Assembly (NCBI GenBank): GCA_018434325.1
Contig: JAHDPO010000036.1
Span: 1-64,000, forward strand
Source of the DNA: Clostridia bacterium
GTDB lineage: Bacteria; Bacillota; Peptococcia; DRI-13; UBA5745
Length of the DNA stretch: 64,000 nt
Direction of reading: 5' to 3'
Part shown: piece by piece, positions 1-64,000 of the stretch
Numbering within the stretch: position 1 is the first letter of the stretch
Layout of the letters: every line of letters begins with the position of its first letter
The notes under the pieces: generated by a model
The model's database searches: none
The model's input: the letters and a program-made list of their open reading frames with translations, nothing else
What the model was told of the DNA's origin: nothing
Translations under genes and position numbers: made by a program

Positions 1-193
1 GGCGCCGATGCAGGAGCAGGAGCAGGCGCTGGCGCAGGAGCCGATGCAGGAGCAGGCGCAGGAGCCGATGCTGGCGCAGGAGCCGATGCTGGCGCAGGAG
101 CCGGTGCAGGCGCTGGCGCAGGTGCCGGCGCAGGCGCAGGCGCAGGTGCAGGTGCCGGTGCAGGCGCAGGAGCCGATGCAGGTGCCGGTGCAG
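1..193. repeat. Hexanucleotide tandem repeat, consensus GGNGCN
   Basis: About 32 units of a 6-bp motif (GGAGCA, GGCGCA, GGAGCC, GATGCA, GGTGCC and similar) run from the left edge to 193. One frame reads (Gly-Ala)n with scattered Asp. The frame joined to the kinase reads Gln-Glu/Ala-Gln/Glu-Pro/Val-Pro. A short tract of the same style encodes GAGAGSGSGSG in the zinc-ribbon gene at 1831-2292, and another encodes a Gly-Ala-Gly linker in the kinase at 48628. Unit-length changes would keep frame; single-base slips would not. Confidence 0.9.
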
Positions 194-781
194 AAAGGAC
201 CGGCTGAAATCAAAGGCTATCTTGAAATCATCGCCAAAAACAGCCAAAGGGCCAGCCGGCTTTTGAGCCAATTCTTTGCCTTATCCTGCCTGGAAAGCCC
301 TTTGTTCACGTTGGAATTGCACAAAACCGATATTTGCGAATACCTGAGGCAAATCTGCGGCGAACTGCTGCCGGCTGTGGAGCAAGCCGGTTTTGCCTAC
401 GAATTCGATATCCCGGAGGGGCCGGTTTACGCCATGATCGACGCTGGTCAGCTGAGCCGGGTTTTTCATAATCTGGCTGACAATGCCCTGCGCTATAATG
501 CCGCAGGAACCAGAATTTCTGTAAAGCTGGTCCTATCGGCCGGTCAGATCACCATTTATTTTCAAGACGATGGCATTGGCATTGCAGCGGCCTTGGCGCA
601 GGATATTTTCAAGCCCTTTGTCAGAGCTGATGCCGCCCGTAATTCGGAAACAGGAGGCAGCGGCCTTGGTCTGGCCATCGCCCGAAGGATCGCAGAGGCC
701 CAGGCCGGAACTCTGACGCTGCATACCGACAGCAATCAAGGCTGCACTTTCATCATTACATTGCCTGAGATTGAGGCCTAA
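2..781 (+). CDS. Sensor histidine kinase, 3' part, with low-complexity insert in place of the H-box
   Basis: The reading frame is open to the left edge, so the gene is partial. The last ~195 residues are a clear kinase core. IKGYLEIIAKN matches the end of HisKA helix 1, followed by HATPase_c with the N box (NLADNALRYN), G1 (DDGIGI) and G2 (GGSGLGLAIARRI). Directly before IKGYLEII, where a normal kinase reads SHDLRTPLT, there are instead some 60 residues of Gln/Ala/Glu/Pro/Val repeats, so no phospho-acceptor His is visible. The kinase at 48628-50073 keeps a normal box (NISHDLRTPLTMVKAYTEM). Frame 1 through the repeat encodes a smoother Gly-Ala tract but stops at 205-207. The gene may be a frameshifted or repeat-disrupted kinase. 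Family call is firm; activity is doubtful. Confidence 0.75.
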   Translation, partial: APMQEQEQALAQEPMQEQAQEPMLAQEPMLAQEPVQALAQVPAQAQAQVQVPVQAQEPMQVPVQKGPAEIKGYLEIIAKNSQRASRLLSQFFALSCLESPLFTLELHKTDICEYLRQICGELLPAVEQAGFAYEFDIPEGPVYAMIDAGQLSRVFHNLADNALRYNAAGTRISVKLVLSAGQITIYFQDDGIGIAAALAQDIFKPFVRADAARNSETGGSGLGLAIARRIAEAQAGTLTLHTDSNQGCTFIITLPEIEA

Positions 782-918
782 GCTTTATCCTTCCTGTCTG
801 CAAATTAAACAATGGGGCCCAAAGGCTGCAAAGCAGGCTGTGAAACATTATCCTACGTCTGATCATACCGGCCAGGATGTAAGCCCACTGTAAAATTCGC
901 TCAAGCCTCAGCATTTGC

Positions 919-1052
919 GCAAAATTGCAAGTTTAAAGTGTGGGGTTTCTCGAGAATGGCGTGTGTCTCCTGGACGATACACTAAATACAGCTAAAAACG
1001 GCCGATAAGTGGTGTCAGTGATGTTCCGGACACTTTAAACTTGCAATTTTGC
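919..1052. repeat. Inverted-repeat element family A, copy 1 (MITE-like)
   Basis: A 134-bp non-coding element bounded by perfect 23-bp inverted repeats (919-941 and 1030-1052; outer 20 bases GCAAAATTGCAAGTTTAAAG). The interior holds a GATACACTAAATACAGC motif at about 975. The right flank TTATTTCTTAGTGG resembles the flanks of copies 3 and 4. No ORF lies inside. Three further copies are at 23854, 45248 and 53539. Confidence 0.85.
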
Positions 1053-1161
1053 TTATTTCTTAGTGGTCCCGTTGGCAGCTGCTCAAAATTGCAGGTTTTT
1101 CACCCGCTATTGTTGTAAAAACAACATTCAACCTCATTTTCAGGCCAAAACCCAGTCCAAA

Positions 1162-1350
1162 GCAGATGTTCCTACGGACTCAATCTGCTATCCGGAGATA
1201 TAGGGCGCAGATGTTCCTACGGTCTTAATCTGCTATCCGGAGATATAGGGCGCAGATGTTCCTACGGACTTAATCTGCTATCCGGAGATATAGGGCGCAG
1301 ATGTTCCTACGGTCTTAATCTGCTATCCGGAGATAGGGGCGCAGATGTTC
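1162..1350. repeat. 45-bp tandem array, four units plus a partial
   Basis: Units start at 1162, 1207, 1252 and 1297 (the last is 44 bp), with a truncated fifth at 1341-1350. Each unit holds GCAGAT...ATCTGC, a 6-bp inverted repeat around a 15-nt loop containing TTCCTACGG, then CTATCCGGAGATATAGGGC. The loop alternates between GGACT and GGTCT. Units are contiguous with no spacers, so this is not CRISPR. Function unknown. Confidence 0.9.
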
Positions 1351-1830
1351 AGGCATACTAAACCTGCAAAACCAAGCAGTTAGCTACCGCATATAGGGGG
1401 AAAAGCTGCAAATTTGAGCACTCATTCTCAGTGCAGGTGTAAAAGCTGTAATTTTGAACATTTTCCATGGTTTGCAGTCGCTAATCGAATGACGCCAGCT
1501 GAATTCTTCCGCCCAACAACGGCGGCGGCTGGTCGGATGACGCCACACGGCCGCCTCTCTATTGGCTTTTCCCTCATATTGCGCAACAAAAATCGGCTGC
1601 CGTCTGCAAAGTTTTACACTCTGCAAGAAAGCAGCCGATATATTTATTGCCTCATTAGCATTGCTTCTTCAGTATTTCTTCATCACTATCGCTTCATTAG
1701 CATTGCCTCGTCAGTTTTACTTCGTCAGTTTACTTCGTCAGTATTGCTTCGTCAGTATTGCCCTATCAGCATCGCTTCATCAGTTTTGCTTCTCCAGCAT
1801 TGCTCCGCCAGCTCCCTCTGCTTCCCCTAC
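1351..1830. other. Gene-free spacer with degenerate repeats
   Basis: I see no convincing gene. Overlapping frames on both strands have no recognisable protein and are built on repeats. From about 1655 to 1805 a degenerate 15-30 bp motif around GCTTCRTCAGTATT recurs next to the 3' end of the zinc-ribbon gene. Possible transcription stop signals are listed separately. Confidence 0.5.
1592..1639 (-). terminator. Hairpin downstream of zinc-ribbon gene
   Basis: ATCGGCTGC (1592-1600) pairs with GCAGCCGAT (1631-1639) around a 30-nt loop. There is no good U-tract and it is about 190 bp past the stop of the minus-strand gene, so the terminator role is only a guess. Confidence 0.25.
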
Positions 1831-2292
1831 CTATTCTTCCTCTTCCTCATTTTCCTGTCGGGCAGCCAATGCCCGCTCGTGGCTTTCCAGCTTCTTTAAA
1901 TAGGCGATCTGCGTAGGCGTTTTACCCGCATATTTTGCCTCATCGGACAGAAACTTGGGCTGCTGGGGCCGGGCAGCAGGGCTAAAACCCTGGGGACCGG
2001 AACCGGAGCCGGAACCGGAGCCGGCGCCTGCACCGGCTTTTTCTTCAATACCCATGCTTCTGATGATTTCTTCAAACTCCTCCTTGGGCAGCTCTTGGGC
2101 ATTGGCGCAAATGGGGCAGATCAGCATATACCTTGTGCGGTAAGGGATCACCGGTATAAAAAATAAGGTGAACCAGGTAGTGGCTTTAACCAGACGCCGG
2201 GGCGATTGGTTATGGCAATGGCCGCAATATTGTTCCGGCGTTGCGCCATAATCCTTTACCGTTTGTTTGCCGAAGCCAAATACAAAAAACAT
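1831..2292 (-). CDS. Zinc-ribbon protein (zinc_ribbon_15-like)
   Basis: 153 residues, starting ATG behind AGGGGGAG. The N-terminal ~75 residues match a small family starting MFFVFGFGKQTVKDYG, with a CxxC knuckle (CGHC), a hydrophobic WFTLFFIPVIPY stretch and a second CPIC knuckle. Together they could bind one Zn. A Gly-Ala/Gly-Ser linker follows (GAGAGSGSGSGSG, encoded by hexamer repeats), then a charged helical tail ending in poly-Glu. It lies 50 bp behind the DUF3810/carboxypeptidase gene on the same strand and may share its transcript. Several other zinc-ribbon proteins occur at 33-36 kb. Molecular role unknown. Confidence 0.8.
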   Translation of the reverse strand: MFFVFGFGKQTVKDYGATPEQYCGHCHNQSPRRLVKATTWFTLFFIPVIPYRTRYMLICPICANAQELPKEEFEEIIRSMGIEEKAGAGAGSGSGSGSGPQGFSPAARPQQPKFLSDEAKYAGKTPTQIAYLKKLESHERALAARQENEEEEE

Positions 2293-2342
2293 GCGCTTCT
2301 CCCCCTCTTTTGCCCCTTTGTCGTTCCCGCTTTCTCGTTATA

Positions 2343-4343
2343 TCACAAGGCCCCAAATAAAGTCAAGGCGTCCATGAAATTGTATTGGGGCGTTTTGTTG
2401 CTGCCGGGACCGCCAAAAATTACGGCAAGATATTCCCGGCCATTGCACTCGCCTTCTGTGGCCAGGCATAAGCCGGCCCTATTGGTAAACCCGGTCTTGC
2501 CGCCCAGGAGCCGGACGCCGTTAGCTAAATGCTCCCCTTCAAAATCGTTGTTGAGACGGTAAAAGTAAAAATTGCGGATCTCCCGCTCTTCGGCGCTGAG
2601 ATTGGTAGCCGGTATGGTATAGGTTCTGCTTTCAAATATTTGGCGGAACAGGGGGTTTTGCAGCGCATAGTCCAGGATTTTTACGGTGTCCGCCGCCGTC
2701 GTATAATGGCCCGGGGCCGTAAGGCCGCTGGGATCAACGAAATTGCTGCCGGTTAAGCCTAACTGGTCAGCTTTTTCATTCATAAGCCGGGCAAAGGCCG
2801 GCAGGCTGCCGGATAAATTATTAGCTAAGGCGTAAGCACTGTCGCAACCGGAAATCAGCATCAGCGTATAAAGCAGATCCCGGTAGCTGACCTTTTCGCC
2901 CACTTTAAAACCGGACAAAGCGGCATTGGCTGCATACAAGCCGGTGAAATCCTGCTTTTGCATAATTACTTGCTCATCCAGATCGCCGATCAACTCAATG
3001 GCGGTAATGGCGGTCAGGATTTTCGTTACGGAGGCAGGCTCCGCCGGCAGATCGCCGTCTTTTGAAAACAGGATAGTGCCCGTTTCCCGATCGACCAGCA
3101 CCACATTAGTACTATAAAGATCGGTGTCCGTCAAATTGACTTCCGGCAGCAAGGGCTGGGGATTGGCAGAATACTGATCCAACTCGCCTGTTTGACGATA
3201 ATAAGCCAGCAGCAGATCCACCATGCGGCCGTAGCTTTGCATGCCGTCGGTCTGCTTGTTGGCTTTTAAATAGGAATCGTTGGCGGCCCAGTATATTTCC
3301 GAAGTTTTGCCTTCAAAAGACCGCCAATAAAGCCGGTTATCCTCCAGTTCGCTGATCACCCACTGAGGCAGCCTGTCGTAAAGCTCCCGGTATTCCTCGG
3401 CTTCAATAGCGCCCTGCAAAGCGTTCATCGTATAGCGCAGGGCATAAAAAGCGCCGCTGTAGCGGAAATAGGGGTCGCCGGATTGCTGGCAGGCCAGGTA
3501 GCCGACGAAATTAGCCTCATCCTCTCGGGCAAAGCCAGAAAGGTGAGCCAATTCATGACAGAGGGTGAAGGGCCTGTTGACCAAAGGCATATCCCGATTG
3601 TAATTAGCTTCCATGGTGTAGCAGGAATAAAATCCACCCAGCTGGCAGCGGGACATTATCTTGGAGAAATAGACGGGCTTAGCTCTGGGATAATAATCGA
3701 TGAGGCCGGGGTAAGAGCCGCTCAGCTGCACCATGGTTTCTCTTGCTATGTCGTCAAGCTTCTTTTCATCCACCGGCGCTCTTTCTGCCGCCAAAAGCTG
3801 CTGGCTGTCGGCTTCCAAGACCGGCTCCCTTCCCAACTCTCCGGTCAGCTCTTCCATTTGCGCCGCCAAAAGCCTGTAGAGCTGCCGCAGTTCGCCTGCC
3901 GAGGATTCCCTGATTGCCAAACCGGTCTGCACAGCGAAGGTATCCCGGTGATAATTGATGCCGCAGGTAAGGACAAAAAGCAAAAACAGAGTACTTATCC
4001 AGCAGCTCAGCTTTAAAACAGAGGAAAACAGGGCTAAGGCAGCAGCTTTAGCTCCTTTAGGGCGGTGGCGAGGGCTTGGGCGCAGAAGGCCAAAAATCCC
4101 CCGAAGGACCAGCAGAAAACCCAGCAGGGCCAGGCCTAAAACGATCACTTCGAAAAAGGAAAAAGGGGCAAAGGCGGCCAAACGGCCCAAGGTGCGGGGA
4201 AAGACGGGAAATATATGCCTGGCATACCATTCGCCAAAACCCGGCAGCTGCCGGGCCATCAAAAGCAGCACCAGGGCCGCCGCTACGGTGCCGATAAAAT
4301 AAATCAGATATCCTTTAATTCGCAGTCTGCGGGTTTCTTGCAT
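2343..4343 (-). CDS. DUF3810 membrane metallopeptidase-like domain fused to S11 D-Ala-D-Ala carboxypeptidase
   Basis: 666 residues with an AAGGAGCGG ribosome site. The N-terminal half has three hydrophobic segments (about 12-30, 60-85, 110-130), then a DUF3810 ectodomain with an HELAH zinc motif near residue 263 followed by FAREDEANFVG, which fits a gluzincin-type site. The C-terminal third is a penicillin-binding S11 peptidase: SVTK near 437, SGCDSA near 497 where the family usually has S-x-N, and KTG near 615. The Asn-to-Cys change in the second motif is unusual and could lower activity. S11 enzymes trim stem pentapeptides of peptidoglycan outside the membrane. The fusion implies a two-activity cell-wall enzyme; the DUF3810 role is unknown. 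Confidence 0.88.
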   Translation of the reverse strand: MQETRRLRIKGYLIYFIGTVAAALVLLLMARQLPGFGEWYARHIFPVFPRTLGRLAAFAPFSFFEVIVLGLALLGFLLVLRGIFGLLRPSPRHRPKGAKAAALALFSSVLKLSCWISTLFLLFVLTCGINYHRDTFAVQTGLAIRESSAGELRQLYRLLAAQMEELTGELGREPVLEADSQQLLAAERAPVDEKKLDDIARETMVQLSGSYPGLIDYYPRAKPVYFSKIMSRCQLGGFYSCYTMEANYNRDMPLVNRPFTLCHELAHLSGFAREDEANFVGYLACQQSGDPYFRYSGAFYALRYTMNALQGAIEAEEYRELYDRLPQWVISELEDNRLYWRSFEGKTSEIYWAANDSYLKANKQTDGMQSYGRMVDLLLAYYRQTGELDQYSANPQPLLPEVNLTDTDLYSTNVVLVDRETGTILFSKDGDLPAEPASVTKILTAITAIELIGDLDEQVIMQKQDFTGLYAANAALSGFKVGEKVSYRDLLYTLMLISGCDSAYALANNLSGSLPAFARLMNEKADQLGLTGSNFVDPSGLTAPGHYTTAADTVKILDYALQNPLFRQIFESRTYTIPATNLSAEEREIRNFYFYRLNNDFEGEHLANGVRLLGGKTGFTNRAGLCLATEGECNGREYLAVIFGGPGSNKTPQYNFMDALTLFGAL

Positions 4344-4839
4344 TATTCTTGTTTCCGCTCCTTTGCTGCTCCTTGCCTTAAGAGCATGAGTAAAGACATT
4401 ACTGTTAATACCAACTATATCATATTCCCCGGGCTCTGGAAAATCCCTTTGTTAACATTATGTTAAATGAGGAAAAGGCAGGAACAAAAGCTTTGCCCTC
4501 TTCGTCAATACCAGATAAATAAGCAAAAAGGGAGGGTCGGATAGCCAGAAATTCACGGTTTTATTGAGTTTAACCGGGTTGCTGCCGCCATCAGCAATAG
4601 GCATGGTAATTCATGTTAACAAACCATGAACAGTAAATAAACGAAACATGAAGAGTTTCTTACATTTTCCTGAAATTGCTTTTTTTCCCTCCCCAATAGT
4701 ATAGAATAATATTGGCGGCAGAGAAAAACCGAAAAATAACTCTCCATTATTATTTGCCAAATTCATTGCAGGATTATCTGCAGATTTTATTGCAAGTTTT
4801 ATTGAAGGTCTTTAGTGAAGGTTTGAAGGAGGTTTTACT
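4344..4839. other. Long upstream region of the 1469-residue surface protein
   Basis: 496 bp without a gene, between divergent genes. AT-rich blocks include repeated GTTAAC words (4452, 4616). A possible promoter has a TATAGA/TAGAAT-like -10 at about 4700-4707 with a weak TTGCTT upstream. The ~130-nt leader contains TTGCAGGATT and TTGCAAGTTT words. The ribosome site AAGGAGG is at 4826-4832. Confidence 0.4.
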
Positions 4840-7800
4840 GTGAAAACACAAAAGCTGCTGGCCAGTATAATGACGATAGCTATGCTGACCACTACCATCC
4901 CCCTGACGGCATTGGCCGCTCCCGGCGGCAGACCCGGGTCAGCAGGCCAGAGATCAGCTACAGCGGGTCCAAGAGCCACCGAAGGCCTGAAGCTGACTAT
5001 TGCCGGCCCCCAAGGCACCATCAAGGCGGCCGCTGACGCTAATATCACGATCAATGCAGAGAACTGTCCTGTTGGTCAAAAGCTGGAGATCACGCTGAAA
5101 AAGACCAAGGGCGGCGACGTCACCTATGGCAAGGCTACTGCCTCCGGCCCGGCCTTCAGCCAGACGAAGGAGGCTGTGGATCATGCCGCCGGTGACACAG
5201 ATGAAGTGAAATACAGCTTCACTGCCAATAATGACAATGTAGGCAAAGATAAAGACGCCGGTACCGGCGCCATCCTGATTCCCGTTAAACCTGAGGCCGC
5301 CGGTGAGTATACGATCAATGTCAAGGCCTCTGACGGCGAATCCGAAGGTGGCTTCAAAGGAGTCACCAAGGACATCACCTTAAACGTAAAGGCTCTGACC
5401 CTGTCTGTGGCCGGTCCCAAAGAAATCCTGCGGCCCGACCAAAAAGGCGAGATCGTCGTTTCTGCCGAGGGCGTACTGGCCGGCGACAAAGTTTATCTCG
5501 TTCTGCCCAAAATAGAGAACCTCACCTATGAAAATGCCAAAGCTACGGGCAACGCTTTTAAAGACAGCGGCGGCGATTTTAAGCCTGTCACTGATGATAA
5601 AAACTCTGTGGTGACCTATACGATTACCGCCGACGCTACTGTGGACGACGGCAAAGGCACCGTCACCATCCCCGTCAAAGCCGCCGCTGTTGGCGAATAT
5701 GCTTTATCCGTCAATGGGATGCCGGTAAATCTATCGGTAAAAACCGCGGCGCTGACGGCTGCCATTGCTCCCGCTCAGATCAAGGTTGGCGACACGGCCA
5801 CGATCACCGTGGAGGCAGCAGGCTGCCAGGCCGGCGAAGAAATCAATCTGACCCTGCCCCTTAAGGACGGCCTCACCTATAAGCAGGCTGAGGGCAAAGG
5901 AGACGCCTTCGGTGATGCAAAGGTTGATCCTGTCACCGCCGGCGGGAATGCGACTTATACTTTTAAGGCCGCAGCAGCGGGAGCAGGCGTCATCACCATC
6001 CCCGTCAAAGGCGACAAAAGCAACAGCTATACTTTATCCGTCAATGGGATGCCGGTAAATCTATCGGTAAAAACCGCGGCGCTGACGGCTGCCATCGCTC
6101 CCGCTCAGATCAAGGTTGGCGAAACGGCCACGATCACCGTAGAGGCAGCGGGCTGCCAGGCCGGTGAAGAAATTAAGCTGACCCTGCCCGTTATCGACGG
6201 CCTTACCTATCGCCAGGCTGTGGCCAAAGGAGACGCCTTCGGTGATGCAAAAGTTGATCCTGTCACCGCCGGCGGAAACGCGACTTATACCTTCAAGGCC
6301 GCAGCGGCGGGAGCAGGCAGCATCACCATTCCCGTCAAAGGCGACAAAAGCGGCAGCTATACCATTGCCGCCGCCGGCAAAAACCTGAGCTTGACTGTTC
6401 GTGAGCCGGAGCTTACCGTTACACCTCCTGCCAAAACCGAGGTTAAACCCAATGAAGTAGTCAAGGTCACTGTCAAGATAGAGGATTGCCGGCCCTTGGA
6501 CGAAATCGTCCTCGAGGTGACGAAGGATAAGGATATCTCCTATCAGCCTGCTGCCGTCAGCGGCAAAGCCTTTAACAACGGCACCGTTAATGCCGACACC
6601 TCGGGCAGCGGAGTCGTCACCTATACCCTGACCGCAGCCAAAGCCGGCAACGGTGAAGTACAGATCCCTTTGCAGCCTACCGCGGCGGGCACCTTCAATC
6701 TGAAGGTCAACGACACCTCCATAAAATTGCAAGCGCTGAAAGCTGATGATCCTTCCTCCTTTACGGTAACGGCGCCGGCGGCGGTTGAGATCAATAAAAC
6801 AACTGTGCTGAAGGTGGCCGTGGATAAGCTGACGGCCGGCGATACTGTAGAAGTTGTGGTTACGGCCAGCAGCAATAACGTAGCCTTCAGCAATGCCACT
6901 ACAAGCGGCACTGCTTATACAAAGGGCATCGATGTCAAAACAAGCGGCGCCAAGGCCACCTATAGCTTTATCGCCGATGCCGCCGGCACAAGTACCCTCA
7001 GCATACCGGTAAGCTCCGCCTATGCCGACGATTACACACTCACCGTATCCGGCACAGTGCCCGGCAAGACGCCCGCCATCATAGACCCCAACTCTGTTAC
7101 CCTGAAGGTCAGCGCGCCCCCTGCCGGCAGCCCTAATAACACGGTCAGCCCCTATGGCTCCGTCATCGCCGTGGACCCGGATTATGATAAGGCGCAGGCC
7201 GGCCCCGTAAGCAAGAATTCCGAAGGCGTGGAGTTTGATTTGGTTCTGGTCAATTTGAATCAGACAAAAATCAGCGGCAGCGTTTATGTTGCCTCCAACC
7301 GGAGCAATACGGAAACCTTCTATTATAAAGACGGCGCCGGCGAATGGATCGAAGCCGCAGGCGGCCAAATCGACACCACTAAATTTTCCAATGTGGGCAC
7401 TTCCCTGAGCATCCGGGTGAAAGCCGTCTCCAACACCAGCGGCGTCTTCCGTTTCGCCGTGGGCCTTGACGCCAATTGCGTCAAAAACTATGTTAATCAG
7501 TCTAAGATGCCCAGCGGCCATGACAGCACCCACATCATTCAGCAAACCACTTACGCCGGCGAATTTACCCCCGCTCCCGCCAGCGACGTCTATCTGACCT
7601 CCGATTACAACGCCACAACCAACGTGAAGCCGGCCAACGGCATCGACACTTATACGCTCAGGGCCAACGTCTTTACCAGCGGTATTCCCGTAGGAGGCCA
7701 GGACGTGACCTTCAGCATCACCAGCGGCTCCGGCGCTACCCTGACGAAAACCAGGGTCACCACTACCGTAGCCGGCAGAGCGGAAACCAAGATTTATGCC

Positions 7801-9249
7801 ACCCGGGACGGCTCCGTGACCATCCAGGCTAAGGCCAATAACAAAACAGGCTCAACCACCGTGGTCTTCGGCTCCACCGGCGTCACCAACATCAAGGCCG
7901 AAAGCGAAAACAACCAAAAGGTCGCCCGCAATGAAGGCTACAAAGAATTCAAATTCAGCTGCTACGACGCCAGAGGCAACCGGGTCAACTATAACAGCAA
8001 TATCGACCTGACGAAGACAGTGGTCACTAAACCCAGCGGCGCCTCTTTGACAGAGAAAAACGGCTTCGTGCTCAAGGCCGATAGCGACAATACCGGCTAT
8101 GGCGTCATCGAAATCGACACCAACAAGCTGACGAAAGACGGCACCTACGAAGTGCAAATCCATTTGGTCAACGGCACGAAGGTCAATTATCGCTTCAGCG
8201 CCAAAGATCAAGGCGAAGTAACGGGCATGAGATTGAAATACGGTTCCGGCAGCTATGCCGCCGGCACTTACGTACCCGTACCGGAAATCGCCTACACCGA
8301 CAGGGAAGGCTATGAAGTAACCCGCAAGGTTTCCGATGTCAGCAATGAAGTAAAGGTCAGCATCAGCGACGCCTCCTTCCTTAAAAATTCCATGGTCAAC
8401 GGCGCTTTCACCCTGAAAGAAGATAAGATCGGCTCCATAACCATGACGGCTGTAGACCTCAGCAAAAGCCTGGTGGCCACTCAGGTGCTGACCATCAACC
8501 GGGCCGCCTCTTACCTGAAAGTAGAACCCGCCGCCAGCGGCGTCATCGGCGGCGACGTCACCTTCAACATCCAACTGGTAGACATAGACGGCAATCCCGT
8601 TGCCAACGGCATCCCGGCCAAAGCCGGCGAGTCCAGCGCCATCGTCATCAACAAGCCTGACGGCGCCATCGCTTACACTTCACCCATCGACGTCAGCAAG
8701 TTTGACCAGGGCAAGGCTACCGTGAAGGTCTCCAGCAATAAAGAAGGCAAAGTCTCCGTTCAAGTGATTATCACGGAAGATACCTTAAACGGCAACGGTG
8801 GCCGGGTCTACACCGGCCTAGGCGTAGCCTCCTTCGGTACCGGCAGCAGCAGCAGCTACCGTGACGTTATTTTCATCGTCGGCAGCCCCACTTACGTCAG
8901 CGGCGACAAACCCGTAGCCTCCGACGCGCCGGCTTTCATCGACGCCAAAAGCGGCCGCACCTTCCTGAGCGTCCGGGATGCCGGCACCTCCATCGGCGCC
9001 ACTATCTGGTGGGATCAGGCCAGTCAGACGGCCACCCTGGTGCGGGATAACACTACCCTCAGAATCACTGTAGGCAAAAACTATCTCACCGTCACCAAAA
9101 ACGGCGTCACCAGCGAATACAGCTTCGATGCCCCCTCAGTCAACAAAAACGGCCGTGTCTACCTGCCCTTCCGGGCGGTGCTGGAAGCCTTCGGTTACGA
9201 AGTCAACTACGATCCGGCTACCCAAGCCATTGTCTGTAAGATGAAGTAA
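4840..9249 (+). CDS. Exported multi-repeat surface protein with C-terminal copper-amine-oxidase-N-like domain
   Basis: 1469 residues, GTG start 7 bp behind AAGGAGG. A Sec signal peptide (KTQKLLASIMTIAML..., ending near TALA-AP) is followed by about six beta-sandwich repeats of ~110 residues. Each contains phrases such as ITIPVKA and YTFKAAAAG. Next come Big_1-like Ig segments (GQDVTFSITSGSG). The last ~100 residues are a CuAO_N domain (LSVRDAGTSIGATIWWDQ, YLPFRAVLEAFGYEVNYD), a module used for wall or extracellular attachment in Clostridia; it is not a catalytic oxidase. No LPXTG or SLH is seen. Likely a cell-surface structural or adhesive protein. It stands alone between a long leader and a terminator at 9291. 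Confidence 0.85.
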   Translation: MKTQKLLASIMTIAMLTTTIPLTALAAPGGRPGSAGQRSATAGPRATEGLKLTIAGPQGTIKAAADANITINAENCPVGQKLEITLKKTKGGDVTYGKATASGPAFSQTKEAVDHAAGDTDEVKYSFTANNDNVGKDKDAGTGAILIPVKPEAAGEYTINVKASDGESEGGFKGVTKDITLNVKALTLSVAGPKEILRPDQKGEIVVSAEGVLAGDKVYLVLPKIENLTYENAKATGNAFKDSGGDFKPVTDDKNSVVTYTITADATVDDGKGTVTIPVKAAAVGEYALSVNGMPVNLSVKTAALTAAIAPAQIKVGDTATITVEAAGCQAGEEINLTLPLKDGLTYKQAEGKGDAFGDAKVDPVTAGGNATYTFKAAAAGAGVITIPVKGDKSNSYTLSVNGMPVNLSVKTAALTAAIAPAQIKVGETATITVEAAGCQAGEEIKLTLPVIDGLTYRQAVAKGDAFGDAKVDPVTAGGNATYTFKAAAAGAGSITIPVKGDKSGSYTIAAAGKNLSLTVREPELTVTPPAKTEVKPNEVVKVTVKIEDCRPLDEIVLEVTKDKDISYQPAAVSGKAFNNGTVNADTSGSGVVTYTLTAAKAGNGEVQIPLQPTAAGTFNLKVNDTSIKLQALKADDPSSFTVTAPAAVEINKTTVLKVAVDKLTAGDTVEVVVTASSNNVAFSNATTSGTAYTKGIDVKTSGAKATYSFIADAAGTSTLSIPVSSAYADDYTLTVSGTVPGKTPAIIDPNSVTLKVSAPPAGSPNNTVSPYGSVIAVDPDYDKAQAGPVSKNSEGVEFDLVLVNLNQTKISGSVYVASNRSNTETFYYKDGAGEWIEAAGGQIDTTKFSNVGTSLSIRVKAVSNTSGVFRFAVGLDANCVKNYVNQSKMPSGHDSTHIIQQTTYAGEFTPAPASDVYLTSDYNATTNVKPANGIDTYTLRANVFTSGIPVGGQDVTFSITSGSGATLTKTRVTTTVAGRAETKIYATRDGSVTIQAKANNKTGSTTVVFGSTGVTNIKAESENNQKVARNEGYKEFKFSCYDARGNRVNYNSNIDLTKTVVTKPSGASLTEKNGFVLKADSDNTGYGVIEIDTNKLTKDGTYEVQIHLVNGTKVNYRFSAKDQGEVTGMRLKYGSGSYAAGTYVPVPEIAYTDREGYEVTRKVSDVSNEVKVSISDASFLKNSMVNGAFTLKEDKIGSITMTAVDLSKSLVATQVLTINRAASYLKVEPAASGVIGGDVTFNIQLVDIDGNPVANGIPAKAGESSAIVINKPDGAIAYTSPIDVSKFDQGKATVKVSSNKEGKVSVQVIITEDTLNGNGGRVYTGLGVASFGTGSSSSYRDVIFIVGSPTYVSGDKPVASDAPAFIDAKSGRTFLSVRDAGTSIGATIWWDQASQTATLVRDNTTLRITVGKNYLTVTKNGVTSEYSFDAPSVNKNGRVYLPFRAVLEAFGYEVNYDPATQAIVCKMK
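5703..6362 (+). repeat. 330-bp tandem duplication inside the surface-protein gene
   Basis: Two in-frame copies, 5703-6032 and 6033-6362, each encoding 110 residues. The first ~115 bp of each (from TTTATCCGTCAATGGG) are nearly identical, and the copies then diverge slowly. This is a recent domain duplication and a likely site of recombination. Confidence 0.85.
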
Positions 9250-9290
9250 TCACAATGGCTAGACCACCATATGTAAAATGAAGCAGGCAA

Positions 9291-9324
9291 AAGAGGCGTT
9301 GTCCCCCGAAGGATGACGCCTCTT
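9291..9324 (+). terminator. Intrinsic terminator of surface-protein gene
   Basis: 14-bp stem: AAGAGGCGTTGTCC (9291-9304) pairs with GGATGACGCCTCTT (9311-9324), loop CCCGAA. It lies 42 bp after the stop. The downstream tract is only moderately T-rich. Confidence 0.7.
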
Positions 9325-9421
9325 GCCGCCTCTTACCGCCTTTTGCCTCGAAAAAGATGAAAAAGCTGCCGGGCCATGATACACTATAAATATTAATCTC
9401 CTATTCAGAAAGGCTAATGTC

Positions 9422-10183
9422 ATGAATCCTCGTCTGCAAACATTCTGGCAGGTCTTCTTCTATATGGCCGGCTTAGCCTGCCTGATTTATTTCTTGATCA
9501 TAAGCCTGGTGCTGAATTTCTCATACGACTTTAATTATATCTGGCTGGCCGCCGCCGTCTTAGCTTTCGCTGTTGGAAAGTGGCTGCCTTTATGGAACCG
9601 GCTTCCCTCCGTCTTAAGGCGGCTGATTCTTATCCTGGCAGGTCTGGGGCTGGCCCTCTTTATTTTTGTGGAAGGCCTGATTCTTTCCACCGCCTTGTCG
9701 CAGCCGGCGGCAGACGCCGATTATCTGATCATTCTGGGAGCCAAGGTCAACGGCACCTATCCTTCTCTGACCCTCCAATACAGAATCGATGCGGCCGCCC
9801 TGTACCTCCGCGATAATCCCGGCACCCTGGCCATAGCCAGCGGCGGCCAGGGCCCCGATGAAGGGATCTCAGAGGGGCTGGCTATCTATCATTCTTTAGT
9901 GGCCCGGGGGATCAGCGAGGGCAGGATCATTATTGAAGACAAATCCTCAAGCACTTGGGAGAACCTGACCAACTCCCGGGCCTGGATCGAAAATCCCCAA
10001 TCCGCTGTGGTGGTGGTATCTTCAGACTTCCATCTTTACCGGGCTTTGGCCCTGGCCGGAAAAGCCGGTTATGAAAACGTCACGGGACTGGCAGCCAAAA
10101 CCATGCCTGTCCTGGTTCCTTTATATTATTTGCGGGAATTCCTCGCTCTGATAAAGAGTTATCTCACCATATTGCGATGTTAA
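9422..10183 (+). CDS. YdcF/SanA-type membrane protein (DUF218)
   Basis: 253 residues. Three hydrophobic segments (about 10-35, 42-60, 68-90) precede a DUF218 domain. The domain carries the family signatures YLIILGAKV, ASGGQGPDEGISEG, DKSSSTWENLTNS and VVSSDFHLYRA. Members of this family (SanA, ElyC, YdcF) act in the envelope and are linked to peptidoglycan or carrier-lipid metabolism. The biochemical reaction is not established. Start ATG at 9422 has AGAAAGG upstream. No cotranscribed partner is obvious; cheV follows after 120 bp. Confidence 0.88.
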   Translation: MNPRLQTFWQVFFYMAGLACLIYFLIISLVLNFSYDFNYIWLAAAVLAFAVGKWLPLWNRLPSVLRRLILILAGLGLALFIFVEGLILSTALSQPAADADYLIILGAKVNGTYPSLTLQYRIDAAALYLRDNPGTLAIASGGQGPDEGISEGLAIYHSLVARGISEGRIIIEDKSSSTWENLTNSRAWIENPQSAVVVVSSDFHLYRALALAGKAGYENVTGLAAKTMPVLVPLYYLREFLALIKSYLTILRC

Positions 10184-10218
10184 TTTATTAATGATATGAT
10201 AAAGTAGATTATTGTTTA

Positions 10219-10270
10219 ACGGCTCTATCGCAAAGCGCCACGTCTGCGGTCCGGTTGCCAAAGACCGGCT
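10219..10270 (+). promoter_or_regulatory. Structured leader of cheV, weakly like a c-di-GMP (GEMM) riboswitch
   Basis: The leader holds CGCAAAGC (10229-10236) and CGGTTGCC (10252-10259), which resemble conserved strings of GEMM-I aptamers. A hairpin CGGTC/GACCG (10247-10267) encloses the second. The spacing is too short and the 5' GGCAAACC-type strand is missing, so this is a weak resemblance only. Confidence 0.2.
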
Positions 10271-10303
10271 TATCAAAAGAATTAGGAAAAGGTGTGAAGG
10301 ATC

Positions 10304-11278
10304 ATGCAGAATAATCAGACCAATATTTTATTAGAGACCGGTACCAACGAACTGGAAATCATGGAATTTACCATCGACGGCAAATTATTCGGCATCAATG
10401 TAGCCAAGGTAAAAGAAATCATGATGTCCAGCCCTGTGATTCCCATGCAAAAAGCCCATCCTGTTATCGAGGGCATCTTTAAACCCCGGGATCAAGTGAT
10501 TACCGTTATCGATTTGGCCAAGTATCTGGATCTTGCACCTTCAGGTCATCCGGACAAAGATATTTTTATCATCACCAGCTTCAATCAGCAGGACTTCGCT
10601 TTTCACGTTCACACAGTCGTGGGCATCGACCGGATTTCCTGGGCGATGATGCAAAAGCCGGATCAGATCATCTACGGCGGCGAAGAAGGAGTAGCCACTG
10701 CTATCGCTCAGTATCAGGAGCGGCTGATTACTATCCTGGATTTTGAGAAAATTGTTACGGAGATCAGCCCCCAATCCGGCATCCAGTACAGCGATTTAAG
10801 CCGTCTGGGCAACCGGGAGCGCTTGGAGACGCCTATTTTAGTGGTAGAGGACTCCATGCTTTTGGCAAAGATGATCACCGAATCCCTGCATAGATCAGGT
10901 TACTCCAATATTACGAAATTAAACAACGGCAAAGAAGCCTGGAATTACCTGGCCGAGATCAAAAATTCCGGTGATTCCCTCAAATCCCATGTGGCTTGCG
11001 TGATCACGGATATTGAGATGCCCCAGATGGACGGTCATCGGCTGACGAAGCTGATCAAAGATGACCCGATGTTGAAGAAGCTGCCCGTAATCCTGTTTTC
11101 CTCGTTGATCGATGAAGAGATGCGCAAAAAAGGCGAGCAAGTAGGGGCTGACGAGCAGATTACCAAACCGGAGATTTTGGGTCTGGTCACCATCGTCGAC
11201 CGGCTGACCAATCGGCCTGAGTCCGGCGCCGGCAGCCCAAAGGCTTCTGCTTCTGAGCCTATGGCGCTCTCCTCCTAA
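10304..11278 (+). CDS. cheV: Chemotaxis coupling/response protein CheV
   Basis: 324 residues: a CheW domain (about 15-160) followed by a receiver domain (about 175-300). The receiver has the acidic pocket VVEDS, the phospho-acceptor Asp in [12 protein letters not shown] and the conserved Lys in QITKPE. CheV couples chemoreceptors to CheA and tunes the signal through its own phosphorylation at the inner membrane face. RBS AAGGTGTGAAGG and ATG at 10304 agree. The stop lies 17 bp before the racemase start, so both may share a transcript without a functional link. Presence of cheV supports flagellar motility. Confidence 0.95.
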
Positions 11279-11295
11279 GCGGCAGGTTAGCGGCA

Positions 11296-11985
11296 ATGAA
11301 GACTATCGGCTTACTGGGGGGCATGAGCTGGGAAAGCACCGTGACTTATTACCGGATCATCAACGAAAAGGTAAAAGCAGAGCTCGGCGGCCTCCATTCG
11401 GCAAAATGCCTTTTATATAGCGTAGATTTCCATGAGATCGAAGCTTGTCAGGCCCGGGGTGACTGGGCCCAAAGCGGCCGCCTTTTGGGTCAGGCCGCTG
11501 TTAGTCTGGAGAAAGCCGGCGCCGATTTTCTGGTTCTTTGCACCAATACCATGCACAAAGTGGCCGCCGACATCCAGGAGAGAGTGAATATCCCCCTGCT
11601 GCATATTGCGGAAGTTACTGCCGAAGCGCTTCTTGAGCAGCAGGTTCACGAAGTGGCTCTGTTAGGTACCAAATACACCATGGAGCAGGATTTTTACAAA
11701 GCCAAGCTGACGGAAAGAGCCATCCGGGTAATCATCCCCGATGAGGCGGAGCGCCGGCGGATTAATGAGATAATCTTTCAGGAGCTTTGCCTGGGCCAGA
11801 TTCGGCGAGAATCAAAGGAATTCTTTCTGTCGGTAATCAGCCGCCTGGCCGGCCAGGGAGCTCAGGGCGTAATCCTGGGCTGCACAGAGATCGGCCTACT
11901 GATTAATCAGGAAGATACGGCTATGCCCTTATTCGACACCACTCTTATTCACACCGAGCAAGCGGTGGCCCTGGCATTAAGCTAG
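11296..11985 (+). CDS. Aspartate/glutamate racemase family protein
   Basis: 229 residues, the usual length for the Asp/Glu/hydantoin racemase superfamily. The N-terminal [15 protein letters not shown] is typical of the RacD/YgeA branch. The two catalytic cysteines are present in LCTNTMH and GCTEIGLL, so a cofactor-independent two-base mechanism is expected. It could supply D-aspartate or another D-amino acid for the cell wall. The ribosome site is weak, and the gene follows cheV closely. Substrate cannot be fixed from sequence; it is not the MurI branch. Confidence 0.9.
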
Positions 11986-12052
11986 ATAGCCGGCATACCG
12001 GTGAGCAGCAATATAGTGATAGTGATTAATATAATTTAGGCATTCATATAGC

Positions 12053-12089
12053 AAAAACGGCGAGACTTCCAAGAAGCTTCGCCGTTTTA
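12053..12089. terminator. Bidirectional terminator between racemase and thioesterase genes
   Basis: AAAACGGCGA (12054-12063) pairs with TCGCCGTTTT (12079-12088). The A-run before and T-run after the stem suit termination of both convergent genes. Confidence 0.8.
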
Positions 12090-12139
12090 TATTGCCATTT
12101 TATATTGCCGTTGCCGTCTTGCTTTTGCGCTTGATTCCG

Positions 12140-12592
12140 CTATGCTTCGGTATTTTCTTGCCCCCAATAGCACAGCAGCTCATAAAACTGTGGGATGGCC
12201 TTCTTCATGGAAACTGGCCGGCCCTCACGATTCAAAAAACAATGCTGGCTCTCACCCTCAAACCGCAAAATGCCGCTGGCTTTATCCTCTATTCTGTAGG
12301 CCACCGTCATCCTGGTTCGGGAATATTGGCTGATGCTGCTGTAAATATTGACCACATCGTCATAGCGCACCATGGATTTGTAAGTACAGGAAAGGCCCAA
12401 AACCGGAAACGTGACCCCTTCTTCCTCAACCCGTTTATAGCTGAATCCCAGCTGGTCCAAAAGATGCACTCTGGCTTCTTCCATCCAACGAATATAATTA
12501 GAATGATGGATAATGGCCATTTGATCCGTTTCATAATAATGAGCTTTTCTCTCGTAAGGTGGCAATACCGGCCTGGTCTGATTCTGCAACAT
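12140..12592 (-). CDS. Acyl-CoA thioesterase, 4HBT hotdog fold (YbgC/FadM-like)
   Basis: 150 residues, full length for the family. The signature YYETDQMAIIHHSNYIRWMEEAR lies near residues 18-40 and contains the Asp/His pair expected at the active site. VRYDDVV and EGESQHCF strands complete the hotdog fold. It probably hydrolyses an acyl-CoA in the cytosol; chain length and natural substrate are unknown. It is convergent with the racemase gene and shares its terminator. The start at 12592 has GAAGGG upstream. Confidence 0.9.
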   Translation of the reverse strand: MLQNQTRPVLPPYERKAHYYETDQMAIIHHSNYIRWMEEARVHLLDQLGFSYKRVEEEGVTFPVLGLSCTYKSMVRYDDVVNIYSSISQYSRTRMTVAYRIEDKASGILRFEGESQHCFLNREGRPVSMKKAIPQFYELLCYWGQENTEA

Positions 12593-12633
12593 TCAACCCT
12601 TCATCCCTTTCACTCAAGCTTTCGATTCAAGTC

Positions 12634-12720
12634 TCAAATATCGGGAAAAATTCTGCACTCGAAATTTTTCCCAAAAAAATAACCAGTATAGCGATTTTTT
12701 TTTGGATGCGTTATAATCAT
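12634..12720 (-). CDS. Possible 28-residue leader ORF upstream of thioesterase
   Basis: A short minus-strand frame begins MIITHPKKNRYTGYFFG, 7 bp behind a very strong ribosome site (AGGAGGTGATG). It ends 41 bp before the thioesterase start. Lys- and aromatic-rich, no known homologue recognised. The strong site is the main support; it could be a leader peptide or chance. Confidence 0.3.
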   Translation of the reverse strand: MIITHPKKNRYTGYFFGKNFECRIFPDI

Positions 12721-12785
12721 AAAGCATCACCTCCTGCTTGTCTTCGCCGGAGGCACCGCGGCAAATACTTAAAAAGGCGGATGAT

Positions 12786-14039
12786 ATGTCGGATACCTTT
12801 GACGAAAAACCACAGCAAAACTGGAAAAAAACCGCAGGCATTTTTATTGCCAGCCAGGCTCTTTCCCTATTTGGCACCTCTTTAGTTCAGTATGCTATCA
12901 GCTGGCACATTGCCTTGGTCACCAAATCGGGCCTTGATATGACTTTGGCCATAATTTGCGGCTTTTTGCCAACCTTTTTCATGTCACCCTTTGGCGGCGT
13001 TTGGGCGGATCGTTATAATCGCAAGCTTTTGATTATGCTGGCCGACGGCGCCATCGCTTTCTTCACCTTGATCCTGGCCATCCTTTTCATAATGGGCCAT
13101 AATCAAATCTGGCTGCTCTTTGTTGCCTTAGGCCTGCGGGCTATCGGCTCAGCCGTGCAAAACCCTTGCGTGGGCGCCATGCTGCCGGATATTGTGCCGA
13201 CGGAGCATCTGACCAGGATCAACGGCATCAACAGCAGCGTCCAGTCCATGATTTTTCTGCTTTCACCGATGCTGAGCGCCGCTTTATTGAGCATTGCTCC
13301 CGTTCAAACCGTCTTTTTTGTGGATGTGGTTACGGCGGCGGCGGCTATTACGGTCATGCTCTTTTTGCAGCTGCCGGACCGCAGGAAGGCAGCAGCTGCA
13401 AAGGCAGCGCAGGCCGGGGCCGATTATTTTGGCGATCTCAAAAAAGGTTTTACCTACATCGCCAAACATCCCTATCTGCGGGCTTTCTTTATTCTGATGG
13501 CGATTTTTAATCTGATGGCAGCCCCTGCTGCTTTTCTTACGCCGCTGCAGGTAGCCCGCACCTTCGGCGATGACGTCTGGCGCCTCAGCGCCATCGAAAT
13601 ATCCTTCTCCATCGGCATGATGGCAGGAGGACTGGTTATTGCCTCCTGGGGCGGTTTGTCCAATAGAGTTCACACTATGTTTGCCGGCAGCTTCATCATG
13701 TCTTTTTGCACCATAGTTTTGGGCCTTCCGCCAAATTTCTGGATCTATTTGACCATGATGGCGCTGATCGGCTTGTCCATGCCCTTCTTTAATACACCGG
13801 CCACCGTGCTGCTGCAGGAGCAGGTGGAACCGGAATATATGGGCCGGATTTTTGGCGTACTCACCATGGTGAGCAGCGTGATGATGCCGGCGGGTATGCT
13901 GATTTTCGGCCCTTTGGCAGATATTGTACCTATTGAATGGCTCTTGATCCTGACAGGTTTGGGCATGCTGCTTCTGTCTTTTGCCTTATTAAAAAACAAG
14001 GATCTGGTCAGAGCCGGTGCAAAACAAAATCCGGCTTAA
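12786..14039 (+). CDS. MFS efflux transporter (macrolide-efflux-like, MFS_3)
   Basis: 417 residues from ATG 12786, chosen because AAAGGCGG lies 6 bp upstream; an earlier TTG at 12738 has no such site. Twelve hydrophobic segments. The loop 2-3 signature GGVWADRYNRK and the general layout match the MefE/enterobactin-exporter type MFS_3 group. These proton-driven pumps export drugs or small metabolites; substrate unknown. The stop overlaps by 3 bp the stop of the convergent DUF1330 gene. Confidence 0.9.
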   Translation: MSDTFDEKPQQNWKKTAGIFIASQALSLFGTSLVQYAISWHIALVTKSGLDMTLAIICGFLPTFFMSPFGGVWADRYNRKLLIMLADGAIAFFTLILAILFIMGHNQIWLLFVALGLRAIGSAVQNPCVGAMLPDIVPTEHLTRINGINSSVQSMIFLLSPMLSAALLSIAPVQTVFFVDVVTAAAAITVMLFLQLPDRRKAAAAKAAQAGADYFGDLKKGFTYIAKHPYLRAFFILMAIFNLMAAPAAFLTPLQVARTFGDDVWRLSAIEISFSIGMMAGGLVIASWGGLSNRVHTMFAGSFIMSFCTIVLGLPPNFWIYLTMMALIGLSMPFFNTPATVLLQEQVEPEYMGRIFGVLTMVSSVMMPAGMLIFGPLADIVPIEWLLILTGLGMLLLSFALLKNKDLVRAGAKQNPA

Positions 14040-14332
14040 ACGCCTTCCACTAAAACCCCTCTGCTGGTGACAGATTGCGTCCTCAAGTCTTTGATCTCTG
14101 CGTACTCTTTAGAATGGTACCAGATATCAAAGGCTTCTTTATTTTTAAAACGCAGCACCAATACTTTATCAGGATGCCAGCCGCCAAAGACCTCTTGCAC
14201 TTGATTGGTGCGAACCAGATATTCTCCTCCGTATTGCTCCACAATGGGCTTTACCTTTTTCACATACTCCTGGTATATTTCCAGTTTGTCCGGCTGATCC
14301 ATATCGATGGTAACAATAAAATAGCAACTCAT
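14036..14332 (-). CDS. DUF1330 family protein
   Basis: 98 residues with start ATG 14332, 6 bp behind AGGAGGG; an upstream in-frame start would lack this site. The sequence MSCYFIVTIDMDQPDKLEIY, the central GGEYLVR, and VLRFKNKEAFDIWYHSKEY are typical of DUF1330, a dimeric alpha/beta ferredoxin-like fold of unknown function. It appears monocistronic, convergent with the MFS gene. Confidence 0.88.
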   Translation of the reverse strand: MSCYFIVTIDMDQPDKLEIYQEYVKKVKPIVEQYGGEYLVRTNQVQEVFGGWHPDKVLVLRFKNKEAFDIWYHSKEYAEIKDLRTQSVTSRGVLVEGV

Positions 14333-14439
14333 TGGTTTCCCTCCTGTTTTCCTTATAGGATTATCTGCAATTAAAAACCCCATTTTTTAACTATACAGTA
14401 CCAAGGCGGTATCATGCAAGACGAAAATTAGCCGGCGGG

Positions 14440-14497
14440 TTAAGAGCATGAGCAAATAATCTGTAGAAACGAGGCAGGGCTTTATTCATGCTCTTAA
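14440..14497 (-). terminator. Hairpin downstream of ytaF
   Basis: TTAAGAGCATGA (14440-14451) pairs perfectly with TCATGCTCTTAA (14486-14497), loop 34 nt. A second outer pair, GCCGGC at 14431 and 14504, extends it. The U-tract is weak, so it may be a terminator or another structured element. Confidence 0.4.
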
Positions 14498-14536
14498 CGT
14501 GCAGCCGGCAGCCTAATATCTGTGGGGTATCGCTTC

Positions 14537-15181
14537 TTAATGTATTTTCTGCACAGCCAGAAGGATCAGCAAGGCTCCCCCCAGCCAGGAAAGGTCCAGT
14601 TTCAGCTTTTCCGTAGCTTTTCTGCCAAAATAACATCCGCCCATAATGGCAATCAGGCCGACCAGAAAAGAAAGGATCAGGGTCATTAAAATATTCATAT
14701 CCGCTAAGCCGGCGCCGAAGCCCACGGCAAATCCATCCAGGGAAAGAGCAATCGCCAGAGAAACAGCCTCTTTGATGGATAAGGTTTTGGAGGCATCAAG
14801 ATCAGCGCTGGAGGGGTCAGCATAGACCTGGAGGATAAAGCGAAGATGGAAGGCAGAAAAACTTAAGCTGCGATTAATCCACTTATTATTGCGAATGACG
14901 GCTTTGATGGCGCTGTCGCCTAATTTTACCACGCCTAAAAGAACCAAAATAGCAAAGCAGATAGACTTCGCCATCCAGGGATCAATGTAATTTCGCACTA
15001 TCGAGCCAATCAACAGAGAAAAGATCAGGACGCCGCTGCAAATCCCGTTGATTACCACGGCCGAGGTGAAGGGGATTTTTATTTTGTCGGCGCCATAGGC
15101 AAAGCTGGCTACAAAAGCATCGATAGATACCGCAGTAACCAGCAGTATGGCCGCGGCAAGCTTCATTCCTAGATTAATCAA
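14537..15181 (-). CDS. ytaF: Sporulation membrane protein YtaF / MntP-like transporter
   Basis: 214 residues with six hydrophobic segments arranged as two three-helix repeats. Each repeat has the conserved Asp motif (TAVSIDAFVASFAYGADKI and AIALSLDGFAVGFGAG), as in MntP-type Mn efflux proteins. The cytosolic loop ADPSSADLDASKTLSIKEA is the diagnostic YtaF insertion. YtaF is a sporulation-associated membrane protein in Bacillota. The TTG start at 15181 has GGCGGTGAT in front; an ATG five codons later has a poorer site. Confidence 0.88.
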   Translation of the reverse strand: MINLGMKLAAAILLVTAVSIDAFVASFAYGADKIKIPFTSAVVINGICSGVLIFSLLIGSIVRNYIDPWMAKSICFAILVLLGVVKLGDSAIKAVIRNNKWINRSLSFSAFHLRFILQVYADPSSADLDASKTLSIKEAVSLAIALSLDGFAVGFGAGLADMNILMTLILSFLVGLIAIMGGCYFGRKATEKLKLDLSWLGGALLILLAVQKIH

Positions 15182-15562
15182 TGTATCACCGCCTTTGCTA
15201 TTTTTGCATCACTCCCATCCTATTCCCTTACTTGCCGTTCTGTGCTTTTCCGCCGGAAAAGCGAACTGCCCGCAATTGGGCTGGCTTAACCGGGTTGGGT
15301 GCCCAAGTGTGCAAACAATCGAGGTTATGCTAGATGTTAGCAGCAGCTAATATCGATTCAACCGAAAAAATTCGCAAAACCAGGCTGAAAATAGGTATGC
15401 AACCGAAAAAATTTTGGTTATACAGTTTGGCGGTTGGTAAAATTCGTGCACAACCTCGTTTTTTGTACAGGCGGGTTGCACAACAGACAAAGGCTGCCGC
15501 AAATTGATGCGACAGCCTCCGATGGATGCAGTTATGATTCAGTTTACTTCTCAGCCGTTAGC
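15182..15562. other. Gene-free spacer with short repeats
   Basis: No gene seen. CAACCGAAAAAATT occurs at about 15359 and 15401. GTGCACAACCTCGTTTTTTG at 15447 resembles one arm of repeat family B (19848). The 3' end holds the terminator of the convergent minus-strand gene. Confidence 0.5.
15491..15518 (-). terminator. Hairpin downstream of the EAL-like sensor gene
   Basis: AGGCTGCCGCA (15491-15501) pairs with TGCGACAGCCT (15508-15518) with one mismatch. On the minus strand it is followed by TTTGTCTG. Confidence 0.5.
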
Positions 15563-17992
15563 TTAGCTGTGCCGGGCGTCCAGTTTGCGTTTATAATCCC
15601 AGAACTGATCCAGCAATATGGGCCGGGTCAGGAAATTGCCTTGAAGTACGTGGCAGCCTAATTCCGTCAACAACTGGAATTTTTCCCGGGAATCGATGCG
15701 ATCAGCCTCCAGCCGGAAATTCATTTGATCACAAAGCCCTTTAAGAGCAAACAACAATTTTTTCTTTTTCTCGTTTTCCAAAGCGTCAGTGACCAGTCTC
15801 TCGGCCACGACAATGGCCTCCAGCTCCACTTCACTAAAGAGATCCAGCGGGTAATTGGCTTCGCCCACATCCTTCAACGCCACATGGAAACCGGCGGCGG
15901 CCAGGTCTTTAAGCGCCTGATAAACCTGCTGATCCTGGTCCGACCGCCAGCGATATACCAGGTCGAGACGGAAAATCTGCGGCGGAATATTGTAGCTCTT
16001 TATCGTATCGATGTACCAGCTGCTGAAATCAGGGCGAACCACACTCTCGGTAAAGATAGGGACCACGATTTCAAAAGCTTTGCCGGCCTCTACTCTTTCC
16101 TGGGGTTTGCAGAGGCAAAGGCTTTCAAATATATATCGATCCAGAATATGAAGTTTATCTTTTTGGGTCAGGGAAGCAACTAATTCTTCTGGGTATATCC
16201 TATCCCTGATGGGATGGCGGTAAGAAATTGATACTTCTGCGCCTACCACAATGTTTTGATTGAGCGCATAGCGGGGCTGCAAAGAAAGAGTAAGTCCGCT
16301 AAGATAGATTTCGCTTCTGATTTGCTCATCGCTATATCCCTGGTTTTCGCCGGCGCCGGCTGGGTCTTTGCCGGTATCGGCTAAATCGTCAATCCAGCTC
16401 ATCAATGGCGCTCCGCTCCCAGCCTTAGTCTGGCTCTCAGACTGAGAACGGTTTTTTGCGTCGGTCTCGTTCAATTTTGCCGCTTCCTCTTCCTCAGCCT
16501 GTAAACGGGCTAATTCTATCGCCGCTGCCGCTTCTTCGGCTTGCCGGCGGGCTGCCTCTTCCGCTACCGCCGCTGCTTCTTCGGCTTGCCGGCGGGCTGC
16601 CTCTTCTGCCGCTGCCGCTTCTTCGGCCTGCTGGCGGGCTGCCTCTTCTGCCGCCGCTGCTTCTTCGGCTTGCCGGCGGGCTGCCTCTTCTGCCGCCGCT
16701 GCTTCTTCGGCTTGTCGGCGGGCTGCCTCTTCCGCCGCTGCCGCCGCTTCTTCGGCTTGTCGGCGGGCTGCCTCTTCCGCTACCGCCGCTGCTTCTTCGG
16801 CTTGCCGGCGGGCTGCCTCTTCTGCCGCTGCCGCTTCTTCAGCTTGCCGGCGTGCTGCTTCTTCCGCCGCCGCCGCTTCTTCGGCTTGCCGACGGGCTGC
16901 CGCCGCCTTTGCCTCTTTTTTATTCTTTTCTTTTATTTCTTCTCGTGTTTGAGGTTTTTTCTTCTTAGCGGCCTGCATAATGAAGCCACCGACGACCAGA
17001 GCCGACAGCAAGACCACCGCTACCGTCAAGCCGGTTTGCCCTTTCTTGTCACCGCCGCCTTGACTTTGGCCGCCTGTGGCCGCCTGCCCCGCCTTATCCT
17101 TGGCCTCCTGCTCCGCCTTGATTCGAGCCTCTTCTTCAGCTTTTAGCTTATCTTCGCCAGCTGCTGCTTCCGCTTCCAGGGCCGCTTTTTCTTGCGCCTC
17201 AGTCATTGCCTGCACAGCTTTGGGAGCTTCCCCAAGGTATTTAGCATAGAGGTCATCAACAAAGTCGGGGTTCTCTGCATAAGCCTTATCCAGCACCCGG
17301 TTAATATGATCAATGAACGTTTTTCCCCACTCATTGACAGCAATATGTAGGGGAACTTCCGCATAGCGGGCAATGATCTTTAAACCGGCCTGCTCAACAG
17401 CGCTACCGTAGATTAAAGCGTCGATCTCACCGCGAGCCAGGGCCGACTTCATTTCATTCAGAGTATTGTAAACTACATATTCTATAGTAAAACTGTGCTC
17501 TTGCTGATATTCGTCGAATAAATCATTCTGCATATCATCGGCGATGGTGCCTACTCGCATACCATCGAAAGCAGCAAAATCTTCATAATAGATTGGCTTA
17601 TCCACACCCGTATAGAAAATACCGTACTCGATACCTACGGGCTTTTCCGAATAAGTGAAAAAGCGGGCCCGATATTTGCTGTGGTAAGGGCTTTGAACCG
17701 AAATAATAGCAAAACCTTTGCGCATATTGTCAAGAAAAGTGCCCCGGGTAAATTTAACGGGTACAAAATTCCAATGGGGATTGCCTACCGTCAACATATC
17801 CAGAATTTCGCCGGTATATCCCGTAATACGATCGTCTTCATCGATAGTAATATAATCGTCGTAATCAAAGTAGCCGATTTTAATATCCAGAGCCGCCTCT
17901 GCCGGCGCCCCCCAAAGACTAAGCAGCAATAGAGCTACCAATACTGCAGAAGAAAATCTCCACAGTTTTTTTATCATCATGCCAACCCCCAT
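15563..17992 (-). CDS. Sensor: periplasmic SBP_bac_3 domain, TM, TolA-like helix, degenerate EAL domain
   Basis: 809 residues. A signal/TM segment (KLWRFSSAVLVALLLLSLW) leads to a family-3 solute-binding domain (about 32-260; IKIGYFDYDDYITIDEDDRI, ALARGEIDALIYG). A charged linker, one TM helix (about 321-339) and roughly nine 14-15 residue Ala/Glu/Arg repeats (about 355-495) follow. The C-terminus (about 557-809) is an EAL fold whose catalytic residues are lost: DDFG is replaced by KDVG, AEGVE by EADRID, and the ExLxR motif is not intact. It should bind c-di-GMP or a protein rather than cleave it. Likely couples an extracellular ligand, perhaps an amino acid, to a cytosolic output. Start may be ATG 17980 (MMIKK). 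Confidence 0.85.
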   Translation of the reverse strand: MGVGMMIKKLWRFSSAVLVALLLLSLWGAPAEAALDIKIGYFDYDDYITIDEDDRITGYTGEILDMLTVGNPHWNFVPVKFTRGTFLDNMRKGFAIISVQSPYHSKYRARFFTYSEKPVGIEYGIFYTGVDKPIYYEDFAAFDGMRVGTIADDMQNDLFDEYQQEHSFTIEYVVYNTLNEMKSALARGEIDALIYGSAVEQAGLKIIARYAEVPLHIAVNEWGKTFIDHINRVLDKAYAENPDFVDDLYAKYLGEAPKAVQAMTEAQEKAALEAEAAAGEDKLKAEEEARIKAEQEAKDKAGQAATGGQSQGGGDKKGQTGLTVAVVLLSALVVGGFIMQAAKKKKPQTREEIKEKNKKEAKAAAARRQAEEAAAAEEAARRQAEEAAAAEEAARRQAEEAAAVAEEAARRQAEEAAAAAEEAARRQAEEAAAAEEAARRQAEEAAAAEEAARQQAEEAAAAEEAARRQAEEAAAVAEEAARRQAEEAAAAIELARLQAEEEEAAKLNETDAKNRSQSESQTKAGSGAPLMSWIDDLADTGKDPAGAGENQGYSDEQIRSEIYLSGLTLSLQPRYALNQNIVVGAEVSISYRHPIRDRIYPEELVASLTQKDKLHILDRYIFESLCLCKPQERVEAGKAFEIVVPIFTESVVRPDFSSWYIDTIKSYNIPPQIFRLDLVYRWRSDQDQQVYQALKDLAAAGFHVALKDVGEANYPLDLFSEVELEAIVVAERLVTDALENEKKKKLLFALKGLCDQMNFRLEADRIDSREKFQLLTELGCHVLQGNFLTRPILLDQFWDYKRKLDARHS
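16505..16925 (-). repeat. 42/45-bp tandem repeat encoding (RRQAEEAAAAEEAA)n
   Basis: About nine imperfect units of 42 or 45 bp in the sensor gene encode a long charged single helix of the TolA type. Mixed unit lengths of 14 and 15 residues break strict heptad phasing. Confidence 0.9.
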
Positions 17993-18053
17993 TAAACGAA
18001 AGGATTTGTGTAATATTATAGTGGATTTAATCGCAAAAAGCTATACCGTCATT

Positions 18054-18974
18054 CTAATTGTCTATTTTTCCGGCCTTGGAGAAATTTGAGAAATTAGTGC
18101 CAATAACACCGGCCAGGATCATGGCTGTTCCTAAAAAATGATACCAGCCCACAGGCTCATGAAGCACGGCTATTCCGGCAGCCAAAGCCACCACGGTGGC
18201 TAAGCTGCTAAATACGCTGACGCGGGCAGCCTCCAGACGAGCCAAAGCATACGCCATTAAATACGAGCTGCCCAGAGAAGAAAGGCCGCCCAGATAAAGC
18301 ACCGCCAAAATAAAGACAGGATTTTGCAAGGGCGCAAAAAACGAGGACAGCGTTTCGGCCAGCATATGTTTGATGAGAGCCAAACCCAGGTAAAGGAGAA
18401 AGCCGGGAAAGGTGATCAGGCAAGAGAGAGTAAAAGGGGAATAGCGGCCGGTCAGCTGTCTGGTCAATACATTATAACCGGCCAGGGATAGGGTGGATAG
18501 CAACAGGAAAGCCACCCCGAGAAAGCTGTAATTCTCCACAGCCGTCCCTTTCATCAGGGAGATAAAAACCATGCCGGCCACAGACAAAAGGATGAAGAGT
18601 TTTTGCAGCCCCGGTGTCTTTTCCTGTAAAAAAAGAGAAGCCAGAATCAGGGTGAAAATCGGCGCTGCTGCTTGGATAATCCCGGCCTCCGCCGAAGTCA
18701 TCCTGGCCAGGCCCAAGGTTTGCAACAGGAAAAAGAGACAAGGATAAAGCAAGGACAGCAACAAAATCCACTGCCGGTCAGCGGCGGCAATCTCCACCTT
18801 TACCTTGCCATTAAAAATAGGAATCAAAGCCAGCAGAGCGGCAACGGCAAAACGATAGGCCAGCAGATCAAAAATTCCTGTTTCAGTCAAAGCTACCTTT
18901 ACAAGAAGAAAAGAAAAGCCGGTGATCAGCGCCTGCAAGATAGCGGCGACATATCCTTTATGTACGGGAGACAT
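18054..18974 (-). CDS. EamA/DMT-family transporter
   Basis: 306 residues with ten hydrophobic segments in two five-helix EamA repeats (about 5-135 and 150-290). Family phrases include ARMTSAEAGIIQAAAPIFTL, EKTPGLQKLFILLSVAGMV and LHEPVGWYHFLGTAMILAGV. Members export metabolites or amino acids through the inner membrane; substrate unknown. GGAGAATC precedes the ATG at 18974. It is divergent from the membrane gene at 19164. Confidence 0.9.
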   Translation of the reverse strand: MSPVHKGYVAAILQALITGFSFLLVKVALTETGIFDLLAYRFAVAALLALIPIFNGKVKVEIAAADRQWILLLSLLYPCLFFLLQTLGLARMTSAEAGIIQAAAPIFTLILASLFLQEKTPGLQKLFILLSVAGMVFISLMKGTAVENYSFLGVAFLLLSTLSLAGYNVLTRQLTGRYSPFTLSCLITFPGFLLYLGLALIKHMLAETLSSFFAPLQNPVFILAVLYLGGLSSLGSSYLMAYALARLEAARVSVFSSLATVVALAAGIAVLHEPVGWYHFLGTAMILAGVIGTNFSNFSKAGKIDN

Positions 18975-19163
18975 AAGCTTTGATTCTCCGATCTGAAACT
19001 CAACCTGGATAACAGTATCATTTTACCTTTCCTTGACCCTTCTGTCTACCTGTTAAGGACATATTGGCAGCTCGGGTTTGCTCCGGACCACCTTTTTGTA
19101 GTATAATGCAGAAAAATCAGGAAGTACGGAAGTACACCACATTGGAGCTTGAGGGGGGAGCAT

Positions 19164-19754
19164 ATGAAAAACCCGACAGGCAGTCTCTTATTTTTTCTTA
19201 CGCTGATGATCAGTGCTATGGCTTTTTACTTAAACTTAGGTAATATGCTTTACGAAATTCCGCTGACTTTGATGAATTCTATTGCTTCAGCCCTCTTTTT
19301 GCTTGTCTGGGCCGCTTTGGCAGCCTATTCCATCTTTCATCAGGGCAAATATAGCGCCTTTTTTACCGGCTACTGGTTTCTGGCCCTGATAGCCGCCGCT
19401 CTTTGCGTAATTACCATCTCCGGCATCACCAAAGTCCTGGAATATTTAGCTTATTTGATGCTTTTTCTGCTGACGCCTCTGTTTGGTTTACGCTTTTTCC
19501 CCGCCGGCTATTTGCTTTGGGCTACCATTATGGCTGTTATATCTCTGGCTTATGTAGCTGCCGGCTTTGCCGCTTTGGACCGGCGCGGCTCCCATAGCAG
19601 AAGAGGCTCTCCGCCAACGGAGCCGCCTGCGTTGCCACCGCAAACAATTTTGCCAACGGAGCCGGCCTCACCCTCATCCCCGGAGCCAGCCGCGGCGCCG
19701 TCCTCGGAAATAGCCGCCGCCGCATCGCCAGACAAGGAATTGCCCAGGCACTAA
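19164..19754 (+). CDS. Small four- to five-helix membrane protein with Pro/Ala-rich tail
   Basis: 196 residues from ATG 19164, placed behind GAGGGGGGAG; a TTG 15 bp upstream is less likely. Five hydrophobic segments (about 7-25, 33-52, 65-85, 88-105, 112-138) are followed by a ~55-residue tail rich in Pro, Ala, Ser and Glu (TEPPALPP, TEPASPSSPEPAAA). I do not recognise the family. The tail is probably disordered. Single gene with repeats downstream. Confidence 0.7.
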   Translation: MKNPTGSLLFFLTLMISAMAFYLNLGNMLYEIPLTLMNSIASALFLLVWAALAAYSIFHQGKYSAFFTGYWFLALIAAALCVITISGITKVLEYLAYLMLFLLTPLFGLRFFPAGYLLWATIMAVISLAYVAAGFAALDRRGSHSRRGSPPTEPPALPPQTILPTEPASPSSPEPAAAPSSEIAAAASPDKELPRH

Positions 19755-19847
19755 AATTGGGTCCGCACCCCTCGCCTGTACAATCTGGCACAACCTCAAT
19801 TTTTGAACACTCTGCCGCCGATATCGGCAGCTTTCCAAGATCGGCCT

Positions 19848-19934
19848 GCTCAAATTTGCGAGTTGTGTGATGTTTGATTCGGCTGCAGGCCCGTTTTGGG
19901 AGCCAGCTGCTGCACACAACTCGGTTTTTTGAGC
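19848..19934. repeat. Palindromic element family B, copy 1
   Basis: An 87-bp element bounded by ~22-bp imperfect inverted repeats (GCTCAAATTTGCGAGTTGTG at 19848, and its complement ending GAGC at 19934). The interior GATTCGGCTGCAGGCCCGTT reappears inverted at 33626-33688. It lies in a 343-bp spacer with no gene. Confidence 0.7.
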
Positions 19935-20005
19935 ATCCGGCCGCCTATGTTGAGCATGCGCTACCGGCCCTGCCGGTCACTGCCCCCCCTTTCCAGGCGG
20001 CCAAA

Positions 20006-20045
20006 AAAACCTTGCGTCAGGGCTAATCCCCTTACGCAAGGTTTT
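20006..20045. terminator. Bidirectional terminator next to the FliD-like gene
   Basis: AAAACCTTGCGT (20006-20017) pairs perfectly with ACGCAAGGTTTT (20034-20045). On the minus strand it is followed by T residues, giving a strong stop for the FliD-like gene. Confidence 0.85.
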
Positions 20046-20097
20046 CATCATTTCCATACAGCTTCAGTGCCACAGCTTCAATACCTTAGCTGCCCAA

Positions 20098-21432
20098 TCA
20101 CACAAACATGTTGAGGAAAAGGCCGGTGTTGTAAGCCTGGCTATAGCGGGAGGACTGGAAGCCGGAATAAAGACCGTTGTTAAAATCACTCAGACCCAGG
20201 GAGGAAATATCGGTATACTTCATGGGATTGGATTGGATCTCTCCCGACAGCTTGGCCAGGCGGTTGGCAAAGCCATAAGAAGCCCCCCTATCCTGGGTAA
20301 AGAACCGCTCCAGCTCGCCGCTCTCGGCGGCCGAATTCAACTTATCCTTATTGACCTCCAGCCTGCCGTTGGTACCCATGGATACGCCAATGCGGCTAAG
20401 AGAAGCAGAATACGTCTTACTCAGCAAAGACAGCTGATAGTTTAGCTGCAGGGACTTTTCCGTGTCGTTGCTCTTCACTGCGGCAATAATATCGTTGTAA
20501 CCCTTGACTAAATCGTCGACGAGTCCCGCAGCTTTTGAGCCGTCGGCTTTCATCGATACATTGACGGTATCGCCGGAGGCTTCCAGCAAAGTGGCCTTAA
20601 TGCCGTTGCCTAAATCAATAGTATTAGACTTGGAGGTCTTCTGCTCGCCATTATCTATGCGGTAAAGGGCATCCTGAGCCTGCCGGCTGGCAGTGCCGGT
20701 GCCGGTGAGGGCAATGGCGTCGCCATAAGTATCCTGAATAGAAAATGTATTCTTTTCATCGGCGCCGGTTTCTTTAGACTGGATGGTCAAAACACTGGTG
20801 CTATTCTTGGTATCCTCAGCCACCGAGGCGGTGACGCCGATATTCTTTTTATTAATAGCATCGGCAATTTTCTGCTGCAGGTTTTTGTTGGTGTCGCCGG
20901 CGGAAGTGCTAATTGAGAATTGATGAGATTTGCCGCCGCTCTCTATGGAAAACTCATACAGGGCAGGACCGGCCGCGTTTTTATTGGCGGTCAGGGCTGT
21001 GCCCTCATTAACCTGGCCGGAAGCCAGCTGGTCAATATTAACATTGGCATTGACCGCGGTGCCGGCCTTCGCTCCGGAGGCATCCACCTTTAATTTTTGC
21101 GTGTCGGAAGAGACAGCCGTAAGTTGGCTGAAAGCCGAGGATTTGGCAGTACTCATAAGGCCGCTCAGGGAATTCTTCATGGCCAGGGAGCCCGATTTAA
21201 TCGTCAACAAGTAATTTTTGGTGCCTTCTGTAGCGCTGGTCTGGTTAACCTTGTAGCCATTATTCGACAAAAGACTATTTAAAGCGCTGAGGTTTTTAGT
21301 GGAACTGGTGTTCGTGTTGAGGCTGTTTAATAAGCTAAGGGCGGAGTTGGACAGGCTATTATTGCGGTAGGGGGAATTCACACCGCTGTAAAGAAACTGG
21401 TAATAGCTGTTGGAGTATGCATTGATTGCCAT
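20098..21432 (-). CDS. FliD-like flagellar filament-cap/hook-associated protein
   Basis: 444 residues, no signal peptide, rich in Ser, Asn and Thr, as expected for flagellar axial proteins. A flagellin hook-IN-like segment (ALYRIDNGEQKTSKSNTIDL) and a C-terminal FliD_C-like part (AAGLVDDLVKGYNDIIAAVK; RIGVSMGTNGRLEVNKDKL) support the call. The N-terminus is unlike classical FliD, so it may be a shortened paralogue. No other flagellar genes are nearby. AGGGGGAG precedes the ATG at 21432. Confidence 0.7.
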   Translation of the reverse strand: MAINAYSNSYYQFLYSGVNSPYRNNSLSNSALSLLNSLNTNTSSTKNLSALNSLLSNNGYKVNQTSATEGTKNYLLTIKSGSLAMKNSLSGLMSTAKSSAFSQLTAVSSDTQKLKVDASGAKAGTAVNANVNIDQLASGQVNEGTALTANKNAAGPALYEFSIESGGKSHQFSISTSAGDTNKNLQQKIADAINKKNIGVTASVAEDTKNSTSVLTIQSKETGADEKNTFSIQDTYGDAIALTGTGTASRQAQDALYRIDNGEQKTSKSNTIDLGNGIKATLLEASGDTVNVSMKADGSKAAGLVDDLVKGYNDIIAAVKSNDTEKSLQLNYQLSLLSKTYSASLSRIGVSMGTNGRLEVNKDKLNSAAESGELERFFTQDRGASYGFANRLAKLSGEIQSNPMKYTDISSLGLSDFNNGLYSGFQSSRYSQAYNTGLFLNMFV

Positions 21433-21521
21433 AATTTCTCCCCCTTTTTCTCTGCCAAATATTGCATATCATTCTTAATTGCATTATATGTCTTTGCTGG
21501 CATAGAGTCAAGAGTATAGGG

Positions 21522-21659
21522 TTAAGCTCCGCAAGCCTGACAGCTGCTTTTAAGTATATTCAGGGATCGAATCGCATCCGCTGCGAAATTAGTGGTGCTC
21601 GCTTCTACGCTGATGGTTCCATCATAACCGCATCTTTTCGCAGATTGTGGTGATATCAT
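21522..21659 (-). pseudogene. 3' fragment of a sugar-phosphate isomerase/epimerase gene
   Basis: A 45-codon frame whose ATG overlaps the stop of the crotonase gene (ATGA). Residues 12-40 (GYDGTISVEASTTNFAADAI and what follows) look like the C-terminus of AP_endonuc_2/IolE-type TIM-barrel isomerases (GYDGxxSIEA...F...A..SL..L). The rest of that ~270-residue barrel is missing, so I read it as a remnant left by deletion, possibly now translated by coupling. Confidence 0.5.
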
Positions 21660-22435
21660 TTCCCCCTAAAGGCAGGCTTTCTTTTTTCAAGAAAGGCCTT
21701 CATGCCTTCCTTCTGGTCGCCGGTAGCAAAGCACAGGCCGAAAGCCTCGGCTTCAAATTTATAGCTTTTCTCGGCTTCCATGTCGGCCCCATTGTCGATG
21801 GCCGATTTGGCCTGAGCAAGAGCCAGAGGGGCCTTCTCCGCATACTTTTTGGCTAGGGCATAAGCTGAATCCAGCAGTGATTCTGCCGCAACGACCACAT
21901 CAACCAAACCGATAGCCATCGCCTCGTCGGCATTGATCATATCACCGCCATAAATGAGCATTTTAGCCCGGCCCTTGCCCACCAGGCGGGTAAGGCGCTG
22001 GGTGCCGGCAAAACCGGGGATGATTCCCAAATTGATTTCCGGTTGGCCAAACCTGGCCTGACTTGAGGCTATTCTGATATCACAAGACAAAGCCAGCTCA
22101 CAGCCGCCTCCAAGGGCAAAGCCGTTGATTGCCGCAATGACCGGGTAAGGCAGCCCCTCGATCCGGGAAAAAACCTGCTGGCCAAACCGCGACCAACGCC
22201 TGGCCTCCAGCGCATCCATGTCAGCCATTTCTCTGATATCCGCACCGGCCACAAAGGCCTTTTCGCCGCCGCCGGTTATGATCAGCGCCCTGACCTTTTG
22301 ATCTTCCGCCAGCAGCGAAATCGCATCCGCCAGCTCCTGCATGGTTGCCTGATTCAGGGCGTTAAGCTCTTTAGGCCTGTTTATGGTCAGAATAACGATT
22401 TCATCACGATGGTCCATTAAAATATTTTTATCCAT
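21656..22435 (-). CDS. Enoyl-CoA hydratase / 3-hydroxybutyryl-CoA dehydratase (crotonase family)
   Basis: 259 residues from ATG 22435 (GGGAGGA 8 bp upstream); the longer frame to 22474 has no such site. The oxyanion-hole motifs are present (AFVAGADIREM; INGFALGGGCELALSCDIRIA). Both catalytic glutamates are in place (GGCELA and GQPEINLGIIPGFAGTQRL). It should hydrate short-chain enoyl-CoA or dehydrate 3-hydroxyacyl-CoA in the cytosol, as in butyrate metabolism or beta-oxidation. No acyl-CoA dehydrogenase or thiolase lies next to it. Confidence 0.92.
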   Translation of the reverse strand: MDKNILMDHRDEIVILTINRPKELNALNQATMQELADAISLLAEDQKVRALIITGGGEKAFVAGADIREMADMDALEARRWSRFGQQVFSRIEGLPYPVIAAINGFALGGGCELALSCDIRIASSQARFGQPEINLGIIPGFAGTQRLTRLVGKGRAKMLIYGGDMINADEAMAIGLVDVVVAAESLLDSAYALAKKYAEKAPLALAQAKSAIDNGADMEAEKSYKFEAEAFGLCFATGDQKEGMKAFLEKRKPAFRGK

Positions 22436-22629
22436 TGATAATTCCTCCCTCTGATCAACGGTGTGGCTGGTCACATCAATTATCAGCCCCCAAAAGGGGA
22501 GCGCTGCATAATTCCGCGGCCAGACTTCAATACCAATAATATATCATGTTTTACGTTGCTTCCTCCAATATGAATTTGTTATACTAATGGAAAACTATAC
22601 AAATCATACGAGGATGGCGCCATATTCAA

Positions 22630-23400
22630 ATGAAAGATACTGTAAATATTGTTTCCGTCACCAACGCCGGCGTTGTTATTACCAACGGCGATGTGGGGCT
22701 GATGGTGGACGGGCTCTACGATGAGACGCCGCCCTTTCCCCCCATGCCTTCTCATTTGGCGGAGGATTTATTGCAAGGGCGGCAGCCGGGTGGGAAGGTG
22801 GATTTTCTGCTGTTTACCCACCTGCATGGAGATCATTTCAGCATTGAAAAAGTTTTAGCCTATCTTGATCACAATAAGCCGGCAGGACTGGTTTTTCCCT
22901 GGGAATACACTACATTTGATAACCTGAAGGAACCCTTGGCCAGGCACAAGGTTGCTTCTTATCCCCTGATGCTGGCCCGCGGCGGCGGCCGGCAGATTTC
23001 TTTATACGATGGCTTGACGATAACGGCTTGGAATACCGGTCACATGGGTTCCCAATTTACCGCAGTCGATCACTACAGTTTTTTCATCAATTTGGGCCGG
23101 CATAATATTCTTGTCACCGGCGATGCCGCTTTTGACGAAGAGGGGTTCCGGCAAATGATTGGCGGCCAGCCGGTGGATATCGTGCTGGTCAATCCGCTGT
23201 TTTTGCATAATCCCAAAGGGGTCAGTCTGCTGAAGACAATTATCCGGCCCCGTGCCGTGCTTATTTACCATATTCCTTATTGCGGGGACGACGTCATGGT
23301 TCTGCGCTCCTTGACAAGGCGGTTATTGAATAAGCATGCGGCAGCCCCCTATGCCCTATTTGCCTTGGAGCAGCCTCTGCAGGCGTTCTCGTTTCAGTAA
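22630..23400 (+). CDS. Metallo-beta-lactamase-fold hydrolase
   Basis: 256 residues. The MBL zinc motif HLHGDH lies near residue 62-67, with further ligands in NTGHMGSQ and VTGDAAFDEEG and a terminal YHIPYCGDD in place of the usual His. It resembles UlaG-like/Zn-dependent hydrolases of unknown substrate. Only the spaced GAGGATGG precedes the ATG. It is divergent from the crotonase gene and upstream of tRNA-Lys. Confidence 0.82.
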   Translation: MKDTVNIVSVTNAGVVITNGDVGLMVDGLYDETPPFPPMPSHLAEDLLQGRQPGGKVDFLLFTHLHGDHFSIEKVLAYLDHNKPAGLVFPWEYTTFDNLKEPLARHKVASYPLMLARGGGRQISLYDGLTITAWNTGHMGSQFTAVDHYSFFINLGRHNILVTGDAAFDEEGFRQMIGGQPVDIVLVNPLFLHNPKGVSLLKTIIRPRAVLIYHIPYCGDDVMVLRSLTRRLLNKHAAAPYALFALEQPLQAFSFQ

Positions 23401-23609
23401 GCTATTGCACCAAGGTGACCGGCCATGCATTACGGCTTTGCATCTTACTGCTTGCTCGAGCAGCAAAAAGTCGGCTGGAACTTGCTTTTTTAAATTTGAA
23501 GGGAAAAGGGAACAAAAAAGAGATAAAAAAGAATATAAAAATTAATTTTACCCCTTTTCATTCCTGTGGTTTCGAGTTATAATATCACTTGTCCTTGTCA
23601 TTGAGGAAT

Positions 23610-23682
23610 GGGCCTTTAGCTCAGTTGGTAGAGCACCTGACTCTTAATCAGGGTGTCCAGGGTTCGAGCCCCTGAAGGCCCA
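23610..23682 (+). tRNA. tRNA-Lys (anticodon CTT)
   Basis: 73 nt: acceptor GGGCCTT (23610-23616) pairs with AAGGCCC (23675-23681), discriminator A. The D-arm is GCTCAGTTGGTAGAGC, anticodon stem CCTGA/TCAGG with loop CTCTTAA (anticodon CTT), and T-arm CCAGGGTTCGAGCCCCTG. CCA is not encoded. Confidence 0.97.
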
Positions 23683-23693
23683 CTAAAAAAGAT

Positions 23694-23726
23694 AATCGCC
23701 TTTTCCTGTTGGAGAGGGCGATTTTT
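23694..23726 (+). terminator. Terminator of tRNA-Lys
   Basis: AATCGCC (23694-23700) pairs with GGCGATT (23717-23723), followed by TTTCTTT; 11 bp after the tRNA. Confidence 0.8.
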
Positions 23727-23853
23727 CTTTATGCCAGCGTTATTTTAAGGGCACGAACAGGCGGGTGAAGAAGCAGCAACCTAATTTACCGCAAAATTAA
23801 ACCATACAGTTGATAAATAACCTGACTTCCTACGAAATTGGGTCATTTTTTAA

Positions 23854-23988
23854 GCAAAATTGCAAGTTTAAAGTGCCCACAACATCACTTATAGGCTGCA
23901 CCCGGCTGTATTTCACTATATTTAGTGTTGCGATCAGGTAAAGACCGCTATTTTGGAGAGGTAGCGCACTTTAAACTTGCAATTTTGC
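23854..23988. repeat. Inverted-repeat element family A, copy 2
   Basis: A 135-bp element with perfect 23-bp terminal inverted repeats (23854-23876 and 23966-23988). The interior is reversed relative to copies 1 and 4 (TGTATTTCACTATATTTAGTG). It lies between tRNA-Lys and the convergent aldo/keto reductase gene; nothing else is seen in this ~400-bp spacer. Confidence 0.88.
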
Positions 23989-24086
23989 TCATTTGGGGGT
24001 GCGAGATATTAACCGGCTTCTTCATCACATTGTCAAAAGTGGGCGTGGGAAGAAATCAGCCACCAAAGCTTCCTTCCTATATTCTT

Positions 24087-25238
24087 CTACCGGCCAAAAA
24101 CACCGACTGCCCGTTTCATATTCTCCATAATCGGCACACCAAATGGGCAGCGGGTTTCACATGCGCCACATTGGATGCATTCGCCGGCAGAATGGGACAA
24201 TGCCCCATAGTGTTCCCGGACTGTTTCCGGCACTTCACCCTGCGCAATGGTCAGGTTCAAGAACTTGGTGACGTTGGCGATATCAATGCCGCTGGGGCAT
24301 GGCGCACAATGGCCGCAATACATACAATGTCCCTGCCAGCTTATTTTAGGAAGCGCTGCAAAAACTTCCGCATAGTCTTTCTCGCTGTCGGGTGCATCCT
24401 CATAAGCGATGCTGGTCATCAGGTCTTCTATTGACCGTGCGCCGACTAAAACCGAAGCCACGCCCGGCCGGGTCAATGCATAATGAATGCACTGGTTGGC
24501 TGTAAGGGCTTTTCCTGCGGGGGATAATTCGGCGCTGAGTAAATCTCCGCCGCCAAACGCCTTCATTACCGTGATTCCCACACCCAGCCGCTGGCAGGTT
24601 TCATATAGCTCCTGCCGCTCCGCATCCATATTGACAAGGGGCTTTTCGTAGTTTTTAGCATCGAATAAAGATTCCACATCTTCATCAGCGGGTAAAAGAT
24701 CATAACAGGGGTTGATGCTGAACATCAGTACGTCGATGAGGCCGCTGTTTACTGCCGCCAAGGCCGCCTGAGGATTGTGGCTTGACAGGCCAATTGATTT
24801 TATAGCTCCTGTCTTCTTAAGCTCCAGCGCATATTCCATAACCGGCCCGGTTTTGCAGCCTTCCCAGTCGGCAAGGGAATCCACATAGTGAATCATACCG
24901 ATCTCTACATAGTCCGTTTCCAAGCGCCGCAGCTGGTCCGCAAATCCTGCCTTTACCTCCGCTATATCGCGGGTGCGCTTATATTGTCCATCCTTCCAGA
25001 TGGTACAAAGATGGGCTTGCAGCACAAAGCTATCCCGGCGGCCCCTCATGGCCCTTCCCAAGTTGGAACGCAAATCGGGGTTTGGGGTATACAGATCAAT
25101 ACAGTTGACGCCTTTTGCTTCCATCAAATCGATAAACGCATTCACCTGCTCAAAAGATTTGTCCACAAACCCTTCGCAGCCCATGCCGATTTCACTGACA
25201 TTAATTCCGATCCTACCCAGTTCACGATAAATCATCAT
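24087..25238 (-). CDS. Aldo/keto reductase with C-terminal 4Fe-4S domain
   Basis: 383 residues. The N-terminal ~280 form the AKR barrel (ELGRIGINVSEIGMG, CIDLYTPNPDLRSNLGRAMR, GMIHYVD, SIGLSSHN). The C-terminal ~90 hold ferredoxin-like cysteines (CMYCGHCAPCPSGIDI and CIQCGACETRCPFGV), enough for one or two 4Fe-4S clusters. This AKR/ferredoxin class is common in anaerobes and couples NAD(P)H or ferredoxin to carbonyl reduction; substrate unknown. A MerR-type promoter precedes it. The usual catalytic Tyr may be replaced in NCIDLYTPNP, which keeps a Tyr. Confidence 0.9.
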   Translation of the reverse strand: MMIYRELGRIGINVSEIGMGCEGFVDKSFEQVNAFIDLMEAKGVNCIDLYTPNPDLRSNLGRAMRGRRDSFVLQAHLCTIWKDGQYKRTRDIAEVKAGFADQLRRLETDYVEIGMIHYVDSLADWEGCKTGPVMEYALELKKTGAIKSIGLSSHNPQAALAAVNSGLIDVLMFSINPCYDLLPADEDVESLFDAKNYEKPLVNMDAERQELYETCQRLGVGITVMKAFGGGDLLSAELSPAGKALTANQCIHYALTRPGVASVLVGARSIEDLMTSIAYEDAPDSEKDYAEVFAALPKISWQGHCMYCGHCAPCPSGIDIANVTKFLNLTIAQGEVPETVREHYGALSHSAGECIQCGACETRCPFGVPIMENMKRAVGVFGR

Positions 25239-25296
25239 ATCCCTCTATTCTATAATTCATGACGAAGGGGCTTCCCTAACCTATACACTATAATAC

Positions 25297-25327
25297 AGTA
25301 TAGAACCTAAAGTAAGGTTTAGATCAA
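25297..25327 (-). promoter_or_regulatory. MerR-type promoter of the aldo/keto reductase gene
   Basis: On the minus strand: -35 TTGATC (25322-25327), 19-bp spacer, -10 TATACT (25297-25302). The spacer contains the dyad ACCTTACTTTAGGT (25305-25318). An elongated 19-bp spacer with a centred dyad is the hallmark of promoters twisted into activity by MerR-family activators. No merR gene is in the window. Confidence 0.65.
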
Positions 25328-25434
25328 TAGGTTTTTGAAAAACTCCTTTAAACCCGAGCTATAGAATAGCCTCAGAAATCATTGACTTTTCGGTAGAACT
25401 TTGGCTCCGGCAGCCGCCGGACTTGCCAAGTCTC

Positions 25435-26202
25435 TTACATCTTGCCAGTCTTGATATCCGCAATAATATCCTTCATCTCATAAAAACCGGCAGGCTTGCC
25501 CGCCATCCAGGCAGCAACCTTGGCAGCGCCGTTGCTTAAAGCTTTCCTGTCCACCACCGTATGCTTCAGTTCAAAATATTCGTTTTCCCCGCCATACACC
25601 AAATGATGGATGCCCACAATGTCACCGGAGCGAATACAGGATACTCCCACCTCATGTTTTTGCCTGGCCTGCTCTCTGGTTGTGCGGTCAAAAACAAAGG
25701 TGGTCTCCGGCTTGGCCTCTTTGATCATGGCCATGATGATCTCCGCCGTGCCGCTGGGGGCGTCCATTTTTTTATTATGGTGCTGCTCAATCAGCTCAAT
25801 ATCCCATTCTTTGAAATATTTCAGGCTTTCCCGGATTACCTCCTGCAAATAATAGAGGCCCAAATGCATGTTGTAGCTGGCAAACACCGGAATCTGCCTT
25901 GCCGCCTCCCGCAGCATTTCGTTATGCTCCTGCTGCAGGCCCGTAGTCCCGATGACCAGGGTTTTTTGGCGCTTCACTGCATACTCGCACAAAGACTTAA
26001 CCGATTGAGGCAAAGAGAAGTCCACGATCATATCGAAATCCTCTTTGACCTCTTCCAAGCTTTGATAAACGGGGTAATCTTTGCTGCCGGGATAAAGATC
26101 CACACCGGCAACGACTTGCAGGCCCGGCGTGTTGTTGATTGCCTGGGCGGTAGCCGAACTCATTTTCCCCATACAGCCATGAGATAAGATATTCATCATC
26201 AT
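25435..26202 (-). CDS. dapB: 4-hydroxy-tetrahydrodipicolinate reductase
   Basis: 255 residues. The N-terminal nucleotide-binding segment ILSHGCMGKMSSATA is a variant of the DapB GxxGxMG motif. The substrate motif EQHHNKKMDAPSGTA contains the catalytic His and Lys, and YGGENEYFELKHTVVDRKA matches the C-terminal domain. It should reduce dihydrodipicolinate-type intermediate in lysine/DAP synthesis. Three ATGs stand in a row behind AGGGGGAA; ATG 26196 has the best spacing. It follows the FAD oxidase gene by 72 bp, an odd place for a lysine gene, so a specialised imine reductase role is possible. Confidence 0.85.
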   Translation of the reverse strand: MMMNILSHGCMGKMSSATAQAINNTPGLQVVAGVDLYPGSKDYPVYQSLEEVKEDFDMIVDFSLPQSVKSLCEYAVKRQKTLVIGTTGLQQEHNEMLREAARQIPVFASYNMHLGLYYLQEVIRESLKYFKEWDIELIEQHHNKKMDAPSGTAEIIMAMIKEAKPETTFVFDRTTREQARQKHEVGVSCIRSGDIVGIHHLVYGGENEYFELKHTVVDRKALSNGAAKVAAWMAGKPAGFYEMKDIIADIKTGKM

Positions 26203-26274
26203 TTCCCCCTCGATTTTTATTGACGGACTTTACTGGACTAATTTTTATTGGCGGATTTTGCTGTGCCGATTTCT

Positions 26275-27480
26275 CTAGGCAATGGCATATTTGTGATAAA
26301 AGCGGTCGATATCTTCCCGGCTAAACCGGGCAAGGGACAGCTGCGACAGGTCGATGCCGCTGGATAAGGGCTTGCCGGCAATCATTTCGCTGACTATCTC
26401 GCCTGTAACGGCGGATAAAGCCAGTCCGTCCCCCTCGTGGCCGGCTGCAATCACCAGGCCTTTAAGCTCCGGCACGGTGCTGATGATCGGCAGGCTGTCC
26501 GGCGTATAGGGACGCAAACCGGCGAAGCTGCGGATAATATTGATTTGTTTTAAGGCCGGAATAATTGCCGTCCCGTGCTTGGCAATCAAAACCATGGCCT
26601 GCCTGGTGGTTCTGGTGTTGTAGCCCACAAACTCCCGGGTCCCCCCCAAGAGCAGATTGCCCCTTTCCGTTTGGGTCAAAGAAAGGCCGATGCCTAATCG
26701 GTCTTCCACGCTGTTGCCCAATAAGTCCGGACGGAATTTGGCCGCAATATATTTGGCGCAATTGACAATGGTGTTGGTCAGCTTCGGTACCGGCTCCGTC
26801 ACTAAGATCTGCCCCCGGCGAGGCACAATGGGAATATCCAAGCCCATCATTTTGCCGATGAAGGGGGCGAACACACCGCCGGCATTAACCACCCAGCGGC
26901 AGCTGATCATACCCTGGTCGGTATCGACGCCGGTAATACAGTTGTCTTCGATCCGGAAGCTGCGGATTTTAGTATACAAAAGATATTTAGCGCCGTGCTT
27001 CATTGCCCCAAAGCAATATGCCTTCGTCAAATTCTGCGGGTGAATCGTGGCATCCTGATCACAATAAGTTGATCCCACCAGCTCAGCGCCTTTCATAGCC
27101 GGCTGTTTGGCCAGGGTCTGAGCCGGGTCTAAAAGGGAAACATTCAATCCGGCCGCCTTTTGCCGGTCAGCGAAGCTTTTCATTACCTCCCATTGCTCTT
27201 CCCGCTGAATAGCCAGCATGGTTCCGGTAATGGTGAAGTGGATATCAACGTCGAATTCCTTTTGCAGTGCAGGATATTTTTTGATGCTGTTCAAGGCCAT
27301 GGCCAGATGAATGCCGGGATTTTTCGACTGCAAATGAATAGCCGTATCGCAGGCGGAAGACGTGCCGTTTAAAATGTCCTGCTGTTCGATCAAAATAACG
27401 GACATGCCGGCCCGGGCGCAGTAAAAAGCAACGGCATTGCCGATTACACCGCCGCCGACAATCACAACATCAGCATGCAT
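26275..27480 (-). CDS. FAD-dependent amino-acid oxidase/dehydrogenase (DadA/HcnC-like)
   Basis: 401 residues from ATG 27480 (GGAGGGTG upstream, inside the end of the BFD gene). The Rossmann motif DVVIVGGGVIGNAVAFYCARAG binds FAD. The DAO fold continues with DQDATIHPQNLTKAY, VVNAGGVFAPFIG and the C-terminal LRPYTPDSLPIIS...AAGHEGDGLALS. Members oxidise amino or imino acids such as proline, sarcosine, D-amino acids or glycine. Coupling to the BFD protein suggests a dehydrogenase passing electrons to an acceptor. Substrate unknown. Confidence 0.9.
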   Translation of the reverse strand: MHADVVIVGGGVIGNAVAFYCARAGMSVILIEQQDILNGTSSACDTAIHLQSKNPGIHLAMALNSIKKYPALQKEFDVDIHFTITGTMLAIQREEQWEVMKSFADRQKAAGLNVSLLDPAQTLAKQPAMKGAELVGSTYCDQDATIHPQNLTKAYCFGAMKHGAKYLLYTKIRSFRIEDNCITGVDTDQGMISCRWVVNAGGVFAPFIGKMMGLDIPIVPRRGQILVTEPVPKLTNTIVNCAKYIAAKFRPDLLGNSVEDRLGIGLSLTQTERGNLLLGGTREFVGYNTRTTRQAMVLIAKHGTAIIPALKQINIIRSFAGLRPYTPDSLPIISTVPELKGLVIAAGHEGDGLALSAVTGEIVSEMIAGKPLSSGIDLSQLSLARFSREDIDRFYHKYAIA

Positions 27481-27763
27481 TTTCTCCACCCTCCTCTGCT
27501 TCGGCCAAAGTATTCAGAGTCAACGTGCGCACCGGCGGCCTGTAGCTCTGGGTCACAGGCATTTGCTGCGGGGATTCGGAGAGCATTCGTTCAATCAACC
27601 GCCGGCAGGTCCTGCCCTGGCACAAGCCCATCATGGCTTCTGTACGGTTTTTTATCCCTTTCAGACTGCGGCAGCCCTGATCGATTGCCTGCCGTACTTC
27701 TGCCTCCGTCACTTCCTGGCACCGGCAAATAATCATTTCCTCCTGTAAATGGTCTTCTTTCAT
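27470..27763 (-). CDS. BFD-type [2Fe-2S] protein
   Basis: 97 residues. Four cysteines in the BFD arrangement (CRC near residue 13-15; CQGRTC near 48-53) bind a [2Fe-2S] cluster, with the helix-turn EAEVRQAIDQGCRSLKGIKNRTEAMMG between. As in HcnA/B/C and proline-dehydrogenase complexes, such proteins act as electron-transfer partners of the adjoining FAD oxidoreductase. It overlaps that gene by 11 bp, indicating translational coupling. The third, NAD(P)-disulfide-reductase-like subunit found in related operons is not here. Confidence 0.9.
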   Translation of the reverse strand: MKEDHLQEEMIICRCQEVTEAEVRQAIDQGCRSLKGIKNRTEAMMGLCQGRTCRRLIERMLSESPQQMPVTQSYRPPVRTLTLNTLAEAEEGGENAC

Positions 27764-27863
27764 TTTAACGCCTCCTGATTTACCATCGGATCAACAGCGG
27801 CAGCTAATCAAATGATGATCAGCTATGAATATAATATTACTCCTAATTCAGAATATGTCAATA

Positions 27864-28595
27864 TTACCTGATATAATGGTCATAGTAAGTTTGTATGTCG
27901 CCGACTAAGGAATCGATATGATCCAGCATGGCTCTTTCGGCGCCGGACCCATCCTTGGCTTTGATGGCTCCCAGGATTTCCTTATGCTTGGAGACGAAGC
28001 CGGCATTGATTTTTTTGCGCAGATACTCAAAGGCTGCCGTTTGCTGCCCCATGCCGATGATCTGCATATAAATATGCTCCAGAACTTGATTTTTGGCGGC
28101 TTTGGCAATGGCTTTATGAAATTCCACATCCAATTGATTGATCCAGGAGGTGCGGTAATTTTTTTCTTCCTGTTCTAAAAGCGCTTCCATTTTGAGAATT
28201 TCTTCCTCTGTGGCACGAAGAGCAGCCAGGCGGGCCGTGCCTCCTTCAATGATGCGCCGCACTTCCAAAACCGTTAAAAAATCATCCAGCATTGCCGGAG
28301 CAATATATTTCTCCAGATCGATGGTTTGGGCCGTTATTTCCCGCAAATGCTGATCCATAGCTAAGGCTTTTATGCCTTCTGCCGTGATCAGCCGGCCTCT
28401 GTAAGTGCCGTCCTGCTGCAGATAACCGGCGTTTTCCAGTTTATTTAATATCCGGCCAACGGTGGCAGTGCTGGACTGGAAGCCTTGCTCTGCCAGGATA
28501 TTGGCAATTTGCCAGGAGCCTAGAGGCACAGCGCTGTTTTTGAACAGTTTTAATACCTGCATTTCTTTTTGTTCAAAGGTTCTTTTCGCAGCCAT
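27864..28595 (-). CDS. FCD-domain transcriptional regulator with non-GntR winged helix
   Basis: 243 residues from ATG 28595 (GGGGAAG 6 bp upstream); longer starts are possible. The N-terminal ~75 residues form a winged helix (QVLKLFKNSAVPLGSWQIAN, TATVGRILNKLENAGYLQ, RGRLITAEGIKAL) that looks more like NrpR/RNase-R-type HTH than GntR. The C-terminal ~150 residues are an FCD ligand domain (LEVRRIIEGGTARLAALRAT, DVEFHKAIAKAAKN, KHKEILGAIKAKDG). Probably senses a carboxylate or amino acid and controls the BFD/FAD/DapB genes 100 bp downstream. Divergent from the Cys-rich protein gene. Confidence 0.85.
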   Translation of the reverse strand: MAAKRTFEQKEMQVLKLFKNSAVPLGSWQIANILAEQGFQSSTATVGRILNKLENAGYLQQDGTYRGRLITAEGIKALAMDQHLREITAQTIDLEKYIAPAMLDDFLTVLEVRRIIEGGTARLAALRATEEEILKMEALLEQEEKNYRTSWINQLDVEFHKAIAKAAKNQVLEHIYMQIIGMGQQTAAFEYLRKKINAGFVSKHKEILGAIKAKDGSGAERAMLDHIDSLVGDIQTYYDHYIR

Positions 28596-28708
28596 GGCGC
28601 ACTTCCCCATCCCGTTTTTTTGTAGTATATTTGTTAAGTATACCATGTATCTGCGGTGAATATAGAGCGATCTGCGTAAAAATATAAAAAGATACGGAGG
28701 CAAAATCA

Positions 28709-29023
28709 ATGGCCGAAAAGAAAAGAAAAGCCAGCTGGGAAGGAAAGGAGTATTCCTTTTTCCGCCACGAAAAGTGCGAGAGCTTCCCCTGCCATGCCAC
28801 TACAGACCCGGAGAATTTCAATTGCCTTTTTTGCTATTGCCCACTGTATGCCTTAAAGGATAAATGCGGCGGTAATTTTGTCTATAATGCTGAGGGCATA
28901 AAGGATTGCAGCAATTGCATGGTTCCCCATAAGCGGGAGAATTACGGCTATATTATCGGCAAATTTGAGGACATTCTGGAGATTACCAAAATGCCGCCGA
29001 GTGATAAACCCGAGGCAAAATAG
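28709..29023 (+). CDS. Cysteine-rich small domain protein (PF04071-like)
   Basis: 104 residues, start ATG 28709 behind GGAGG. Nine cysteines occur in pairs (CESFPC, CLFCYCPLY, CGG, CSNCMVPH) typical of the cysteine-rich small domain, a probable metal-binding module seen in anaerobes alone or fused to cobalamin-related enzymes. No enzyme partner is present here. The gene is followed after 60 bp by a TIGR04076 gene in the same direction, suggesting an operon. Confidence 0.85.
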   Translation: MAEKKRKASWEGKEYSFFRHEKCESFPCHATTDPENFNCLFCYCPLYALKDKCGGNFVYNAEGIKDCSNCMVPHKRENYGYIIGKFEDILEITKMPPSDKPEAK

Positions 29024-29086
29024 GCTAAGCCGGATTATCTGTTTCTGTCCGCAAATTTCCATACCATTATAAAGGGGATGAAAAGA

Positions 29087-29398
29087 ATGAGAAAATGCCG
29101 AATCGAAGTTATCAAGACTCATTTCGATGAGGAGCTAGCCGCCCGTTTTGGCTGCCCAAATTTAGGCCATTGTTTTAAGCATAAAGTTGGCGACGTATTC
29201 TATACCGACTACAAAAAACCCGATGGCTTTTGTGATGAGGCCTGGAAAGCCATCTATCAGTACGTCTTTGCTATCTTTCACAACAGCGATGCTTTTTATG
29301 AAGACAGATGGCTGCAGCAGAAGGATTTAGCTATTTGCAGCTGTAATGACGGCCTGCGTCCGGTCATTTTCAAGATTGATGCCGTAGAGCAGGAATAA
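29087..29398 (+). CDS. TIGR04076 family protein
   Basis: 103 residues from ATG 29087; AAAGGGG sits 9 bp before it, whereas ATG 29078 would abut the site. The pattern CRIEVIKTHF, CPNLGHCFKHKVGDVFY, KPDGFCDEAWKAI and CSCNDGLRPVIFKI is typical of TIGR04076, a short Cys-containing family of unknown function in anaerobic bacteria and archaea. Six cysteines suggest metal or cluster binding. Likely cotranscribed with the Cys-rich small protein. Confidence 0.85.
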   Translation: MRKCRIEVIKTHFDEELAARFGCPNLGHCFKHKVGDVFYTDYKKPDGFCDEAWKAIYQYVFAIFHNSDAFYEDRWLQQKDLAICSCNDGLRPVIFKIDAVEQE

Positions 29399-29431
29399 AG
29401 ATAATCCGCGTTCCTGGCCTTATCGGCAAAC

Positions 29432-29797
29432 TTAATCTTCCGTCCCCGTTTTCTTCAAGGCTTTGATGAAAGCGGCCACAGCTTGCAACTCGTTGACATT
29501 CATCCGTTTGACCTTCCGAATGGTTTCGCTCTGCAAATCCCGCAAGGCTACTTGGCCTTTACCGGGGCTTTGGCCCGTCAAAACCCATTGGGCCGAATAG
29601 CCGTAAGTGTTCTCAATCAGCCTGGCCAAAGGCTCGGAAATAGCTTTTTTTCTGCCGCTGGTCAGAAGATAGACATAATTGGCGCTGATGCCAAGAGTTT
29701 TGGCAAACTCCACTTGTTTTATCTGTTGCTCTCGGATAATCCAGCGCATTCTCAATGCCATGGCGGCCAGGTTGGCCGGTTCGCTAATTTCCCGCAT
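29432..29797 (-). CDS. XRE-family helix-turn-helix regulator
   Basis: 121 residues. HTH_3 domain about 12-70 (LRMRWIIREQQIKQVEFAKT, LGISANYVYLLTSGRKKAIS). The C-terminal tail ETIRKVKRMNVNELQAVAAF is a short helical extension similar to the small protein at 33087. Its start overlaps the LuxR-type gene stop by 14 bp, so it is the third gene of that operon. Probably binds DNA as a dimer; targets unknown. Confidence 0.88.
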   Translation of the reverse strand: MREISEPANLAAMALRMRWIIREQQIKQVEFAKTLGISANYVYLLTSGRKKAISEPLARLIENTYGYSAQWVLTGQSPGKGQVALRDLQSETIRKVKRMNVNELQAVAAFIKALKKTGTED

Positions 29798-31415
29798 AAG
29801 TGCATTTCCCCTCCCCCATCATCTGAATGTACACCATCAGCTCTTTGCGGGAGGTAACATTCAGCTTCATATAAATACGCCGGTTGTGAGTTTTAATGGT
29901 ATTAATGGAAAGGCAGAGTATGCCCGCAATTTCCTGGGCCGTATAGCCTTGCACATACAGGTCAAAAACTGCTTTTTCCGCAGCTGAAAGCGTCTTGATA
30001 TTTTTCTCAAACTCCAGGTATAGGGCCGAAGGGACCGATGCCTGGAGTTCTTTTTTTTCGGCCCCGGCAAGCAGTTCATCCTGAGCCGCTAAAAACTCGA
30101 TTAGATCATCAATTTCAGGAATCTTCGTTTTGACGGCAGGGCCGGGGTTTTTAAGCTTTTCTAAAGCTTCCGTCACCGGACGAATATATTTGCGGCTGAT
30201 CAAAGCCGCCATGCCGATATTAACCAGCATCAAAGCCAAAAGCCCTAAAATCAAATTGTGGTTTTTAAGGGAGATCAAGTCATTAAGGCCTTTTTCCGGC
30301 ATCAGAAGCACTGCCAGCCATCGTTCTTGCCCATAGGCGGAGTTTGAGGGGTAAAGGGATACCTCCCGATGCAGGCCGGCATAGCTTTCCTTCTCTGTTT
30401 GGCGATAGACGTGAAAGCCGCCCTCATGAGGCAATATCTTTATCTCGGTATGCCGGGGCGCCGCCGGCCCCGCCGCAAAGCCTCCCGCAAACAGACCCCT
30501 GGAAAGCAGTAGCCTGTCATTTTCAAGAGGCGCAAACAGACAAAGCAGATGATCGTATCCCTCGCCTTGGGGCGTATAAGAGAGCTTAAACAGCATTTCG
30601 CTGATCTCAAAACCGCAGAGGCCGAAAACGGTACCGTCTGAGGCAATGAGTGGAGCCATACAAAGCATTACCCGCTCGCTGCTGCCCGGCAGGGCTTTGG
30701 CGTCGCTCCAGCGATAAAGCCGGGAAACCGGCAGGCTGCGTTCTTCGGCCATTGCCATGACATCGGTAAAACAAGTCATCGCACCGATATCCATCTCCAT
30801 TTGCCATTGAGGCAGCAAAGTGATTTTGTTGTTGCGGGCAATGGCCATGGGACCAAACAGGTAGCGCAGGTTGGCCGCCATGCCGTTGACTATATTAGGC
30901 TCCATATTTTTAAGATACAGGCAGGAACGAGAATTGGCAGCCTCAGGCAGCGCAGGATTTACCGTTGCATCCAGCAGCAGAAATACGCCGCTGCCTGCCG
31001 ATCTCTCCAAAGCGCCGGTAAGCCGGCCCATTTCTTCAGCCAAAAGATGCTCCAGCAAGGCGGGGTTTTCTTGCAGCTGCCGGGCGGAAAAGCCCTGTTC
31101 CTGAAGGTTCCGCTCAATATTGGCTGTCAGGGCTTTGGCCAAATCCACCGTCTGTATGGAAATAGCCCCGAAAGCTTTATAAATATTTTGGGCAATATGA
31201 TCAAGCTCCCGGTCTAAAACCGCCCTATGCTCTGTCCGGCCGGCCTGAAAAACGCCGGTGGAAAAGAGGATCAGCAAAACGCCCAGCATAATGGTATTAA
31301 GAAAAAGCAGCAGAAAGACAAACAGCCTAAGCCGCAGGGGCAGACCGTCCCGCCCGCAGCGCCTCAAGGCCTCCCGGTAAAGGCTGAAGGTTGCCGCCAA
31401 CCCTCCCTTTGGCAT
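29784..31415 (-). CDS. Membrane-bound LuxR-type sensor-regulator
   Basis: 543 residues from ATG 31415 (GGGGAGGGACTTA upstream). TM1 (about 27-50), a ~310-residue extracytoplasmic sensor, TM2 (about 370-392; LGLLALMLVNIGMAALISR), a HAMP-like linker, then a LuxR/GerE HTH at the C-terminus (LSAAEKAVFDLYVQGYTAQE, ICLSINTIKTHNRRIYMKL). The transcription factor is thus anchored in the membrane with no kinase step. It lies 16 bp after a solute-binding lipoprotein gene and overlaps an XRE gene, which suggests the lipoprotein delivers the ligand. Confidence 0.88.
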   Translation of the reverse strand: MPKGGLAATFSLYREALRRCGRDGLPLRLRLFVFLLLFLNTIMLGVLLILFSTGVFQAGRTEHRAVLDRELDHIAQNIYKAFGAISIQTVDLAKALTANIERNLQEQGFSARQLQENPALLEHLLAEEMGRLTGALERSAGSGVFLLLDATVNPALPEAANSRSCLYLKNMEPNIVNGMAANLRYLFGPMAIARNNKITLLPQWQMEMDIGAMTCFTDVMAMAEERSLPVSRLYRWSDAKALPGSSERVMLCMAPLIASDGTVFGLCGFEISEMLFKLSYTPQGEGYDHLLCLFAPLENDRLLLSRGLFAGGFAAGPAAPRHTEIKILPHEGGFHVYRQTEKESYAGLHREVSLYPSNSAYGQERWLAVLLMPEKGLNDLISLKNHNLILGLLALMLVNIGMAALISRKYIRPVTEALEKLKNPGPAVKTKIPEIDDLIEFLAAQDELLAGAEKKELQASVPSALYLEFEKNIKTLSAAEKAVFDLYVQGYTAQEIAGILCLSINTIKTHNRRIYMKLNVTSRKELMVYIQMMGEGKCTYAGN

Positions 31416-31431
31416 TAAGTCCCTCCCCTTT

Positions 31432-32820
31432 CTATGACTGCCCCGCGATAAATTCAGCAAAGGCGCCCTTTACCGCTTCCTGATAAGCAGCCTCCGGCTC
31501 CATGGTCTTTAGGTTTTCCAGATATACTTGTCGTTTTGCCGCCGCCATATTGAGAAAGGTTTTCTCCCATTTGCCGCTGATCGCATTGAAGCCGTCGAAT
31601 ACCGGCGGGACATAAAAGCTGTACCCCTGATGGAGGGCCATCGCCGTACGCAGCAAGCTGCGGATATTGGGATTGCTGTTTTCGGCAATCTCCCGCTCCA
31701 TATGATTGACAAAGGCCTGACCGGTAACGGGCAGATAGCCGGTGGAGGCTACAAAGTTCATGTTTTTCTCAGGAGCGGTAAACCATTTTAGGAATATAGC
31801 GGCGGCCTGCTCTTTTTCGGCGGTGGATTTAGCCACGGCAAACCCGCCGCCCCGCTGAATGGCAACTTTATTGCCGCCCTCAAAAACAGGGTAAGGCAGG
31901 ATGGAATAGTCCACCTGTTCCTTGGTATTGTCGGGATAGGTGATGGTCTCCCCATAAAAAAGTATGCCTGCCGTGGAGCCGGTAGAGCAGAGAATATCCC
32001 CGGTTTTGGAAAGATCAGAGGAATAGCCGTCGTAAACGGCATACCCCCCCTGCACTGCCGGCGCAAAAATCACCTGCCAAACCCGCTCCAGCTCCGGCCT
32101 CTGAAGCTGGAGAGCTTCCCCTTCAAACAAGGGAGCTCCCAACTGCTCCATACCGACCTGAAACAGATTGAAAATCGAGTCCGCCTTATAAAAGGCTTTG
32201 CCGTCATTAGGCGTCTCCGGCGTCTGTTCGTCTGTCCAGCGGTAATACTCCCGGGCCGCCCGGGCAACGCCCTCAAAGGTGGCCAGGCTGTCTGCCGTAA
32301 CGCCGGTAGCTGCCGAAAAGCGATCAAACAAGGTCTGATTAAGGAAAAGTACTTCCGTGGATTTGGCAAAAGGGAATACATAAAGCTGTCCATCGTTCAA
32401 CCGGCCTTCCGATACAAAGGCGGGCAGATACTCTTTGAGCTCTTCCTCAGTGAAATATCCGTCCAGTGGGGCCAAAAGACCTTTATCAGCAAGGGGAGCG
32501 GCAGTGGCCGGATAACAGGTGGTAATATCGGGCATGGCCGGCGCGCCGGGATCCCCGGCAGCAATCATCGCCAGCTTTTCCTGCAGGGAAGCGGAGCCGG
32601 AAATTGAAGTGACGCTGATCATGACGCCCTTCTCTTTGCCTACCGTGGCATTAAACTCTTCGATCAGGCCATCCATGGTGGCTTGCATCTGACCGCCAAA
32701 ATTATGCCAGAGATTAAGGGTAACAGGGTTTTGGGGATTGAGCCCGCTTTTTTGGCCGCAAGCGGATAGAAAAACCATTAATAGCAGCAATACCACCCAG
32801 ACTATAGGATTCTTTTTCAT
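31432..32820 (-). CDS. ABC-type extracellular solute-binding lipoprotein, family 1
   Basis: 462 residues from ATG 32820 (GGGAGGCG upstream). A lipoprotein signal (IVWVVLLLLMVFLSAC) is followed by a family-1 sugar-type binding fold (VTLNLWHNFGGQMQATMDGL, FPFAKSTEVLFLNQTLFDRF, AIQRGGGFAVAKSTAEKEQA). No permease or ATPase genes accompany it. It heads an operon with a membrane LuxR regulator and an XRE protein. I infer a sensing rather than transport role. Confidence 0.9.
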   Translation of the reverse strand: MKKNPIVWVVLLLLMVFLSACGQKSGLNPQNPVTLNLWHNFGGQMQATMDGLIEEFNATVGKEKGVMISVTSISGSASLQEKLAMIAAGDPGAPAMPDITTCYPATAAPLADKGLLAPLDGYFTEEELKEYLPAFVSEGRLNDGQLYVFPFAKSTEVLFLNQTLFDRFSAATGVTADSLATFEGVARAAREYYRWTDEQTPETPNDGKAFYKADSIFNLFQVGMEQLGAPLFEGEALQLQRPELERVWQVIFAPAVQGGYAVYDGYSSDLSKTGDILCSTGSTAGILFYGETITYPDNTKEQVDYSILPYPVFEGGNKVAIQRGGGFAVAKSTAEKEQAAAIFLKWFTAPEKNMNFVASTGYLPVTGQAFVNHMEREIAENSNPNIRSLLRTAMALHQGYSFYVPPVFDGFNAISGKWEKTFLNMAAAKRQVYLENLKTMEPEAAYQEAVKGAFAEFIAGQS

Positions 32821-32903
32821 CAGAACGCCTCCCTGTCTTCTGCCCACGGATCTACTAATAAAATAAAAAAATCACCCCAAAATCACCCCTGTTTTCCCTG
32901 AGG

Positions 32904-32949
32904 AATCACACCGGGGATGATTACAGCCAAAGGAAAGCCCCCTATAATG
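32904..32949 (+). promoter_or_regulatory. Promoter with 19-bp palindrome, copy 1
   Basis: AATCACACCGGGGATGATT (32904-32922), then -35 TTACAG (32921-32926), 17-bp spacer, -10 TATAAT (32944-32949). It drives the small-protein/zinc-ribbon pair at 33087. Two more half-sites (AATCACCCC) lie just upstream at 32870 and 32881. Copies at 34993 (+) and 34889 (-) have the same geometry. Confidence 0.75.
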
Positions 32950-33086
32950 AAAACCAAAACTATCCGAATCATTTTGCCAATATACTACCAATATACTATC
33001 ATTCTACTCTAACTAAGTCAATTATACGCCTGGTTATTTCCTTATGGATCTGGTGCATTTAATGGTATGCCGGAAGGAGCAGCAAG

Positions 33087-33257
33087 ATGAAAAAAGAGCA
33101 GCCGGAGGCTTTGCGCAAAGAAATTATACAGGCTGTCGGCAGTCTGGATTTTTTTAGTCTGCAAAAGCTGGGAGCTTTTATTGCCGGCCTGGAGATGGCA
33201 AGAGCTGAGGGAAAGGAAAGCTCGGAAAAAAAGGAGGAAGCAAATCATGACGGATAG
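33087..33257 (+). CDS. 56-residue helical protein
   Basis: Small gene with a clear ribosome site (GGAAGGAG, 9 bp before ATG 33087). The product starts MKKEQPEALRKEIIQAVGSL and ends with a charged Glu/Lys tail. Its central stretch (IIQAVGSLDFFSLQKLGAFI) resembles the C-terminal helical tail of the XRE regulator at 29432-29797. Its stop overlaps the zinc-ribbon gene start by 11 bp, giving translational coupling. It could be a binding partner or modulator. No named family recognised. Confidence 0.7.
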   Translation: MKKEQPEALRKEIIQAVGSLDFFSLQKLGAFIAGLEMARAEGKESSEKKEEANHDG

Positions 33258-33615
33258 ACAGCTTCCTTTATTCACGGCGAAATATCAAGAGCTGCAAAAG
33301 GAAAGCGGCTTTTGCTTCACCTTTTTCTGCGATCTCTGCAATAGCAGTTATACCACGCCTGTTATTGCCGCCGAAGATCTCCAAACAGCCCTGGTTTTAG
33401 GCCGGCAAGACGGGCGGCTGCATTTCAATCGCTGCCGCTGCTGCCATCGCTGGGTTTGTGATGAGCACTATAACGAGAACCGGATGATGTGCACCGATTG
33501 CCTGCCCCGGGTCTGCAGCAGCTGCGGCGCCTTTGTGCCGAAGGGCAACCAGTTTTGCACGGTTTGCGGCAATCCTCAATTTGATCAGGGCAAAATAAGG
33601 CGGGAGAAAGAATAA
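33247..33615 (+). CDS. Double zinc-ribbon cytosolic protein
   Basis: 122 residues from ATG 33247, 8 bp behind AAGGAGG. No signal peptide or TM. Cysteine pairs occur at CDLC, CRCC, CTDC, CSSC and CTVC, enough for two or three zinc knuckles; the middle portion CHRWVCDEHYNENRMMCTDC may be a treble-clef or B-box-like unit, and the C-terminal CGAFVPKGNQFCTVCGNP is a classical zinc ribbon. Second gene behind palindrome promoter 1. Function unknown; might be a protein-interaction adaptor. Confidence 0.85.
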   Translation: MTDRQLPLFTAKYQELQKESGFCFTFFCDLCNSSYTTPVIAAEDLQTALVLGRQDGRLHFNRCRCCHRWVCDEHYNENRMMCTDCLPRVCSSCGAFVPKGNQFCTVCGNPQFDQGKIRREKE

Positions 33616-33625
33616 CAACTGCCGG

Positions 33626-33688
33626 CCCCCAAAACGGGCTTGCAGCCGGATCAAACTCCACACAACTCACATTTTCGCACATTTTACC
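33626..33688. repeat. Palindromic element family B, copy 2 (partial)
   Basis: CCCAAAACGGGCTTGCAGCC and the following GATCAAACTCCACACAACTCAC match the reverse complement of the element at 19848-19934. The outer left arm is missing or replaced by the end of the zinc-ribbon gene. Confidence 0.6.
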
Positions 33689-33726
33689 AAGGGAATTTAG
33701 GTTGTACTACTGTATACTCCCACAAA

Positions 33727-33766
33727 GCCCCCTTTTGCCTGCCTGGCTAAAGGGGGCCTTGCTTTT
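33727..33766 (+). terminator. Terminator between convergent zinc-ribbon genes
   Basis: GCCCCCTTT (33727-33735) pairs with AAAGGGGGC (33749-33757), followed by CTTGCTTTT. It serves the plus-strand gene ending at 33615 and perhaps also the minus-strand gene ending at 33813. Confidence 0.8.
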
Positions 33767-33812
33767 AAAATCAAAAATCCGGCGGCGCCTTGGCCGAACC
33801 TTGGCGGAACAC

Positions 33813-34199
33813 TTATGAATTCGACACTGGGCTGCCACATTCCGGACAGAATTTTTTACCCTGAGGAATGGCTGTACCGCAATTTGCGCAGGTTAAATTA
33901 GCCGGGGCAGCGGCAACGGGCTGCTGAGACACTCCCTTGATTTGCTGTATCTCCAGCTCCAGGCCTTCGATGGCGGCCATAGCCTCGTTAATATTGCCGC
34001 ATAAAGCCATGACTTGGTCATCCAAAGAAATCCCGGCTTGAAATTGCTCCCAGTAGTAATCACCAATTTTCATCTTCAGGGCGGCAATTTTGCCTTTTTC
34101 CTCATTGATTTTAGAATTGCGCTTGGTAATCTCCAGCATATCGCCGGCCTTATCCGCCATACCCTTTGTCACGCTGCCTATTTTATCAAATATCGCCAT
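33813..34199 (-). CDS. Coiled-coil zinc-ribbon protein
   Basis: 128 residues from ATG 34199 (AAAGGTGTGAAG upstream). The first ~90 residues form amphipathic helices (KIGSVTKGMADKAGDMLEIT, EEKGKIAALKMKIGDYYW). The C-terminus is a zinc ribbon (CANCGTAIPQGKKFCPECG). Soluble. It overlaps by a few bases in position with the upstream membrane zinc-ribbon gene stop (34214, 14-bp gap) and is second in that operon. Similar helix-plus-ribbon proteins are common in Clostridia but uncharacterised. Confidence 0.85.
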   Translation of the reverse strand: MAIFDKIGSVTKGMADKAGDMLEITKRNSKINEEKGKIAALKMKIGDYYWEQFQAGISLDDQVMALCGNINEAMAAIEGLELEIQQIKGVSQQPVAAAPANLTCANCGTAIPQGKKFCPECGSPVSNS

Positions 34200-34213
34200 A
34201 TTCTTCACACCTT

Positions 34214-34813
34214 TCAACCTATATTAAAATCAAAATTTGTAGTTATGGTATCGCCGCCAAAAATGAAACACAGTATCACGATCAAAAGGATCAGCGCCCA
34301 CACAATGATTTGAGCCCGGGCAAAATTTCTGCGGTTCAGGCTGGCATTTTGACCAAAAGCCCATAAAAAGGCCAGCACAAGGCCGACAATCGGTATGGAA
34401 AACGCCAGCATAGTAAGCAGGTAGCCAATAACGCTCATGGGGCGCGGGTTGGCTGCCTTGCCATAGGGGGCAGGGGCAGGCGCAGCTGCCATAGGCGCCG
34501 CGGCTGCCGGCCCGGCGGCCATTGCCAAAGCTGGCCCTGCAGTGGCTGCGGCCGCAAAAGTTTCTTGCCGGGCTTTGGGTGGTGCCACAGCTGCCGCCGA
34601 TACCGAAGCTTCTGTAGATGCCCGGGCCGGCGCTGCTGTCATAGGCGCGCCGGCTTCCGCGGGGGCTGCAGATACTGCCGCCGTGGATTCCGCAGATTCC
34701 TCAAAAAATTGGCCTGGTTCCTGCACGGCCGCTGCGGCAGCGCCGCAGTCGGCGCAGAAATTAGCGCCGGGGGGCAGCGGAGATCCACAGGCGCTGCAAA
34801 TCACATCCGACAT
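34214..34813 (-). CDS. Zinc-ribbon membrane protein
   Basis: 199 residues from ATG 34813, 7 bp behind AAGGAGG. N-terminal zinc ribbon (CSACGSPLPPGANFCADCG), then ~100 residues rich in Ala/Pro (disordered linker), then two TM helices (VIGYLLTMLAFSIPIVGLVL; AQIIVWALILLIVILCFIF). The topology places the ribbon in the cytosol. First gene behind palindrome promoter 3 on the minus strand. Role unknown; likely an envelope stress or scaffold component related to the neighbouring AIM24/VWA genes. Confidence 0.85.
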   Translation of the reverse strand: MSDVICSACGSPLPPGANFCADCGAAAAAVQEPGQFFEESAESTAAVSAAPAEAGAPMTAAPARASTEASVSAAAVAPPKARQETFAAAATAGPALAMAAGPAAAAPMAAAPAPAPYGKAANPRPMSVIGYLLTMLAFSIPIVGLVLAFLWAFGQNASLNRRNFARAQIIVWALILLIVILCFIFGGDTITTNFDFNIG

Positions 34814-34861
34814 AATTGGTTCCTCCTTACAACGGTTATTTGAGGGAATATTGCTAATTAC

Positions 34862-34907
34862 ACTATAGGCCATATCCGTTGCTGAAGAAATCACCTCAGG
34901 TATGATT
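34862..34907 (-). promoter_or_regulatory. Promoter with 19-bp palindrome, copy 3 (minus strand)
   Basis: On the minus strand AATCATACCTGAGGTGATT (34889-34907), a poor -35 beginning TTTCTT, 17-bp spacer, -10 TATAGT (34862-34867). It points to the zinc-ribbon membrane gene. Same spacing as the two plus-strand copies, which makes the shared geometry meaningful. Confidence 0.65.
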
Positions 34908-34921
34908 TCCGTTAAAAACAA

Positions 34922-34977
34922 GGATGATTCTAAGGGTGATTTTAACCGGCGCTGCAAAATCACCCTTAGAATCATCC
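34922..34977. repeat. Perfect 22-bp inverted repeat between two divergent promoters
   Basis: Arms 34922-34943 and 34956-34977 (start GGATGATTCTAAGGGTGATT) are perfectly complementary with a 12-nt loop. The arms hold AATCACCC/GGGTGATT words like the palindromic promoter motif, so the repeat may be a composite operator between the divergent promoters at 34889 and 34993. Confidence 0.85.
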
Positions 34978-34992
34978 CTAGCCCGGGTTTTC

Positions 34993-35038
34993 AATCACCC
35001 CAGGGATGATTACAGCCTTCAGGAGAATACCGTATAGT
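34993..35038 (+). promoter_or_regulatory. Promoter with 19-bp palindrome, copy 2
   Basis: AATCACCCCAGGGATGATT (34993-35011), -35 TTACAG (35010-35015), 17-bp spacer, -10 TATAGT (35033-35038), 31 bp before the AIM24 start codon. The 25 bases from AATCAC to CAGCC match copy 1 at 23 positions. Confidence 0.75.
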
Positions 35039-35069
35039 TAAAATAGTAAAAAAAGGAGGGAGATCTATC

Positions 35070-35981
35070 ATGGCATTTTGTAATAATTGCGGCAACCCTT
35101 TTGAGACGGGAACGAAATTCTGCCCATCCTGCGGCGCCCCGATCCAGGCCGGCGGTCCGGCTCAACCCCGATCTATGCAGAGGGCTCATGAGGTGGAGTT
35201 CAAAATTCACGGCGAAGACCTGCAATTTGTGGAGATTATGCTGGACCCCGGAGAAACCATCATTGCCGAGGCAGGAGCCATGATGTACATGGACAGCGCT
35301 ATCCAGATGGATACCGTTTTCGGCGACGGCTCCGGCCGGGACGCCGGCAGCGGCCTGATGGGCAAGCTGGTTTCGGCAGGCAAACGGGCCGTTACCGGCG
35401 AAAGCCTCTTCATGACTTCCTTTACCAACACAGGACGGGAAAAAAGATGCGTCTCTTTTGCCGCCCCCTACCCCGGCTGCGTTATTCCCTTCGATTTAAC
35501 CGATGTGGGCGGGACTCTGATTTGCCAAAAAGACGCCTTTTTATGTGCGGCAAAAGGCATAGCCGTAGGCATTGCTTTCCAGAAAAAAATCGGCGTGGGT
35601 CTGTTCGGCGGCGAGGGCTTTATTATGCAGAAGCTGGAGGGTGACGGTTTAGCATTTATGCATGCCGGCGGCACCATCATCAAAAAAGAGCTGAGGGACG
35701 GCGAAACCCTGAAGCTGGATACCGGCTGCCTTGTGGCCTTGACCACCGGCGTTAACTACGACATTCAATTTGCCGGCGACATCAAGACCGCCCTGTTTGG
35801 CGGCGAGGGCCTGGTTTTGGCCACCTTGACCGGCCCCGGCACCGTTTGGCTGCAATCCCTGCCTTTTTCCCGCATGGCTGACCGAATCGTTTCCTCCAGC
35901 AGAAAAGGCGGTAAAGGAAAAGAAGAAGGCAGCGTCCTGGGCAATATCGCTATCGGTAATCTTTTCAGCAACGACCGCTGA
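35070..35981 (+). CDS. Zinc-ribbon AIM24/TIGR00266 family protein
   Basis: 303 residues. N-terminal zinc ribbon ([19 protein letters not shown]), short linker, then the AIM24 beta-prism domain (about 40-270). The domain has [43 protein letters not shown] and [23 protein letters not shown]24-family proteins are trimeric-type folds of unclear function, linked in mitochondria to cristae structure. The C-terminal tail is Gly/Lys-rich. Its ribosome site is AAGGAGGG. It is first gene in a probable operon with a lipoprotein (58-bp gap) and a giant VWA lipoprotein. Confidence 0.92.
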
Positions 35982-36039
35982 GAGCCGGATCTTTATTTAA
36001 AAAGGCCGCAAAGGCTTTAAATGATGGGAGGGAATAGTC

Positions 36040-36948
36040 ATGAAACGAACATTTGTTTTTTGCCTGCTTATTCTGCTGCTTCTTAGCCTGGCGGCAGGCT
36101 GCGGCTCCGGCGGCAATAAACCGGCCGGCAGCCCGTCAACCAGCGGTGAAAAAACAGAAAGCACGGCGCCCCAGGCATCCCCAAGCCAGCCGGCGGACAG
36201 CGAAAATACCGGCGGCGGCAACAGCAGTGACGGCAGCAGTGGCGGCAATGAATCCTCGGAAACCGCCTCTTCCTTGCAGGCCTATGTCGATGAATGGATC
36301 AGAATCAACGACCTCCACGAGAAATCCATTAACGACTACGAAGGTGTTGTCATTGAGCTGCCTTTAGCGACCCTGCCTCTATCCTTTGCGCCAATTTATG
36401 AAATATTGAATATAGACAATAAAGAGGGCCGCCATGAAGGCACCCTGCTTCTGTCCGGCTACCCTGCCTTTTTGGAGCAAAAGGGCGATAGCTTCCACTT
36501 TGGCTATGACGCCATCCGGGATGAGGATGGTTTTGCCCCCGGCATGAAGGCCGGCGACAGGTTGCTGCAAGAGGGCAGATTGGATGGAGCAAAGGGCTAC
36601 CTCGAAATAGCCAGCCGGACAGAGCAAGGCGGCAAGATCACGGAAAAGGTAAAAGGCGCCTATCTTCTCACCCCACAAAGCACCTGTTCTGCAATCTATC
36701 AGGAAGCCCGCGGCATTGATATTAAAGGCAATGAAAATAAAAAAAACACCGCCGTTTTTCTGGCCATGAGTGAAAAGGACTACAGCTTCGTAATAGCCAG
36801 AGGCCAGTCCGGCACAGCTTTTACAGAGGTAGAGCTTAAAGAAGGTCTGACGGTTGAGAAAGCCAAAGAGCTGTTCATCGAGGCCGGCTATACTATCGAA
36901 AGCAGCGGCGGTATCGCCGATGGTAAATTTACCATAATCAGAGAATAA
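36040..36948 (+). CDS. Lipoprotein of unknown family
   Basis: 302 residues. The lipoprotein signal ends LAAGC at Cys21. A ~50-residue Ser/Gly/Asn/Pro linker leads to a ~220-residue globular domain (VDEWIRINDLHEKSINDYEG, FHFGYDAIRDEDGFAPGMKA, DYSFVIARGQSGTAFTEVEL). I recognise no family. It would sit outside the membrane between AIM24 and the VWA lipoprotein genes, 58 and 54 bp apart; I infer that the three act together. Confidence 0.8.
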   Translation: MKRTFVFCLLILLLLSLAAGCGSGGNKPAGSPSTSGEKTESTAPQASPSQPADSENTGGGNSSDGSSGGNESSETASSLQAYVDEWIRINDLHEKSINDYEGVVIELPLATLPLSFAPIYEILNIDNKEGRHEGTLLLSGYPAFLEQKGDSFHFGYDAIRDEDGFAPGMKAGDRLLQEGRLDGAKGYLEIASRTEQGGKITEKVKGAYLLTPQSTCSAIYQEARGIDIKGNENKKNTAVFLAMSEKDYSFVIARGQSGTAFTEVELKEGLTVEKAKELFIEAGYTIESSGGIADGKFTIIRE

Positions 36949-37002
36949 GGAATAAGACCGCCAAAGGTTTAGCTGCAAGAGTTGCAAAAGGAGGGCAAGC
37001 CT

Positions 37003-40000
37003 ATGAAAAGGCTGACAGCCATAATTTTATTGTTCGCGCTTATGTTTAATCTCGCCAGCTGTGGCAAAGGAGAAACGGATGCGGCGGGCCGGCCGGAAGA
37101 CCGGCAGCTGCAAGAGGACAACGCCGCAGCGCAGCTAGCCTCCCTGGCGGTTGCCGGCGGCAAAAGCCCGCCGGAAATCACCGGAGTTGTTCACGGCCCT
37201 GCCGACGGCATTGGCGTGGCCGGCGTCGATTACCAGGAGCTGCCCACGGGGCCTGCCGACGATTGGGGAGATCTGGCTATTCCCTATTTTAATCCCTTGG
37301 GCTCTTTCAAGCTTTACTATGGCGCTCGCCAAGCTGATCATGCCACCCCGGGTTTTGCCACCCGGGATGGCTACACTCTGGGCGATCTGGCCCTGCTCAG
37401 CCTGGAGCAGCAGTGGATTTTGGATATCGACCATGAGGATTTCACTTTCAACTGGCTGCGGGCCTATGCCAAAGGGTTGGGAGCAGTAGAGCATCCGGCG
37501 CCGGCGGACAGCGCCGTCTTTGAAATTCTGGAAAATCCCCAAACCTGCTGGTGGGCCGTGGCCACCAAATCCTCCGGCGGCTGCCGGCTGGATATTTACC
37601 GTCTGAATATGGCTCCTGCGGGCCAGACCATTACCATCAAGACCTCGGAGCTTGCGGAAAATACCTTTCATCTTTATACCGACTGTGTGCCGGGCAAGCT
37701 GCAATCCGCCACCGTAACCATTAAAGGCAAGACTAACAGCGAGGTCAAGATCGACTCATATCAAAGAAGAAGCTACGGCCAATACCAGCGTTACGTAGGC
37801 CTGCCCGACGGCTATGAAGCCCATCATGGCAGGTTCAACAACAAGCGTACCGACACTTATGTGATCGATAATATCCCGGTTTGTGAAGGCAAGCTGGTTT
37901 GGACCTTTGAATGGCCGCCCGAAGATAATGCCTTCAACTGGACCAATCTGATGAAACCGGAGGAAATCACCTTCCGCATCGATAATGTGGCCGACATTCC
38001 CCAGGTAAAATGGGGTGAGGCTTTGGGCGCTATCAGGATTAAAGGCCTGCCGGCGGGAATAGCCGATGTAATCCCCCAACCGGGAGTAGATCCCCGGCAC
38101 GATGAGGTCACAGGCTCTTCGAATTCCTATGGGGCCAGCTCCCTGGACGCCGAAGGCAATCAGATCTTCACCCTGCCGGCGGGATACTACAACCTGCGCT
38201 TTGCCAGACAGGGCTACGCCATCAATCTGGCCTCCCAGATCCAGCTGGTGCCTGTCAGCGCCGGCGAGGTCACTACGGTGACGGTGCCGCCGGAATTGCG
38301 CAGTACCATCGAAGAGCTGGGCAAGCGTTACGGCACTTTTGAAAGGGCCGCCGGCGGCATCGAGATCCAGTCCAACAAAGATAACGGCAATACGGCCACC
38401 GTCTCCATCGTTGTCAACGACCCCCAGGAGCGGGACGTTTTTCCGGAGAACGAGGACATTAAGATTACGGAAAATGGTCTGCCGGCCAAGGTGACAAAAA
38501 TCCAGCGGGAGCCGGCGGCGGCCAATGTGGTGCTGGTGCTGGACTCCTCCGGTTCCATGGGGGCCAACATGAAGCCCGCCGTGGAAGCGGCTAAAAAGTT
38601 CGTAGCCAGCCTGCCGGACAATGCCGGCATCCGGCTGGTTCAATTTGCCCAAAAGATCACTCAGCATAAAGCTCAGGGTAAAGCAGAGGTCATTGCTGCC
38701 TTGGATACCGTCAAGGAGGGCGGCGGCACCGCTCTTTATGACGCCACCAACACCGCCCTGGAAATGCTCAAGGAGCTGGACAAAGCTTATGTGGTCATCT
38801 TCTCCGACGGGGCGGATTCCCGGGAGCTTACCAATGCAGGCAAAGGCAGCGACCTCAACAAAGCTGGCATTCTGGAAAAAATTAAAGCCAGCCAGGCTAC
38901 GGTGTTAAGCATCGGCTTCGGCGCCGGCCACGACCCCCGCATATTGGTGGAAATGAGCGAGGCCAGCTTAAACGGCGCATATTTCGCCGCCATCCAGCCG
39001 GAAGCTTTAGACAGCGCTTTTGCCGCCGTTTCCGGCCGCTTCGGCAATCAGTTTACCATTACTTACGACCGCCCTACCGCCCTTAAGGATAAAAGCGGCG
39101 ATGTGCCGGTGATCTCTTTTATGATCGACCGCTCCGGTTCCATGGACATGGATCCCTCGGAATCGGAAAACGATGTGGACTACCGCATCGACAAAATCAA
39201 GAAGCTCTTTCATGATTATGTGCTGGCCCTGCCGGCAGGCACCCTGATGCAGCTTGGCTCCTTTCGGCTGCCTCCCGGCGGCGCGCCTGAAGAAATCAAC
39301 TATAATCAGATCACCACCGACAGCAAGGCCCAAATACTCAGTGGCCTGGGCAGTTTTTTTGCCGATGGCGGCACACCGATTCTGGAAGCCCTGACGGTAG
39401 CCTATTACAATCTGCTGCCGGTGCCTTCCAGCAAACGCACCCTGGTCTACTTCACCGATGCGGCCCTGGCCGTGGATGAGCTGGAAAAGGTGCAGCTGGA
39501 AAAGATCCTTACCCAATACAAGGAAGCCGGTATTCGCATACTGTTTGCGGGATTGGGCAACGAAAAGTTTGCCGAAGCCTACCAAAGCGGCTTTCAGACG
39601 GCAGCCCGGCTTTCCGGCGGCGAATACGTATTGTCGGATAAGCTGGAGGATATTCAAAAGGCCCTTGATTCTCTGATGCAAAAATTGGACCTGCCTGCTG
39701 CCGCCGAAACCGGCATCAGCTTCTCCATCGAAATGGACGCCCGCACGGAGGACGGCAGCCGCATGAACTACTCGGCCGCCAAGGCCCTGCCCGACTTCTC
39801 CCAGCGGGAAGCGGCAGGAAAAACCGTCAATCCAGAGATCGCCAGAATCAGCGGCGGCGAGCCTTACATTCGCTACGACAGCGCCGGCTCCCGGCTGCTT
39901 TACGGCATAGATAAGCCGGGCAGCGACAGCATTATTCAAACCCGGCTCTCCTTCACCGATACCGAAGGCGTCGAAATCCAAAAAGGAGCGGCCGGCAAGA

Positions 40001-43000
40001 ACAGCCTCATCAGCCTGGCTGTCCGGGAAGCTTATTTTATGCCCCTCTTTAAAGGTCTGGCGGCGGACAAAATTTATAGCCAATTTCTTGCCCTCAATGT
40101 GGATATCGAATTCCCCAAAGCTGCCGGCGGTGCGGAAGAATACCTGATCCCCGATATTTTCAGCCATTTCTACGCGGGGATCAACGGCACTTTATCGCCG
40201 GCCAGCCAAGCTACCTGGCTGGCGGAAAAGCCCTTGGCAGAACCCGGCAACCCCGGTATCCATTTAAAGAAAGGCGATAAAAAAAGCGGCGTTCTCATCT
40301 TTTTGGTGCCTCGCCAGTCTACGGAGCCGGCAACTCAGCTTTCCCTGCATTTCTATGACGTCACTAACGGTCACATCCAGATCCCGATTATCGGCGTTCT
40401 CAATGAAAAGCTGTTGGAGCTGGATCAGCTGCCCGCCGCTGCCCCCGCTAATATTTCCGAAACCTTCAGTCTGACTCTCAAGGGTAAAACGGAAACAGCG
40501 GAGCTGGCCGGCGTCAGCATTTATCAAACCACCGATCCCGTCAATATTCCAAAAAACACTACCTTCCGGGTGCTGGAGGCTCAATTTGCCAGCAAGGTTC
40601 AAGCCCATCTCAACATCCTGCCTCAGGAACGCTTCCTCTACGCTATCGAAACGGATCAGGGCCCTTTGGCTGTCAAGATGAGCGACGCCGTCTACAATAT
40701 ACCCTTGGGCTTCAGCAATGGCCCCCTGCTGGCCCCGGCTGCCGCCGCCAATGTGCGCCTGCCCTTTCAGATGCCTATTGCCTTGAAAGAAAGCAAATCC
40801 TATCTCTTTGCCGACCTCCGGGGCGATTCCCTGCAAATTCCCGTTACGGGGGGCAGCCCTTATCAAACGGCCAGTCTGGGCAAAAGCTTCAGTCATCCCT
40901 ACTTTGATCTGACGGTTCACGCCTTGCGCAAGCTGGCCAACAACAGCAATAAAATTGTGCTGGACTTCACCCTGCGGGATAAGCCCGACGGCGTGGGCCT
41001 CAGCGGCGTCCAATCCCTCTTTATGCTCTCGAAAGAGGAAACGGCAGCAGCCGACGGCCAGCACAAGCTTTCCGCTGCCGCCGCCGGTAAAGCCGGCGCC
41101 GCTATTGCCGCAGGCCGCAAGGGCTTGGGCAGCTTCGGCGACAGCGATAACGTCAAAAGCGTCGTCAGCCTCAGCAGCGCTACGGATAAGCTGCTTTTCG
41201 GCGCCGACGCCGATTGGGCGGTGCTGGATAACAACAGCCGCCGGGGCATCATGGTCTTTGATCTGCCCCACGGTGAGGATGCCGCCCAATGGAACCTTTG
41301 TTCCGGCTTTCTGGAAGAACTGTTACTGCCGGTGGAAGCGGATGTATACGGCTATCTGCCCTTGCTGGCCGAAAAACAAGAAGTGCCCCGCCAGTTGGAT
41401 TTTCAGCGGGCTTTGGAGGAAAAAGTCAGCGCCGCCGTAGCCGCCTACCAGGCCGGCCGCTCCCAGGCCAAGAATTACACCACCTTAGGCCTCAGCAGCC
41501 AGGACACCGTCAACCGTTCCGGCCTGGTTCCCGCCCTCACTTTATATGGCAGCCGCATCCTGGAGAGCGTCAACAGCTATGAAGACTTTTTGCAAGTAAT
41601 GTACGGCCTGAACATGCTGCCGGGGCCCTACCATTCCTACTGGTATGCTCCCGAGGCGGTGCTCACCCAAGGCTGGGGCACCGAGCTGGATCTGGCCAAC
41701 CTGGCCTGCCATATGCTTGCCTGTCTGGGCTTCCAGCCTCAGGTCAGATCGGTAGAGCTGACGGAGGTCGGCCAGGAAAACGCCGGCCGGATTATGGGCC
41801 TGGATTATGACTCAAACTACACCGCCGGCATCCTTTACACCGACGAAAAAGGGGCCCAACAGGTATTCGTTGTCCCCTTCATGCGCAATCTCACGGAATT
41901 GCCCGGCCTGGCCTATCTGGGCCCCAGAAACGAGTACAGCAGCAGCACAAGCCCCGCCCGAGGCACCCTTACCATCACCGCCCGGGCTGAACTGATCAAA
42001 CCCCTGGCAGACGCCAATTCCGCTCAAGTAGCGGCCTTCAATTCCCTCAACTCCATGTTTGCCGAAGAAGGCCAGGCTGACGAAAAACCGGCCGTTGAGG
42101 ATATCCTGCTGTTCCACCGGGAGCTGTCCATGCCGGACCTCAGCCGTGACGTCATAGACATCAGCTACGTTGCCGCCGGCAAGAGCAAGGACGGCCAAGG
42201 CGACATCCTCATTGCCGCCCTCGATTCGGGCCAGGGTCTGCTTTACGACGAAAAACGCTTTATCGACACCTCGTTTTATCAGATCCAGTCCGTGACCATA
42301 GAAGCCGACCGGACCAGCCATACCACTTATTTGGAGCCGGGCCAGAAGCTTAGCGACGTCGTTCACACTTTCGCCTTCGGGACGCCGGAGATGACTGCTG
42401 AGGCAGCGGCTGCTCTGACGGCGGCGGTGGCCGGCAAGCTGGAAGAGGCTAAAGCCGCCGGTGATTACGGTACTGTTCGCTGGGTGGGTCATAGTGCCGC
42501 CGGCCGCTTCATCCGGGGTCTGACGGCTTTTGAAGCGGAACAGGAGCCGCGTTTTGGCCTGGTAGCTGCCCGCACCGATCGCCCCATAGCCTTCATGGTC
42601 ACCATGAAATCCGACGGTGAAAAGGCAACGGCCACCACGGATCTTATGCGCGTCCAAAACCGGCTGCTGACACGGCCCGACAGAGAACAAATGGACGGCT
42701 TCTCCATTGCTTGCGGCATCTATGCCAGCATTCTGGAAGGGGAAGCCTTAGGCAGCGGCAAAGCCGTAGGTTTTATGGAGGTTTGGAGCGCCCTGCCCCA
42801 GGATGCTCAAATTTATCTGGTTCCTAAAGAAAAAATGCTCTCTACCGCCGAAGCCCTGGAAAAAGCCGGCGGACCTCCTAAGCTCATCGAGCATCTAAAG
42901 AAGGAGTTTGAAAGCTCTCCCTCCCGAAAAATGTTTTTCCTGCCTTCACAGCCCGCCCTCATCGACGGCAAAGAGCGCTGGGCCTGGCTGGAGGTCAGTG

Positions 43001-43566
43001 AGGATTCCGACGGTACCCGGGCTATTTCCGTCAGCGAGACGGGGGAACGCTCTGCCATGGCCCAATACGTCCTGCTCAACGCAGCTTCTGTCGGCATGAA
43101 GCCTCTGAGCGCCGAAGGCATCGCCGGCTTTCTCTACGGCATCACCTGCTCCAACTGGGGCATCGCCGCTTATTCCTTGGAATTGGATGATCCCGTACTG
43201 ATCCGGGCCCGGGCCTATGCCCTGATGGACGCCATTGCCGAAAAGTTGGAGACCATTGAATCCGTCAAGGATATTCCCGCCGATATGGCCAGCAAAGGTA
43301 AAAAGATCGAAGAATTCATTGTGGAAAACGCCGATAAAGAGCTGACGGAGATCGTAATAGAACAATTGAAAGAAGAAGCCAAGGCCCAAGTGGAAGACGT
43401 GGCCAAAAGCGCCCTCAAGTTTGCCGATGTACCCCTTATGCCCTTTATGGAGGATGCCGTAAAAGGCAAAGATATCGAAGGCTCGGATGGCGATGTGGCC
43501 GGCTACAGCTTCTCCGAAGGCTTCCGGGCGGCGGTAGACGCCATGTTCCCGGAAATGTCGAAGTAG
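37003..43566 (+). CDS. Giant VWA-domain lipoprotein with two complete MIDAS sites
   Basis: 2187 residues from ATG 37003 (AAAAGGAGGG 8 bp upstream). Lipobox NLASC. After a ~480-residue beta-rich N-terminal part with a carboxypeptidase-regulatory-like segment, two VWA domains follow. VWA1 has DSSGS at 514, the Thr in GGGTALYDAT and FSDGAD. VWA2 has DRSGS at 709, ADGGTPI and FTDAA, so both can bind Mg/Mn. Near 1557-1600, GTELDLANLACHMLACLGF resembles a transglutaminase/NlpC-like helix lacking the active Cys. The C-terminus is predicted helical. Probably an extracellular, metal-dependent adhesive or scaffold. Terminator at 43616. Confidence 0.88.
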   Translation: MKRLTAIILLFALMFNLASCGKGETDAAGRPEDRQLQEDNAAAQLASLAVAGGKSPPEITGVVHGPADGIGVAGVDYQELPTGPADDWGDLAIPYFNPLGSFKLYYGARQADHATPGFATRDGYTLGDLALLSLEQQWILDIDHEDFTFNWLRAYAKGLGAVEHPAPADSAVFEILENPQTCWWAVATKSSGGCRLDIYRLNMAPAGQTITIKTSELAENTFHLYTDCVPGKLQSATVTIKGKTNSEVKIDSYQRRSYGQYQRYVGLPDGYEAHHGRFNNKRTDTYVIDNIPVCEGKLVWTFEWPPEDNAFNWTNLMKPEEITFRIDNVADIPQVKWGEALGAIRIKGLPAGIADVIPQPGVDPRHDEVTGSSNSYGASSLDAEGNQIFTLPAGYYNLRFARQGYAINLASQIQLVPVSAGEVTTVTVPPELRSTIEELGKRYGTFERAAGGIEIQSNKDNGNTATVSIVVNDPQERDVFPENEDIKITENGLPAKVTKIQREPAAANVVLVLDSSGSMGANMKPAVEAAKKFVASLPDNAGIRLVQFAQKITQHKAQGKAEVIAALDTVKEGGGTALYDATNTALEMLKELDKAYVVIFSDGADSRELTNAGKGSDLNKAGILEKIKASQATVLSIGFGAGHDPRILVEMSEASLNGAYFAAIQPEALDSAFAAVSGRFGNQFTITYDRPTALKDKSGDVPVISFMIDRSGSMDMDPSESENDVDYRIDKIKKLFHDYVLALPAGTLMQLGSFRLPPGGAPEEINYNQITTDSKAQILSGLGSFFADGGTPILEALTVAYYNLLPVPSSKRTLVYFTDAALAVDELEKVQLEKILTQYKEAGIRILFAGLGNEKFAEAYQSGFQTAARLSGGEYVLSDKLEDIQKALDSLMQKLDLPAAAETGISFSIEMDARTEDGSRMNYSAAKALPDFSQREAAGKTVNPEIARISGGEPYIRYDSAGSRLLYGIDKPGSDSIIQTRLSFTDTEGVEIQKGAAGKNSLISLAVREAYFMPLFKGLAADKIYSQFLALNVDIEFPKAAGGAEEYLIPDIFSHFYAGINGTLSPASQATWLAEKPLAEPGNPGIHLKKGDKKSGVLIFLVPRQSTEPATQLSLHFYDVTNGHIQIPIIGVLNEKLLELDQLPAAAPANISETFSLTLKGKTETAELAGVSIYQTTDPVNIPKNTTFRVLEAQFASKVQAHLNILPQERFLYAIETDQGPLAVKMSDAVYNIPLGFSNGPLLAPAAAANVRLPFQMPIALKESKSYLFADLRGDSLQIPVTGGSPYQTASLGKSFSHPYFDLTVHALRKLANNSNKIVLDFTLRDKPDGVGLSGVQSLFMLSKEETAAADGQHKLSAAAAGKAGAAIAAGRKGLGSFGDSDNVKSVVSLSSATDKLLFGADADWAVLDNNSRRGIMVFDLPHGEDAAQWNLCSGFLEELLLPVEADVYGYLPLLAEKQEVPRQLDFQRALEEKVSAAVAAYQAGRSQAKNYTTLGLSSQDTVNRSGLVPALTLYGSRILESVNSYEDFLQVMYGLNMLPGPYHSYWYAPEAVLTQGWGTELDLANLACHMLACLGFQPQVRSVELTEVGQENAGRIMGLDYDSNYTAGILYTDEKGAQQVFVVPFMRNLTELPGLAYLGPRNEYSSSTSPARGTLTITARAELIKPLADANSAQVAAFNSLNSMFAEEGQADEKPAVEDILLFHRELSMPDLSRDVIDISYVAAGKSKDGQGDILIAALDSGQGLLYDEKRFIDTSFYQIQSVTIEADRTSHTTYLEPGQKLSDVVHTFAFGTPEMTAEAAAALTAAVAGKLEEAKAAGDYGTVRWVGHSAAGRFIRGLTAFEAEQEPRFGLVAARTDRPIAFMVTMKSDGEKATATTDLMRVQNRLLTRPDREQMDGFSIACGIYASILEGEALGSGKAVGFMEVWSALPQDAQIYLVPKEKMLSTAEALEKAGGPPKLIEHLKKEFESSPSRKMFFLPSQPALIDGKERWAWLEVSEDSDGTRAISVSETGERSAMAQYVLLNAASVGMKPLSAEGIAGFLYGITCSNWGIAAYSLELDDPVLIRARAYALMDAIAEKLETIESVKDIPADMASKGKKIEEFIVENADKELTEIVIEQLKEEAKAQVEDVAKSALKFADVPLMPFMEDAVKGKDIEGSDGDVAGYSFSEGFRAAVDAMFPEMSK

Positions 43567-43615
43567 GCGCCGCCGCCAATACCTAAGCAAACCTCGAAAT
43601 AGCGAAATAAAACAA

Positions 43616-43654
43616 GGGGAGCGGCAGGTTTTAGCCTGCTGCTCCCCGTTTGTG
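43616..43654 (+). terminator. Terminator of AIM24/VWA operon
   Basis: GGGGAGCGGCAGG (43616-43628) pairs with CCTGCTGCTCCCC (43635-43647) with one mismatch, followed by GTTTGTG. Confidence 0.8.
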
Positions 43655-43702
43655 CTACGCCCGGCATGGGTGTGTAACTAGGCGGTGAAAGTCCACTACA
43701 GA
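43652..43702 (+). mobile_element. Remnant of a group II intron 5' end
   Basis: GTGCTACGCCCGGCATGGGT, then AACTAGGCGGTGAAAGTCCA. GTGYG...GCATGGG and GGTGAAAGTCC are hallmarks of domain I of bacterial group II introns. No reverse transcriptase gene and no domain V/VI follow before the next gene at 43758, so it is a truncated fragment. Confidence 0.5.
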
Positions 43703-43757
43703 CTTAACTGTCTCTACCTCTTGTTGACGGCGGCCCTTTGCTCCAAAGCAAGCGCCT

Positions 43758-44777
43758 TTACCGCCGGCTTCTGAGGGTGCGATAAAGAGCATAACAGCAT
43801 TCCCCTATAGTGACGATGATGATAAAGGCGGAAATAAGCAGAATAATGGTGCGGCCGCCGCCGGCCCCCAGAAATCGCAGCAAATTGGGATTCTCAAGGC
43901 CCCGGATAAAAGCAAGGAATTCATCGCTGAGCAAACCGGGCCTGTTGAGCAAATAGACTACGATAATCGTGCTGATTAAGCTGCTGGCCACGGTTGTGCC
44001 GCAGACAAGAGGCGTCCAGCGGCCATATCTGATTTTGACAAGACAATCAAAAACGCTTAAGGAAATCACAACGACCATAGCGGGAAGGCAGCTTGCTAAA
44101 AATCCGGGACTAAACAAGCTGTACAGCCGGGTTTCGCCCCTGATGATCACAAAAGAAAAAGGCAGTACGCCGGAGCACAACAGTATCATAATTATCCCAA
44201 AAACAACCGTCACTACCAGCTCGGCGATGCTGTCGGATAAGGGTATTCTCCCTTTATCGTCAGCAGGGGTCTCCGGCAGGTCTTCGATTTTCCACTCCTT
44301 GCTTTTATCGGGCTTAGCCCCTGTCCGTTCCGCAATCACAAAGCCTACAGTAACCCACATCAGAGCCTGAAAAACCGCTGAAATCCCTAAAGCCAGGCCC
44401 TTGGCCAGGATCTTAGCGATTACCTGGGACAAATTCACCAGATCATATCCCAGATTATCAATAGCTCCCGCAATCGTGCCAGCTGCCAGAACTGCCAGAC
44501 CCACCAGAGGCAAGACCAGCTTTAATGTGCGCAGGTATTCATCATAAATGGCGGGCGATATCAGGTATTGAGGATTTTGGCGGTATTTTTCGGCCAGAGC
44601 AGCCGGCGAACCCAATTGCTGCAAAACTCCCCGGATTTCCCCTTCGTCTGCGGCGTCGGCATTGTCGGCCAGCATATCGTAGATATTAGCGTTCAGCTCC
44701 CGGCTTACTTCCTCCCGCTCCTTTTCCGGCAACCGGCGGGTTACATCATAAATATAGCGTTCAATCAAATTGCCCAT
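43758..44777 (-). CDS. HAAS-domain membrane protein, PadR partner
   Basis: 339 residues from ATG 44777 (AAAGGGTGAAGAGG upstream). The N-terminal HAAS-type helical domain (LIERYIYDVTRRLPEKEREE, LQQLGSPAALAEKYR) is the module usually encoded next to PadR-family regulators. About six TM helices follow. The start codon lies inside the end of the padR gene (17-bp overlap). PadR/HAAS pairs are thought to form a sensor: the membrane protein may sequester the repressor or sense envelope stress. Confidence 0.85.
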   Translation of the reverse strand: MGNLIERYIYDVTRRLPEKEREEVSRELNANIYDMLADNADAADEGEIRGVLQQLGSPAALAEKYRQNPQYLISPAIYDEYLRTLKLVLPLVGLAVLAAGTIAGAIDNLGYDLVNLSQVIAKILAKGLALGISAVFQALMWVTVGFVIAERTGAKPDKSKEWKIEDLPETPADDKGRIPLSDSIAELVVTVVFGIIMILLCSGVLPFSFVIIRGETRLYSLFSPGFLASCLPAMVVVISLSVFDCLVKIRYGRWTPLVCGTTVASSLISTIIVVYLLNRPGLLSDEFLAFIRGLENPNLLRFLGAGGGRTIILLISAFIIIVTIGECCYALYRTLRSRR

Positions 44778-45117
44778 CCTCTTCACCCTTTCCGCAAATA
44801 GAATCAATGCTTCTTTGCATCTTTCGCCACTCCGCCAGCAATTCCGTATATACCAGTCTGCCCTTTTCGCTTATGGAATAATATTTTCTGGGCCTGCTCT
44901 CGCTGGTATCCCATTGGCTCAGGAGCAGCCCCTGGCTTTCCAGCCGGCGCAAAAGGGGATACAGCGTATTGGCCTCAATATCGATAAATTTTTCCTGCAT
45001 AGCTTGCAGCAGCCCGTAGCCGTAATGGGCTTCCTGCAGACAGCCGAGAACGGCTAAAGTTAAACTCCCCCGGCGCAGCTCCGTAAGGAAGCTTTGAAAT
45101 TGATCATTATCCGGCAT
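44761..45117 (-). CDS. PadR-family transcriptional repressor
   Basis: 118 residues. Winged-helix PadR domain: RRGSLTLAVLGCLQEAHYGY, LQAMQEKFIDIEANTLYPLL, RRLESQGLLLSQWDTSESRP and RKYYSISEKGRLVYTELLAE. GAGGGGTGATGGT precedes the ATG. A 21-bp palindrome just upstream is a likely self-operator. Overlaps the HAAS gene by 17 bp. Confidence 0.93.
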   Translation of the reverse strand: MPDNDQFQSFLTELRRGSLTLAVLGCLQEAHYGYGLLQAMQEKFIDIEANTLYPLLRRLESQGLLLSQWDTSESRPRKYYSISEKGRLVYTELLAEWRKMQRSIDSICGKGEEDGQFD

Positions 45118-45137
45118 ACCATCACCCCTCTTTTATT

Positions 45138-45158
45138 ATACTGTGTATCACACAATAT
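45138..45158 (-). promoter_or_regulatory. Probable PadR operator
   Basis: ATACTGTGTATCACACAATA plus one base forms an imperfect palindrome (ATAYTGTGT arms), 21 bp upstream of the padR start and overlapping the likely -10 region. PadR proteins typically bind such TGTGTATCACACA-like dyads in their own promoters. Confidence 0.55.
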
Positions 45159-45247
45159 TGTAAAGAATAATTTATTGTGATTTTCTGCTGAAAAAATTGC
45201 AAGTTTTGCAGAGGTCAGTTTTGTTTGCGGCGGCCACTGAAAAATGA

Positions 45248-45382
45248 GCAAAATTTCAAGTTTAAAGTGTCCGCAACATCATTTTGGAACCCTATTTGAT
45301 TGTATTTCTCTATATTTAGCGCACTCCTAAGACGATGAGCACTATTTTAATCAAACAAAACACTTTAAACCTGCAATTTTGA
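45248..45382. repeat. Inverted-repeat element family A, copy 3
   Basis: About 135 bp. Left arm GCAAAATTTCAAGTTTAAAG (45248) and right arm ACACTTTAAACCTGCAATTT (45360) differ from the other copies at two or three bases. Oriented opposite to copies 1 and 4; its left flank GGCCACTGAAAAATGA is the reverse complement of the right flank of copy 4. The surrounding ~525-bp spacer also holds a mini-ORF. Confidence 0.85.
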
Positions 45383-45434
45383 GCATAGCCCCAGCCAGGG
45401 AGGAAAATGAGCAATTTTGCTCATTTCCTTCCAT

Positions 45435-45472
45435 AAAAAAACACCTCCGATGCGTGAAAGCAGGGGAGGCAC
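45435..45472 (-). terminator. Terminator after mini-ORF
   Basis: On the minus strand GTGCCTCC (45465-45472) pairs with GGAGGTGT (45441-45448), including wobble pairs, then seven T residues (45435-45441). Confidence 0.6.
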
Positions 45473-45504
45473 TTTTTATGAGAGCTATATAAAGTATAAG
45501 GCTT

Positions 45505-45591
45505 TCAGCTGAATGCTATAACTGATCTACAAGCTGAGCCATCTTCACTGCAAGCAAAGGCCGTTGCAGCGATAAACATGTTGTTACTCAT
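45505..45591 (-). CDS. Possible 28-residue two-cysteine peptide
   Basis: ATG 45591 has GGAAAGGGTGA 6 bp upstream. The product starts MSNNMFIAATAF and has cysteines at 14 and 21 with Ser/Thr around them; the end is CRSVIAFS. A terminator follows 33 bp after the stop. It lies 53 bp behind the HD-GYP gene on the same strand. No family recognised. Could be a secreted or signalling peptide, or chance. Confidence 0.4.
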   Translation of the reverse strand: MSNNMFIAATAFACSEDGSACRSVIAFS

Positions 45592-45643
45592 TGCTAAATC
45601 ACCCTTTCCGTATCATTCCGTATTATATAGTCAGAGTTTCTTA

Positions 45644-46909
45644 CTAAAGGCTATTGTCGAAAATCCGGCGGAACTCCTGTTGATTCTCCAGAAAAATCTC
45701 CACTAAAAGGGGGTCGAAGTGGCTGCCGCTGCCCTGCTCAATAATAGCGGCGCTTTTTTCGTGGCTGAAGCCTTCCTTATATACCCGTCTTGAGCGCAAA
45801 GCGTCATAAACGTCGGCCAAAGCCATGATCCGGGCAGCAATGGGAATTTCCTTACCTTTCAGACCGTTGGGATAACCGCTGCCATCCCATTTCTCGTGAT
45901 GGCAAAGGGCGATTTCCATGCCGGTTCTGATAAAGGCGTTCATTTTATACTCTTTTTCTACACCGGCCAGGGTTTCATAGCCGATAAGGGTGTGGGTTTT
46001 CATGATTTCAAACTCTTCCGGAGTCAGTTTGCCGGGTTTAAGCAAAATTCTGTCGGGAATGCCCACCTTGCCGATATCATGGAGGGGGCTGGCCTTGGTA
46101 ATATTTTCGATGAAGGAAGCGTTGATTTTTTCGGGATGGGCCTCCCGCTGCCAAAGCTTTGTAGCCGCCAGCCGGCAGTATTCGGAGGTTCTGCCGATGT
46201 GCTCGCCGGTTTCGTCATCCCGTGATTCCGCCAGCTTCACCAGGGCATAGAGCGTAGCCATTTGGGAAGCCGATATCTCCGCCACCTTTTGCCGCACTAA
46301 TTCTTCCAGGTGGTCGTTGTATATCCGCAATTTTTCCTCGGCTTCTTTGGCGGCGGTAATATCCTGGATGGTGCCCCGGACCAGCAACGGCTTGCCCTTG
46401 GCGTCATAAGACATCACATAGCGGATGTGTACCCACTTGATCCTGCCGTTATCCATGACCATCCGGTGCTGGGATTCGGCAGGGGCAATGCCCTTAAAAA
46501 CATCTTCGGCAATCTGAATATTTCTGGCCAGATCATCGGGATGCACCCGGCGGAAATAGACCTGCAAATCAGCATCCGTATCCGTGGGATTTTCTATCTC
46601 CAACACTTCCTGCATGGTATCGGACCACCAGAGTTTTTTCGTCCGCAAATTCAGCTCCCAGTTGCCCAGCAAAGCAATGACCTGAGCCTCCCGGCGGCTG
46701 GCGTCGCTGCGCAGCAGTTGACGGTTTTTGATTTCCAGCTGCTGCGATACTTCCGCATAGCGGACAGCCAGTTGAGAAACCAATTGGTTCTGGATTTGAT
46801 TGTCAATCTGATCGGCAAAATGGTCAAAAACTATTTTGATATGCTCATCGGACCAGGCTGCCGGCAAATCCGTGGCCCAGCGTGGCGCTTTTATTTGTCC
46901 TGACTTCAA
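45644..46909 (-). CDS. PAS-HD-GYP cyclic-di-GMP phosphodiesterase
   Basis: 421 residues. Coiled start, PAS/PAC domain (about 75-195; LGNWELNLRTKKLWWSDTMQ, GTIQDITAAKEAEEKL), then HD-GYP (about 205-400). HD-GYP motifs are intact: HIGRTSEYCR, HDIGKVGIPDRIL with HD near 276, HHEKWDGSGYPNGLKG, and DVYDALRSRRVYKEG. It should hydrolyse c-di-GMP. Its ATG overlaps the stop of the diiron protein gene by 4 bp, so the two are translationally coupled. Confidence 0.93.
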   Translation of the reverse strand: MKSGQIKAPRWATDLPAAWSDEHIKIVFDHFADQIDNQIQNQLVSQLAVRYAEVSQQLEIKNRQLLRSDASRREAQVIALLGNWELNLRTKKLWWSDTMQEVLEIENPTDTDADLQVYFRRVHPDDLARNIQIAEDVFKGIAPAESQHRMVMDNGRIKWVHIRYVMSYDAKGKPLLVRGTIQDITAAKEAEEKLRIYNDHLEELVRQKVAEISASQMATLYALVKLAESRDDETGEHIGRTSEYCRLAATKLWQREAHPEKINASFIENITKASPLHDIGKVGIPDRILLKPGKLTPEEFEIMKTHTLIGYETLAGVEKEYKMNAFIRTGMEIALCHHEKWDGSGYPNGLKGKEIPIAARIMALADVYDALRSRRVYKEGFSHEKSAAIIEQGSGSHFDPLLVEIFLENQQEFRRIFDNSL

Positions 46910-47727
46910 TGGCCTTCCTCCTCCAAGAAGTAATCGATGCCCACATTGGTCAGGGATTTTAAGTGGCCGATGGCCGCCTCTATGGCGGCGGGAGTATTAA
47001 GAATGCTGCCGTGCTGGGGAGCAATCATCGAAATATCCAGCTTCTCGATTTCAGACAAGGCGTAATGCAAGGCTTTGGCCGAGGTCATGACCCGCCGGTG
47101 GAAATTAAGTATGCCTAGAATCTGACAGCTTTTTTGGGTAATGGGGCAGGTTTCACCGGGGACGCAGCTTTTGCAGCTGCCGTCGATCTGCGTGAATAAA
47201 TCCCAGTTGTAATCATAGCTGCCAAAAATATCGCTGCTGAACAATACTTTGGTTTTTGTATCATAAGTGACAAAGCTGCCCGGCGAATGGGAATAAGGCG
47301 TGCGGATAAACTGCAAACGCCGGCGGCTGGCAAATTCGTAGGTATAGTCCATATTCTCAATGCACTGCTTAGGAGATCTTACGGAATAATAATTAATAAA
47401 AATATTATTTTCGTAATGGGAGATGATCTGCAAATCTTTGCTGTTGATCATGGTTTCCATATGGGGAATATTGCCGCAGAGATCCGGGTCATAGTGATGA
47501 TAAATCAGGCGCCGGATCATGTTGGGACTGACGCCGGCCCGGATGACCTTCAACATCACCGTGCTGAAATCATCCCGGCTGCCGCTGTCTAGCAGCACCG
47601 CCTCACCGTCGTCCACAATCAGATAAGGGTTGCAGTGCAGGCCTATCTGCTCATCGGCAAAGCCTACCCAGTAGACGCCGTCAGCGATTTCGATATATTC
47701 ACTATAGTCCGGAGCTTGGTTGTTCAT
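46906..47727 (-). CDS. ODP-type diiron MBL-fold oxygen-sensor protein
   Basis: 273 residues from ATG 47727 (AAAGGAGAT upstream). The fold matches the flavodiiron beta-lactamase core but without flavodoxin. The metal motif reads HHYDPDL (77-83) where flavodiiron enzymes have HxExDH; further ligands are in YSHSPGS, SSDIFGS and APQHGS. A Cys-rich insertion (CKSCVPGETCPITQKSC) follows the Asp motif. ODP proteins serve as O2/Fe sensors in anaerobe signalling, for example Treponema chemotaxis. The 4-bp overlap with HD-GYP argues for oxygen-dependent c-di-GMP control. Confidence 0.88.
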   Translation of the reverse strand: MNNQAPDYSEYIEIADGVYWVGFADEQIGLHCNPYLIVDDGEAVLLDSGSRDDFSTVMLKVIRAGVSPNMIRRLIYHHYDPDLCGNIPHMETMINSKDLQIISHYENNIFINYYSVRSPKQCIENMDYTYEFASRRRLQFIRTPYSHSPGSFVTYDTKTKVLFSSDIFGSYDYNWDLFTQIDGSCKSCVPGETCPITQKSCQILGILNFHRRVMTSAKALHYALSEIEKLDISMIAPQHGSILNTPAAIEAAIGHLKSLTNVGIDYFLEEEGH

Positions 47728-47960
47728 TTTTTTATCTCCTTTGAAGCAATCCCTTTTGCCGCCTTCTTCCGGCCGGCCCGGCAAAACCCGCTAAGCATAA
47801 ATTTATAAGAATATTATAATGAAAAAAGACAGCAGATACAAGAAAAACTGCCGGCCGATTATTTTTCATCCCGCCATCATGCCATTTTCATATTCCTCAT
47901 GTATAATGTGACGTAATACTATTCTGCGATTAAAATAAGGTGGCAAGGAACGGTGTTCTC

Positions 47961-48638
47961 ATGATAAAAGTGCTGATAGTGGATGACGAGCCGGGTATCC
48001 GCACCGTGATACGGGAATATGTGGAGTTTGAAGCCAACGAAGCCTTTGAGGCCGAAAATGGCATGGAGGCGGTGAAATTATGCCGGGAACAGGATTTTGA
48101 TATCATCGTCATGGATGCGATGATGCCTAAGCTGGACGGTTTCTCAGCCTGCAAGGAGATCAAGAAGATCAAAGATATTCCTATGCTGATGCTCTCGGCC
48201 CGGGGTGAGGAATACGACAAGCTTTTTGGCTTTGAAATGGGGGCGGAGGACTACGTCGTCAAACCCTTCTCGCCAAAAGAGTTGATGGCCCGCATCAATA
48301 TTATCGCCAAGCGAAATCAGCAGCGCAAAAGCCAGGTCGCCGACGGAGGCACTCTTGTTTTCGGCGGCCTAACGATAGACTCTTTAGGCCACAATGTATT
48401 TGTAGACGGCCAAAAAGCAGAGCTGACGCCAAAGGAATATGAGCTTTTGCTATATCTGGCTGCCAATAAAGGCATTGCCCTGACCCGGGACAAACTGCTC
48501 AATGCTGTCTGGGGCTATAATTTCTTTGGCGACGACCGGACGGTGGACGCCCAGATTAAACTGCTGCGGGGAAATCTGGGACCCTATCGGGATTATATAG
48601 TGACGCTGCGAGGGGTGGGATACAAGTTTGAGATTTGA
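47961..48638 (+). CDS. OmpR-family response regulator
   Basis: 225 residues from ATG 47961. Receiver domain with VDDE acidic pair and phospho-acceptor Asp52 (VMDAMMPKLDG), conserved Lys in YVVKPFSPKEL, then the winged-helix output (LTPKEYELLLYLAANKGIAL, DDRTVDAQIKLLRGNLG). First gene of a two-component pair; the stop overlaps the kinase start by 11 bp. Confidence 0.95.
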   Translation: MIKVLIVDDEPGIRTVIREYVEFEANEAFEAENGMEAVKLCREQDFDIIVMDAMMPKLDGFSACKEIKKIKDIPMLMLSARGEEYDKLFGFEMGAEDYVVKPFSPKELMARINIIAKRNQQRKSQVADGGTLVFGGLTIDSLGHNVFVDGQKAELTPKEYELLLYLAANKGIALTRDKLLNAVWGYNFFGDDRTVDAQIKLLRGNLGPYRDYIVTLRGVGYKFEI

Positions 48639-50073
48639 CCGCAACTCCATAGGAGTCAAACTATGGCTCTACTTTATTCTATTTGCCTCTATTATATTAA
48701 CGGCCTTGTGGCTTTTGCAGATCGTTTTTATGCAAAGCTTTTACGAAGGCATGAAGACCAACGCCATTGCCGATATTGCCAACCGGATCATTGCCCTTTA
48801 TGGCAGCGATGACTTTGAGTACAGGGTGGATCGGATTACCTTTCAGAACTCGATTTTAGTCTTCGTTACCGATACGCAAGGCAGCGTGATCTACGCTTCC
48901 GACGAACATGGGGCCGGCGGTCCCGGCGCCGGCAGCCCGGGGGCCGGCAAAAGGCCTGGCCATGCCATAGATAATTGGCCCTATTCCCGGCCGCTGCCCA
49001 TTGGCTTTAACGATTTCCTGCAGCGGATCAACGAAAGCGCCGGCGATCATATCAGTTATACCGTAGAAAATTCTCGATTTGCAGGGAATTCTTTAGTTTA
49101 CGGGGCGAAAATGAACGACGCCTTACTTTACATCAGCACGCCATTAGACCCGGTAAATACCACCACAGACATTCTGCGTACCCAGTTGATCTATGTAACC
49201 ATCGCCGCCTTAGTCTTAAGCCTGATCATCGCCTTCTTTATTGCCAGAAAGTTCGCCAAGCCGGTGGCTGCTATCTCCCGGCAAGCGGGAGATTTAGCCA
49301 AAGGCAACTTTGCCGTCGGCTTTGATAAAGGCTTCTGCGCCGAGCTTGACGAGCTGGCCGTTACCCTTGACCATGCGGCCCTGGAGCTTTCTAAAGTGGA
49401 AAATCTCCGGCGTGAGTTGATGGCCAACATATCCCATGATCTGCGTACTCCTCTCACTATGGTCAAAGCCTATACCGAGATGATCCGGGACATCTCCGGC
49501 GATAATAAAGAAAAACGGGAAGCCCATTTAGCGGTGATCGCCGCCGAGGCCCAAAGGCTGGCCCTGCTGGTAAACGATATTTTGGATTTGTCGGTGATCC
49601 AGTCAGGCAATGAGTCTCTGGAGACGGCCAACATCAATCTCAGCGGTTTGGTGGAGAAAGTACTCTCCCATTTCCAGCCGGTTTTTGAGCATGAGGGCTA
49701 TTTATTGGAAAAAACCGTGGAGCCTGATCAATACGCCTGGGGCGATGAACAAAAGCTGACGCAAGTGCTCTATAATTTAATGGCCAATGCCATGAACTAT
49801 ATCGGTTCGGATCTGCGGGTGTCGGTAAAGCTTTGGGGCTGGGGCAGCCGGGTGCGCGTCGAGGTCACCGATTACGGAGCCGGCATTGCCGAAGAGGAGC
49901 TGCCCTACGTCTGGGAACGCTACTACAAGTCCAAGGAGCATAAGGGCAGCAAAGCCGGCACAGGTCTTGGCCTGTCGATTGTCAAAGGCATTTTAGAGCT
50001 TCACGGCGCCAATTTCGGCGTTGTCAGCCGTCAGGGCCAAGGGAGCACCTTTTGGTTTGAATTAAACAAATAA
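48628..50073 (+). CDS. Sensor histidine kinase
   Basis: 481 residues, TTG start with AGGGGTGGGA upstream inside the regulator gene. TM1 about 12-32, an extracellular sensor with a GAGGPGAGSPGAG linker, TM2 about 184-206, HAMP, HisKA (NISHDLRTPLTMVKAYTEM; His270), HATPase_c (NLMANAMNYI, VTDYGAGI, GTGLGLSIVKGIL). Complete and probably active. It sits before the VTC/DUF4956/Cthe_2159 genes, which it may control. The Gly-Ala linker resembles the repeat in the kinase at the left edge. Confidence 0.94.
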   Translation: MRFDRNSIGVKLWLYFILFASIILTALWLLQIVFMQSFYEGMKTNAIADIANRIIALYGSDDFEYRVDRITFQNSILVFVTDTQGSVIYASDEHGAGGPGAGSPGAGKRPGHAIDNWPYSRPLPIGFNDFLQRINESAGDHISYTVENSRFAGNSLVYGAKMNDALLYISTPLDPVNTTTDILRTQLIYVTIAALVLSLIIAFFIARKFAKPVAAISRQAGDLAKGNFAVGFDKGFCAELDELAVTLDHAALELSKVENLRRELMANISHDLRTPLTMVKAYTEMIRDISGDNKEKREAHLAVIAAEAQRLALLVNDILDLSVIQSGNESLETANINLSGLVEKVLSHFQPVFEHEGYLLEKTVEPDQYAWGDEQKLTQVLYNLMANAMNYIGSDLRVSVKLWGWGSRVRVEVTDYGAGIAEEELPYVWERYYKSKEHKGSKAGTGLGLSIVKGILELHGANFGVVSRQGQGSTFWFELNK

Positions 50074-50246
50074 CAAACAAATAAGGCCGGCGGCGGCGTC
50101 TCGCAATGGATCGAAAAGATCCGGGCGGGGCGCCTCTTTTGGTTTTCACGGAACTTACCCTTCGCTTTCATCAAGCCTTCTTGTTAAGGCGGTAAACTAG
50201 GCTCATCAGCAAAGGCCCAACACGGCCGGTAAAGGAGATGAGACAA

Positions 50247-51032
50247 ATGGCCATCGAGGTTTTTAACCGTTATGAAAATAAGTATCTGCTGGATGAAAAC
50301 ACCTTTGATAAGCTGAGGCAAAGGCTCTCCCCTTGCCTGGAGCTTGACCCCCATAACAGGAGCCGGGATACCTATGCCATTACCAACTTATATTACGATA
50401 CGGCGGATAGCTATCTAATCCGCACATCCCTGCAAAAGCCAAAATACAAGGAGAAGCTGCGGCTTAGGGCTTACGGAGTGCCCGGAGCGAATGACCTGAT
50501 CTACGCAGAAATCAAAAAAAAGGTTGCCGGCCTTACCAATAAGCGCCGCAGCCAACTGGCCCTGGCTGACGCCTACAGCTTTTTGGCTGCGGAGATTATT
50601 CCGGAAAGGCAGCCCTATCAAAACCCTCAGGTGCTGCAGGAAATTGCCTGCCTCCGCAGCCGGCAAGAGCTTATGCCGGCGCTTTACCTGGCCTATGACC
50701 GCAGAGCTTACTTCGGGGCCGGCCAGCACGATCTGCGTATATCCTTCGACTGCAATATCCGCTCCCGGCGCTTTGATCTGACCCTGGAAGCAGGCGATTA
50801 TGGCCAGCCTCTTTTGGATCAGGGCCTCTGGCTGATGGAGATTAAAACCGCCCAAAGCATTCCGGTATGGCTATGCCGCCTTTTGTCGGAATACAAGCTT
50901 TACCCCGTCAGCTTTTCAAAATATGGCAGGGAATACAAGCAAAATTTACAACAATCCCGGCCGCCCGCCGCCGTGTTTTATTTCACTGCCGCCCAAGCTT
51001 ACGGATCGTATATGCAGGCAGCCAACAATTAA
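50247..51032 (+). CDS. VTC-domain (polyphosphate polymerase-like) protein
   Basis: 261 residues from ATG 50247 (AAAGGAGAT 7 bp upstream; ATG 50238 would abut it). VTC tunnel-fold features: RYENKYLLDENTFDKLRQRL, NLYYDTADSYLIR, KEKLRLRAYG, YAEIKKKVAGLTNKRR, and YDRRAYF with KYGREYK near the end. In yeast Vtc4 this domain makes polyphosphate from ATP; bacterial homologues next to DUF4956 and CotH/Cthe_2159 genes are little studied. Gene order here matches that common cluster. Confidence 0.9.
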   Translation: MAIEVFNRYENKYLLDENTFDKLRQRLSPCLELDPHNRSRDTYAITNLYYDTADSYLIRTSLQKPKYKEKLRLRAYGVPGANDLIYAEIKKKVAGLTNKRRSQLALADAYSFLAAEIIPERQPYQNPQVLQEIACLRSRQELMPALYLAYDRRAYFGAGQHDLRISFDCNIRSRRFDLTLEAGDYGQPLLDQGLWLMEIKTAQSIPVWLCRLLSEYKLYPVSFSKYGREYKQNLQQSRPPAAVFYFTAAQAYGSYMQAANN

Positions 51033-51078
51033 CCAATAACAGGAGACTAAGCATTAACCAAACAAGGAGGCTAACTTT

Positions 51079-51762
51079 ATGTTTAATTCCATTTTTCCCA
51101 ATACGGCCGCGGATACGGTCCTCACCCTATCGGGCCTTTTGACGGCGCTGACGGCAGCTCTTTGCCTGGGCCTTTTGATCAGTTTTGTATATATGAAAAC
51201 CAATAAAAATACTCCTTCCCAAAGCTTTGCCCTGACCTTGGTAATGCTGCCGGCAGTGGTCACCATCATCATTTTGCTGGTAGGCAGCAATATTGCCAGA
51301 GCCTTTTCTCTATCCGGTGCTTTTGCCATTATCCGCTTCCGCAGCGCGCCGGGGGATGCCAAAGACATAACTTATGTGCTGTTTTCCATGGCCGTGGGAC
51401 TGGCGGCGGGAATGGGCTTTATCCTTTATGCGCTGGTGGTGGGTATTGCGCTTTGCGCAGCAATAGCTATCCTGGAGCTCTTAAATTATGGCGGTGCAAA
51501 GGGAAACTCCAAAATTTTGAAGATAACGATTCCCGAAAATCTGGATTACGCCAATGCTTTTGAGGGTGTAATGGACAAATACACCTCGGCGGCAAAGCTG
51601 CAAAAGCTTAAAACTACGGATCTGGGCAGCCTTTATGAGCTTGTGTACACCGTTACGACCAAGGCAGACATCAATGAAAAAGCCTTCATCGACGAGCTGC
51701 GCTGCCGTAACGGCAACCTGAATATCACATTGGTGATGCATGCCTCGGCCAACGAGTTTTAA
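51079..51762 (+). CDS. DUF4956 membrane protein
   Basis: 227 residues with AAGGAGG before ATG 51079. Four to five TM helices in the first ~150 residues, with the DUF4956 signature GAFAIIRFRSAPGDAKDITY, then a cytosolic ~75-residue alpha/beta domain. This family is encoded almost always beside VTC-domain and Cthe_2159 or CotH genes, as here. Function unknown; may be a channel or transporter for the polymer or its precursor. Confidence 0.9.
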   Translation: MFNSIFPNTAADTVLTLSGLLTALTAALCLGLLISFVYMKTNKNTPSQSFALTLVMLPAVVTIIILLVGSNIARAFSLSGAFAIIRFRSAPGDAKDITYVLFSMAVGLAAGMGFILYALVVGIALCAAIAILELLNYGGAKGNSKILKITIPENLDYANAFEGVMDKYTSAAKLQKLKTTDLGSLYELVYTVTTKADINEKAFIDELRCRNGNLNITLVMHASANEF

Positions 51763-51823
51763 TCTTAAATAAGATAGGCGAAAAAGATTAGCCGAAAAAA
51801 ACATAAAGGAAGGATTGTCAAAT

Positions 51824-53473
51824 ATGAAAAAAACATCTGTTTTCTTTGTCACCCTGTTTTTGACTGCCGCCATTGCGGCTTTGCCCAGCCTGGCCGGCTG
51901 CTCCGCCGCCGCAGTCGGATCGCAGACGGCAGCGGCTACGGCAGCGACGACAGCGACGGCAGGAGAAGAACCCTCTGCCTCTGAGCCCACCTCTGCCCTA
52001 TCGGCCCAAACCGCCGCTTCCGAGCCGACGCTTCAAATCAGCGAGGAAGACCTGGAGGCAGTTTGGGATGAGGCAACGGCCACCAGGATCACTTTGGAAG
52101 GAGAAAGTATTGCCGTCAGCGGCGAGGGCGCCCTGGCTGATGGCTCTATTGTTACCATAACCAAAGCAGGCGCCTATGTGGTCAGCGGTACGCTGGCCAA
52201 GGGGCAGATCCGCATTGCCGCCACCAATAAGGATATCGTAAGGCTGGTGCTCAATGATGCCCATATCACCAATCCGGCAGGAGCCCCCATCTACGCCTCC
52301 CAATGCGAAAAACTGATTATGACTCTGGCTGAGGGTACCGGCAACAGCCTCACCGACGGCGGAGCCGGCTACCTTTATGAGGATACGGCCGAGGAAGAGC
52401 CCAATGCAGCCTTATTCAGTAAGGACGACCTGACCATCAACGGCAGCGGCTCCCTGACGGTAACGGCCGGGTTCAACAACGGCGTCGGCACCAAGGATGA
52501 TCTCTTGATCGCCGGCGGCAATATCACGGTGACTGCCGCCAATCACGGCCTGCGGGGCAATGATTCCTTAACGATGCTGGAGGGCGATCTCCGGATCACG
52601 GCGGGAAAAGACGGGCTGAATACCAAAGGTAATCTCACCGTCAAGGGCGGCAACGTCAATATAGAACAGTCCGTTGAAGGCTTGGAAGGCGATAACGTCT
52701 ATATCACCGGCGGCGGTATCAGCATTGTCTCTTCCGACGACGGCATTAACGCGGCCAGCGACACCGACACCGATACGGCAGGGGCTCCCTTTGGCCAGGG
52801 CGGCGGCATCGGCGGCAACGATGGCGGCAGCCACATCATCAGCATCAGCGGCGGCGATATCACTATCTTTGCCGGCGGCGACGGCATCGACTCCAACGGC
52901 TCCATTGCCATCAGCGGCGGCAAAATCATCTCTATCATCGATTCTCAGGCCAATGGCGCTATGGACTGCGACGGCGCCTTTACATTAACCGGCGGCACCC
53001 TCATTTACGGCGGCACGGAAGCCGGCAATCTGCCTGGTGCAGACTCCACCCAAAGCTATGTTTACGTAACGGGCATATCTGCCGGCACTGAGATTACCGT
53101 AAAAAAAGAGGGAAAAACGCTGATATTCTTCACCCCATCGGTAAACTGCCAAGCCCTGGCCCTCTCCTCACCGGATATAGTGAGCGGCCAAAACTATGAA
53201 GTTTATAAAGGCGAAGACCTGCTGGCAGAGGTGACGGCGGGAACAGGCGGTCAAATGGGTGGGCCGATGAACGGCCGCGGTGGCAGAGGCGACCGGGGCG
53301 GCATGATGGCTGGCCAAGGGGGCATGAGGCCCGAAGGCCAGGCGCCGCAAGGCACACCGCCTGAAGGCGCAAGGCCCGAAGGAATGGGTCCCGGCGGCAT
53401 GCAGCCTCCAAACGGCACAGCGCCAAACAGTACAGTGCCTGAGAGTGTAGAGTCCGGAAGCACGCAGTCTTAG
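51824..53473 (+). CDS. Cthe_2159-like beta-helix lipoprotein/carbohydrate-binding protein
   Basis: 549 residues from ATG 51824 (AAAGGAAGG upstream). Signal with a lipobox-like LAGC, a Thr/Ala/Ser linker, then a DUF4353/Cthe_2159-type right-handed beta-helix: repeats such as DLTINGSGSLTVTAGFNNGV, NGSIAISGGKI and FTLTGGTLIYGG. The C-terminal ~85 residues are Gly/Met/Pro-rich (RGGRGDRGGMMAGQGG). Cthe_2159 binds acidic polysaccharides. It completes the cluster downstream of VTC and DUF4956. Confidence 0.88.
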   Translation: MKKTSVFFVTLFLTAAIAALPSLAGCSAAAVGSQTAAATAATTATAGEEPSASEPTSALSAQTAASEPTLQISEEDLEAVWDEATATRITLEGESIAVSGEGALADGSIVTITKAGAYVVSGTLAKGQIRIAATNKDIVRLVLNDAHITNPAGAPIYASQCEKLIMTLAEGTGNSLTDGGAGYLYEDTAEEEPNAALFSKDDLTINGSGSLTVTAGFNNGVGTKDDLLIAGGNITVTAANHGLRGNDSLTMLEGDLRITAGKDGLNTKGNLTVKGGNVNIEQSVEGLEGDNVYITGGGISIVSSDDGINAASDTDTDTAGAPFGQGGGIGGNDGGSHIISISGGDITIFAGGDGIDSNGSIAISGGKIISIIDSQANGAMDCDGAFTLTGGTLIYGGTEAGNLPGADSTQSYVYVTGISAGTEITVKKEGKTLIFFTPSVNCQALALSSPDIVSGQNYEVYKGEDLLAEVTAGTGGQMGGPMNGRGGRGDRGGMMAGQGGMRPEGQAPQGTPPEGARPEGMGPGGMQPPNGTAPNSTVPESVESGSTQS

Positions 53474-53538
53474 AATCAAGCTTCACATCTCCATACAATT
53501 GAGGCCATTAAAAAAGTTGCCAAGTCTCAGCTGAATGC

Positions 53539-53683
53539 GCAAAATTGCAGGTTTAAAGTATATCGCCTATTTAAAATGCGGTCTATTCTCTTGCAGATAC
53601 ACTAGATATAGCCAAATAAGGTAAAATGCAGTCAAATGCATTCTCCAAAACGGTGTTCTGGCACTTTAAACTTGAAATTTTGC
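53539..53683. repeat. Inverted-repeat element family A, copy 4
   Basis: 145 bp; left arm GCAAAATTGCAGGTTTAAAG at 53539, right arm GCACTTTAAACTTGAAATTT at 53661. Interior GATACACTAGATATAGCC in the same orientation as copy 1. Right flank TCATTTTTCAGTGGCC, followed by CACACAACTCGAGTTTCAGG, a family-B-like half element. Confidence 0.85.
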
Positions 53684-53886
53684 TCATTTTTCAGTGGCCT
53701 CCACACAACTCGAGTTTCAGGGAGCAGTTAGCCCATTCAAACGATGCTAAGCGGCCTACTGCTTTCCGCAGCAACAGTGCATGGCACATGCAATGCTGAT
53801 CCAGTGCTGATCTAGCGCTGAGAAACGAGCAATAACGACAGCGTTTTTTAATAGGTATAGTAAAACAAATACAGGAGGGCCTAAAA

Positions 53887-53922
53887 ATGCCACAGGTCAA
53901 TAAGGATGTTTTCCATTTTTGA
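53887..53922 (+). CDS. Possible 11-residue leader or truncated gene start
   Basis: MPQVNKDVFHF then stop; AGGAGGG lies 7 bp before the ATG. A terminator hairpin begins 6 bp after the stop. Either an attenuator-like leader or the first codons of a gene cut off by the junction of the mobile island. Confidence 0.35.
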   Translation: MPQVNKDVFHF

Positions 53923-53927
53923 GGTTT

Positions 53928-53958
53928 GCCGTAGGATTTTAAGTCCTACGGCTTTTCT
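53928..53958 (+). terminator. Terminator at island edge
   Basis: GCCGTAGGA (53928-53936) pairs with TCCTACGGC (53944-53952), followed by TTTTCTC. Confidence 0.75.
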
Positions 53959-53964
53959 CTTGCC

Positions 53965-54112
53965 CTAAACTCTGCCAACAAAGTTGAAGTACACGTCCAC
54001 CTGCTGGGTGTAGTTCTTCTTTTTGTACGGCTCGGAACGCTCATGCACCAGAATCTTGTCGATAAACTCCCGCACAATTTCAGGCGTTAGTATTTTACAC
54101 CTCCTTTTCGGC
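53965..54112 (-). pseudogene. C-terminal remnant of a serine recombinase (DUF4368)
   Basis: A minus-strand frame without a start encodes LTPEIVREFIDKILVHERSE and then QQVDVYFNFVGRV before the stop at 53965-53967. This is the typical C-terminus of large serine recombinases of Tn4451/TnpX-like transposons. AAGGAGG lies just before it, so the catalytic N-terminal part seems to have been deleted internally. Confidence 0.7.
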
Positions 54113-54284
54113 TGTTACACTCCTTGCGGGGAAAAATATAAAGCCTGACAGAACCGACACAGCAGGCGTCGGATTTGTCAGGCTTTGCTTCTATTCGTTC
54201 TTCTTCTTTTGATACGGCCTTTTCTGCCGTAAATTTACGGTAGCAGGTCCGGCGGGTTTTGTTAAGCTGGAGCGTGAATGTCAT
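54087..54284 (-). CDS. Hypothetical 65-residue ORF of the mobile island
   Basis: Starts MTFTLQLNKTRRTCYRKFTA and is translated through the hairpin at 54140-54186. It ends at the ribosome site of the deleted recombinase, as small accessory ORFs of such elements often do. Basic, no known domain. Weak evidence. Confidence 0.3.
   Translation of the reverse strand: MTFTLQLNKTRRTCYRKFTAEKAVSKEEERIEAKPDKSDACCVGSVRLYIFPRKECNSRKGGVKY
54140..54186 (-). terminator. Hairpin upstream of recombinase remnant
   Basis: AAAGCCTGACA (54140-54150) pairs with TGTCAGGCTTT (54176-54186); inner bases CCGAC/GTCGG extend the stem. Probably a terminator after the TetR gene on the minus strand. Confidence 0.6.
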
Positions 54285-54307
54285 CTCATAAAATTGCCCT
54301 TATATTC

Positions 54308-54928
54308 TTATGCCTCTATCCCCTCAATCAGCAAATTGCAATGCTCCACGGCCTGCACCTTGAGGTCAAAATCGGGGGCTCGGACACACCATTCATAACT
54401 AACGCCCCTTATCGCCATCACAAAATGCCGGGAAAGAGCCTCGGGCGGCAATGAAGATGTAATCTCACCGCGCCGGATGCCCTTGTCCAATATGCTGTAA
54501 AACAGCAAATAAAGCTCCCTGCCATAGCCCTTGACCGCTTCGGTGTCCACAGTTCCCGCCAGCAGCATCTGATAGATTTTTTTCATATTCTCGCAGCCGA
54601 TGGTATCCACAAGTTCATCGGCTATCTTTTGGGTCAGGGCAAGGATCACCTCTGAGGCTGGCATCTCATTGGGCAGTGCTTCCACAAAGGTTTTGTAATC
54701 CATATCGGCGCTGGCTACGTAGTCTGCAATTAAACTGGCAATCAGCGCATCCTTAGACTCGAAGTGGACATAAAAGGCCCCCTTGGTGATACCGGCTTCA
54801 TCCGTGATGTCCTCTACATTTACGTCAGAGAAGTTGCGCTCTGAAAACAGCTTTTTCGCAATCTCGTACAGCTTCTTTCTCGTTTCCGCTCCTTGCACTT
54901 TTCTTTTATCAGGCTTTTTCTCTCTCAT
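54308..54928 (-). CDS. TetR/AcrR-family regulator
   Basis: 206 residues. N-terminal HTH (RKKLYEIAKKLFSERNFSDV, EDITDEAGITKGAFYVHFES, KDALIASLIADY) and an all-helical ligand domain. It is divergent from the giant surface-protein gene 228 bp away and probably represses it, itself, or both. Lies inside the putative mobile island. Confidence 0.92.
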   Translation of the reverse strand: MREKKPDKRKVQGAETRKKLYEIAKKLFSERNFSDVNVEDITDEAGITKGAFYVHFESKDALIASLIADYVASADMDYKTFVEALPNEMPASEVILALTQKIADELVDTIGCENMKKIYQMLLAGTVDTEAVKGYGRELYLLFYSILDKGIRRGEITSSLPPEALSRHFVMAIRGVSYEWCVRAPDFDLKVQAVEHCNLLIEGIEA

Positions 54929-55156
54929 GTTTCCTCTCCTCTATTGAATTTTCTTAAAAAGCAAGTTATAATAATCTAAGTAAGTAACCTCGTTCACTAA
55001 TCTTGGTTATTCCATTTTCAGTATAGCATCTAATAGTCTCAAATTCAAGCAGTTGAGCCAAGACGGTCACAGTTCTTGGAATTTTGCTTGGCGAGGTGTG
55101 CGGGAGCAGTTGTAGATTCAATAGAAGTTTTTATAGTACGAGATGGAGGAAATGGT
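54929..55156. promoter_or_regulatory. Divergent control region of tetR and the giant surface-protein gene
   Basis: AT-rich. AGTAACC at 54983 and GGTTATT at 55005 form a spaced inverted repeat that could be the TetR operator. GGAGGAAATGGT before ATG 55157 is the surface-protein ribosome site. No gene seen. Confidence 0.4.
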
Positions 55157-58100
55157 ATGAGCAGAAGAAAAGCGTTTCACAAAATCACAGCCATGCTGCT
55201 GTCTGCAATCATGGTTGTGGGAATGACGCCTATGGTAGCGTCGGCGGATACAGGCATGCTTTCTGATGGCGCAAGCGGCGAGGTTATTGCCTTTGAAGCA
55301 CTGAAATCAGAGATTGCGGAGCAGAGCGTTCCCCTTGGCACATCCGAAGCGGATTTGGAGCTGCCGGATTCCCTGACAGCAACCATACGGCTTGCGGCTT
55401 CTACGGAAGAACCGGTACTGGATTCCGGAGAAGCTGATACGAAACCGGTCAGCGCCGATACGGTAAGCGGGTCAGCGATTGACGTTGACGAAACGGAGGA
55501 ATCCGAAATCGGCGACAGCGAGGGAGATAAAATCGCATCCCCCTCCGACATGGAAATAACCAAGGACAGCTTTGAAGCCGAACCCACGGAGAAAACCGTG
55601 GACAGCGTGACGGAAATCACCGTCCCCCTGCCTGTCACATGGGATTCATCACCGGAATACAACGGTGAAGCAGCGGGTACATATATTTTTACTCCCGAGC
55701 TGCCGAAGGAATTTACTCTTGCCAGCAGCGTGGAAGTCCCGGCAATCACCGTGACCGTTGGTGCAGTTACCATTATAGGCACAGTTACAGCCTTTGAAGA
55801 GTTGCCCGAGAATGTTCGCTGGCAAAACACCAGCGCACCGGAGTTTCCGGAAACGGTGAGCGGTACAGTAGAGGGCGAAGCGGTCGAAATCCCGGTGGTC
55901 TGGGAGGCCGACCATGACTATGACGCCGTGGCTCCCCATCGTGGCCTGTATGTGTTCACCGCCGTTTTGGGCGAGGGCTATGGCCTTGCAGACGGCGTGG
56001 AGCTGCCATGCATAACCGTGTATATTCCCCAGACAGTCGGGGGTATGATGGCGCGCATGGCGGGCGGCACAACGGACAGCCCGCTGGAAATTACCACAGC
56101 AGCACAGCTTGCCGAAATCGCCACGCTGGTGAATGCACGAGAAAATGGGCTTGAGTTGTTTTTGTTTAACAATGCGGGCGCAAGTGTCCGTCTAAAGCTT
56201 ATGAACGATATCGACCTCTCGGCGTACTCTAAAAGCGAGGGGTGGATGCCCATTGGTACAAGCGAATTTCCTTTTACCGGTATCTTTGACGGTAACGATA
56301 AAAGCATCCTTGGCTTGTACATTAACCGAAACGTTGATTATCAGGGCTTGTTCGGCTATGTTGGAAACGAGGGAGCAGTGAAAAGCCTGGGCGTGATAAA
56401 TGTAAATATCACCGGCCGAATTAATGTCGGCAGCGTGGCGGGATGGGTTCGCGGAACAGTGCAAAATTGCTACAGCACCGGCAATGTTACCGGCAGCAGT
56501 TATGTTGGCGGCGTGGCGGGAGAGGTTGACGAGGGCATGTTGGAAAACTGCTACAGCATCAGCAACGTCACCTGTACAGGCTCCGGTACAAGCGGCGCTG
56601 TTGGCGGTGTGGCGGGATGGGTTTCCGGCACGGTGCAAAACTGCTACAGCACCGGCAACGTCACGGGTGCAGGTACCGGTGTCACGATAGGAGGCATAGC
56701 AGGATGGGTCACTAATACCGGCATAATACAAAACTGCTTCAACACGGGCAGCATTACTGCATCCGGTACAGATACAGGTAATAAAATTTGTGCCGGCGGC
56801 GTAGCAGGATGGGTTTACGGCACAGTGCAAAATTGCTACAGCACCGGCAGCGTTACCGGCACCGGCACAAGCGCTTATGTGGGCGGTGTGACGGGAACTG
56901 TTTCCGGCACAGTGAAAAGCTGTGCCGCTCTGAATTCTTCGATCAGCGCAGTGGGCTACAAGGTGGGCGTGGGGCGCGTGGCGGGCGCCGACATGCGCAA
57001 CCTCCTCTCGGGCAATACCGCCTATAGCGGCATGACAGTCAATAGTGGTACGGTAAACAATACCGACACGGATAGCATAGACGGCATGAACGTGGACGCA
57101 TCAGCCATTCAAACCTTGTGGACGACCGGCGCACTGAGTGATTGGGATTCCTCCATATGGACGCTGGCGGAGGGCAAGCTGCCCGGCTTTGGCGCGGCGA
57201 TTGCTATGCCGGAGTATATCGTGGATGGCGGCGACCCGAACTTCCGTGGAGCGGGCACAAGCGGGAATCCTTTTCAGATTATCACCCCCGCCCAGCTTGC
57301 CAAGCTTGCGGAGCTTGTAAACACGGGAAACGCAAGCTATAACGCGGCACACTACAAGCTGATGAACGATCTCGACCTTTCCGGCTATGCAAGCGGGGAG
57401 GACTGGGTGCCCATCGGCACATTCAGCCATCAATTCACGGGCACCTTTGACGGCAATGGCAATAAAATTACTAACTTAACCATCAACCGCGGCACAGGCG
57501 AAAATCAAGGGCTATTCGGGTATATAGGCAGTGGCGGAGCAGTAAAAAACCTTGGTTTGACAGGCATCAGCATCAATGGTGGACAAATGGTCGGCGGCAT
57601 CGCAGGCTATATGGTAGGGGCCACATTGCAAAATTGTTACACCATGGGCAATATCACCGCTTTAGGCTCTGTCGGCGGTGTGGTCGCTTCTGTGGACTAC
57701 AGCAGCACAGTGGAATACTGCTATAGCACCTGTGAGATCAACAGCACAGACACCTCATTGGATAAAGGTGCAGGCGGTGTGGTAGGATATCTTATCCGCA
57801 GTACGGTGTCAAACTGCTACAGCACCGGAAATATTTCTCAGACAGGCACAGACCATAAGGGTTATGCCGGTGGGGTGGTGGGCAAGGTAGTCTTGGGCAA
57901 GGTACAAGACTGCTACAGCACCGGCAATATCTCCGGGGGTGAAATGGCCGGCGGCGTGGCAGGGCATGTCTACTCTGGCCTTGGAAACGGAGAATATGTC
58001 ACGGTGGAAAACTGCTACAGCACCGGCGTCGTCTCTGAAAGCTACAAAGCCGGCGGTGTAGCGGGTCAAGTCCACAGGGGCACGGTAAAAAATTGCGCTG

Positions 58101-61100
58101 CACTTAACCCTTCAGTCAGCAGCTCAGGCAACGTCGGGCGCGTGCTAACACTACCTGTGCCACAAGGGACGATTCTAAGTGGAAATTTGGCCTTTGATGG
58201 TGTGGAAGTCTTAATATATACTAGCGCGCAATCCATTACCAGCGATGCAAATGGCGTAGACGGGTTATCCAAAACCGCTGCCCAAATCAGCACTGCGGAA
58301 TTTTGGACGACGGTAAGCGGCTTTACAGCAGATTGGGATACCGATATTTGGCATATTGAATCCGGAAAACTGCCGCTTCTTAAAAATATGGGCGGACAGC
58401 ACGCTTACATGCCGGAGCACTTGCTCCCGACGGGCGCATCCCTCTTTGAGGGTGCGGGCACAAGCGGAAGCCCCTATCTTATCAAAACCGCCGCAGACCT
58501 TGCCAAGCTGGCGGAACTTGTATATTTAGGAACCTCACCTTATGCGGATTCTGGAAGGTATTACAGGCTGGAAAAAGACATCGAGCTTTCCGCCTATGCA
58601 AGCGGGGATGGCTGGATGCCCATTGGAATAAATTCGAGCTACGGATTCAAGGGCAGCTTTGACGGCAACAACAAAACCATTACCGGGCTGACGATCAACC
58701 GTCCGGCGGCTGATTACACCGGTTTATTTGGCTATCTCTACAACGACAGCAAAGTGCAGAATATCAGAATCATCGACGCAAACGTCATCGGCAAAGCCCG
58801 TGTCGGCGGCGTAGCCGGATATGCTTGGGGTGCGACAGTAGAGAACTGCGCCGTTATTGGCAACGTATCCGGTGTGGAGAGTGTCGGCGGAACAGTGGGC
58901 CGTGCCTCAAGCGGTACGGTACAAGACTGCTATAGCTCCGGCAGTGTAACCGGCAGCGGCGACTATGTTGGCGGAATAATGGGGTATCTCGAATATAATA
59001 CGACTACGGTGCAGCGCTGCTACAGTGACAGTCGTGTTTCCGGCAGTTACTATGTCGGCGGTGTGGCAGGAGAAGTTGGCAGCGGCAGCGTGAGAAACTG
59101 TTACAGCTCCGGCAATGTCACAGGCGGTAGCTTTGTCGGTGGCGTTGCGGGAGAAGTTGGCAGCGGCAGCGTGCAAAATTGCTATAGCACCGGCAGTGTT
59201 CTGGGAACGGGGTATGTTAGCGGTGTGCTGGGTTTTCTCGGCAGCGGCACAGCAAAAAATTGCGTAGCACTGAACCCTTCCATCGTTGTAGGCACATACA
59301 ATTTCGGGCGCGTAGTGGGCAAAACCACTTACGGCTCTCTTTTAAACAACTACGCGTTCAGCCGTATTCCCGGCACATGGACAAATAAAGGTCTAAGTGC
59401 AAAGGACGGCGCGGATGTGACGTCACAGACCTTGTTTGGCGACAGCTTCTGGACGACGGCAGGTAATTGGGATACTGCTGCGTGGGACGACGACGTTTGG
59501 ACATTTGCCGACGGCAAGCTGCCCATACTTACCGGGCTTGCGGGGCAGAACGGCGACGGCGGGCTATATCTGACGGCGCGGGATATTCAGTACGCCACAG
59601 TGGGCGCAACAGACGGCCTCACTTATAACGGCAGTGAGCAAATCCCAACCTTGACCATTACCTTTGATGGCGAAACCTTGGCAAAGAATACGGATTATAC
59701 CGTCTCAATCACCAGCACGGACGGCAGCGGAACCAGCGCGGGTACAAATGTCGGAACGGTGACGCTCACCATCACCGGTATCGGCAGCTTTTACGGAACA
59801 AAGAATCTTACCTACACCATAGGTAAAAAGTCGGTTACCATCACTCCCAACTCCGGTCAGGGTAAAAAATATGGTGGGATTGACCCCATACTGGTTTTTG
59901 AAAACGATAGCAGTTTGAATTCGGGGGCATTTGCTGGCGCGTTAACTCGTGTAGTGGGCGAAGGCGTGGGAATCTACGCTATTTCTCTTGGCACTTTAAG
60001 TGCGGGCGGCAACTATGAGCTTTCTCTTGCTCCGGGTACGGTCAATTTCACCATTGAACAGGCCAAGGTAGCGAGCATCAGCACAATTATGGCCAATGTC
60101 AGCAGAACCGCCTATCAAATGCGCACTGCCACAACCGCGCAGGCGGTGGTGGATGCGGTGGGTCTGCCGTCAGATGTAAGTGTCATCACCGATGGCGGCA
60201 CGGCAATGCTGCCCATCACATGGTCGACTGCCACCGCCTACAATGTCAAAAGCGCCATATATGCGGCGGTCGGTACGCTCACAGGCAACAGCAATATTGA
60301 TCCAAACGGCGTGATTGCGAGTCTAACCGTTACCGTTACGCCGGTTACGGCGGTAAACCCCACTTTCAGTGATACGCTGGTGGTCATAAACAGCGACAGC
60401 TCCGCTACAGCGGCTGAATTGGGTAGCACCATCCTGCCTACAAGCGGTTTCATTATGGCAGAGGGCCAAAGCGTTGCCTATATTGTCGATTGGAACGGCG
60501 GCGAAACGCTGGACAGAACTGCTTTGGGCACCGAGCAGACCTTTACAGGCACCATCAGCTACATAGCTCCACCCGCATGGCTGACCCTGCCGGGTGACCT
60601 TTCCGTCAGCCGCAAGGTATCTGTTACGGCAAAGCAACCCGTTACCATTGGCGGCATCACGACCGCCAATAAAACCTATGACGGCGCGGCATATGCCGCA
60701 AGCGGCACGGTGACCGTTGCAGGCGGCTCTGTTCCGGTAAATCAACTGGAATGGCTGTATGAATCCACAGACGGTGCAGGCTACAGCAACAGCACCGCAC
60801 CCACAAACGCAGGCTCATATAAGTTGACCATTTCTGTGCCGGAGAGTAACCCCAATTATGCAGGCAGCGAGATATTCAACTTTATCATCGCAAAGCGGGA
60901 AATCACCCTTGTTGCCGATAACAAGACGGTCATTAAGGGCGGCAGCCTGCCGGAGCTGGCTTATACGGTAGGCAATTTGGCTTCCGGCAAGACCAAAGCG
61001 GATGCCTTGAACGCCGAACCTGTACTGGCTTGCCCCACCTTTGATGGCAATGTGGTGGGCAGCTATCCCATTACGCTAACAGGCGGCACGGCAACGGATA

Positions 61101-62929
61101 ATTACACCATTACGACCCGCACAGACGGAACCTTGACGGTTGCGGAGCAGACCTATACCATCACCTTCAACTTAAATGGCGGAACCCGTACAGGCGGCGG
61201 TGAATTAACACAGATTGTAGCGGAGGGCGGAGCGGCAACGGCTCCCATCGTTACCCGAAATGGCTATACCTTTACCGGGTGGGATAAAGCCTTTACCAAT
61301 GTGGCCTCCAATCTGGCCGTTACGGCGGGCTGGAGCTACAACGGCGGCGGTGGCGGTGGAGGCGGTTCCTCCACTGTGCCGAGCGCTCCAAGTGTGCCTG
61401 AAAAGAAACCGGATCAGCCGGTGACGGCAACGGCTCCCGTTGCCGCGGTGAGACAAAACGGTGCGGCCAGCGCATCAATCTCCGACAAGACAGTGACCGA
61501 TGCCATTGCTAAGGCGCAGGCTGACGCAAGGGCGCAGGGCAGAACAGCAAACGGTATCTCGGTAGAGCTAGATGTCACCATGCCGCAGGGTGCAACCACC
61601 CTGACGGCCACCCTGACGGAAAATTCCCTGAACAGTCTTGTGAGCGCAGGGGTAACAAGCCTTGAAATCAGCGGCGCGCCGGTTTCTCTCGGCCTTGACC
61701 TGAACGCCCTGAAGGAAATCCAGAAGCAGAGCAGCGGCAATATCAGCATCTCCATTGCCCCGGCGACAGGTCTTTCCGCAGAGGCAAAGGCCCTCCTCGG
61801 AAACAGACCGGTATACAGCATCACCATCAGCTATGTTGATAAAAACGGAAAAACACAGACCATTACCAGCCTTGGCAGCGGAACAGCCACCCTTTCCATC
61901 CCCTACACACCGGGCAAGAATGAGGCTGTGGGCTACCTGTTCGGTGTATATGTAGACGAAAACGGTAAGGCAGTCCGCATTGACGGTTCCACTTATGATG
62001 CAAACAGCGGGAGCCTGCTCATCCCCACCGACCATTTCTCGGTGTACGGCGTGGGCTATACCGATCCAAGCGCCAAATTCACTGACATCGGCACACATTG
62101 GGGCAAGGAAGCCATTGACTATGTAGTCGGCAGAGGGCTTCTCTCCGGTACATCAAAAACTACTTTTGCACCTGACACCGCCATGACACGGGGAATGCTG
62201 GTGACAGCTCTCGGCAGACTGGCAGACATGGACGTGAAGGCATACACCACAAACAGCTTTACCGATGTGAAAACGGACAGCGTCTTCCGTCCCTATATTG
62301 AATGGGCGTACAAGAACGGCGTTGTGCAGGGCATCGGAAACAAGCAGTTTGCACCGGACCGGGCAATCACCCGTGAGGAAATTGCGGTCATTTTCGCAAA
62401 CTACGCCAAAGCCACCGGCTACAAACTGCCCGTGACCCGTGAGGCCACTGCCTACACGGACGCTTCCGGCATCGGCAGTGTTTATCAAACAGCAGTAACA
62501 GCTATGCAGCAGGCGGGCATCATGATGGGCGGCACAGGCAATAAGTTCAATCCGAAATCCAATGCCACCCGTGCGGAGGTTTCCTCCATGCTCCACCGCT
62601 ACATCAAGCTGACCATCGACCCCGCCACAGCACAGGGCTGGGCGAAAAACGATGCCGGACAGTATCTCTACTACAAGGACGGCAAAGCCCTCACTGGAAC
62701 GCAGACCGTCAACGGCGTGAAGTATTTCTTCGAAACCACCGGCGTACTGAAAACCGGCTGGGTGAAGGACGGCGACAACTGGCGCTATTACTCCGAGAAC
62801 AAGGCTGCTATGGGCTGGCTGGAGATCGACGGCAAGTGGTATTACTTTTACGCAAATGGAGCTCTCGCCAAGAATGCCAAGATTGACGGGTATGAGGTGG
62901 ATAAAAACGGCGTGAGAAAGACCAAATAA
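55157..62929 (+). CDS. Giant surface protein: GLUG repeats, MBG/Ig domains, InlB-like repeat, SLH triplet, cell-wall-binding repeats
   Basis: 2590 residues from ATG 55157; the longer frame from 55076 lacks a ribosome site. Signal peptide (HKITAMLLSAIMVVGMTPMV...). Two Ig-like segments (about 130-310), then from about 420 to 1390 three blocks of GLUG beta-helix repeats (GGVAGWVSGTVQNCYSTGNV), each ending with a W-rich SDWDSSIWTL-type seam. MBG/YDG-like domains, an InlB-like unit near 2000-2060 (YTITFNLNGGTRTGGGELTQ), a Gly hinge, three SLH domains (about 2305-2490) and two or three choline-binding-type repeats (WVKDGDNWRYYSENKAAMGW). Likely a large adhesin. Confidence 0.92.
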   Translation: MSRRKAFHKITAMLLSAIMVVGMTPMVASADTGMLSDGASGEVIAFEALKSEIAEQSVPLGTSEADLELPDSLTATIRLAASTEEPVLDSGEADTKPVSADTVSGSAIDVDETEESEIGDSEGDKIASPSDMEITKDSFEAEPTEKTVDSVTEITVPLPVTWDSSPEYNGEAAGTYIFTPELPKEFTLASSVEVPAITVTVGAVTIIGTVTAFEELPENVRWQNTSAPEFPETVSGTVEGEAVEIPVVWEADHDYDAVAPHRGLYVFTAVLGEGYGLADGVELPCITVYIPQTVGGMMARMAGGTTDSPLEITTAAQLAEIATLVNARENGLELFLFNNAGASVRLKLMNDIDLSAYSKSEGWMPIGTSEFPFTGIFDGNDKSILGLYINRNVDYQGLFGYVGNEGAVKSLGVINVNITGRINVGSVAGWVRGTVQNCYSTGNVTGSSYVGGVAGEVDEGMLENCYSISNVTCTGSGTSGAVGGVAGWVSGTVQNCYSTGNVTGAGTGVTIGGIAGWVTNTGIIQNCFNTGSITASGTDTGNKICAGGVAGWVYGTVQNCYSTGSVTGTGTSAYVGGVTGTVSGTVKSCAALNSSISAVGYKVGVGRVAGADMRNLLSGNTAYSGMTVNSGTVNNTDTDSIDGMNVDASAIQTLWTTGALSDWDSSIWTLAEGKLPGFGAAIAMPEYIVDGGDPNFRGAGTSGNPFQIITPAQLAKLAELVNTGNASYNAAHYKLMNDLDLSGYASGEDWVPIGTFSHQFTGTFDGNGNKITNLTINRGTGENQGLFGYIGSGGAVKNLGLTGISINGGQMVGGIAGYMVGATLQNCYTMGNITALGSVGGVVASVDYSSTVEYCYSTCEINSTDTSLDKGAGGVVGYLIRSTVSNCYSTGNISQTGTDHKGYAGGVVGKVVLGKVQDCYSTGNISGGEMAGGVAGHVYSGLGNGEYVTVENCYSTGVVSESYKAGGVAGQVHRGTVKNCAALNPSVSSSGNVGRVLTLPVPQGTILSGNLAFDGVEVLIYTSAQSITSDANGVDGLSKTAAQISTAEFWTTVSGFTADWDTDIWHIESGKLPLLKNMGGQHAYMPEHLLPTGASLFEGAGTSGSPYLIKTAADLAKLAELVYLGTSPYADSGRYYRLEKDIELSAYASGDGWMPIGINSSYGFKGSFDGNNKTITGLTINRPAADYTGLFGYLYNDSKVQNIRIIDANVIGKARVGGVAGYAWGATVENCAVIGNVSGVESVGGTVGRASSGTVQDCYSSGSVTGSGDYVGGIMGYLEYNTTTVQRCYSDSRVSGSYYVGGVAGEVGSGSVRNCYSSGNVTGGSFVGGVAGEVGSGSVQNCYSTGSVLGTGYVSGVLGFLGSGTAKNCVALNPSIVVGTYNFGRVVGKTTYGSLLNNYAFSRIPGTWTNKGLSAKDGADVTSQTLFGDSFWTTAGNWDTAAWDDDVWTFADGKLPILTGLAGQNGDGGLYLTARDIQYATVGATDGLTYNGSEQIPTLTITFDGETLAKNTDYTVSITSTDGSGTSAGTNVGTVTLTITGIGSFYGTKNLTYTIGKKSVTITPNSGQGKKYGGIDPILVFENDSSLNSGAFAGALTRVVGEGVGIYAISLGTLSAGGNYELSLAPGTVNFTIEQAKVASISTIMANVSRTAYQMRTATTAQAVVDAVGLPSDVSVITDGGTAMLPITWSTATAYNVKSAIYAAVGTLTGNSNIDPNGVIASLTVTVTPVTAVNPTFSDTLVVINSDSSATAAELGSTILPTSGFIMAEGQSVAYIVDWNGGETLDRTALGTEQTFTGTISYIAPPAWLTLPGDLSVSRKVSVTAKQPVTIGGITTANKTYDGAAYAASGTVTVAGGSVPVNQLEWLYESTDGAGYSNSTAPTNAGSYKLTISVPESNPNYAGSEIFNFIIAKREITLVADNKTVIKGGSLPELAYTVGNLASGKTKADALNAEPVLACPTFDGNVVGSYPITLTGGTATDNYTITTRTDGTLTVAEQTYTITFNLNGGTRTGGGELTQIVAEGGAATAPIVTRNGYTFTGWDKAFTNVASNLAVTAGWSYNGGGGGGGGSSTVPSAPSVPEKKPDQPVTATAPVAAVRQNGAASASISDKTVTDAIAKAQADARAQGRTANGISVELDVTMPQGATTLTATLTENSLNSLVSAGVTSLEISGAPVSLGLDLNALKEIQKQSSGNISISIAPATGLSAEAKALLGNRPVYSITISYVDKNGKTQTITSLGSGTATLSIPYTPGKNEAVGYLFGVYVDENGKAVRIDGSTYDANSGSLLIPTDHFSVYGVGYTDPSAKFTDIGTHWGKEAIDYVVGRGLLSGTSKTTFAPDTAMTRGMLVTALGRLADMDVKAYTTNSFTDVKTDSVFRPYIEWAYKNGVVQGIGNKQFAPDRAITREEIAVIFANYAKATGYKLPVTREATAYTDASGIGSVYQTAVTAMQQAGIMMGGTGNKFNPKSNATRAEVSSMLHRYIKLTIDPATAQGWAKNDAGQYLYYKDGKALTGTQTVNGVKYFFETTGVLKTGWVKDGDNWRYYSENKAAMGWLEIDGKWYYFYANGALAKNAKIDGYEVDKNGVRKTK

Positions 62930-62996
62930 ATACAGCCAAGGGCAAACCGTCTGAAAGGGCGGGACACGTTACAGGGTCTACGGCACATATAACGCT

Positions 62997-63042
62997 ATAT
63001 GGAGAACGCCAGTCACTTGATTGTGTCTGGCGTTCTCCATAT
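62997..63042. terminator. Terminator of the giant surface-protein gene
   Basis: ATATGGAGAACGCCAG (62997-63012) pairs perfectly with CTGGCGTTCTCCATAT (63027-63042), 14-nt loop; T-rich after it. Symmetric, so it may act in both directions. Confidence 0.85.
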
Positions 63043-63126
63043 TTAACTACAAACCAGTTGGTCTACGACAATTTCATCCGCAATCATCTGAGCCTGCGTA
63101 GAGATACGAATGCGTTCCAGCAAAAG
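63043..63126 (-). pseudogene. Possible gene-end remnant at the right side of the island
   Basis: A minus-strand frame encodes LLLERIRISTQAQMIADEIV then VDQLVCS and a stop at 63043, without start or ribosome site; an adjacent frame upstream also looks coding (EAIEKYRDLNEDF), suggesting a frameshift. Family not recognised. The rest of the 62930-63203 spacer shows only degenerate CCTTAATC words. Confidence 0.25.
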
Positions 63127-63203
63127 TCCTCATTTAAATCTCTATACTTTTCAATCGCTTCTGCTACCCTCAGCCAACCTTAGTCAGCCTTGATCAATCA
63201 ACC

Positions 63204-64000
63204 TTAATCGGCCTTAATCACCCTTACCTTGTCGCCGTCTTGCAACTGCTTGCTGCTTTGTATTACCACCTCGTCGCCGGTCGCTAAGCCCGTGGTAATC
63301 TGGAGGTAAGCATTGCGCTTCTCGCCAACGACGACCTGCCGGCGGCTGACACCGCCATCCTTCACCAGATACACCCAGGATTCATTCCCTTCGGTGGTCA
63401 CGCCTTTGGCCGGCACATAGACGGAGCCGGCGGCCTCTCCCGGAGCAATACGCACATCGGTACTGAAGCCCAGCCTGGACCAATCTACCTCCTGAGGCAA
63501 GGCTGCCTTCACTTCAAACATACCGGTTTTCCGATCGCTTACCGCTGCGATTTTCCTGACAGTGCCTGAATAAGTCTCGCCCATAGCCTGGATTTGCACT
63601 TGCAGAGTCATGCCCGGCATCAATTGGCCGATATCGGCTTCCGGCACCTGTATGACTGCCTCCAGGCCGCTGTCGTCAATAACGGTGACGGCGGGAGCCT
63701 GGGCCGTAACATAAGCGCCGATTTCCGTCTGCACCTTCGTCACCAAGCCGTCGATAGGCGAGACCACGGCGCAGTCCGCCAGCCGTTTTTCCACGATGGC
63801 TAAAGCGGCCTGGGCATTATCTACCTGGGCCTTAGCACTGTCGTAAGCGCTTTTCTGGTTGATTTGAGCTGCTTTCAATTGAGCCTCCGCCGTCTCCCAG
63901 CGGGACTTAGCCAGATTGGCGTCATTTTCCGAAACAGCCTGAGCTTCAGCAAGCACCTTAAGCCGCTCATAATTTGCTTTGGCGTCATCCCGGGCGATTT
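63204..64000 (-). CDS. RND/HlyD-type efflux adaptor (membrane fusion protein), 3' part
   Basis: The frame is open to the right edge, so the N-terminus is missing. About 265 residues are visible: coiled-coil hairpin (DANLAKSRWETAEAQLKAAQ, AQVDNAQAALAIVEKRLADC), lipoyl half (VVSPIDGLVTKVQTEIGAYV), beta-barrel (LMPGMTLQVQIQAMGETYSG) and membrane-proximal domain (GEAAGSVYVPAKGVTTEG, GLATGDEVVIQSSKQLQDGD). Such adaptors join an inner-membrane pump to export. Its pump and any partner ATPase (MacB-like) would be beyond either end or upstream of the window. Confidence 0.9.
   Translation of the reverse strand, partial: IARDDAKANYERLKVLAEAQAVSENDANLAKSRWETAEAQLKAAQINQKSAYDSAKAQVDNAQAALAIVEKRLADCAVVSPIDGLVTKVQTEIGAYVTAQAPAVTVIDDSGLEAVIQVPEADIGQLMPGMTLQVQIQAMGETYSGTVRKIAAVSDRKTGMFEVKAALPQEVDWSRLGFSTDVRIAPGEAAGSVYVPAKGVTTEGNESWVYLVKDGGVSRRQVVVGEKRNAYLQITTGLATGDEVVIQSSKQLQDGDKVRVIKAD

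Follow-up and report, generated by a model that had tools for sequence, protein, structure and literature searches.

AIM24/TIGR00266 proteins (PF01987) have no known role in prokaryotes. AIM24 is also known from a conserved neighbourhood of a putative stress response: one group of Ter neighbourhoods includes it (Anantharaman et al. 2012, as cited in PMC5822837). MIDAS-bearing VWA folds occur in extracellular proteins such as the inter-alpha-inhibitor heavy chain, the minor pilin PilB, the pilus tip protein Mfa5 and LapA. Regulators of the CadC/ToxR type combine an extracytoplasmic sensor, a transmembrane (TM) anchor and a DNA-binding domain in one chain. Substrate-binding surface proteins can contain VWA and Ig-like modules.

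We analyzed a 64,000-nt stretch of a Clostridia bacterium genome (contig JAHDPO010000036.1, positions 1 to 64,000; hereafter the window). An initial annotation had noted genes for AIM24, a lipoprotein and a giant VWA lipoprotein in tandem and knew of no described system of such composition. We likewise found none in the open-access literature searched, which held no description of AIM24 with a VWA protein or zinc ribbon, of a solute-binding protein (SBP) with a membrane LuxR regulator, or of the giant VWA family. Each part is of a known kind; the regulon as a whole and the giant family are previously undescribed. AIM24 matched its family models strongly over its full length, but here it carries an N-terminal zinc ribbon and shares an operator-led operon with a giant lipoprotein. 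Unlike Ter neighbourhoods, the locus pairs AIM24 with a giant exported VWA lipoprotein and has no TerD. TerD (PF02342) had no match anywhere in this genome, while the same search was positive in B. subtilis and D. chartae, and a Ter system was rejected on this basis. Relative to known VWA surface proteins, the giant protein is distinguished by carrying two VWA domains in tandem, along with DUF4352-like and transglutaminase-like domains, on a lipid-anchored chain of 2187 residues. The regulator resembles CadC/ToxR-like one-component proteins in joining sensor, anchor and DNA-binding domain in a single chain, but its HTH is of the GerE/LuxR type and the adjacent gene encodes a solute-binding lipoprotein dedicated to it. 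The unexplained gene trio thus becomes a regulon that can be tested, with its candidate regulator, partner sensor and operator named. AIM24 becomes approachable via what switches it on, and a new family of giant MIDAS-bearing proteins emerges across Bacillota, Riflebacteria and Verrucomicrobia.

Results

All three ORFs of the trio were verified on the + strand: AIM24 (35070-35981), a lipoprotein without a named family (36040-36948) and the giant VWA lipoprotein (37003-43566). The gaps measured from ORF coordinates (58 bp between AIM24 and the lipoprotein, 54 bp between the lipoprotein and the VWA gene) agree with the 50-60 bp given initially, and the palindromic promoter proposed ahead of the trio is present (palindrome at 34993-35013, followed by TATAGT). 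The single terminator proposed at its end fared less well. A 14-bp hairpin does follow the VWA gene (43616-43647, +), next to GTTTGTGCTA, but as it lacks a clear T-run, termination there is only possible. No RNA family or riboswitch reached gathering score in the promoter or 3' region of the trio, and the 3' hairpin region had only chance-level matches to RNA families. We read the trio as one transcription unit of a larger, dispersed regulon. The regulon is well supported, and the explanation as a whole is held with moderate confidence. The exact order AIM24-lipoprotein-VWA was seen only in this genome, whereas the regulon itself is conserved. Two other settings were rejected: a plasmid-borne element, as tblastn gave no plasmid match, and a defence system, as no PADLOC defence model matched AIM24, the lipoprotein, the VWA protein or the SBP and the LuxR protein was matched solely via its HTH.

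The giant protein starts best at ATG 37003 and is 2187 aa long, with a lipobox (LASC) after a hydrophobic stretch; its Cys20 was invariant across the four Bacillota sequences of one alignment. Pfam detected VWA_2 at 60.6 bits. The two VWA domains span residues of about 508-690 and 703-910, and the initial claim of two intact MIDAS sites was confirmed, with complete sets in VWA1 (DSSGS 514-518, T576, D602) and VWA2 (DRSGS 709-713, T791, D819). Relatives aligned across the VWA region keep the DxSxS, T and D residues in either domain. The chain was modelled as two AlphaFold models with mean pLDDT of 73 and 71. The N-half contained two VWA folds (Foldseek E down to 6e-12) and best matched the inter-alpha-inhibitor heavy chain, ArnAB and VWA pilins; as the long alignments came at high rmsd, the overall arrangement is not matched.

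In the model of the C-half, residues of about 995-1132 formed a beta sandwich like that of DUF4352-like or telokin-like lipoproteins (B. subtilis YcdA 4r4g, 4eae, 4les, MPT63), with Z 10.5, rmsd 3.1 and 121 aligned residues for YcdA; here, the sandwich is one module of a giant chain. The C-half gave nothing significant in sequence searches against Pfam and the PDB. In its model, a transglutaminase-like region (about 1511-1651; model residues about 552-692) aligned with LapG-type cysteine proteases (4fgo; Z 5.4, rmsd 3.6, 124 aligned), although Z below 8 may reflect a common arrangement only, and with BDI_1141 (3kd4; Z 4.9). The aligned fold differs from these in having no conserved Cys. The helix-start motif was QGWGT in most relatives, and no Cys stood at the helix start in any relative aligned there. 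The domain is probably not a protease.

Conservation across a 12-row alignment extended far past the VWA domains to a C-terminal G[FY]..G....YF motif, which sets the giant double-VWA lipoproteins apart as a family of their own, previously undescribed. The family is rare, occurring in 6 of 398 sampled genomes of the phylum. Contig C6 of the same genome encodes a paralogue (44% identity). Full-length relatives, 35-36% identical, were found in genome G038 (the contig being that of Clostridiaceae bacterium BRH_c20a) and in the Clostridia MAG G036. More distant relatives came from Riflebacteria, Paenibacillus agaridevorans, Verrucomicrobia and further genomes of the phylum. Among Verrucomicrobia, one MAG held a tandem pair (locus L045, 3749-15274) and an Opitutia MAG a single copy. 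The VWA gene lies within an operator-led unit in the present genome (twice), G036, G038 and G365. No operator was found near the VWA gene of Paenibacillus, and no regulator homologue was found in the fetched loci of Paenibacillus, Riflebacteria or Verrucomicrobia; the VWA protein therefore does not need the regulon. A 1902-aa protein in an operator-led unit of G384 was rejected as a VWA homologue, as it is an SLH/InlB-repeat protein. In that unit (locus L136, G384:C41, 1074-7970), the operator precedes a DUF4870-like gene, a small lipoprotein and this surface protein, which stands in the place of the VWA gene.

AIM24 scored 244.4 bits against PF01987 (cut-off 25.7) and 104.2 against TIGR00266 (cut-off 96.6), and its N-terminal CxxC...CxxC ribbon was barely above the Zn_Ribbon_1 cut-off. 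Homologues with 68-69% identity occur in the clusters of G036 and G029, in the latter with the VWA gene missing. The AIM24 gene of G038 lies elsewhere in the genome, outside the cluster, and the same AIM24 subtype stands alone in G384 and G003. The second gene of the trio encodes a signal peptide and lipobox (LAAGC) and had no family match in Pfam/TIGR-type profile searches; its homologues are cluster-linked in G038, G036, G029 and G365. In G036 (G036:C13, 18885-19737; locus L035 from 12832 onwards), this lipoprotein is split in two by an in-frame TGA. Co-occurrence of the trio, suggested at the outset as a check, held in part: linkage of VWA and lipoprotein genes is kept in G036 and G038, with AIM24 alongside only in G036. 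Since the lipoprotein accompanies the giant protein in three genomes and AIM24 does so in only two, and AIM24 is missing from several genomes with the regulator or VWA protein, we rejected AIM24 as an obligatory partner.

Three zinc-ribbon genes lie just upstream. The first (33247-33615, +) belongs to a family, ZnA, whose homologues in loci L033-L036 and L135 are every one inside an operator-led unit. Between it and its operator, a short ORF (33088-33252; about 54 aa) has a good ribosome-binding site and may be an extra regulon gene. The divergent pair comprises a protein with an N-terminal zinc ribbon and, by hydropathy, two TM segments (34214-34813, -; first gene of its unit) and a helical protein with a C-terminal zinc ribbon (33813-34199, -; Zn_Ribbon_1, 31 bits). 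In G036 and G038, a homologue of the latter directly precedes the VWA gene, and in two relatives homologues of the zinc-ribbon genes share an operon with VWA. Together with the full operator-promoter ahead of 33247 and the degenerate copy ahead of the divergent pair, this supports the initial proposal that the zinc-ribbon proteins are of the same regulon.

The operator (AATCAYCC-N3-RGRTGATTAC) spans 21 bp and is followed at 18-19 nt by a -10 box. The copy serving the trio, AATCACCCCAGGGATGATTAC (34993-35013, +), had no mismatch to the consensus and TATAGT 19 nt downstream. A second, AATCACACCGGGGATGATTAC (32904-32924, +), lies ahead of 33247, with TATAAT at 18 nt and two tandem half-sites upstream (about 32870-32890). 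A degenerate operator with two mismatches, AATCATACCTGAGGTGATTTC (34887-34907, -), has TATAGT 19 nt downstream toward the divergent zinc-ribbon genes (33813-34813). Between this promoter and the divergent one of the trio is a perfect 22-nt inverted repeat (34922-34943/34956-34977), with half-sites AATCACCCTTAGAATCATCC. The two + strand promoters share a 25-nt motif, AATCAC(A/C)CC..GGGATGATTACAGCC, in which they are 92% alike; it occurred twice in the window, where chance would give 0.01 matches.

Across its own genome, the operator occurred at four promoter positions with 0-1 mismatch (the two in the window, and one each ahead of the paralogous VWA operon and an operon of DUF4870-like and small lipoprotein genes), and a fifth match lay within a coding region. 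The reversed pattern, used as a control, had no match in 20 genomes. Half-sites upstream of the operator (e.g. AATCACCCC-AAAATCACCCC) were present at many sites across families. Of 51 oriented sites, among which most palindromes enter in both orientations, 23 had a -10 match in 5 or more of 6 positions at 17-20 nt, versus a background of 2.4%. Many of the one-mismatch matches in regulator-free genomes are probably due to chance. As the palindrome overlaps the expected -35 position, it may act in activation rather than repression.

Upstream of the zinc-ribbon genes, two adjacent genes encode a solute-binding lipoprotein (31432-32820, -; SBP_bac_8, 97.7 bits) and a membrane-anchored LuxR-type regulator (29784-31415, -). 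Hydropathy of the latter gave two TM segments (about 35-60 and 386-408) flanking an extracytoplasmic sensor region with weak similarity to dCache_1, followed by a C-terminal GerE HTH (51.3 bits). LuxR homologues were 42-43% identical in three other genera and occurred in 10 families of the phylum sample; SBP homologues were 51-55% identical, and the SBP gene was upstream of the LuxR gene wherever both were seen. In most genomes the operator directly preceded the SBP gene, about 1.5 kb upstream of LuxR. A LuxR homologue was present in 20 of 398 phylum genomes (HTH-only in one of them) and an operator in 41. Operators were present in 17 of 19 genomes with LuxR versus 24 of 379 without (Fisher p = 7e-17), a value that overstates independence because the genomes are related, although ten families are involved. 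On these genomic grounds, the neighbouring SBP/LuxR pair is the likely regulator of the operator-led genes.

Lineages differed in their operator targets (BTAD/TPR regulators, AraC regulators or an SLH protein), which fits a sensor module with exchangeable outputs. In family f31 (loci L125, L126, L129, L130 and L139), the operator lies between SBP-LuxR and a divergent BTAD/TPR factor gene, with a CsgG-like neighbour in some. We think it probable that SBP lipoprotein and membrane LuxR form an undescribed module with its own operator, present in at least ten Bacillota families and driving exchangeable surface or cytosolic targets that include the giant double-VWA family.

Gene order was compared among relatives. 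In G036, LuxR and SBP (reverse) are followed on the forward strand by ZnA, a DUF4870-like gene, a small lipoprotein, AIM24, the helical protein, VWA, a lipoprotein and the 36040-family lipoprotein. G029 has this arrangement minus VWA, and G038 has it minus AIM24. G365 belongs to another family of the phylum; there, the 36040-family lipoprotein and a DUF4870-like gene accompany SBP/LuxR, and a VWA gene led by an operator lies separately. Of the counterpart of 29.0-43.2 kb, the congener G004 retains only 160 bp of the SBP gene and the final 334 bp of the VWA region. Most simply, an ancestor had the cluster and the G004 lineage lost it. No regulator was detectable in G004, yet the operator was kept before its DUF4870-like gene. 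In the decayed cluster (locus L038), an unrelated 220-aa gene lies between the SBP remnant (8220-8379) and the remnant of the VWA C-terminus (9226-9507).

Discussion

Our favored model, to which we give somewhat more credence than to all else, is a ligand-sensing regulon that deploys a metal-dependent surface-binding protein. The solute-binding lipoprotein would catch a small, probably carbohydrate-like ligand outside the cell and signal to its partner, the membrane-anchored LuxR regulator. The regulator would bind the operator over the -35 region, together with the upstream tandem half-sites, and turn on the zinc-ribbon, DUF4870-like, lipoprotein, AIM24 and VWA genes. The giant protein would then be exported and lipid-anchored, and its two MIDAS sites may provide metal-dependent binding at the cell surface for adhesion or tethering. 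The envelope-associated sensing or adhesion machine first proposed for the trio fits this model, but its sensing part would be the SBP/LuxR pair, which lies outside the 35070-43566 interval then considered, and not the VWA protein.

Pure adhesion leaves part of the regulon unexplained, as AIM24 and two of the zinc-ribbon proteins, which lack both TM segments and signal peptides, would reside in the cytosol. These proteins could instead stabilize the membrane in an envelope-stress response, in which SBP/LuxR would sense wall damage or fragments and the giant lipoprotein would be a wall scaffold or chaperone rather than an adhesin. Several targets are indeed small membrane or cytosolic proteins (DUF4870-like, zinc-ribbon and AIM24) whose homologues remain in operator-led units without VWA (G029 and G421), and the VWA protein has no obvious binding target. 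However, no known envelope-stress marker was recognized among the cluster genes, the nearest solved relatives of the SBP are, at weak similarity, sugar and glycerol-3-phosphate binding proteins, and a giant extracellular protein with two MIDAS sites would be costly as a stress factor. We regard this account as possible but rather unlikely.

Nutrient capture, with the SBP as an uptake component and the VWA protein binding a polymeric substrate at the surface for degradation, is improbable. It draws on the membership of the SBP in SBP_bac_8 and on the general precedent of VWA and Ig-like modules in surface proteins that bind substrates. Yet no ABC permease, ATPase or hydrolase was recognized beside the SBP gene in the listed loci, and its partner there is the LuxR gene, which together favor a signaling role. 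That the trio is three unrelated tandem genes, as its gene order, not found elsewhere, and the solitary AIM24 genes might suggest, is very improbable given the shared operator, the linkage conserved across families of the class and the VWA and SBP remnants left in G004 after loss of the cluster.

The window holds another large surface protein at 4840-9249 (+), of 1469 aa, with Big_1, BatD-like and Cu_amine_oxidN1 domains. Convergent with the VWA gene, a HAAS-domain membrane protein and a PadR regulator (43758-45117, -) are kept in G004.

Follow-up and report, generated by a model that had tools for sequence, protein, structure and literature searches.

How did the gene for a 2590-residue surface protein, paired with a divergent tetR-family regulator gene, come to lie between remnants of mobile-element genes in a clostridial chromosome? 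The locus belongs to the 64,000-nucleotide stretch of contig JAHDPO010000036.1 (assembly GCA_018434325.1) that was analysed as a whole and is called the window in what follows. The first-pass annotation, made from the letters only, had read positions 53887-63126 as a decayed integrative element carrying a giant adhesin. We give a probability of roughly four in five to the reading in which a mobile-element insertion left this tract stranded, with the tetR-giant surface protein pair as its cargo. Such a tract resembles a CIME, which a passage of PMC5704250 describes as a decayed ICE/IME remnant that retains attL and attR.

The tract and its unoccupied site

In the window, 9,730 bp separate the Cthe_2159 gene (stop at 53473) from the HlyD gene (stop at 63204). 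In a congener (G004), whose flanking genes are ~78-81% identical to those of the window, the same two genes are 111 bp apart, i.e., the empty site in a relative that the annotation had proposed to look for exists. The tract is wider than had been drawn and takes up the entire interval between the two flanking genes (Table 1). G004 is the one informative congener. In the outgroup G008, an hlyD relative was not found in the 4.5 kb that follow Cthe_2159, and in G007 the contig stops behind that gene; consequently, it takes the further evidence presented below to exclude a loss in G004 in place of a gain in the window.

The tract contains a dispersed repeat of ~200 bp, which may have arrived independently, the tail of a DUF4368 serine recombinase, tetR, the divergent surface protein gene, and the end of a TnpV gene. 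Its two edges share only two words of 8-9 bp, which could occur by chance, and the very short repeats used by serine recombinases would not be recognisable; nothing convincing was seen as a target-site duplication. An Rfam scan over 50-64 kb at gathering scores gave no matches, and neither did plasmid and phage records searched with the two tract edges. Across 60 relatives, the left edge had three matches, namely the window genome itself, G004, and a 50-bp piece in G040, and the same three were recovered across 46 class genomes.

Table 1. Features of the tract, with positions in the window
Feature	Positions	Strand	Basis
Tract without counterpart at the same site in congener G004	53474..63203	.	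flank comparison
Dispersed repeat of ~200 bp, imperfect inverted ends, MITE-like	53501..53702	.	repeat and hairpin analysis
Mini-ORF of 11 codons at 53887-53922; hairpin resembling a terminator at 53928-53952, with a T-run behind it	53887..53952	+	sequence, hairpin analysis
Large serine recombinase C-terminal fragment (DUF4368), without start codon	53968..54096	-	profile match
Shine-Dalgarno stretch like the beginning of a different short ORF that neighbors the G004 pair	54092..54117	-	88% of 26 bp
Conserved block behind tetR, with terminator hairpin (54140-54186) inside	54120..54256	-	90% identical in G004
tetR-family regulator, 206 aa	54308..54928	-	ORF and profile match
Predicted adhesin promoter, TTGAAT-17-TATAAT	54944..54972	+	read from sequence; alignment-conserved
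Inverted repeat GTAACC-N15-GGTTAT, proposed TetR operator	54984..55010	.	gap alignment
Predicted promoter of tetR, TTGAAT-17-TATACT, pointing toward that of the adhesin	55020..55048	-	read from sequence; alignment
Giant surface protein, 2590 aa: GLUG, MBG_2, List_Bact_rpt, 3 SLH, choline-binding-type repeats	55157..62929	+	ORF and profiles
Hairpin, 16-bp perfect arms, directly behind the TnpV stop, common to G004	62997..63042	.	hairpin analysis
tnpV scrap: last 25 codons and stop	63043..63120	-	match to G004 TnpV

Remnants at the two edges

On the left, the mini-ORF is as first described, with GGAGG upstream and a hairpin plus T-run behind it; relatives of it were not found among the left edges of related genomes, viral contigs searched by pattern, the loci compared, or the class genomes. 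The serine recombinase is indeed reduced to its C-terminus, with a match to columns 26-66 only of DUF4368 (52.6 bits), and a full enzyme with resolvase, recombinase, and zinc-ribbon domains is absent from the tract. That the remnant stands behind a ribosome site of its own is not supported: the tail has no in-frame ATG, GTG, or TTG, and the Shine-Dalgarno stretch resembles, at an E value of only 0.004, the region in which another short ORF of G004 starts. This stretch and the recombinase tail probably form a deletion junction.

The further proposal that an internal deletion of the recombinase fixed the cargo finds no support. Between the tail and the DUF4368 relatives compared, identity is 33-46% across 24-41 residues. 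A DUF4368 search of G004 returned nothing, and a close copy of the tail occurs neither in contig C68 of the window genome nor in the corresponding region of Marasmitruncus massiliensis, both of which carry copies of the pair. Given this low identity and the lack of a close copy at those two places, the tail may be the scar of another element.

On the right, the gene-end scrap beside a perfect hairpin was correctly noticed, and it can now be identified as the end of TnpV: its peptide is identical to the C-terminus of the G004 protein at 25/25 residues, and the DNA of the two ends agrees at 97.6% across 124 bp, although the flanking genes reach only ~78-81%. In both genomes, TnpV stands on the same side of the adhesin and reads in the same direction. 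When the G004 TnpV DNA was compared with 398 phylum genomes, with the best two candidates per genome scored, the matches were the window's own scrap and a 51-bp piece in G384. The DNA up to 62965 is a 3'-flank common to the Marasmitruncus adhesin. A peptide to the left of the hairpin was also considered as a gene end and was set aside, having no convincing relative among the loci compared. As for mobilisation, no ORF of the tract is left for a relaxase.

The regulator and the giant surface protein

Between the remnants lies the TetR gene of the first description, whose product has a TetR_N DNA-binding domain (E 7.7e-14). A 65-aa ORF at 54087-54284 on the minus strand was rejected as a gene because it has no Pfam match and its conserved part is the terminator behind tetR. 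The architecture of the gap between tetR and the adhesin gene is conserved in 13 gaps, and the putative operator repeat scores best of all placements, by a modest margin (0.75 vs 0.71). Two predicted sigma-70-type promoters face each other across this inverted repeat, and from this arrangement we infer that TetR probably represses both genes: bound to the repeat, it would shut off tetR and the surface protein gene until some signal releases it.

The surface protein gene runs from its ATG to its stop over exactly the 2590 codons announced. Its three SLH stretches (E 1.2e-31 for the protein), together with the choline-binding-type repeats, would hold the exported protein on the wall, where it would display a repeat-rich, adhesin-like stalk; a role in adhesion is suggested by the repeats only. 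The different style of codons that had been claimed was not borne out. GC (0.545) and GC3 (0.600) fall inside the ranges of five length-matched chunks of other window genes (0.512-0.549 and 0.575-0.654), and the codon distance of 0.063 is slightly above that of the chunks (0.039-0.053), with 0.060 for another giant gene of the window (36982-43563). Codon use is thus ordinary, and as a mark of foreign origin it is weak.

Copies of the pair in other genomes

G004 also has a tetR-adhesin pair, at a different site, where it adjoins an intact TnpV and is flanked by hcp on one side and an ABC permease gene on the other; in the window genome the pair is missing from that site, and 1.4 kb separate hcp from the permease gene. 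The G004 TetR is 93% identical in amino acids, and the surface protein has both ends conserved and would measure ~1,200 residues if two contigs join as seems. A close copy of the pair is found in Marasmitruncus massiliensis, of the Oscillospiraceae, with an adhesin 81% identical in amino acids over its full length. The tetR DNA is 94.8% identical over 563 bp, whereas the rpoB-region DNA of the two organisms is 72% identical. This copy adjoins VirD4 and MobL relaxase genes, with serine recombinases 45-49 kb further on. Contig C68 holds a 97% copy of tetR together with other recombinase genes, among them three tandem serine recombinases with resolvase domains, and a VirB4-like ATPase gene. In a contig scan, MobL/VirD4 was present in the examined flank of 1 of 13 tetR loci. 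In a search of viral contigs for tetR, 55 stretches fit the pattern and none encodes a relative.

A related second pair, on contig C30 of the window genome and on C3 of G004, has a tetR about 70% identical and is syntenic in both congeners; transfer genes were not found beside it. Not every copy of the pair is therefore mobile cargo, and the synteny in relatives without a recombinase that the annotation had named as contrary evidence holds for this second pair and did not show for the pair in the window.

Origin of the tract

The notion of a decayed integrative element with tetR and a giant surface protein stands, on mobile scraps, an empty site in a sister species, the TnpV link, and a close copy that neighbors conjugation-type genes in a distant genus. 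The compared sequences give directly the two sites occupied in two congeners, the scraps, the copy beside conjugation genes, and the excess of identity over the rpoB region. As to the order of events and the recombinase that acted, we infer that an ICE, or a mobilizable element of the Tn4451/Tn610x type, would have inserted at the junction of Cthe_2159 and hlyD with the pair on board. Its transfer, tnpV, and recombinase genes would then have been lost through deletion while the cargo stayed open-reading, so that of the integration and transfer genes only the recombinase tail on the left and the tnpV tail on the right persist.

Several observations count against this course of events: a single congener is informative, attachment repeats were not recognised, MobL/VirD4 flank only 1 of the 13 tetR loci scanned, the second pair is syntenic, codon use is ordinary, and the operator repeat leads by a modest margin. 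In addition, no enzyme of C68 or Marasmitruncus comes close to the recombinase tail, and TnpV was found neither in the examined C68 stretch nor in 225-385 kb of the Marasmitruncus contig. The last two observations favor two separate histories, in which the pair came by homologous recombination or on one element and the two tails are scars of another, later deleted mobilizable transposon. In line with this, paralogues with shared ends are numerous in the window genome (34 matches on 14 contigs). However, TnpV keeps its side and its orientation relative to the pair at the unrelated G004 site and so seems to have travelled with it, and we hold two histories to be rather unlikely. An ordinary chromosomal pair that was duplicated within the genus and that G004 lost or relocated, with incidental mobile scraps, would suit the vertically inherited second pair and the ordinary codon use; the 94.8% DNA identity of tetR to that of an otherwise distant Oscillospiraceae species, the VirD4/MobL neighbors there, and the mobile scraps on both sides speak against it, and we disfavor it as improbable. 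Least probable of all is an element still functional and mobilised in trans by the C68 recombinases, for although these lie in the same genome, attachment repeats were not recognised and the tail belongs to another subfamily.

Beyond stranded cargo, a wider reading can be put forward tentatively. The pair, a LytTR/GHKL two-component pair, and further SLH giants may form a self-regulated surface cassette that is swapped between conjugative-element backbones, the middle of the surface protein also being swapped between conserved ends; the stranded window and G004 copies would then be resting stages of this exchange. It draws on the comparison of C68 with Marasmitruncus, in which the cargo blocks are ~92% identical in DNA and LytTR and GHKL 93-96% in protein, whereas the recombinases and VirB4-like proteins reach only about 21-32%.

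Relation to known elements and significance

The clostridial mobilizable transposons Tn4451 and Tn6104-Tn6106 share, in the passages of PMC3158075 devoted to them, a kit of TnpV, a large serine recombinase, and a sigma-like ORF; Tn6106 is reported to have a TnpV homologue and a single recombinase, the latter on its right side. The window tract, by comparison, has only the tails of TnpV and a recombinase, without a relaxase, and its cargo is tetR with a giant surface protein. The CTn1-like conjugative transposons of C. difficile, as portrayed in the same passages, resemble the tract in having a predicted surface protein in an accessory region, and one lineage is described there as fixed through xis loss. 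Their protein is LPXTG-anchored with Cna B repeats, whereas that of the window combines SLH with choline-binding-type repeats and is partnered by a TetR, and the decay of the window tract is far more complete.

What appears to be an ICE in Marasmitruncus massiliensis (NZ_FYDE01000005.1, about 246-352 kb, ends unmapped) carries the close tetR-adhesin copy and, unlike the tract, VirD4, MobL, VirB4-like, and recombinase genes, whereas the TnpV scrap is kept in the window and has no counterpart in the Marasmitruncus interval searched. A large surface protein on a transferable island is likewise found in the esp pathogenicity island of Enterococcus faecium, although protein and element are unrelated and the island, as far as the excerpt of PMC2858755 describes it, is without decay. 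In the open-licence literature, we found no paper joining GLUG, S-layer homology, and conjugative elements, and none placing Marasmitruncus with integrative and conjugative elements.

Surface proteins set the targets to which bacteria adhere. Here, one regulated giant pair is seen beside conjugation genes in Marasmitruncus, beside other recombinase genes in the window genome (contig C68), and stranded in the chromosomes of two congeners, and one can now ask how cargo of this sort changes element backbones and how it is retained after its vehicle has decayed.

Tract Layout and Unoccupied Sites

In the draft genome that holds the window (G000; 3.83 Mb in 70 contigs, the window being C58:1-64000), 9,730 bp separate the stop of a Cthe_2159-domain gene from that of an HlyD-type gene. 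As the first-pass annotation had proposed, this tract is well supported as the remnant of a decayed integrative element, carrying a tetR gene and a giant surface protein (adhesin) gene, both of which still read openly.

Features of the tract and of related stretches (window coordinates unless loci are named)
Feature	Position	Strand	Remarks
Repeat of ~200 bp, second window stretch	45226-45386
Cthe_2159-domain gene	51815-53473		left flank
Repeat of ~200 bp	53501-53702		many genomic copies
Mini-ORF	between this repeat and the recombinase fragment		11 codons plus terminator-like hairpin
Serine-recombinase C-terminal fragment	53968-54096	-	DUF4368
Conserved block	54120-54256		includes terminator
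tetR	54308-54928	-
Giant surface protein ORF	55157-62929	+	2590 aa, divergent from tetR; SLH, GLUG, MBG_2, List_Bact_rpt, choline-binding-type repeats
Hairpin	62997-63042
tnpV 3' end	63043-63120	-
HlyD-type gene	stop 63204	-	right flank
C68 element (putative)	L025, L045, L046 (G000:C68)

Window positions 46000-64000 were searched against eight genomes of the genus and family, of which G004 was the sole informative congener for the empty-site comparison. Its contig C13 is collinear with the window to 53383 and then again from 63196, and its Cthe_2159 and hlyD genes lie 111 bp apart. In G004 the counterparts of the pair, tetR (93% aa) and an adhesin, are located at another site, on contigs C3 and C32, which have 42 identical adhesin residues in common at their ends; there hcp lies on one side of the pair and an ABC permease gene on the other. 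On G000 contig C30 (L044) these two genes are about 1.4 kb apart, without such a pair. The pair thus sits at two sites unrelated to each other, either of which is vacant in the opposite genome. An ORF with collagen-like GPTGPTG repeats, of a type that occurs in spore-surface proteins, adjoins the G004 insertion site (C32, L060:1-1549). Among further relatives, the G007 contig stops behind its Cthe_2159 gene, and no hlyD relative was found in the 4.5 kb behind that gene in the outgroup, G008.

The ~200-bp repeat is MITE-like, its window copy having imperfect inverted ends (GAGGCCA...TGGCCTC). It matches 56 places in the genome, pieces of a single copy being counted separately, and seven more copies align at 87-90%.

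Relatives and a Horizontal-Transfer Signal

Scanning genome contigs with an alignment of four tetR sequences gave 13 loci, 11 at 68-93% identity (G004 among them) and two at 28-32%. A large divergent ORF adjoins tetR in nine of the 11 closer loci (one cut by a contig end, one partly masked); L071 has none, and L068 stops 149 bp upstream of tetR. Seven of the 13 have a clear match to the window protein's N-terminal 60 or C-terminal 550 residues, and L068 a weak one (22%).

Relatives of MobL and VirD4 occur in the examined flank of only one of the 13, L063 of Marasmitruncus massiliensis (Oscillospiraceae). There a VirD4-type gene (T4SS-DNA_transf) is found 0.7 kb from tetR, and a MobL relaxase 4.1 kb from it; more SLH giants follow, and 45-49 kb past the adhesin come three ORFs for serine recombinases, one of which has no resolvase domain. 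Amid the conjugation genes of this apparent element is a reverse-transcriptase ORF (280328-282205, L094:15328-17205; RVT_1, E 1.7e-31), possibly a group II intron protein. The adhesins of the window and Marasmitruncus align end to end (81% aa; DNA 85-90% in two main pieces). Window tetR DNA is 94.8% identical to that of Marasmitruncus over 563 bp and 94.9% to that of G004 over 608 bp, whereas the corresponding figures for the rpoB region are about 72% (Marasmitruncus) and 92.1% (G004), a clear signal of horizontal transfer.

Another tetR copy, 96-97% identical, lies on G000 contig C68, a putative second conjugative element. A divergent adhesin accompanies it, and the contig also carries more SLH giants, a LytTR/GHKL pair, a DinG-type helicase, a VirB4-like ATPase, three serine recombinases arranged in tandem and bearing resolvase domains, and a sigma-like ORF whose G004 counterpart is 80% identical. 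Between C68 and Marasmitruncus, DNA identity is 91.6-92.3% in four blocks of 1.2-4.0 kb and 64-88% in others, and LytTR and GHKL proteins agree at 93.5% and 95.5%; the VirB4-like ATPases, however, are only 27% identical, and recombinase matches reach about 21-32%. The cargo thus appears to be carried by differing backbones.

A codon style unlike that of the neighbors, also proposed at first pass, was not borne out: the adhesin has ordinary GC (0.545) and GC3 (0.600), and its codon distance, 0.063, lies slightly above the 0.039-0.053 of five chunks matched to it in length and close to the 0.060 of another giant gene.

Edges of the Tract and Precedents

The G004 adhesin is followed on its 3' side by a sigma-like ORF, beyond which lies an intact TnpV (PF14198, E 2e-28). 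The TnpV end and hairpin lie on the same adhesin side and in the same orientation in both genomes, at 97.6% identity over 124 bp; the flanking genes are 78-81% identical. Behind tetR, homology ends at 54120 in both G004 and Anaerovorax, and 54092-54117 resembles the start of a different G004 ORF (88% of 26 bp, E 0.004); as this stretch runs into the recombinase tail, a deletion junction is suggested there. Against the DUF4368 relatives compared, the tail shows 33-46% identity over 24-41 residues; its matches to two enzymes of C68 and to one fragment from Marasmitruncus span only 17-19 residues. The role proposed for this recombinase, its internal loss having fixed the cargo, is not well supported.

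Open-licence literature yielded no SLH/GLUG proteins on such mobile elements. Tn6104-Tn6106 are described as carrying TnpV, serine recombinases, and sigma-like ORFs, CTn1 as bearing a predicted surface protein, and one CTn1-like element as fixed through xis loss (PMC3158075); a CIME is a decayed element that retains att sites (PMC5704250), and the Esp surface protein is borne by a transferable island (PMC2858755). By these precedents, the finding is of a known kind.

Resident Pair, Probable Regulation, and Possible Surface Role

Both congeners have, in the same neighborhood (G000 C30, G004 C3), a related pair whose tetR is about 70% identical; this tetR is broken into two frames in G000 (L026:3741-4377) and open in G004. 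No MobL, VirD4, or recombinase relatives lie beside this pair in the stretches examined. The tetR-adhesin family thus has vertically inherited residents among its members. The SLH/choline-binding C-terminus is common to a large G000 family of giant surface proteins (34 matching stretches spread over 14 contigs, counting that of the window). Two more giant ORFs lie in the window, at 4840-9246 (1469 aa; Big_1 and copper-amine-oxidase-type domains) and 36982-43563 (2194 aa; VWA domains).

Thirteen tetR-adhesin gaps were aligned (three from G000, two from G004, one from G025, and seven from named loci). In the window, predicted promoters TTGAAT-17-TATAAT, toward the adhesin, and TTGAAT-17-TATACT, toward tetR, stand face to face, and close variants of both are kept across the alignment. 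Between them, the inverted repeat GTAACC-N15-GGTTAT ranks top, by a modest margin, among the placements scanned (0.75 complementary cells, against 0.71 for the next center); TetR bound at this candidate operator would close both promoters. The SLH and choline-binding-type repeats suggest that the giant protein attaches to the wall, where it may serve in adhesion.
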